The notes under the pieces: model-generated
Told to the model about the DNA's origin: nothing
The model's input: only the letters and a program-made list of their open reading frames with translations
Database searches by the model: none
Position numbers and translations under genes: made by a program
Virus record (IMG/VR): IMGVR_UViG_3300024518_005105
Location: 1 to 23,159 of that record
Length of the DNA: 23,159 bases
Reading direction: 5' to 3' (one strand)
Origin: a virus
Shown: positions 1-23,159 of the stretch, in pieces
Position numbering within the stretch: the stretch's first letter is position 1
How the letters are laid out: each line of letters opens with the position of its first letter

Positions 1-60
1 ATTGCCCGAGTGTGGATATGTAGCATTATTAGTACTACAATAAATAGGCAATGAGGGAGA
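1..60. promoter_or_regulatory. AT-rich segment at the window edge, possible promoter or operator
   Basis: This stretch is far richer in A and T than the rest of the window and lies just past the probable late-operon terminator. It contains a short inverted repeat, TGTAG at 19-23 and CTACA at 35-39. It also has a plus-strand TACAAT (36-41) spaced 17 bases from TGGATA (13-18), a 4-of-6 match to a sigma70 -35 box. On the minus strand there are AT-rich boxes but no good pair. No gene is visible on either strand before the window ends. It could be a promoter for a gene beyond the left edge, or simply the start of a different region. The call rests on composition and weak motifs only. Confidence 0.2.
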
Positions 61-67
61 CGATCTC

Positions 68-108
68 AAACGAAACGACCCCGGCGATAGCGGTAACTAC
101 CTCCGGGG
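68..108 (-). terminator. Probable Rho-independent terminator of the late operon
   Basis: Read on the minus strand, bases 108 to 79 form a hairpin with six C/G pairs at the base (CCCCGG with CCGGGG), one A-G mismatch, and five further pairs including one G-T, around a six-base loop TTACCG. It is followed at 78-68 by a T-rich stretch (TCGTTTCGTTT). The tail is interrupted by C and G, so it is not a perfect U-tract. The position, about 140 bases past the last gene of a long one-way operon and just before an AT-rich segment, fits a terminator. The plus-strand side lacks a T-run, so the orientation is minus. Confidence 0.55.
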
Positions 109-120
109 CCTACTTCAACC

Positions 121-138
121 GCACAGCCGAAGCCGTGC
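121..138 (-). other. UUCG-tetraloop RNA hairpin after the last gene
   Basis: On the minus strand this 18-base segment folds as a 7-pair stem, GCACGGC with GCTGTGC (one G-T pair), capped by TTCG closed by C-G, the classic very stable UUCG tetraloop. A smaller hairpin (GGAAG with TTTCC) sits just upstream at 141-154, and the candidate terminator hairpin follows at 79-108. Together they form a row of three hairpins within about 75 bases of non-coding sequence. It may stabilise the 3' end of the late transcript or help termination. A tRNA was considered, but there is no T-arm consensus and no matching acceptor stem. The remaining part of the gap, 155-246, shows no gene. Confidence 0.45.
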
Positions 139-246
139 CAGGAAAGCAGCTTCCGAATCGGCCTCATGAGCTTTCAGTGTAGCAAAGGGATTTCAGAACG
201 TACCACTACCCCTGCCCGGTCAACAGGCCCCGCACCAGGGGATGGG

Positions 247-519
247 TCAGCTCCCGAAAGCCCCGAGCCAACGGAATAGGGCCCCGACAATCAAAGCAAT
301 TAAGGTCGCCGCTCCCGCCGCTTTGGCCTGGAGCACGGCCTGGCCTGTCTTGAGATCGGCCACAAGCTGGTAGAGCTCCTTGCGGGCTGCCTTGGCCTCC
401 TGCTGGTCCAAGAGCAGGGTCCTGCGGAACTCGGCCGCGGTCGTGGCTCTCTCGGCCCAGGTCGCCTCCATTCGGGTGACGCGGTCGCGCAGCTTAGCGA
501 GCTCTTCGGTCTCGCTCAT
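247..519 (-). CDS. Small protein with coiled coil and C-terminal membrane segment, holin-like
   Basis: The 90-residue product starts with a charged heptad-rich helix (about residues 3-60, Leu/Ala/Glu/Arg-rich) and ends with one hydrophobic segment, about residues 67-88 (core ATLIALIVGALF), followed by a short tail. A soluble helix plus a C-terminal anchor is common among small phage lysis-associated proteins such as XhlA-type holin partners, but no family motif is certain. It is the last gene of the operon. Its ATG overlaps the previous stop as ATGA, indicating translational coupling. Together with the membrane protein at 730-1005 it could form a lysis cassette. The holin role is inferred from topology and position only. 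Confidence 0.6.
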   Translation of the reverse strand: MSETEELAKLRDRVTRMEATWAERATTAAEFRRTLLLDQQEAKAARKELYQLVADLKTGQAVLQAKAAGAATLIALIVGALFRWLGAFGS

Positions 520-752
520 ACCACGTCCCCGTCGCTCACCTCGTCGTCGCCACCCCGAAGCCAGGGCAGGGCCTCAACAGAGAGCCTGGAGTCCGTGTCG
601 TGGGTCGAGGGACGGTGTCGTGGGTCCTTCCTGGCCAGTTCCAGGCGAGCCCTGGCGGTGTCTATGTCTATGCCGCAGTCGATCGCCTCGAGCTCTAATG
701 TCAGCTCCTCGGCCCGCTCGAGCACGTCCTCAATTCGGGCCACGACCGCCAC
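516..752 (-). CDS. Hypothetical helical protein in the small-gene cluster
   Basis: This is a 78-residue soluble protein of unknown function. It has an amphipathic, Glu/Leu/Ala-rich helix (about residues 6-45) and an acidic C-terminus (DDEVSDGDVV). The frame is open further upstream to a GTG at 845, which would overlap the preceding gene by 116 bases. I prefer the GTG at 752 because a GGGAG sits 7 bases upstream and the overlap falls to 23 bases. It is joined to the next gene by an ATGA overlap. There is no membrane segment or signal peptide. Its place between two single-span membrane proteins hints at a role with them, which is inference. Confidence 0.5.
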   Translation of the reverse strand: MAVVARIEDVLERAEELTLELEAIDCGIDIDTARARLELARKDPRHRPSTHDTDSRLSVEALPWLRGGDDEVSDGDVV

Positions 753-1005
753 CGCGCCGCTCCCATTCTCGTCCGCGGACGAGTTCGTCCTCAGTACCCG
801 AGGCCCGCCGTCCCTTCTCAAGTAAGTCACAAGCCCTTTCCACACGCTTTGCCACCTCCAAGAGTCGGGGAGTCACCATCCATAGACGAGCGTTGATCTC
901 GCGCCACTGTCGCCACTCCGCGAGGCGCACAAAGGCAAAGAGCCCCACGGCCAAAACCAACAGGAGTGCCGCGCCCCCCAGTAGAATCGCAGCCGAGTCC
1001 GACAC
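730..1005 (-). CDS. Small single-pass membrane protein, possible lysis (holin or spanin-like) component
   Basis: The 91-residue product has an N-terminal hydrophobic segment at about residues 4-26 (core ILLGGAALLLVLAVGLFAF). A charged helical region follows (RLAEWRQWREINARL and on to about residue 75), then a Gly/Arg-rich tail. An N-terminal anchor followed by a helical soluble part resembles inner-membrane spanins and related small phage proteins, but the fold cannot be proved by eye. The GTG at 1005 is chosen over the TTG at 1053 because GGGAGAGG lies about 9 bases upstream and it leaves a 16-base gap rather than an overlap with the upstream gene. The distal part overlaps the next gene. Confidence 0.6.
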   Translation of the reverse strand: MSDSAAILLGGAALLLVLAVGLFAFVRLAEWRQWREINARLWMVTPRLLEVAKRVERACDLLEKGRRASGTEDELVRGREWERRGGGRGPN

Positions 1006-1021
1006 TGAACACCGCCTCTCC

Positions 1022-1231
1022 CTACGTCGAGTTCTCGGCCCGGCCCCAGTCAACAGGTGGTTCCAACCCCTCCTGGGACGACTCGCCCAGTTTTTCCTTC
1101 TGAGCCAACTCCAAGGCCTGGTTATGGGCGTTCAACGCCCCGATCAGACCAATCCAGATCTTCACCTCGGGCCTCTTCTGGAGATAGTCGATTAGGTCCT
1201 GGACGGTATCGTCAGGGATAGAGATGTCCAC
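1022..1231 (-). CDS. Hypothetical small protein
   Basis: This is a 69-residue protein I do not recognise. It begins with a short acidic stretch (DISIPDDTVQDLIDYLQ), has a mildly hydrophobic middle (IWIGLIGALNAHNQAL, about residues 25-40) and ends in a polar, acidic tail. The hydrophobic patch is too short and too broken to call a membrane span. An ATG start at 1231 has AAGGA about 12 bases upstream. It lies 21 bases after the zinc-ribbon gene and 16 before the membrane-protein gene, so it belongs to the same transcript. Confidence 0.55.
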   Translation of the reverse strand: MDISIPDDTVQDLIDYLQKRPEVKIWIGLIGALNAHNQALELAQKEKLGESSQEGLEPPVDWGRAENST

Positions 1232-1252
1232 GGTTTGTTCCTTTCCACGCGA

Positions 1253-1576
1253 TCACTTGATTCCCAGCATTCTGTCGACCGGGTCAACCGGCTTGGTTAT
1301 GGGCGGGGGCCTGTGCTGGCCCAGGTCAACCTGGACCGATGTTGATTCATAAAGAGTTTGATTTTTTCCGTCGCACCCCTCAAGCGCTGTCCCGCCCCAG
1401 GCCTCCTTGGCCGTGTCAATCGGAGCCCTGTCGCCGGCCATGAAGAAGGTCGGGCTCGAGGGCCGGTACCGGGCCAAGCCCCCGCACCGGGTACAGGACC
1501 GCTCCTGGGGATACTCGGACCGGTACAGTTCCTCGGTCTCGTGGCCTTGGAGACACTTGTACAGGCGTAGGGGCAT
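1253..1576 (-). CDS. Zinc-ribbon protein resembling the FmdB regulatory family
   Basis: The 107-residue product opens with MPLRLYKCLQGHETEEL and continues to RSCTRCGG, followed by a Pro/Ser segment. This matches the layout of FmdB-type N-terminal zinc ribbons (M-P-x-Y-x-C-x2-C-G-H ... C-x2-C-G-G). The second Cys of the first pair is absent: the visible ligands are Cys8, His12, Cys28 and Cys31, so His12 may replace it. The C-terminal 60 residues are polar and unassigned. The ATG at 1576 overlaps the stop of the 1298-residue gene as TGATG. The longer reading to 1666 would lie inside that gene and is rejected. The role in the phage is unknown; small zinc ribbons of this kind recur in phage structural regions. 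Confidence 0.65.
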   Translation of the reverse strand: MPLRLYKCLQGHETEELYRSEYPQERSCTRCGGLARYRPSSPTFFMAGDRAPIDTAKEAWGGTALEGCDGKNQTLYESTSVQVDLGQHRPPPITKPVDPVDRMLGIK

Positions 1577-4500
1577 CAGGGAGTCTCCAAAGGAATCAGG
1601 GATTGTGCCCAGCGATCGTTGAAATCCTTGCCTTCGACCATTTCCTTCATCAGGGCTGGTAGCCAAGAAGCGGCCATTGTCGTGGCCATCTGGTCGATCT
1701 GGAGGATCTCGAGCTCTCTCTTCTGGGCCTCGTCTTCGTTCTTCGGCTCTACGGCTAGCCAGAATTCTCTCTCTTCGCGCATGTCGCTGATCTGTTTCGT
1801 CATGGTATTGAGCTCGCTGAGAAGGAGAAACTCCGGCTTTGCGGAAACAGTATCAAGGTAAACATCCAGATTTTCGGGGTCGTTGCGGATCACCTTAGAC
1901 GCATCTCTTGCGCGCTCGCGTAGGTCGTAGAGATCCGTTACCGGCTGGGTGTCGAATCCATACGGACTAGAGACGAAAGACCGAATCAATCCCCCCAAGA
2001 CGGGGACATCCTTCAGTCCACGACCTGGATCTTCGCTCCGGACCGACTCTCCGAGAAGGCCGATGTCTGCCGCCTGAGACGCCTCTTTTCCTGCCGTGCC
2101 AAGATACCCGTCGATCATGTGCTGTACCAGAATAGGGGAGGGCACAAAGTCGCGCTCCCCGAAGGCTCCAACTGCAAAGCCCGAGACTCTCTTCGCCACC
2201 TCTGACGTGGCCGGTTTGACCTGATACTCCTTCAGCATCCCCTTCAGACGAGTCGGCATGACGTTCCGATCATAGAAAAGCTGCTGATCGAAGACCGCCT
2301 CCGCTAAGGGCTTGAAGACTTGCGGTGTAACCCCCAGCGCCAGCGTCTTCCCTTGGTCCAGGACCGGGGACGCGAAGAGCCCGGGAAACGTCTGATCCAG
2401 GAACCCGTTCTCTAGTTGGTCGAGGGCCTTGGCTCCCTCCAGGGGATTCTCGTTATCCTTCGCCTCGACAAACCGGAGCGCCGTTTCCGGCAGGAGACCA
2501 AAGAGAACGTTGAGTAAGCCTATGGGGCGCGGCACCTTGACGAAAGACCCGTCATCTCTCTTGTAGATGAAGTAGAAGACGTTCTTCTGCCACTCAGAAG
2601 CGTTCTGATACTCGGGGTCGTTGCGATTCTTGAGATATAGGCCGAGAGACGGGACTGTTACCGATGCGAATCCCTTGATCCATGCCGTCCGCGCCCTCTT
2701 CGGGTCGGTCAGCGCCTTGATGACCTGCTCCGTGTCCTTCACGGAAGCATTGAAAAACGGGACGTTGTCGTTGACAGTCCTCGTGACCGTCCCCGCACGG
2801 TGGAACGGTAAAGCAACTTGGCCCGCCTCTTTGGCTGATCTCAGAACGCCCTTCCCTGCGTCTCGAGCCTTCACAAACTCGGGGAACCGCGTAGACACCT
2901 CTCCCATATCGTTGAGCACCTGGAATGGGTAGAGAGGGTTGTGAGCCCAGCGATCGAGCTGCCGACGCATGGGACGTTTCGCTCCTTCGTTCAACGCTCT
3001 CTCCAGGGAGACTCGATCTCGGATGAGCTTTTGGTCCAGGCCCGTCAGCGTGGCTCCGAACACTCCAGACCGGCGAAACTCGTCGGCGTAACCCTGGACG
3101 ACCTGCTTCCGCGCTGCGCCACTCCCCGCTACCCCGCCCGCCAAATCGAAGGCCACATCCATCGTGGAGACGAACGGAACAAAATTATTCTGCGAGATCA
3201 CGAAGGCATTCTGGGGATCACGGATTAGCTGCCTGACTCCAAAACTTCCCGTCGAAAGGGCTCCGGCTCTCAGGGTCCTGGTGAAGCTCGCCGACAGACG
3301 AAGAGCCGCATTCATCTGCTGAGGCGTCATCGACGCAGTTGCCTTCATTAAATCTTCCGGTACGTCCCATATCTCCCGAACCATCTCTCCGGGCCTCTTC
3401 GGGTCTGGTCGGTTGACCGCCATCCCGCCTTCAGTATCCAGGTCTCCGCGGCGAAACATCTCCACGGCTTCGTTACCTGGGTTCTCCGAGCTTAGCTTCT
3501 TCAGCTCTTCTGAGGGGAGCTTGGGGAGCTCCTTAGTGGTCGTACCCCTCCGCTTCATAAGCGGGAAGTCGTCGGGTGATGCCTCGAAGGCGTCAACCAA
3601 TGAGGACTTTACTAGTTGCTTCCTGACCTGGATATTGATCTGGGTCTGGTTCGCAAAGGCCTGAGTCACCGGGCTTCCGATCGGGTTGTCCGGGTCCAGG
3701 CCGCCGTTTCTGAGCGCCTTGACCAAAGACTGATTTACAGACCTACCGCTGGCCGTGGCCTCGAGCTCGTGGGCAAGATGGGCGAACGGCACGTAGTCTG
3801 GGCCGCGGGCCAACATCCTGTCGCCCGCATTCTTGGATATAAGACCGCCCTTCACCATCTGGACGACCTGGCCGTGGGTCACGTCTCGGACATCCTCGGC
3901 CGCTCGGTCCATCCGGTTGAGTCCATTCGCGTCCAAGGAGTCCGCATACTTTGCGGCGAGATCGATTTCGTACTTCTCGGCCCTGGCCACGACGCTCTCG
4001 TCAATCTTGAAGTTGTAGGCGAGAGCTTTCTTATCCCCGGCCTCTCTCGCGGCCCTATGAAGCCCGGCGTTGGCCAGCAAGCGCCTGTAGGCCATATGGT
4101 AGTCGAGATCCTCCCGGAACTCGGCAGTCGTACGCTGAGGATTGCTGAAAATCCCGTGAGCGGTCTTCACGCGTTGCATGGCAATCGTGCCGTCTGGCTG
4201 CTTCTTGGGGATCAAGGTGTGAACGAACCCCTCTTCGACGTTTGACCACATCTCCGAGGGCTTCGTAATACCGTTGTCGACGGTTCTCGCAGCAAGGGTG
4301 AACTGAGAATTCGTGAGTTCGATCGACTCCGCAAGTTCTGGCATCCCAAGCTGTCTCATCTTGCGCCCGACTCTTTCGGTCGGTTCTGTACGATCGATCA
4401 CATCGTCGATGGCTCGCTTGTACTGTTTGTCCACCCACTCCTTGAAGTCTTCCCCTGTCGTGTCCCGAAACTCGAGCTCCCCTCCGACCTCGAGACCTCC

Positions 4501-5472
4501 CGTCTTGGCTGCTGCTCGCTTGGCTGCGGCCTTCGACAAAACTCGGCCTGCAACATTCCCGGCAATGCTGAGCGTGGCTCCTAGTCCAGCAAAGAGCCCT
4601 ACTGCTCCTGGTCGCCGTTCTTTGCCAAGTGCCTGGGCCTCTCCAAACCCAATTACGGAGGCCTCTAGGGCGCCGGCCAGACCGGAAGCCGCAGTACTCC
4701 GGGCACGGTCAATCAACCGAGGCACAGCCCTGAGAGACTCGCGCCCTGCAGACGCCCCGAACAGTTTGCCAAAAAAGGCTCCGATCTTTGCGGAAGGCAT
4801 AAGAGGGATAATCGAGGCGGCGACCAGCATCGCATTCGAGGAAATCTTCTTGCCCGTAGACCTGACTTCCTCTCCAGTATCCGGATCTATCGTTGTCTCG
4901 AATTCGTGCTTGATTGCTAAGTAGTTCTCCTGCATCCTCTTCCGGGTGCCTTTTGGAGCTATCCCCATGGCCTCAATCCAACCAATGACTGGGCCACCTA
5001 TCGCCTCAGCGCCCACGGCACGGTTGAACTCCTTTAGACCAATATCCTCTCTTCTGATTCGTACGGTCCTCACTTCCCCGGACGAGTTCGGTAGACCGAG
5101 AGGGTCTCGTAAAATATCCATGTACTCGAAGTCTTGGTCTGCCTGAGCAGCCGGACGATCGGAAGCACGATCTTTTTCATTCACCTGGTTAGCCGCATTG
5201 TCTAGATTGAAGAACGCAGCCTGGACAGGGTCAACACCTTGTTCTCGCAAGTGGCTGGAGTCAGGAACGGGCGGAAGATCAGGAGGTTGGGCCGCAGACC
5301 GGATAGAAGCACGGTTTTCCTCTGTCCTCTGCCGTTTCAGCACAGCCTCGTCAAGGCGCGAGAAGATGTCGTCTGCCGGGCCCTCGGCCTGGCCTTGGAG
5401 ATCCTTCTCGAGTCGGCTAAAGATCGACTCAATTGGATCTGGGACCCCGCCTCTACGGAGAGGGTCCGTCAT
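1576..5472 (-). CDS. Large LPD38-type polyvalent / ejection-type virion protein
   Basis: The product has 1298 residues. About residues 715-1000 match the character of large polyvalent protein-associated domain 38: a TGSFGVRQLIRDPQNAFVIS block (741-760), NNFVPFV (762-768), then NDNVPFFNASVKDTEQ (901-916) and NRNDPEYQNASEWQKNVF (949-966). This domain is known from giant virion-borne proteins of podoviruses thought to enter the cell with the DNA. The N-terminus carries a short repeated motif (SIFSRLEKDL, DIFSRLDEAV, AAFFNLDNAA at about 16-25, 35-44, 85-94) in a disordered, charged region. Two hydrophobic stretches lie near residues 213-240 and 289-312. No lysozyme or transglycosylase motif is seen. 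It is coupled by TAATG to the upstream coiled-coil gene. Function is inferred from domain resemblance and context. Confidence 0.8.
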   Translation of the reverse strand: MTDPLRRGGVPDPIESIFSRLEKDLQGQAEGPADDIFSRLDEAVLKRQRTEENRASIRSAAQPPDLPPVPDSSHLREQGVDPVQAAFFNLDNAANQVNEKDRASDRPAAQADQDFEYMDILRDPLGLPNSSGEVRTVRIRREDIGLKEFNRAVGAEAIGGPVIGWIEAMGIAPKGTRKRMQENYLAIKHEFETTIDPDTGEEVRSTGKKISSNAMLVAASIIPLMPSAKIGAFFGKLFGASAGRESLRAVPRLIDRARSTAASGLAGALEASVIGFGEAQALGKERRPGAVGLFAGLGATLSIAGNVAGRVLSKAAAKRAAAKTGGLEVGGELEFRDTTGEDFKEWVDKQYKRAIDDVIDRTEPTERVGRKMRQLGMPELAESIELTNSQFTLAARTVDNGITKPSEMWSNVEEGFVHTLIPKKQPDGTIAMQRVKTAHGIFSNPQRTTAEFREDLDYHMAYRRLLANAGLHRAAREAGDKKALAYNFKIDESVVARAEKYEIDLAAKYADSLDANGLNRMDRAAEDVRDVTHGQVVQMVKGGLISKNAGDRMLARGPDYVPFAHLAHELEATASGRSVNQSLVKALRNGGLDPDNPIGSPVTQAFANQTQINIQVRKQLVKSSLVDAFEASPDDFPLMKRRGTTTKELPKLPSEELKKLSSENPGNEAVEMFRRGDLDTEGGMAVNRPDPKRPGEMVREIWDVPEDLMKATASMTPQQMNAALRLSASFTRTLRAGALSTGSFGVRQLIRDPQNAFVISQNNFVPFVSTMDVAFDLAGGVAGSGAARKQVVQGYADEFRRSGVFGATLTGLDQKLIRDRVSLERALNEGAKRPMRRQLDRWAHNPLYPFQVLNDMGEVSTRFPEFVKARDAGKGVLRSAKEAGQVALPFHRAGTVTRTVNDNVPFFNASVKDTEQVIKALTDPKRARTAWIKGFASVTVPSLGLYLKNRNDPEYQNASEWQKNVFYFIYKRDDGSFVKVPRPIGLLNVLFGLLPETALRFVEAKDNENPLEGAKALDQLENGFLDQTFPGLFASPVLDQGKTLALGVTPQVFKPLAEAVFDQQLFYDRNVMPTRLKGMLKEYQVKPATSEVAKRVSGFAVGAFGERDFVPSPILVQHMIDGYLGTAGKEASQAADIGLLGESVRSEDPGRGLKDVPVLGGLIRSFVSSPYGFDTQPVTDLYDLRERARDASKVIRNDPENLDVYLDTVSAKPEFLLLSELNTMTKQISDMREEREFWLAVEPKNEDEAQKRELEILQIDQMATTMAASWLPALMKEMVEGKDFNDRWAQSLIPLETP

Positions 5473-6500
5473 TACTCGAGCGCCAGATTGAAGGAGGGTG
5501 AACCGTCAGGACCAAACCCCGTCAGAACAGTAAGACGTGCTTTGAGACTTTCTTTCTGGTCCAAGGTGAGCGTGGGCCTCCTGGCAAGATTATCGAAAAT
5601 AACCTTCGCAACAGAGGGGTCTTCCTGGATCTGGTCGGCAAGTTCTTTCGCGGCCGATTCCAACTCGGGAGGGAGGGTATTGGCGCTGCCGTCGCGCACG
5701 GTCGCCCTCGCGCCTCCTAGGTTACGATAGAACTGTCGATCCTCTTGGAGCTCATCTCGTCGCTTCTCGAGCCCCCCCAAGAAGGCCTCGCCCTCCGGGG
5801 AAGACTGGAGGATCTTCCTCTTCCTCTCTCCTTCTAAGGAACCACGCTCGGGGAGCTGCCGTTCGATCTCTCGGAGCTCTCCTTCCACCGACGTTAGCTG
5901 TTGAGCCGGGGTTAAGGAACGGTCGTTTCTTGCCCGCTCTTGTCTTCTGGCAATCGCAACTCTCTCGCGCTCTAGACCAAGGCGCTCTACCTCTCTTTGT
6001 TTAGCACCAGATGCCTGCTCTAGCGCCGTATTCTCAAGAGACCTTGCCCTCTCGAATTCGCTCTCCTGGGCATCCCTTCGAAGACTGTCCCTAAGCCGCT
6101 TCTTCTCTGGGCCAGGACGTAGGGAGTTCAATCGATCCAGCTCCTCCCTAGATCCACCAGACCCCAGGAACAGACCTTCAAACTCCTTGTTCGATTCCTG
6201 CCTCTCGACGCGACGAGCGCGCTTCTGCGCTCTATTTTCTCGTTCGATCTGATCTGTCTCGGCCCGGCCCTCTCTCTTGACCCTGGCCGCCTCCTGGCGG
6301 TCGTCTCTGGCAATCTGAGCCGCTAATACTCTTTCCTGCGAGGCAAAGCGCTCTTTAGACCGGACACCCTCCACCTGGAGTTGTGCCGCTAGACGGCGCT
6401 CGTCCTCGTCCCTTCTGAGCTGCTCGGCCAGCTCCAATTCCTGGACCCGGACAGCCCCGCCTGTAGCCCCGGCGAGGATCGAGGCCAGGTTCAAGCCCAT
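5472..6500 (-). CDS. Coiled-coil probable internal virion protein
   Basis: The 342-residue product begins with a small Gly/Ala-rich hydrophobic stretch (LASILAGATGGAV, residues 5-17). It then runs as one long, highly charged helix rich in Arg, Glu and Gln to about residue 260 (for example QIERENRAQKRARRVERQ), and ends in a more ordinary segment with helical and beta-like parts. No enzyme motif is visible. Long charged helices behind a small apolar start, in a group placed between tail fibre and a giant LPD38 protein, resemble podovirus internal core proteins that are ejected with DNA. Start and stop overlap both neighbours by one base (TAATG), so it is tightly coupled. Assignment is by context. 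Confidence 0.6.
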   Translation of the reverse strand: MGLNLASILAGATGGAVRVQELELAEQLRRDEDERRLAAQLQVEGVRSKERFASQERVLAAQIARDDRQEAARVKREGRAETDQIERENRAQKRARRVERQESNKEFEGLFLGSGGSREELDRLNSLRPGPEKKRLRDSLRRDAQESEFERARSLENTALEQASGAKQREVERLGLERERVAIARRQERARNDRSLTPAQQLTSVEGELREIERQLPERGSLEGERKRKILQSSPEGEAFLGGLEKRRDELQEDRQFYRNLGGARATVRDGSANTLPPELESAAKELADQIQEDPSVAKVIFDNLARRPTLTLDQKESLKARLTVLTGFGPDGSPSFNLALE

Positions 6501-7597
6501 TACCCGAGCCCCAGGGCCGGTGTGTCGGGGCCTATTCTGCCGCGGAGGTCGTCTCGCATCGCCTGGAGCACCTCTGGAGGTAGGCCTAGGGGATTTCCCG
6601 CCGAGGCTCCTGGACCAAAGCCAGGCTGGCTGTTCAAGAAGAAGCTCTGGATGAACTCCTGGAGCGATCGGTCAAACTCGAACTGTTCTCTCGAGAGATC
6701 CTGGCCCTGCTGGCCGAGGTCAATGTTTCCGAGGCCCAGGAGCCTGGCAATCTCGTTCCGCTCGTCACCCTGACGGATATCCGCGTCTCCCAGGAGCCGC
6801 TGTAGGTCGAGCTGCCCCGTTCCCAGCCTGTCTCGCAGGTTAAGGTCATCCCGGCGAAGGCCCACGTCCTCGAGGCCCAGGAGCCGTCTTAGGGCCAGTT
6901 CCTCCTGGCCTAGTTCCAGTTGCCCTGACCCGAGCCGGTCTCGCAAGGCCAAGTCATCTCGGCGTAGGCCAATCTCTTCTAGGCCGAGGAGCTTCTGGAG
7001 GGCCAGCTGGTTATCGGAGATTGTGAGCTGGGCCTGGGTTGCCGCTCGAGCTGCTCCAGCTTGGCGTCTCGATATGAGATCACGCAACTGCTGGTCGTTA
7101 ATGCCCAAGGCCCGCGCCACGGCCTGCTGGGACTCGGTAAGCTCGAGGCCCCGCTGTACTCCGAAGCCCTGTATCCCTTGGGCTGTTTTCTGAAGGCCAA
7201 GCTGCTCGTTTGCCGTCTCGAGATCGTTAAGGCCTCGGATGCTCGCGTTAGCAAACGTGCGCTCGAGGTTCTCCACGTCCCTGACCTGTTGACCTGAGCC
7301 GAAAAGTCCGCGGGCACCAAAGTCCTCCGTCCTGCGAATCGCAGCGTCCCGAAACCCGGTTTTGGCATCCTGGCGAATCAGGTTCCTGGAAGCATCGATA
7401 TTCGAGAAGCCCTCGCCCTGGAGGAGCTTGAGAATCGCCGCCTTGACCGCGTCCGAAACCTCCGGGTCGCCCTGGGCTACCTCGGGGACCGGAACGCCCT
7501 GGAAACCACCTTTCGGTTTAGGCTGGACCGGGGGCGGAACCTGGGCCTGGAGGGCTGGGCCGAAGGGATCTACAGGCTCTCTTGCGGGAAGTACCAT
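6500..7597 (-). CDS. Repeat-containing probable internal virion protein
   Basis: The 365-residue product has a Pro-rich start (PPPVQPKPKG, 21-30) and a helical middle rich in Gln and Leu (50-195). Two tandem 36-residue repeats follow (198-233 and 234-269) sharing the pattern LLGLExxGLRRDDLxLRDRL, then a decayed third unit with LLGLGNIDLGQQGQDL (286-301). The C-terminus is Gly/Pro-rich. Such Leu/Gln/Arg repeats suggest an extended helical rod or solenoid. It sits 3 bases after the 208-residue gene and is coupled to the next gene by TAATG. I know no enzymatic family for it, and a role in the ejected core is inference from its neighbours. Confidence 0.6.
   Translation of the reverse strand: MVLPAREPVDPFGPALQAQVPPPVQPKPKGGFQGVPVPEVAQGDPEVSDAVKAAILKLLQGEGFSNIDASRNLIRQDAKTGFRDAAIRRTEDFGARGLFGSGQQVRDVENLERTFANASIRGLNDLETANEQLGLQKTAQGIQGFGVQRGLELTESQQAVARALGINDQQLRDLISRRQAGAARAATQAQLTISDNQLALQKLLGLEEIGLRRDDLALRDRLGSGQLELGQEELALRRLLGLEDVGLRRDDLNLRDRLGTGQLDLQRLLGDADIRQGDERNEIARLLGLGNIDLGQQGQDLSREQFEFDRSLQEFIQSFFLNSQPGFGPGASAGNPLGLPPEVLQAMRDDLRGRIGPDTPALGLG
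6791..7006 (-). repeat. Two tandem 108-base coding repeats
   Basis: Two in-frame 108-base units (7006-6899 and 6898-6791, read on the minus strand) encode 36-residue repeats sharing LLGLE, GLRRDDL, LRDRLG and GQL at the same spacing. The DNA copies differ at many third-codon positions, so the duplication is old and held by protein selection rather than recent. A third, weaker copy follows downstream with an 11-residue insert. Confidence 0.75.
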
Positions 7598-7600
7598 CGA

Positions 7601-8227
7601 CTAAGTCGTCCTGATGGGCCCTGTAAGGCCTAAGCCGAAGCCGCCATCGTCTCTTCTGTTGGAAGCAAGGCCGAGGCCTATCGGAGTCGACCCGGCCCTG
7701 CCGGCCCGGTTAAAGGCCCCGGACTGCAACAGAAGCTCCACGATGTTCCCGGCTGTCTGGCCGAAGCCCTGAGCCCGGATCTCCGAATTGCGCTGAGCCT
7801 GGTTTGCCGCGTTCGTGACCGAGCTTGTCCCGGTCGGGATCAAACCCAGGAGAGCCTGGAGGTCTCCCGTTTCCTTGATGGCGTCGAAGTCGATGTTCCC
7901 GAAGATGTCGGCGGCATTCGACTCAGTCCCGATGCCCCGTGGACCCCGGAAGCCCAGACCCTCGGTTGAATCGAAGATGCCCCGTGCCGCGGAGGGCTGC
8001 CTGGACAGGGCTGCTAGTCTTTGCTGGTGTTGCAGGGCTGCTTTGAGAAGGGCCGACTGGTCACGGCCAACCTGAGACTGGGTTTTTAGGGCCTCCTTCT
8101 CGGAACTGGAAGGACCGCCAAGTAGGCTTCCGAGGATGGATGAGCCCAATCCAATGCCGAGAGCCGCAAGGGGGTTTGCGAACATCATCTCAGGGATTAG
8201 CGAAGGGTCAAGAAGGCTCAGGTCCAT
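7601..8227 (-). CDS. Small internal virion-like protein with apolar N-terminal segment
   Basis: The 208-residue product has an N-terminal apolar Gly/Ala/Leu segment at about 15-38 (core NPLAALGIGLGSSILGSLLG). A Gln-rich helix (52-75), a Gly-rich linker and a helical region with many Asn, Ala and Gln residues follow, and a Gly-rich tail ends the protein. An apolar, membrane-active-looking N-terminus followed by helices is typical of podovirus proteins that form the ejected channel, such as the T7 gp14 position, though no sequence identity is claimed. ATG at 8227 is supported by CGGAG 7 bases upstream, giving a 20-base overlap with the GNAT gene. It is the first of three probable core genes in a row. 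Confidence 0.55.
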   Translation of the reverse strand: MDLSLLDPSLIPEMMFANPLAALGIGLGSSILGSLLGGPSSSEKEALKTQSQVGRDQSALLKAALQHQQRLAALSRQPSAARGIFDSTEGLGFRGPRGIGTESNAADIFGNIDFDAIKETGDLQALLGLIPTGTSSVTNAANQAQRNSEIRAQGFGQTAGNIVELLLQSGAFNRAGRAGSTPIGLGLASNRRDDGGFGLGLTGPIRTT

Positions 8228-8786
8228 CTGTTATCTCCGTTTCTTTCTGCATCTTAACCCAATCGGGCCTTAACAACCGCAATGCAACCGTGTTATAGGA
8301 GTCCCCGTCGACCCATAGCGCCCTTTGGTGTATCCCCTCCTGGGTAAAGCCGTTTTCCCTTAATAGAGTAATGAAGCCCTTGCGCGTAGAGAGCACCTCG
8401 GCCTGGACACGGAAAATGGCCCGGTCCGTCTCGGAGAACAGGATCTCCAACAGGTCCCGAAGGGCTACCCTGGCCGAGCCCTCCCGGGCCTGTAGATCCT
8501 CTATCATCAGATCGAACTGGACCGCACGCCTGGATTCCCCGAGGTAACTGGTGACGAAGTACCCGACTGGATTCGAGCCCTCGTAGATCCCCAGTAGGGC
8601 GACGGACGGGTCCCCGGCCTTGGCCCTCTCGAGGAGCTCCCCGAAGGCCTGGGTCGCGGCCAGGACGCTCCGGGCACCCTTTCCGAAGCCTCTCTTGCGG
8701 TTCTGGGTCTCGTCTCTAAACCAGCCCTGCTCCACGGCCCTACGGCGCAGAGAGTCGGTAACTGGGGCTAGAGTGACTTCGGTCAT
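8208..8786 (-). CDS. GNAT-family N-acetyltransferase-like protein
   Basis: The 192-residue product has the outline of a GNAT (RimJ/RimL-like) acetyltransferase. There is a central beta strand before a motif-A-like turn (about residues 99-105, LQAREGSA, matching R-x-x-G-x-A), and a C-terminal block RENGFTQEGIHQRALWVDGD with the usual N-x-G-F, E-G and W-V-D-G spacing, then TVALRLLRPDW. Known members use acetyl-CoA to modify an amine on a protein or small molecule; the substrate here is unknown. It sits directly before the probable internal virion genes, so it may be a virion part that keeps only the fold, or it may modify a phage or host protein. The ATG at 8786 is chosen because a longer reading to 8888 would run into the preceding gene; its ribosome binding site is weak. 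Confidence 0.7.
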   Translation of the reverse strand: MTEVTLAPVTDSLRRRAVEQGWFRDETQNRKRGFGKGARSVLAATQAFGELLERAKAGDPSVALLGIYEGSNPVGYFVTSYLGESRRAVQFDLMIEDLQAREGSARVALRDLLEILFSETDRAIFRVQAEVLSTRKGFITLLRENGFTQEGIHQRALWVDGDSYNTVALRLLRPDWVKMQKETEITDGPEPS

Positions 8787-8832
8787 CAGAAATTCGTGCC
8801 GGGGTGGGCGATGGTGATGGCTGGCGTTGCGG

Positions 8833-9183
8833 CTAGTTCCTCTTGGGGGCGATGACGGTTCTTTCCAAGATGATGATAGAAGTTTCACGGCCAGGCTCTC
8901 TCTTGATTTTCTTCACAGCCGAGGCGCGAAACATCAGCAGAGAGGGGCCTTCAAGCGTCAACAAAACGCCGTACATCCTCCGACCACCGAAGGAGAACAC
9001 GCCTAGTCTGCCTGTGATGCGAGCCCGAACCCCCTCACGATTCGAGCTATTCATAGATACAGTGACCGACTGCCCAACAATCTCCTCGAGTCTAGATTCG
9101 GGCACGTCGGCAAGAGCGAACGATGCACCGAAGAGAAGACAGCAGAACACCGCTGACACAGTTTTTTTAGCTCTCATCGACAT
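8833..9183 (-). CDS. Exported small protein with Sec signal peptide, unknown function
   Basis: The 116-residue product starts with a classic Sec signal: MSMRAKK, a hydrophobic core (VSAVFCCLLFGASF, about 9-22) and an A-L-A cleavage motif (23-25) before Asp26. The mature part of about 91 residues is rich in beta-type sequence (GQSVTVSM, RARITGRLGVFSFGG, RMYGVLLTLEGPSLLMF), which could form a small beta barrel, perhaps SH3/Sm-like; that is a guess. GAGG lies 4 bases before ATG 9183 and 10 before ATG 9177. The gene overlaps the end of the tail-fibre gene by 17 bases. A secreted product encoded among virion genes could act in the periplasm during entry, lysis or superinfection exclusion; the sequence does not say which. 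Confidence 0.65.
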   Translation of the reverse strand: MSMRAKKTVSAVFCCLLFGASFALADVPESRLEEIVGQSVTVSMNSSNREGVRARITGRLGVFSFGGRRMYGVLLTLEGPSLLMFRASAVKKIKREPGRETSIIILERTVIAPKRN

Positions 9184-11428
9184 AAAACCTCACCCATCTT
9201 GTGGTGTTGTTTACACGTATTCGGAAAGCGCCAGCTTTACTGGCGTCCTCGGTTGTATCAGAAGAAATCGACCGACTGCCATCTGCCGCACTTGTTCCAA
9301 TGTAGTTAACAAAGGCTTCGCTGATTTTTTGTTGCTCGAGATCAAGCACCCTCGTACCAGCGGTGCTGTCAGTTTCGACAACATGCAGTGGCGCTCCTGG
9401 GGTGGTCGCCCTGATACCAACTCTCGGAAATGTCTGGCCCATGAACGTCATGACGTTTGCGCTTGCCGCTGTTGCAGCCCCCGCGGTGGCCGTCCAGGTG
9501 AGCTTGAGTTTGTCGCTGTCCGAGTTGTCGATGGCTAAGGCGTACGACTTCGCCGCTACGGTCAGCTGGAGGCCGGCATCCCCGGTGCTCAATTGCTCTA
9601 GCTCGAGTGTCGGAACGGTGTCCGTGTTCGACTCCTGGATGTGCAGATTCGTAGACGGCGAGTGGCTACCGACGGCAATCAGTCCAGCACTATCTACGGT
9701 CAGCCTTGTCGCAGCCGAGGTCTGTATTGAAACCGATCCTGCATCTGTAGCACGGATCAGCAGAGCGCCCGTGCCCCTGTGGTCGAGCTGCGAGATGGCG
9801 TTCGCTCCGGTCGCTCCCCTCACCAGTCGCAGACCATAGTCGGTAAATGTGTCGTCGCCGACGAGATCAATGAAGGCAAAACGGCTGCCGCTGCTGTTTG
9901 CCCCTATTTCTAAAAACGCTCCTGTGGCCGCAACGGCTGAACCAATGCGGGCATCGCCTGCAACATCGAGCATCTGCGCAGGACCGACCTTCCCGATGCC
10001 AACCAACTCGGCGGCGGTTATTGTAATGGCCGTAGAAGTAGCGTCGTCGTCTATTCCCACAGACTCGAAGTTGGTAATGACGTTGCCGTCGAGGGCAGCG
10101 TCCACGTTGACGAAGTCGGTCACATCGGCCGAGGCTTCGATCCCCGCGAGCTTCGTTTGCTCGGCATCGTCGAAGGCGTTTGTGTCAGCATTCGCCTCGT
10201 AGGCAGTCTTAATCTCTACGTTCGACTGGTCGGCTGTCGCGGCTGACTCTATGCCGGCGAGCTTCGTTTGCTCGGCATCGTCGAAGGCGTTTGTGTCAGC
10301 ATTCGCCTCGTAGGCAGTCTTAATCTCTACGTTCGACTGGTCGGCTGTCGCGGCAGTCTCTATGCCGTCGAGTTTCGTCCCGTCCGCGGCCACGTCCCGT
10401 CCGTCCACGGTACTCGTTACGGTGATGGCCCCGGTCACGTCGAGGTCATCGTCTGCCTTGATATTCCCTGACCCCTTGGTGGCCAGGTGAAGGTCAACGT
10501 TCGTGTTGTCCCCGGTTGACCGCAGAATTGGCCCAGCCCCGGTTGCCTGGTTCTCGATCTCGAGATGGTTGACCGCCGAGCCATCCTCTACGAAGGTCAA
10601 CAGTTCTCGGGTCCCGTCTCCGATGACCTGGCCATTGACATCCAGGTGGCCTCCGAGCTGAGGGCTGAGGTCTTCAACTATATTGGCCAGGCTACCCGAG
10701 GTCTCCAAGGCCGCTATCGCCTGCTTGACTCGCTCCGCTGTCCAACGTCTGGCCGTCGTCGAAGTGCCCGCCTCTGCCTCGGCCTGCGATACGACGGAGA
10801 CCTGGTTGTTGTAGGCGGTCTCGATCTCAGCGTCGGTCTGGTCCCCGGTAGCCCCGGACTCAATCCCGTCGAGCTTGGTCCCATCTACGGCCAGGTCGCG
10901 GCCGTCAATGGTCGAGAAGATCGAAATGGAGCCATTCGACTCCAGGACCAGGGTTGCCTCGGTGGCACCGGTCTTGATATGGAACGGGTGCGTTGCAGCA
11001 GTCTTATCGTAGATCGTAAACAGGTCGTCTGTTCGACACCTAAGCTCCCAGCCCTGGGCGTCATTTTCCAGAATGAGCGCAGCCCTGGCCGAAGACCCAG
11101 CCAGAATTCTTAAATCCGTAGCTCCCGTCCCGGGGCTCCGGAGAAACAAGGTCTGCCCGGAGGACTGGTCGAACCGGAGGATGTCGGCGGGCATCAATTC
11201 TCCGTCAAGGTCGAAGATGGCGACCTGGCCGAAGCCGCCCCTCTGGACCTTCGGCACAACGGCGTCCATATCCTTCTGAAGCCGGAACAGGCTTTCTGCG
11301 ACCCCTCCCAGGGAGAGTTTCTTGCCCGTGGAATGAGGCACCGTCCCGGCCCTGAGCTGCGAAGGAGCCCTGTGCTTGGAGGCCCTGGTCTTAGTCGGGC
11401 TTCGGATGGAGTCTCTGGAATCGGCCAT
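9167..11428 (-). CDS. Tail fibre protein with DGTKLDGIE and direct repeats
   Basis: The 753-residue product is Thr/Ala/Asp-rich with typical fibre modules: TIDGRDLAVDGTKLDGIESG (about 174-193), LSPQLGGHLDVNGQ (255-268), TVDGRDVAADGTKLDGIE (341-358), two identical-core 37-residue repeats (TKLAGIE...NAFDDAEQ), and later blocks such as VGIRATTPGAPLHVVE. These match fibres of many environmental phages, built from beta-rich trimeric shafts that contact the host surface. The C-terminus (TTRWVRFYVDES) stops where related fibres often continue into an S74 chaperone; none is seen. The N-terminal 60 residues are basic and probably attach to the tail. The preceding stop runs into TAGTGATG, so GTG at 11431 or ATG at 11428 can start; they differ by one residue. 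Confidence 0.85.
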   Translation of the reverse strand: MADSRDSIRSPTKTRASKHRAPSQLRAGTVPHSTGKKLSLGGVAESLFRLQKDMDAVVPKVQRGGFGQVAIFDLDGELMPADILRFDQSSGQTLFLRSPGTGATDLRILAGSSARAALILENDAQGWELRCRTDDLFTIYDKTAATHPFHIKTGATEATLVLESNGSISIFSTIDGRDLAVDGTKLDGIESGATGDQTDAEIETAYNNQVSVVSQAEAEAGTSTTARRWTAERVKQAIAALETSGSLANIVEDLSPQLGGHLDVNGQVIGDGTRELLTFVEDGSAVNHLEIENQATGAGPILRSTGDNTNVDLHLATKGSGNIKADDDLDVTGAITVTSTVDGRDVAADGTKLDGIETAATADQSNVEIKTAYEANADTNAFDDAEQTKLAGIESAATADQSNVEIKTAYEANADTNAFDDAEQTKLAGIEASADVTDFVNVDAALDGNVITNFESVGIDDDATSTAITITAAELVGIGKVGPAQMLDVAGDARIGSAVAATGAFLEIGANSSGSRFAFIDLVGDDTFTDYGLRLVRGATGANAISQLDHRGTGALLIRATDAGSVSIQTSAATRLTVDSAGLIAVGSHSPSTNLHIQESNTDTVPTLELEQLSTGDAGLQLTVAAKSYALAIDNSDSDKLKLTWTATAGAATAASANVMTFMGQTFPRVGIRATTPGAPLHVVETDSTAGTRVLDLEQQKISEAFVNYIGTSAADGSRSISSDTTEDASKAGAFRIRVNNTTRWVRFYVDES
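10146..10354 (-). repeat. Exact 98-base direct repeat within the fibre gene (111-base period)
   Basis: Bases 10146-10243 are repeated without change at 10257-10354. The period is 111 bases, or 37 codons, so each unit encodes one fibre repeat (TKLAGIE, then SNVEIKTAYEANADTNAF, then DDAEQ). The units differ only in the 13 bases between the two exact copies and just after the second copy. Identity at every third-codon position points to a recent duplication or ongoing gene conversion. Repeats of this length can expand, contract or be collapsed in assembly. Confidence 0.9.
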
Positions 11429-11430
11429 CA

Positions 11431-13251
11431 CTAAGCCATGAGAGCGCCCGTGCCCGTCGGAATGTCCTGGTATCCCATCGTGACGCTGTAGAGCGTCAGC
11501 GGATTGGTGGAGTTCTGGCCCGAGTCCGAGGTGATTGTCACTTCGGCTTCATGGCCGATCGCGCCGACGTTGAACCGGGACAATAGGCGGGTCTTGGACC
11601 CCGTATTGTTGACTGGAGAGGCCGATATCGTCGTCACCCTCTGCCCGTCTATGTCCACAAACAGGTCTATATTCCTGACGGCGGAAACGTTCTTGAAATG
11701 AACGTCCAGGTAAAGGAACCGGCGCAGCGTTTGGGATGAGCCGAAGGGGTACAAAAACAAGGCGTGGTCCTGGGCCAGGGTCGCGGTCAGGTCCGCGGTA
11801 TAGATCTGCTTGGTGTCGTGGACGCCGACATCGCCTCTCGAGCCGCCACAAAAGAACGTCTCCGAGTTCCCGAAATCATCCACCATATAGCAACGAAAAC
11901 CGGTCTTCATGGCTCCGGCGAACCGTTTCCTCTGTACGTCGTAGAAGATCGTCGCATTACGAAGGGAGATCCAGACCCGTCCATTCCCCGGCTGGTGCCC
12001 CATCGAGATATCCCATAGGCCGGATTCGTCGAAGTCTCCGGTCCCGATTAGGTTCTGCACATCATCTTCGATCAGCTCTGAGATCCTGCGCACCCGATTT
12101 GCGTTGTAAAGGTAGATCGCGCCGTTGAAATAGAAGATGATCCCCGCCGAGGTGTAGGTCAAGGAGTTAATTCCGGGGGTCCCGATTGACCGGGTCGGTT
12201 GGTCTGAAGGCACGAGCTCCATGACCTCGAATTCCCTGGGCTCTCGGCCGAAGATCTTGTATAGATGCCCCTTCTTGAAGAACAGGATGCCGTCCGAGTC
12301 CCTGGCGATAGCCGTTCCTACGTCGCCATCGTTGTGACCCACGGTCAATCGGTTGCCCCCGGCCCACGTTGCGAACGACTCAGGCTGCCCGATATCCGAC
12401 CAATAGAGGTCGTTACCGTCCATCGCATAGACGCGATTGAAATAGGTGATACAGGAGGTCGTTCCGGTGGGCGGTACATCGCCATTGGCAAACGGCGGAT
12501 CGCCCAGCCTGGCGTCGGGCACATCGTCAGTGAACGTTGTCGAAGACGATGTGTCGATCTGGCCGACGTAGAACGGATCTACGAAGTTGGCGTAGGTGCG
12601 GTAGATCTTGAAGACCTTGGAGGCGAAGTCGGCGTGGCTCAAGACGACATTGATTCGGGTCCCATCCCCGGCGTCGATTTCTCCGAAGGTGGCCGAGAGG
12701 GCCGACTCTGTCGTCGCGGAGAGTTCGGCCAGGAAGTACTTAACGACACCCTTGACGCTGTTCTCCCCGCCCGCGCTCGTCGCCGTCGAGGCGTTCGTGA
12801 CCGACTGCCGGGTGAGCCCTATGTTTGAGACGGTGTTGTCCGAAATCTTGACCTTGAAGGGCGTATCCGTGCCGTTGAAGCAAAGGATGTACTCCGTACC
12901 ACCCGAATCCCCCATGACGCAATAGGAGAGCCTCTTAGATGCGGTGAGCCCGGTCTTCAGAGGCGTTCCGTTAACCGAGCCGTTGGCGTTCAGAATGTTA
13001 AGCTCGGTGTCGCTCTGGACCACCCGCAAAACCGTGCCTGTCGAGTTCTCGGCCCTGTACATCGAAGAGATGTCCAGGAGCTCGGTCGCTGTCGAGGTCC
13101 GGCCAGGGGCTGAAGTCAGAGCCCCGATCTCGGTCGGGGATTCCCACCAACCCTCGGGCAATCGGAAGGCGTCGATGTCCCGGGCCCGGGATATGTCCGA
13201 GACCCAGCCTGCCCGGAAGGTACGGGAGTCTTCTTTTGTTCTGAGCGCCAT
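11431..13251 (-). CDS. Tail nozzle / tail tubular protein B-like structural protein
   Basis: The 606-residue product is beta-rich throughout. It carries blade-like blocks seen in podovirus tail nozzle proteins (T7 gp12 / P22 gp10 position): FNRVYAMDGNDLYWSDIGQP (271-290), AIARDSDGILFFKKGHLYKI (314-333), then AGIIFYFNGAIYLYNANRVR (369-388) and WDISMGHQPGNGRVWISLRN (413-432). Such proteins form the hexameric end of the short tail. It follows the adaptor-like gene (TGATG overlap) and precedes the fibre gene, the expected place. No membrane segment or signal is seen. Functional class is inferred from position and beta-propeller-like character, not from a catalytic motif. Confidence 0.7.
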   Translation of the reverse strand: MALRTKEDSRTFRAGWVSDISRARDIDAFRLPEGWWESPTEIGALTSAPGRTSTATELLDISSMYRAENSTGTVLRVVQSDTELNILNANGSVNGTPLKTGLTASKRLSYCVMGDSGGTEYILCFNGTDTPFKVKISDNTVSNIGLTRQSVTNASTATSAGGENSVKGVVKYFLAELSATTESALSATFGEIDAGDGTRINVVLSHADFASKVFKIYRTYANFVDPFYVGQIDTSSSTTFTDDVPDARLGDPPFANGDVPPTGTTSCITYFNRVYAMDGNDLYWSDIGQPESFATWAGGNRLTVGHNDGDVGTAIARDSDGILFFKKGHLYKIFGREPREFEVMELVPSDQPTRSIGTPGINSLTYTSAGIIFYFNGAIYLYNANRVRRISELIEDDVQNLIGTGDFDESGLWDISMGHQPGNGRVWISLRNATIFYDVQRKRFAGAMKTGFRCYMVDDFGNSETFFCGGSRGDVGVHDTKQIYTADLTATLAQDHALFLYPFGSSQTLRRFLYLDVHFKNVSAVRNIDLFVDIDGQRVTTISASPVNNTGSKTRLLSRFNVGAIGHEAEVTITSDSGQNSTNPLTLYSVTMGYQDIPTGTGALMA

Positions 13252-14246
13252 CAGGGCCTCGAGTAGAAGCCCGTCCGTGTCGCAAAATCGAAGCTGTTGA
13301 AGTTCCAGGCCCGAGAGACGACGGAGTGCTCCAGATCAACCATCGGAGCCTCGGCATGCTCCACCCACTTTTGTCGGCCTATGGCCACGTCCTGGGCTAG
13401 CCAGATCGGAACCTCCATGTCTCTTGAGGTTCGGAGCCGTACTGCGGCGAGATAGGCGATTAGGCGATGGAAGGTCGGTGGCATGATAGGCACGTCGGAG
13501 TTGGCCGAAAGTGCCGTTAATGACTGTTCGTAGGTTAATGAGATGTTGTTCGTACCGGTGACGGCGGGAGGTGAGAGTATTTTGATCCTTTCTTGACCAC
13601 CCTTGCGCTCGTAAATATAAAATTCGGTCGAGGTGATCGAGCCCTCTCTCCATCCCCTTTCCGCGACTTGGATCGTCGAGGGGGTAAGGTAGGTCCAGGT
13701 CGCCGTCGAATCAGCGGTAAGATCCTTTCCTAGAAGTTCTACCGCCACCTGAATAATCTTCCCGTCTACGTTGCCGGGAGTTGTCTCGATCCGGTAATTG
13801 GGTTGGTCCTTGACCGTGTCCAGGGTCGTGGATCGCTCAACGCCCCAGCCCGAATTGATCGACTTGGCGTCCCACCAGAGCTCCTCGTAGGCCAGGTTGA
13901 TCTCGTCCTTGACCTCCTGGGACGGAAATAGGTTCCCTGCCGATGAGGTGGATTGACCAGCCCTTAGCTTAGCCAAGGCCTGGAGATTTGGGATGCCATC
14001 GACCGAGTAGGCATCGCTGGTGTCCCAGTTGTTGTCTGTCCCATCCTTTAGCGCACCATGCGTGATGACGGTCTCGGAATCAACGGACGTAACGAGCGCC
14101 TCACTGGAGTCGGTCGTATTCTTGATCGTCAACCCCGCCACGACCCCGTCCGACACAAAGGTAGCCCCCGTGTCGGTCAGAGTCGTGGCAGGGCGAGAGT
14201 CCGTGGAGGTGATGGTCCCGGTTAATGCGATGGGCCCAAATTGCAT
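13251..14246 (-). CDS. Head-tail adaptor / tail tubular protein A-like with extra N-terminal beta module
   Basis: The 331-residue product has two parts. Residues about 5-82 form a Thr/Asp/Val-rich beta module (TLTDTGATFVSDGVVAGLTI, then ALVTSVDSETVITHGALKDG) of a type that recurs in environmental phage proteins. Residues 85-331 resemble podovirus adaptors: LQALAKLRAG (88-97), EVKDEINLAYEELWWDAKSI (111-130), a beta domain (150-240) and a helix with PTFHRLIAYLAAVRLRTSRD (257-276). Adaptors form the ring below the portal to which the nozzle binds. Its place, after the head genes and coupled by TGATG to the nozzle-like gene, supports this. The exact family (T7 gp11-like or P22 gp4-like) cannot be fixed by eye. 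Confidence 0.65.
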   Translation of the reverse strand: MQFGPIALTGTITSTDSRPATTLTDTGATFVSDGVVAGLTIKNTTDSSEALVTSVDSETVITHGALKDGTDNNWDTSDAYSVDGIPNLQALAKLRAGQSTSSAGNLFPSQEVKDEINLAYEELWWDAKSINSGWGVERSTTLDTVKDQPNYRIETTPGNVDGKIIQVAVELLGKDLTADSTATWTYLTPSTIQVAERGWREGSITSTEFYIYERKGGQERIKILSPPAVTGTNNISLTYEQSLTALSANSDVPIMPPTFHRLIAYLAAVRLRTSRDMEVPIWLAQDVAIGRQKWVEHAEAPMVDLEHSVVSRAWNFNSFDFATRTGFYSRP

Positions 14247-14248
14247 CC

Positions 14249-14704
14249 CTAAGTCGTCCTACGGACGATCTGGACCAGGTGTGCCCTCGTGAAGGTAAAG
14301 GAGGGGCTTGTGCCTGCGATCGTGAAAACGAACCGCACGACCGGGACCGGTTGCTCATCGGCCCCGGTCACACCCGGGTTCCGGCCTGGCTTGAGACTGG
14401 GCATGTAGCGAGCGAACATAGCACCCGTATCCGCCGAAGTCGTGGTGATCTCGGCAATCGTCGCCTGGGTCGAGGTCGTGAGATCGTCCGGGTAGAAATC
14501 GACCCAGTTCGAGCCGCCGTCGAATGAGGACTGGACCTTGATATTGCACGTCGGACTCGTACCCGAGACCGTGCCCACATCGAGGTACAGGCCAAAAAAA
14601 TCACAGCCCGAAAGGTCAACCGCTTCCGAGTTGAACGTCGCGGTATGAGCCGCGGCGTCCACTCGGGCGGCAGCGGAGTCCAGGAGATGTTTGACGTACT
14701 CCAT
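14249..14704 (-). CDS. Beta-rich minor virion protein, paralogue of its upstream neighbour
   Basis: The 151-residue product has a short N-terminal helix (EYVKHLLDSAAARVDAAAH), followed by beta-type sequence (FFGLYLDVGTVSG, CNIKVQSSFDGGSNWVDF), and ends with RFVFTIAGTSPSFTFTRAHL and VQIVRRTT. The C-terminal block aligns without gaps to RFKFTLAGASISITLDEAKV of the gene just upstream (10 of 20 identical), and the middle strands also correspond, so the two look like a tandem duplication. Position between capsid and adaptor genes suggests a head decoration or head-completion protein, or a connector part; I cannot tell which. It ends 2 bases before the adaptor-like gene. Confidence 0.6.
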   Translation of the reverse strand: MEYVKHLLDSAAARVDAAAHTATFNSEAVDLSGCDFFGLYLDVGTVSGTSPTCNIKVQSSFDGGSNWVDFYPDDLTTSTQATIAEITTTSADTGAMFARYMPSLKPGRNPGVTGADEQPVPVVRFVFTIAGTSPSFTFTRAHLVQIVRRTT

Positions 14705-14716
14705 CGCCGTTACTCT

Positions 14717-15151
14717 CTAGGCCGTCCGGGCTACCAGAATGACCTTCGCCTCGTCCAGGGTGATCGAGATTGACGCCCCGGCAAGCGTGAACTTGAACCG
14801 GAATGCCGGGCTGGTCAAGGAACCAGCCGTGGGCACGATGTTGCGCCAGTACTCGACGACGGCATCCCCTGCCGCCGTGATCTGAGCTGTTGCGGCCTGC
14901 GTCTGGGAGTTGGCCGCGCCCGGGTAGCCATGAACGGAAACCGTCGAAGCTCCCGAGTTCGGCGTGTACTCGAGGGTGATGTCGAGGGTGTCCGAGGCCG
15001 AGACCGCAGACGCACTGACAACGAGACCGATGTAGTCGGCATCCGAGCCCGACATCCAGGTCGAGAAATACGTGGCAGTCTTCGCTACGCCCTCGATATC
15101 CGTTCCGTCGGCGTCTGTGAGGATTGTTTGAGTTGAAGGGTACTTTGACAT
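14717..15151 (-). CDS. Beta-rich minor virion protein, tandem paralogue
   Basis: The 144-residue product is Ser/Thr/Ala-rich. Beta-type blocks are YIGLVVSASAVSA, LDITLEYTPNSGASTVSVHG and RFKFTLAGASISITLDEAKV, ending in ILVARTA. No signal peptide or membrane span is present. It is the closest relative in the window of the 151-residue gene downstream. The start ATG at 15151 has GGAAAGGA about 11 bases upstream and the gene begins 30 bases after the zinc-finger gene. A pair of similar beta proteins after the capsid gene could decorate the shell or build different rings of one assembly. That is inference from order alone. Confidence 0.6.
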   Translation of the reverse strand: MSKYPSTQTILTDADGTDIEGVAKTATYFSTWMSGSDADYIGLVVSASAVSASDTLDITLEYTPNSGASTVSVHGYPGAANSQTQAATAQITAAGDAVVEYWRNIVPTAGSLTSPAFRFKFTLAGASISITLDEAKVILVARTA

Positions 15152-15181
15152 TTCCGTTCTTGTCCTTTCCTGTCTTGATGT

Positions 15182-15718
15182 CTAGGCGACGGCCTCGACC
15201 GAAGCCTTGGAGGGCGGGATCATGTGCTCGCCCTTGGCCTTGACCTTTTCCTTGTGGGAGATCGACTTGCGGCAATGGAACCGGGCCTTGTCCACACCCG
15301 TGAACTCTCGTTCACACAGGGTGCAGATGGCCTTGCCGCCGAATTCCTCGATCCACATGTCCTCGAGACTCTGTACCTCTTCGTCGTCGATGGAGACGAA
15401 GTCGATGCCGTAGCGGTCGCTGCGCTTCAAAAATTGGCAGATCTCGTGTTCGGTGATGTCCTGCTTGTCGTCGTCCAGGATTGCATGCCCGGCCCGACGC
15501 AGGTCCTCGGCGGCGACCTCGCTATCCAGTATCCCGTTGACGACATCCCCCTTCAGATGAATCCTCCCGCCCGTGTCGGAGGGCGGAATCTGACGAAACC
15601 GAATCGTGCCGGGCTTGATCCGAGTCAGAATCTCGTTCCCGTTGGCCGAGCCAATCGACTTGTACCCGGCATGGAACATGTGGAAGGAAGGTGACTTCAA
15701 TCGAGAGTAGAACCGCAT
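15182..15718 (-). CDS. C2H2-like zinc-finger protein next to the capsid gene
   Basis: The 178-residue product starts MRFYSRLKSPSFHMFHAG. It has a beta-rich middle (about 30-65), a helical part with EHEICQFLKRSDRYGIDFV (91-109), and one zinc-finger-like block at 132-155: Cys132-x2-Cys135, a Phe, then His148 and His155 (C-x2-C-x12-H-x6-H), followed by a Lys-rich stretch SHKEKVKAKG. The finger suggests metal-stabilised binding to nucleic acid or protein. The frame is open upstream to 15973 inside the capsid gene. ATG 15718 is chosen for its AAAGGAGG 10 bases upstream. Known roles for this position include head-completion and decoration proteins, but I do not recognise the family. Confidence 0.7.
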   Translation of the reverse strand: MRFYSRLKSPSFHMFHAGYKSIGSANGNEILTRIKPGTIRFRQIPPSDTGGRIHLKGDVVNGILDSEVAAEDLRRAGHAILDDDKQDITEHEICQFLKRSDRYGIDFVSIDDEEVQSLEDMWIEEFGGKAICTLCEREFTGVDKARFHCRKSISHKEKVKAKGEHMIPPSKASVEAVA

Positions 15719-15728
15719 AGCGAGGTGG

Positions 15729-15736
15729 CCTCCTTT
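15729..15736 (-). promoter_or_regulatory. Consensus Shine-Dalgarno site of the zinc-finger gene
   Basis: AAAGGAGG lies 10 bases before ATG 15718, in the 22-base gap after the capsid gene. It decides the start over the longer open frame that runs back to 15973. It is one of the two strongest ribosome binding sites in the window, so the product is probably made in quantity. Confidence 0.85.
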
Positions 15737-15740
15737 AGAC

Positions 15741-16880
15741 CTAGGCAGCGTTGGTGAGGAGCGAGTGCGTCTTTTCCAGCGAGCGCCAGAGACCCATCTC
15801 TGAGAGCCACTCGTCGGTCTGCGCATCGTCGCCCGGCGTCCCGACATCGGTACGCAACTTGGTGTCCCGGCCCCGGAGGAAGCGGACGCCCATGTTGTCC
15901 ATGTCGACGACAACGGCGTACCCACCGTAGGTATCGCCCTCGAGCTTGTTGTGCGTGATGAGATTGAGCTCACCGTGCGTTGTCCTGAGCCTCGAAGTGG
16001 TGATCCCGAAGGTCACACTGGACTCCATGCGCTCGGTGTTGGAGAAGGCCTCCTGGTCGATCGAGGTCACGACACCGCGGGCCGCAAACATGACCTTTTT
16101 CTTGCGGCCGTACCGAAACATGGTCTCGGTGTCCGAGGAGAAGGTGTTGAAGTTCCACGTCCCACCGTAGTCGGTGGAGTTGGTCGAGATGAACGGGATG
16201 ATTCCGCCTGTCGAGCGTCGAGTCGTGTCGCCCGAGGTGATCTGCGCCTGCTCCCCGAAGAGATTGGCCAGTTCGATCTGGACGGCATGCATGATGCCCG
16301 AGGTCCGGTGCAAGCGAGCCATCTCCTTGCCACCGTAGAGTTCTGACGCGGCCAGGGTTCCGACGAGGGCGACCGGCCAGCGGAAGATCTCCGTGTAGTT
16401 CGTGACCTCTGTCACGAGCGTTGACTTCGCCGCCTCGATCGAGGCTCCTTCGAGAGCCGCCGGACCGATGATCGTCAACTGATCGTTGTCGAGAATCGCC
16501 GCCGCGGCTGTCGAGCCGTTCGAGCGAACGACCGTCAGTGCATTGGTTGAAATCGACGTGACGAGGAACGTCTCGTTTGTCCGTTGGACCTTGCCGAGCG
16601 AGTTCGGAAACCAATAGGTCCCGTTATCAACGTCGATCGTGGTCGAGGACGCAGTCTGAGCGCCGTTGGCCCGATCGAGATTCGGGATGAGGTCATCCTC
16701 GTGGACATCGAAAACCGGCTGGTGTACAGCCTTGGTCGACGCCATCCGAGAGAGGAGTGTGAGGGGGGCCTTGTCCGGCTCGAGATCCATGATCTTCGAG
16801 TGAACATCTTTGACTACGCGAGCAGCCAAGACACCGTCGTTACCGCCGATGCCGCGTTGTCCGTCTACGACTGTTGGCAT
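15741..16880 (-). CDS. Major capsid protein, SU10 / DUF5309 type
   Basis: The 379-residue product matches the SU10-type major capsid family (DUF5309). The beta-rich insert at about 80-146 carries TFLVTSISTNALTVVRSNGS (104-123), TAAAAILDNDQLTIIGPA (124-141) and EGA, the same order as in that family. The C-terminal signature is FLRGRDTKLRTD then DEWLSEMGLW (334-365). An HK97-like fold is known for the family; it forms the icosahedral shell. The gene follows the probable scaffold gene by 26 bases and has an AAAGGAGG ribosome binding site, fitting high expression. Length is near the family norm and there is no obvious prohead protease gene or long cleaved N-terminus. Confidence 0.88.
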   Translation of the reverse strand: MPTVVDGQRGIGGNDGVLAARVVKDVHSKIMDLEPDKAPLTLLSRMASTKAVHQPVFDVHEDDLIPNLDRANGAQTASSTTIDVDNGTYWFPNSLGKVQRTNETFLVTSISTNALTVVRSNGSTAAAAILDNDQLTIIGPAALEGASIEAAKSTLVTEVTNYTEIFRWPVALVGTLAASELYGGKEMARLHRTSGIMHAVQIELANLFGEQAQITSGDTTRRSTGGIIPFISTNSTDYGGTWNFNTFSSDTETMFRYGRKKKVMFAARGVVTSIDQEAFSNTERMESSVTFGITTSRLRTTHGELNLITHNKLEGDTYGGYAVVVDMDNMGVRFLRGRDTKLRTDVGTPGDDAQTDEWLSEMGLWRSLEKTHSLLTNAA

Positions 16881-16889
16881 TCTTCAATG

Positions 16890-16897
16890 CCTCCTTT
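16890..16897 (-). promoter_or_regulatory. Consensus Shine-Dalgarno site of the major capsid gene
   Basis: AAAGGAGG lies 9 bases before the capsid ATG at 16880, in the 26-base gap after the scaffold gene. It is a near-perfect anti-16S match, stronger than those of most other genes in the window, which often rely on stop/start overlap. Confidence 0.85.
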
Positions 16898-16906
16898 GGT
16901 GAAAAT

Positions 16907-17953
16907 CTAGTCCCAGAAGGCACCCAACCGATCCCCGTTCGGCCGTTCGGCCTCCAAGGCTCGGAAGAGCTGTTCCTCGACAGATTCTTGTGGGCGTTGT
17001 GAGGCCCCGTCACCGTTCCTTACGGCACGGTTCATAATTCCCTGGACCTCGCTTCTTCGACCCACCAAAGCGCCGTCTGCTGTCTCCAAAGAGTCGACAT
17101 CGTTCTCGCCTTCGACCTCGGTTCCGTTGTCGTATCCGAGTTCTTGGTTCAATCGATCCAACTCCAGGAGGTCGCTCGCAACGATTCGCACGGCATTGAG
17201 CACCCCTTCCGAGGTGGTCATCGAGTGTGGGTTCCGCTCGAAGTACGGATAGAGAAACGAATCTTGTCCTCTTTCCTGCCAGTCCCTTACGACACTGGCC
17301 TCGTCGTCCCCAAACTCTCCGGCCTCAAAGAAGCCCTGCTCCAGGTTGCGCTGTACCTCAGTGTATGCTTGCTCCGCCTCTGACATCTCGGCGGCATCTA
17401 CGTTCTGTTGCTCCAAGGCCTCGATCTGAGGCCCGTAAAGATTCTTGGCCGCGGCCTCGGCATAGGTGCCTAGGATCGAGGACAGTTCCCCGGCCTTGGA
17501 AGGGTCAATCTCGAGGCGGTCCGCCAGTACGTTGACGACCTCCTCGGAGAGAAAGTTGATCGGCTGAGTCTCTTCGCTTTCCTCGAACTCGGGCGGTAGG
17601 ACCTGGGCCTCGGCCGCGTCCAACTGGGCCTGGAGGCTGGCTAGGTCGACGGCCTGTTGGTGCTCGAGCTCGGTAATCTGGAAGTCTTGCCCCGGCTCGT
17701 CCTCGTCGAAGCTGGAGGCAACCCGGTCGAGGACATCGTCTTCCTCGTAGCCTTCCTCTTCGACGGGCTCCGGTTCCGGCTCGGCGTATCCCGAGTAGTC
17801 GACGGCCAACTCGGGGCCGTCTCGCTGGTCCTCGGGCTGTGCGTCGAGAGCGTCCAGGGACTCGTCGGACTCGTGGTCTTCCAGGCCCTCGGCTCCCCGG
17901 CCAAACATGGCAGCCATGCCGGCTTCGCGCTCGGAGGTAAGGGGCTCCGTCAT
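16907..17953 (-). CDS. Probable capsid scaffolding protein
   Basis: The 348-residue product is strongly acidic, with Glu/Asp/Pro-rich blocks (for example EPEPEPVEEEGYEEDD near residues 57-74), and is largely helical and Gln/Glu-rich after residue 90. No enzyme motif, signal or membrane segment is present. Acidic, helical proteins of 250-350 residues just upstream of the major capsid gene are typical podovirus scaffolds, which template prohead assembly and then leave. It overlaps the 83-residue gene by ATGA and is 26 bases from the capsid gene. The assignment rests on composition and position; a scaffold with a fused protease is unlikely because no Ser-His or Ser-Lys motif context is visible. 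Confidence 0.75.
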   Translation of the reverse strand: MTEPLTSEREAGMAAMFGRGAEGLEDHESDESLDALDAQPEDQRDGPELAVDYSGYAEPEPEPVEEEGYEEDDVLDRVASSFDEDEPGQDFQITELEHQQAVDLASLQAQLDAAEAQVLPPEFEESEETQPINFLSEEVVNVLADRLEIDPSKAGELSSILGTYAEAAAKNLYGPQIEALEQQNVDAAEMSEAEQAYTEVQRNLEQGFFEAGEFGDDEASVVRDWQERGQDSFLYPYFERNPHSMTTSEGVLNAVRIVASDLLELDRLNQELGYDNGTEVEGENDVDSLETADGALVGRRSEVQGIMNRAVRNGDGASQRPQESVEEQLFRALEAERPNGDRLGAFWD

Positions 17954-18201
17954 GCGGCTTCCTCGATCTCGAGGCGCTCAGCGATTGTTATGAAATCGGC
18001 TTGCAAGATACCCTCTAAGGCTGTTAACTCAATTAACGCGCCTTGCTTTCGACCCACCATACCAGAGTTGTTAGGGTCAACGTCAAGCGAGACCTCTGTT
18101 AACAGTTGCCGCTGCCTTATTGCGAGGTATTCCAATAAGGCCTGGCCAGGGTCGCCGTGCTTAACATGGGTTATCAGTTCGGTGCGTTCGTCGTCGGTCA
18201 T
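17950..18201 (-). CDS. Small helical protein between portal and scaffold genes
   Basis: The 83-residue product is mostly helical, with a short N-terminal helix (TDDERTELITHV), a middle helix (QALLEYLAIRQRQLLTEV), a break with DPNNSG, and a C-terminal helix (ALIELTALEGILQADFITIAERLEIEEA). It has no membrane span. Small helical proteins at this position occur in many podovirus genomes, often of unknown role. It shares one base with the portal gene (TAATG) and four with the scaffold gene (ATGA), so its translation is tied to both. It might help portal or scaffold incorporation. I do not recognise a family. Confidence 0.65.
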   Translation of the reverse strand: MTDDERTELITHVKHGDPGQALLEYLAIRQRQLLTEVSLDVDPNNSGMVGRKQGALIELTALEGILQADFITIAERLEIEEAA

Positions 18202-20141
18202 TAGTTCGCCGGACCGCCGCCCTGTTGTGCGCCCTGGGTTGCCGCTAGTTGGTCGCCCGAGGTTCGGGCATTCTGGCCAGGCGGCTGCGTCGACTCCTCC
18301 TGTTCGGCCTGTTCGGCTTCGCGCTCTCGCTGTATCGAGGCCTGGGCCTCGGCCGAGTTAAAGAGGCCCTCGGGGTTCTCGGAGATGCCGGTGCCTCGGA
18401 AGTACTCGACCCATGCGGCCTGGACCGCGGGATGGTCAGGCGGTAGGTTCTGGACCAGAGTCGGTAGGATTCGCTCGGCTCGCTGGAGCCTTACCTGGGC
18501 ATTCCCCGGCTCGACCGAGGCCAGATCAATCGTTATGTCCAGGTCTAGGCCCGACTTGGAGACGAGCTCTTCCGGGGAGATCCTGTCAAACTCGGGCGGT
18601 ACCGAAGTGAGCTGCCCGGTCTCCGGGTCAACCTCCTGTTCGTTAAAGCTGTCTCCTAAGATGCGCACCAGGCGCTCGTCGTCGATATTCAGCTCGTTCA
18701 GACGAATCAGCTGGCGACCCATCGGGGTTAGAGTCTGGTGGCCCAAGATGCGAAACATGAGCGAGGCCCGGGAGCCGGAGGCCTCGGCTAGAAGATTGGC
18801 CTCGGTTGCCGTGGCTCCCGGTGTCCCGATGCCCTGGGCCGTATCGGTCAGGCCGACTCGCTCGGCCCAGTCCTTGATCTCGTCGGTCTCGCGGTGAGCC
18901 GAAAAGGAGACGGGCTGATTCGGGAGAGCCGCGATGTCGCCGTGGTCCCGCACGGGCAGGATACCCCCCGGTCGAAAACGCATATTCTTAGAATTGAGAC
19001 CCGAGCCCCTTATCACGGTCCACATGTTATGGACCGAGGACAGGAGATTGTCGAGGCGAATCGAATGGAGGAGTGAGAGCTCGACACCTAGAGACATGAG
19101 GACTTCCGGTAAGGAGAGTCCGTAGATCGAATCTGGATCGGGAATCGGGGTGAAGCGGACGAATGGCAGATGCCCGGTTTCGTTCCAGTCGTTGCGAAGC
19201 GGCTTCTTGAGTGTGCCTCGCAACTCTTCGACGACGACGATGACCTTCTCTCTCCACCAGCACTCGAGCAGATGAAACTCTCTCTTGTAGGGATCGGGAC
19301 TCGGGGTGCCGCGGTCGTCGAAGCGATCCTCGGTCATCTCCCGCAGGGTCTCTTGGTTGCCCGTGTGCCCGACCGGGTTTGTACCTTCGCGCAGGAGTTT
19401 TTCGAGCTCGGCTACCGACTCGGGATCGTAGAGAGGTTTCCCGCCTGTTTTGCGAGCCGCCTTGACGGCCTTGAGCGAAGAGCGCGCCCGGTGGACGATG
19501 AAGTCGCATTCCTCTTCCGAGACGACGTCCGGGTCGGGGAATATCTGGTCGACCGGGGGCAGGTCAATCCACGTCCCGTCCATCGTTGTGGCCCGGGGGT
19601 TGATACGGACCTGGGACTGTGTCCTGGGTCGCCCGGTCTGCGGGTCGATAGCCGGTTGCCCGGTGAAGGGGTCGACGACGGGGGCGAAGAACCGCTCGGC
19701 CCTTGTCTCGGTCGTCTTGCGATAGGAGGTCTTGATCCAGGCCGTGCCGTAGATCTCTGCTGATTTCACGAATTCGACGATGCGCAAAACCAGGTTGAGA
19801 CGTTGCCAGTCGAGCTTTAAGAGACCCCGATGGACGGTCGCTCGCCTCGCGTCTTCCTGGGAGCGCGGCCAGACCTCGATCTTCGGCGTCTGGGCCGCGA
19901 GCCTTGGTAAGAGGGCCTCGACGTGGGTAAAGATGAGGGGGACGACGATCCGGGAAACCAGGTTGTCGTCCTTGACAAGGTCGATAACAGAGCGGTAGGC
20001 CTTCTTCCACTCCTTCCATTGGTCGCGCTTTGGATCGACGAGTAAACGCCGGGAGCGGTCGTAGGAATCGAAGGCTAGTTTCGCGGCCTTCTCGTCCGGG
20101 GGTAAAGAGGACGGGTCTATATAAGTGGCCGCGTCTGCCAT
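18201..20141 (-). CDS. Portal protein (podovirus type)
   Basis: The 646-residue product has the order expected of a portal. Residues 1-130 are a helical N-terminal part with ending NLVSRIVVPLIFTHVEALLP (60-79) and a DWQRLNLVLRIVEFVKSAEIYG helix region. A beta-rich wing follows with DPFTGQPAI and DPQTGRPRT turns (157-173) and WIDLPPVDQIFPDP (191-204). The central core and long-helix crown start contains HLPFVRFTPIPDPDSIYGLS (324-343), VELSLLHSIRLDNL (353-366) and TEANLLAEASGSRASLMFRI (446-465). The last 45 residues are Gln/Gly/Ala-rich low complexity. Portals form the dodecameric DNA gate. The layout is closest to P22-like portals in my judgement. It sits one base after terL overlap (TAATG), in the usual terminase-portal-scaffold-capsid order. 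Confidence 0.88.
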   Translation of the reverse strand: MADAATYIDPSSLPPDEKAAKLAFDSYDRSRRLLVDPKRDQWKEWKKAYRSVIDLVKDDNLVSRIVVPLIFTHVEALLPRLAAQTPKIEVWPRSQEDARRATVHRGLLKLDWQRLNLVLRIVEFVKSAEIYGTAWIKTSYRKTTETRAERFFAPVVDPFTGQPAIDPQTGRPRTQSQVRINPRATTMDGTWIDLPPVDQIFPDPDVVSEEECDFIVHRARSSLKAVKAARKTGGKPLYDPESVAELEKLLREGTNPVGHTGNQETLREMTEDRFDDRGTPSPDPYKREFHLLECWWREKVIVVVEELRGTLKKPLRNDWNETGHLPFVRFTPIPDPDSIYGLSLPEVLMSLGVELSLLHSIRLDNLLSSVHNMWTVIRGSGLNSKNMRFRPGGILPVRDHGDIAALPNQPVSFSAHRETDEIKDWAERVGLTDTAQGIGTPGATATEANLLAEASGSRASLMFRILGHQTLTPMGRQLIRLNELNIDDERLVRILGDSFNEQEVDPETGQLTSVPPEFDRISPEELVSKSGLDLDITIDLASVEPGNAQVRLQRAERILPTLVQNLPPDHPAVQAAWVEYFRGTGISENPEGLFNSAEAQASIQREREAEQAEQEESTQPPGQNARTSGDQLAATQGAQQGGGPAN

Positions 20142-21649
20142 TACTCTAATCCGGCAATCCTGATGCTGGAGCGGTTCGCCTTAACTCGCCGCTTGGGATA
20201 ACCATATCTCACGTTATCATCTTCGAGCATCGGGTTCATATCACCCATTTCCGAGGCCGGGATATGAGCCGGTCGACCGGCGCATAAGTACCGCAGGGCG
20301 TCGGCCATGTCGTCCTTATACTTATGCGGCCTCTCGGGGGCTGATAAGGACGAGGTCTCGGAGACTTCCGCGTAGCGATAGGACTGAATCGCCTTTATGA
20401 GCTCCTTGCATTCGCTCGAGACAAACATCTTCGGGTGGTTCGGGCTCGAGGACAGGGTCGAGAGGAGGTAGGCCGAGACCAGGTCACACCCGGATTTGAC
20501 CGCGTCAATCGCAATGCGAGCCCAGATGCCCTGGTCCTGGTAGGCGTCCCAGGCCGAAAGATGGCTGTCGGGGTTCTTGCGTTTTGAATCGGGAGAGATC
20601 CACGAGTCGACGATCGACTCCTGTGTTTTCGAGCGGATCTCCGCGGCGTGTCCTTTGTGGTCCTTGTCGTCGCCTAGATAGGCGCGGTATATATAGAGGT
20701 CATTTCTCGGCGGCACGGCCCGTCCCCAGATGCAGGCCGTGGGATGTCGCCAGCCGATGTCGATGCCCCGGTAATTGGACCCGGAACCGGGGATGTCTCC
20801 GGGCCTTACAACATGACCTCCCCGGCCTGGGTGTTTTGGATCGTAGATCCGATCTCGGAACATGTCCCAGATGAGCCCGGTGAAGTGCTCGAAGCTCGCT
20901 TCGTATTCTCTTCGGAAGTCTGCCTCCGGGGTGACTCTTCTGATTTGATCGATTTCTTCATGGGACATAAACGGGTTGTCCTCCGACTTCATCGTAATGC
21001 CATTCCAGCCCTCTTCTCTCAGGTCTCTTTCTAGGCGGCGCTGGAAATAGTCGTAGAACCAGTTCATGCCCTGGGGAGTGGACGCGAAGATAGCCTTTCC
21101 TCTTCGATCCGCGAGACGCGCCCTGACCTGCCGATTCCAAACCGACTCGAGTAGGCGCGCAGCCTCGTCGAGAAGCGCCAGGTCGATTTGGTCTCCCAGG
21201 AGAGACTCGGGGTTTTTCGCAGATTTCCCGAGAATTACAGAGCCCCACTTCATTCGGATAATGCGGCGATCCCGAACAAAGGATTTCTCGACGATGTTGT
21301 CTCCGTAGATCTTGTCTTCGACAACCCACTTCCAGATGATGGAGAATGTTCTGTCGGTCAGTTCGTAATTCGGAGCGACCACCCATATTCTTTTCTTGGG
21401 AATCCCAAGAAGGGCGGTGCCCTCGGCCGCGGCACCCAATGTTTTCCCTGAGCGTACTCCCAGGGCAGCGACGAAAAACCTCCAGTCCGACCAATGAAGT
21501 TCCTGTTGAGCGACGTTGGGAGGCCGGACACCGTCACCCTCGACGCCGTCGAGATAAGAGACGACGCCTGAACCGGTTTCTACCTGGAGCCGGGAGAAGA
21601 CATTCCGCTTCCAGGCGTTATACGCCTCTGGATCGCGGTGGTCGAGCAC
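20141..21649 (-). CDS. terL: Terminase large subunit
   Basis: The 502-residue product is the packaging ATPase/nuclease. Visible motifs are a Walker A variant GVRSGKT (64-70), Walker B LALLDEA (157-163) with catalytic Glu, and the coupling motif STP (190-192, in FASTPQGMNW). A nuclease domain follows with GIDIGW (Asp297) and a C-terminal KDDMADAL (Asp446-Asp450). These fit the general TerL fold, which drives DNA into the prohead and cuts it. The frame is open to 21730, but that would overlap the small terminase gene by 80 bases. The GTG at 21649, right after the TAG stop, is the likelier start. It ends in a TAATG overlap with the portal gene. Confidence 0.93.
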   Translation of the reverse strand: MLDHRDPEAYNAWKRNVFSRLQVETGSGVVSYLDGVEGDGVRPPNVAQQELHWSDWRFFVAALGVRSGKTLGAAAEGTALLGIPKKRIWVVAPNYELTDRTFSIIWKWVVEDKIYGDNIVEKSFVRDRRIIRMKWGSVILGKSAKNPESLLGDQIDLALLDEAARLLESVWNRQVRARLADRRGKAIFASTPQGMNWFYDYFQRRLERDLREEGWNGITMKSEDNPFMSHEEIDQIRRVTPEADFRREYEASFEHFTGLIWDMFRDRIYDPKHPGRGGHVVRPGDIPGSGSNYRGIDIGWRHPTACIWGRAVPPRNDLYIYRAYLGDDKDHKGHAAEIRSKTQESIVDSWISPDSKRKNPDSHLSAWDAYQDQGIWARIAIDAVKSGCDLVSAYLLSTLSSSPNHPKMFVSSECKELIKAIQSYRYAEVSETSSLSAPERPHKYKDDMADALRYLCAGRPAHIPASEMGDMNPMLEDDNVRYGYPKRRVKANRSSIRIAGLE

Positions 21650-21650
21650 C

Positions 21651-22166
21651 CTAGTTGGGCTCGTCGTCCGAGAGGATTGCCTCTTCGACCTCTTCGGAGA
21701 GTTTGCGCTTCTTGACCTCGGCCTTGGCAAACTCGTCCCAGGGAGAGCGCGCCTCCACTGTCCTGGCCTCGTCGTAGGGCTCGGATTCTTTGCGGAGCTC
21801 GCAAAGGAGGCCGCGGGCCTCCGAGGAGAGTCGTGTTAGTGCGTTCACCGTGATGCCGTCTTCGGACGACTGCTTCTCGCGGATCATCTCGAGGCAACTC
21901 TTGAAGAGATCCGAGAGAGCCTGGATACGATCCGGTCGCTGCGTCAGCAGGGTGCCCTCGGGATTTTCACGAAGGGCGTCAACGTAGACTCTCAGGTCGC
22001 CCTGGAAGAGGTCTGACTGTCGATAGTTATTGAACTCCGTATGGTTGTAGGCGTAGGCTTCCGGTCGCTCGTTCTGGAACCTGCGATAGGCCCGAGCGTA
22101 GGAGGACCCCTCTACATAGCACCGGGTCAGATGCAGTCGTTCCTCGGCGGTGAGTTGATTGAGCAT
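21651..22166 (-). CDS. terS: Probable terminase small subunit
   Basis: The 171-residue product is helical, with a probable DNA-binding N-terminus (LTAEERLHLTRCYVEGSSYA, residues 5-24, then a second helix AYRRFQNERPEA), a long middle helix (about 75-105) and an acidic C-terminus. The length, helical content and place directly before terL fit a small terminase, which recognises the packaging site. I see no unmistakable family signature, so the call leans on context. ATG 22166 has GGAGG 7 bases upstream and begins one base after the stop of the basic repeat gene. The longer open frame to 22358 lies in that gene and is rejected. Confidence 0.72.
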   Translation of the reverse strand: MLNQLTAEERLHLTRCYVEGSSYARAYRRFQNERPEAYAYNHTEFNNYRQSDLFQGDLRVYVDALRENPEGTLLTQRPDRIQALSDLFKSCLEMIREKQSSEDGITVNALTRLSSEARGLLCELRKESEPYDEARTVEARSPWDEFAKAEVKKRKLSEEVEEAILSDDEPN

Positions 22167-22167
22167 C

Positions 22168-23159
22168 CTAGTTCCTCCGACGCCTTGAGTTGGCGGTCCG
22201 GGGCCCGACTCCCAGGGTGGGTCCGTCTCCGACCCCAAACGTGGAAGTGTCGGGTGCCTTGGCGGTGTCCCCGACCTTGGGTCTTCGACGGGCCCGGTGT
22301 CTGTCCGACTTGGCTTTAGAAGCGCGGCCCTTCTCGGCTCTCGACCTAGCGGCGGCATCCTTGGCTATCCTGGCAGTCGACCTGGCCTTGGAGGCCCGGC
22401 CCCGAATAGCCCGGTCGGCGTTTTTCTGGAGACCCCTTAGACGATCGAGTTGTTTTGCGATCCGGCCCGTACCCTTGCCCTGCGAGGATCGACTCGCGGC
22501 TTTCGCGGTCAGGCGATCAATATGAGCCGAGCGCCTTGCTTTCGCTTCTACTGGGTCCGTTGCCCTCCCTATCCCCTCTATAGGTTTAGGCGCAGGCTTT
22601 GGCTTTGGCTTTGGTTTAGGCTTAGGTCTAGGAACAGGTTTGGGGGCAGGTCTAGGGGTCCTAGCCTGCGCGGGCTTGGGAGCGGGTGGTTTTGCAGCGC
22701 TTAGTCGTACCGTCCGGGGCCGGGGATTGGCCCTGGGCTTGGGAGTCGAGGGCCGTCGCGTGGCCCTGAGCCGTTCCTTCGCTTTCGTAGTCGACTTACC
22801 TGCGGCGGCTCTCGAGGCAATGCGTTTTTTGAGCCGGGCCCGTTTCTTGGCCAGGGCTTTTTTACCCGAGCCGCCAGGCGTGGGCTTCTTGGCGTTACCA
22901 ACCGGGATTGCCTTATCCGGGTTGAGCTTGGGCCGTCTGGGGCCTGGTTTCGGGTTTGCGATCGGGGCGTTGGCAGCACCGCCTCTGGTAGGACCAAGCT
23001 CCTTGTTGCCGCCTTCGAGCTTCGCAAGCCGCTCCTTGGCCTTCTTGGACTTCTTTCCTGCCGCCGTTCTCTTGGCGATCCGAGCCTCGAGCCTGGCTCT
23101 CTTTTTGGCCGCGACCTTCTTGCCTTGACCTTGGAGGACAAGAAGGTCGCGGCCAATGG
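22168..23159 (-). CDS. Very basic Lys/Arg/Ala/Pro repeat protein, truncated at its start
   Basis: The frame is open from the right window edge (first full codon 23157-23155) to a TAG at 22170-22168, 329 codons with no ATG or good start, so the 5' end lies outside. The product is full of Lys, Arg and Ala. It has two copies of a helical unit 86 residues apart (KKVAAKKRARLEARIAKR at 13-30 and KKALAKKRARLKKRIASR at 99-116), a Pro-Lys linker PKPKPKPKPKPAPKP near 167-181, and a third related helical region. It resembles histone H1-like or Hc-type DNA-binding proteins in composition. Its place before terS suggests a DNA-condensing or packaging role, which is inference. The first ~7 codons may be artefactual (see the inverted repeat). 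Confidence 0.7.
   Translation of the reverse strand, partial: IGRDLLVLQGQGKKVAAKKRARLEARIAKRTAAGKKSKKAKERLAKLEGGNKELGPTRGGAANAPIANPKPGPRRPKLNPDKAIPVGNAKKPTPGGSGKKALAKKRARLKKRIASRAAAGKSTTKAKERLRATRRPSTPKPRANPRPRTVRLSAAKPPAPKPAQARTPRPAPKPVPRPKPKPKPKPKPAPKPIEGIGRATDPVEAKARRSAHIDRLTAKAASRSSQGKGTGRIAKQLDRLRGLQKNADRAIRGRASKARSTARIAKDAAARSRAEKGRASKAKSDRHRARRRPKVGDTAKAPDTSTFGVGDGPTLGVGPRTANSRRRRN
22759..23121 (-). repeat. Two diverged copies of a basic helical unit, 258 bases apart
   Basis: Coding segments 23121-23017 and 22863-22759 encode 35-residue units with the pattern KKxxAKKRARLxxRIAxRxA, then GK, then KAKERL (13 of 18 identical in the first part). They are separated by a Gly/Pro/Asn-rich spacer. 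A looser third unit lies further downstream in the same gene. The copies are diverged at the DNA level, so the duplication is not recent. Confidence 0.75.
23105..23156. repeat. Perfect 18-base inverted repeat at the window edge
   Basis: Bases 23105-23122 and 23139-23156 are exact reverse complements (core GGCCGCGACCTTCTTG) separated by a 16-base spacer. The repeat ends three bases before the window edge and lies in the truncated basic-protein frame. A coding region of this kind has no need for such an exact palindrome. A fold-back chimera at a contig end is the simplest reading; a genuine hairpin or genome-end structure is possible. Confidence 0.85.

Follow-up and report, generated by a model that had tools for sequence, protein, structure and literature searches.

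The four genes at positions 1576 to 8227 of the window, i.e., of the whole 23,159-base virus record that was analysed and that is probably a fragment of a genome, probably encode the ejection (internal) proteins of an SU10/HTVC010P-type short-tailed phage, with a giant LPD38 protein in the position of T7 gp16. The cassette is a distant but otherwise ordinary representative of a widespread gene set by which many short-tailed phages, mostly marine, appear to pass their DNA through the cell envelope. Position, size and build suggest that its products would work in the manner of T7 gp14, gp15 and gp16; for the giant, homology to a family standing in the same position points the same way.

The window is the late region of a short-tailed phage, an SU10/HTVC010P-like podophage, in which all genes from the terminase through the cassette lie on the minus strand. 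The head part begins with the terminase large subunit (20141..21730; phrog_2, E 3.3e-36; Terminase_6N/6C) and continues with an SU10-type portal protein (18201..20141; PF23899, E 1.2e-26), an 83-aa protein, a probable scaffold, an SU10-type major capsid protein (15741..16880; PF17236, E 6.8e-33) and small proteins. The tail part consists of an SU10-type adaptor resembling tail tubular protein A (13251..14246; PF24175, E 1e-8), a nozzle resembling tail tubular protein B (11431..13251), a tail fibre, a 116-aa protein and a GNAT-like protein, after which come the cassette, a zinc-ribbon-like protein and a holin-like 90-aa ORF. The three SU10-type Pfam matches (PF17236, PF23899 and PF24175) are all above cut-off. 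The nozzle, assigned from its place after the adaptor, matches phrog_511 (E 1.3e-10), which bears the family name internal virion protein; the scaffold and tail fibre were assigned from position and appearance alone. Searches of the viral_contigs set with the nozzle, capsid, giant and 365-aa protein gave no close relatives, and the genome_contigs scan gave two loci in all, neither of them close.

Several other features of the window may be recorded. The tail-fibre gene contains a 111-bp tandem repeat (window 10146-10378; 2.1 copies, 96% match) that encodes a repeated TAYEANADTNAFDDAEQTKLAGIE-type motif. The 116-aa protein between the tail fibre and the GNAT-like gene (8833-9183, minus strand) is basic and has a signal-peptide-like N-terminus. 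An ORF rich in Lys, Ala and Pro (22168-23157, minus strand) lies upstream of the terminase genes; it contains a KPKPKPKP run and is open at the end of the record. The 90-aa protein (247-519, minus strand) has a C-terminal hydrophobic segment and a weak match to the holin family phrog_689 (E 0.029).

The first-pass annotation described genes of 208, 365, 342 and 1298 residues joined by tiny gaps or TAATG overlaps, and they do lie in this way, all on the minus strand. The 208-aa gene (7601..8227) is separated by a 3-nt gap from the 365-aa gene (6500..7597), which shares a TAATG overlap at 6500 with the 342-aa gene (5472..6500); the latter is joined in the same manner, at 5472, to the gene of the giant (1576..5472). 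The chain extends beyond these four genes in both directions. Downstream, a fifth gene (1253..1576, minus strand) starts within a TGATG overlap with the giant at 1576 and encodes the 107-aa zinc-ribbon-like protein (Zn_ribbon_8, E 0.0029, below cut-off). Upstream lies the GNAT-like gene (8208..8786, minus strand, with the ATG at 8786 as the assumed start), which has 20 nt in common with the 208-aa gene. It stands in the gp13/acetyltransferase position, and its matches to Pfam Acetyltransf_8 (E 0.0085, below cut-off) and to the acetyltransferases of the relatives (hhalign probability 23) are weak. The pelagiphage relatives have tail fibre genes in place of the zinc-ribbon-like protein. In 200 shuffles of the region the longest stop-free run was 326 codons; the ORFs of 342, 365 and 1298 codons therefore exceed any chance run. 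Length alone gives the 208-aa ORF no such protection, but it sits in the same packed operon.

The identification of the giant as an LPD38 protein is confirmed by PF18857, which matches residues 952-1158 with E 2.8e-30 and 106 bits against a curated cut-off of 27; no other Pfam domain was found in the protein. The domain lies inside a shared C-terminal module at approximately residues 480-1298 (1579..4035, minus strand). BLAST aligns this module with the pelagiphage giants over residues 480-1269 at 25% identity (E about 1e-43), giving a shared region of approximately residues 480-1270, and both BLAST and the alignments A2 and A6 show that conservation spans some 700 residues around LPD38. Invariant residues such as R751/D752 and F906, N908 and A909 are seen in the module alignments A1, A2 and A6. 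Hydrophobic segments of the giant occupy residues 210-234, 290-308, 764-782 and 976-1002. The AlphaFold2 model of the module (25 alignment rows) is mainly helical with a few short strands and is of moderate confidence (pLDDT 62, pTM 0.51). Foldseek found no match for it in the PDB; in BFVD its matches were giant proteins of phages, many with the name large polyvalent protein associated domain, together with RelA/SpoT, type I methylase and LT_GEWL proteins. The N-terminal half of the giant is predicted to be helical, with a pLDDT of 47 that is too poor for interpretation or a fold search. Near the N-terminus (5200-5430, minus strand; residues 14-91) an IFSRLE/IFSRLD/AFFNLD motif occurs three times, which differs from the LxxAGxxxxEI repeat of the relatives' giants.

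A tblastn search of phage genomes with the giant returned 151 records. Query coverage was highest in Pelagibacter phages, followed by Bacillus phage Page with its relatives and by Vibrio/Thalassomonas phages. The module is common to the HTVC010P-type pelagiphages, Bacillus phage Page, BA3, Vibrio phages and PTXU04, whose gp25 (2197 aa, with LPD38) shares a part of it with the window at E 1.3e-20. Searching the viral contigs with the module alignment gave at least 473 relatives; 72 complete giants with a median length of 1250 aa were present among the 80 loci kept, and LPD38 was found in all 25 representatives scanned. The giant of the window shares about 25% identity with its best matches, and nothing closer appeared among the matches listed; it can therefore be regarded as a distant branch. 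A contig of Paenibacillus senegalensis JC66 (L103, 9001-10716) also carries a relative of the module, possibly in a prophage.

The gene order around these giants is conserved. In pelagiphages, the giant comes after tail tubular protein A, tail tubular protein B, an acetyltransferase, an internal virion protein (IVP) and a protein of approximately 590 aa, and published work calls the pelagiphage genes gp14/15/16-like. An acetyltransferase- or gp13-sized gene followed by IVP-sized, middle-sized and giant genes was found in 30 of the 40 viral-contig loci with three or more upstream genes, neighbouring genes mostly overlapping by 1 or 4 nt; this count was made by gene size, with gene identities verified for subsets. 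Of 14 IVPs encoded upstream of a giant, 12 belong to phrog_418 "internal virion protein", and at one locus (L041) the IVP gene is preceded by a match to phrog_308, the family that contains T7 gp13. The window fills the same slots with proteins of 208, 365 plus 342, and 1298 aa, with two genes in the middle slot, a weak GNAT match and homology limited to the giant. Other gene sets precede the giant at the loci L023, L042, L075 and L089, so a split or replaced middle component is not unique to the window. The homology of the giant, synteny with the internal-virion genes of pelagiphages and the SU10-type adaptor and nozzle upstream support the proposal of an ejection cassette.

The three smaller proteins have the build ascribed to them in the first-pass annotation. 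The apolar N-terminal stretch of the 208-aa protein covers residues 10-38. The protein read as a repeat rod has a 36-residue period over residues 151-310 of its 365, with a self-identity of 31% against 11% in shuffles, a level reached in none of 2000 shuffles. The 342-aa protein is probably a coiled coil, judged by the composition of residues 21-220 (Arg/Glu-rich and low in Pro and Gly). It resembles in build PTXU04 gp24 and a gene of Vibrio phage 1.232.O, each located directly upstream of an LPD38 giant, and hhalign with either counterpart was not significant. The 208-aa protein matches neither a Pfam family above cut-off nor any PHROG, phrog_418 included, and reaches an hhalign probability of 1.2 against the IVP profile of the relatives (A4). 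The 365- and 342-aa proteins reach 0.1 each against the profile of the ~590-aa middle protein (A3), and the 365-aa protein found no relatives in the phages, viral_contigs or fetched loci. Its HTH matches (E 0.004-0.017, all below cut-off) were discounted since they fall on the start of the periodic region, and an "ARGxxxSG" likeness to P22 gp7-type proteins and SU10 gp22 was lost on profile comparison. Nothing significant was obtained when the three proteins were compared with T7 gp14/gp15, P22 gp7/gp20 and SU10 gp21-23, or with the neighbours of the giants in BA3, PTXU04, L089, L023 and L042. The roles of these proteins rest on position.

The lack of a visible transglycosylase led the first-pass annotation to the possibility of a distinct type of ejectosome that has no muralytic domain of its own. 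The lack itself holds for the cassette and for the window: the transglycosylase (SLT) domain of the T7 gp16 type is present in neither the giant nor the window, and the search beyond the cassette found no M15_3 or phage lysozyme domain in the 23-kb window either. The novelty of such a type is not supported, a missing transglycosylase being the norm of the LPD38 family. SLT was found in 0 of the 25 LPD38 giants scanned. Among 28 records searched together it was confined to SU10 and the L042 record, where it lies approximately 3 kb after the giant; in a separate search of Page it was found in gp19, encoded directly before the giant. In JC1, SLT is fused in the same protein as LPD38 (PMC9144972). 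P22 and Sf6 gp16 are likewise without a transglycosylase domain (PMC8954989). A muralytic domain that is separate from the giant or absent is therefore a known arrangement. Among gp16 homologues of other phages, that of JSF28, a T7-like phage, is a shorter protein whose match to T7 gp16 begins only at residue 185, and that of Escherichia phage PE3-1 (L096, 129-4016) starts RNNNPGNI... where T7 has the transglycosylase. It could be supposed that the phage crosses peptidoglycan without any virion enzyme, as would suit both the domain searches of the window and the complete HTVC010P-type genomes, which show no SLT and, of such enzymes, only an M15 peptidase encoded several kb away from the cassette. 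This is quite improbable, however: the enzyme is encoded separately in Page, in the L042 record and in SU10 (gp20) and in fused form in JC1, profiles may miss a divergent enzyme, and the N-terminal half of the giant is poorly modelled. Absence from the virus as a whole does not follow from the window, because the latter is a fragment and a part of the genome is missing.

Two further explanations concern the nature of the proteins. The smaller three might be components of the tail needle, the plug or the head that have only their operon in common with the giant; none of them has a homologue of known function, and needle genes lie close to the ejection genes in SU10 and P22. This is unlikely given the direct TAATG coupling of the 365-aa, 342-aa and giant genes and the placement of all three proteins in the IVP and middle-protein slots of the relatives. 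Somewhat less likely again is that the giant is a polyvalent effector, DarB-like and active in counter-defence, which is injected with the DNA and forms no part of a conduit, the smaller genes helping to package it. By definition LPD38 is a large polyvalent protein associated domain, and injection is predicted for proteins of this sort (PMC5512222); the BFVD matches to RelA/SpoT, type I methylase and LT_GEWL proteins agree with this, as do the methyltransferase (BA3) or Zeta toxin domains (1 of 25) of larger relatives. Nevertheless, the giant of the window has LPD38 as its sole Pfam domain, and at most 2 of the 25 representatives show an additional one. The conserved order beside internal virion proteins suits a structural role, as does the requirement for gp25 in PTXU04, where CRISPRi-ART knockdown strongly lowers plaquing (PMC11879866). 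That knockdown demonstrates essentiality, not location. The effector and structural roles are compatible, LPD38 being then a delivery module.

Some results count against an ejection role. No homology to a known ejection protein could be detected for any of the three smaller proteins, nor to T7 gp16 or SU10 gp24 for the giant, and the model of its module is of moderate confidence and matches nothing in the PDB. Gel-band fingerprinting of PTXU04 particles yielded only gp7, gp10, gp11 and gp12 (PMC6563267), and no virion proteomics was found in the literature for any LPD38 giant. An argument for such a role is that in SU10 the proteins gp20-24, encoded at the corresponding genome position, are present in the virion and gone after genome release (PMC9509320). 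If the cassette proteins are packaged in the same way, the 208-aa apolar protein would exit first after adsorption and extend the nozzle into the outer membrane, in the role of gp14. The repeat rod and the coiled coil would then line or brace a periplasmic conduit (gp15 role), and the giant would move to the inner membrane (gp16-C role), its hydrophobic segments and conserved C-terminal module forming the inner-membrane and DNA-handling end. Cell-wall cutting would not be a task of the cassette proteins; it may be dispensable or performed by the product of a gene outside the sequenced fragment.

LPD38 giants occur in HTVC010P-type pelagiphages, a group counted among the most common phages of the sea, but the giants match no solved structure. 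LPD38 marks a class of proteins in the gp16 slot that is unrelated to gp16 in sequence and links phages of Pelagibacter, Bacillus, Vibrio and E. coli. The connection has perhaps drawn little attention, since only two papers of the library searched name LPD38 together with phages. It can tentatively be suggested that LPD38 proteins are a second large inner-membrane and DNA-translocating class of the gp16 position, one that lacks a fused muralytic domain and is combined with interchangeable, unrelated conduit proteins; the window would be a divergent form with a two-part conduit. PTXU04, growing in E. coli, is a tractable phage for studying how this class delivers DNA. What the window contributes is a distant branch whose set of conduit proteins differs; by itself it establishes no new ejection principle.

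The layout parallels that of the T7 core genes gp13-gp14-gp15-gp16, as had been pointed out, and the sequences are indeed different. The T7 proteins gp14-gp16 have 196, 747 and 1318 aa against 208, 365 plus 342, and 1298 aa in the window, where the middle component is divided between two genes, homology is undetectable and the transglycosylase domain is lacking. Homology of the giant to T7 gp16 was rejected by hhalign of the alignments A2, A6 and A7 with a seven-member gp16 alignment (probability 0.1) and by BLAST, which also rejected P22 gp16. In SU10 (Kuravirus), an ejection block, gp20-gp24, similarly follows the nozzle genes and ends in a giant of 1473 aa, and the capsid, portal and adaptor types are common to both phages. 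Unlike the giant of the window, SU10 gp24 has no LPD38; the two were rejected as homologues (BLAST E 0.2 or worse), and SU10 has a separate transglycosylase, gp20. The LPD38-containing polyvalent giants, i.e., Bacillus phage Page gp20, those of BA3 and Vibrio phages 1.211/1.232, PTXU04 gp25 and JC1 gp69 (LPD38 reported in PMC9144972), are longer, from 1679 to over 4400 aa. Some have methyltransferase or transglycosylase domains upstream of LPD38, unlike the giant of the window, with which they share the LPD38-containing C-terminal module. The HTVC010P-type pelagiphages (Lederberg EXVC029P gp10-gp8, HTVC204P, HTVC034P and Skadi-1) differ from the window in their IVP and ~590-aa middle protein, neither of which has a detectable homologue there; the window has instead two middle proteins and a tail fibre between the nozzle and the GNAT-like gene. 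Their giants of 1229-1254 aa are homologous to that of the window, and in both cases the giant lacks SLT and follows the tail tubular proteins A and B and the acetyltransferase, whose slot is occupied in the window by the weakly matching GNAT-like protein.
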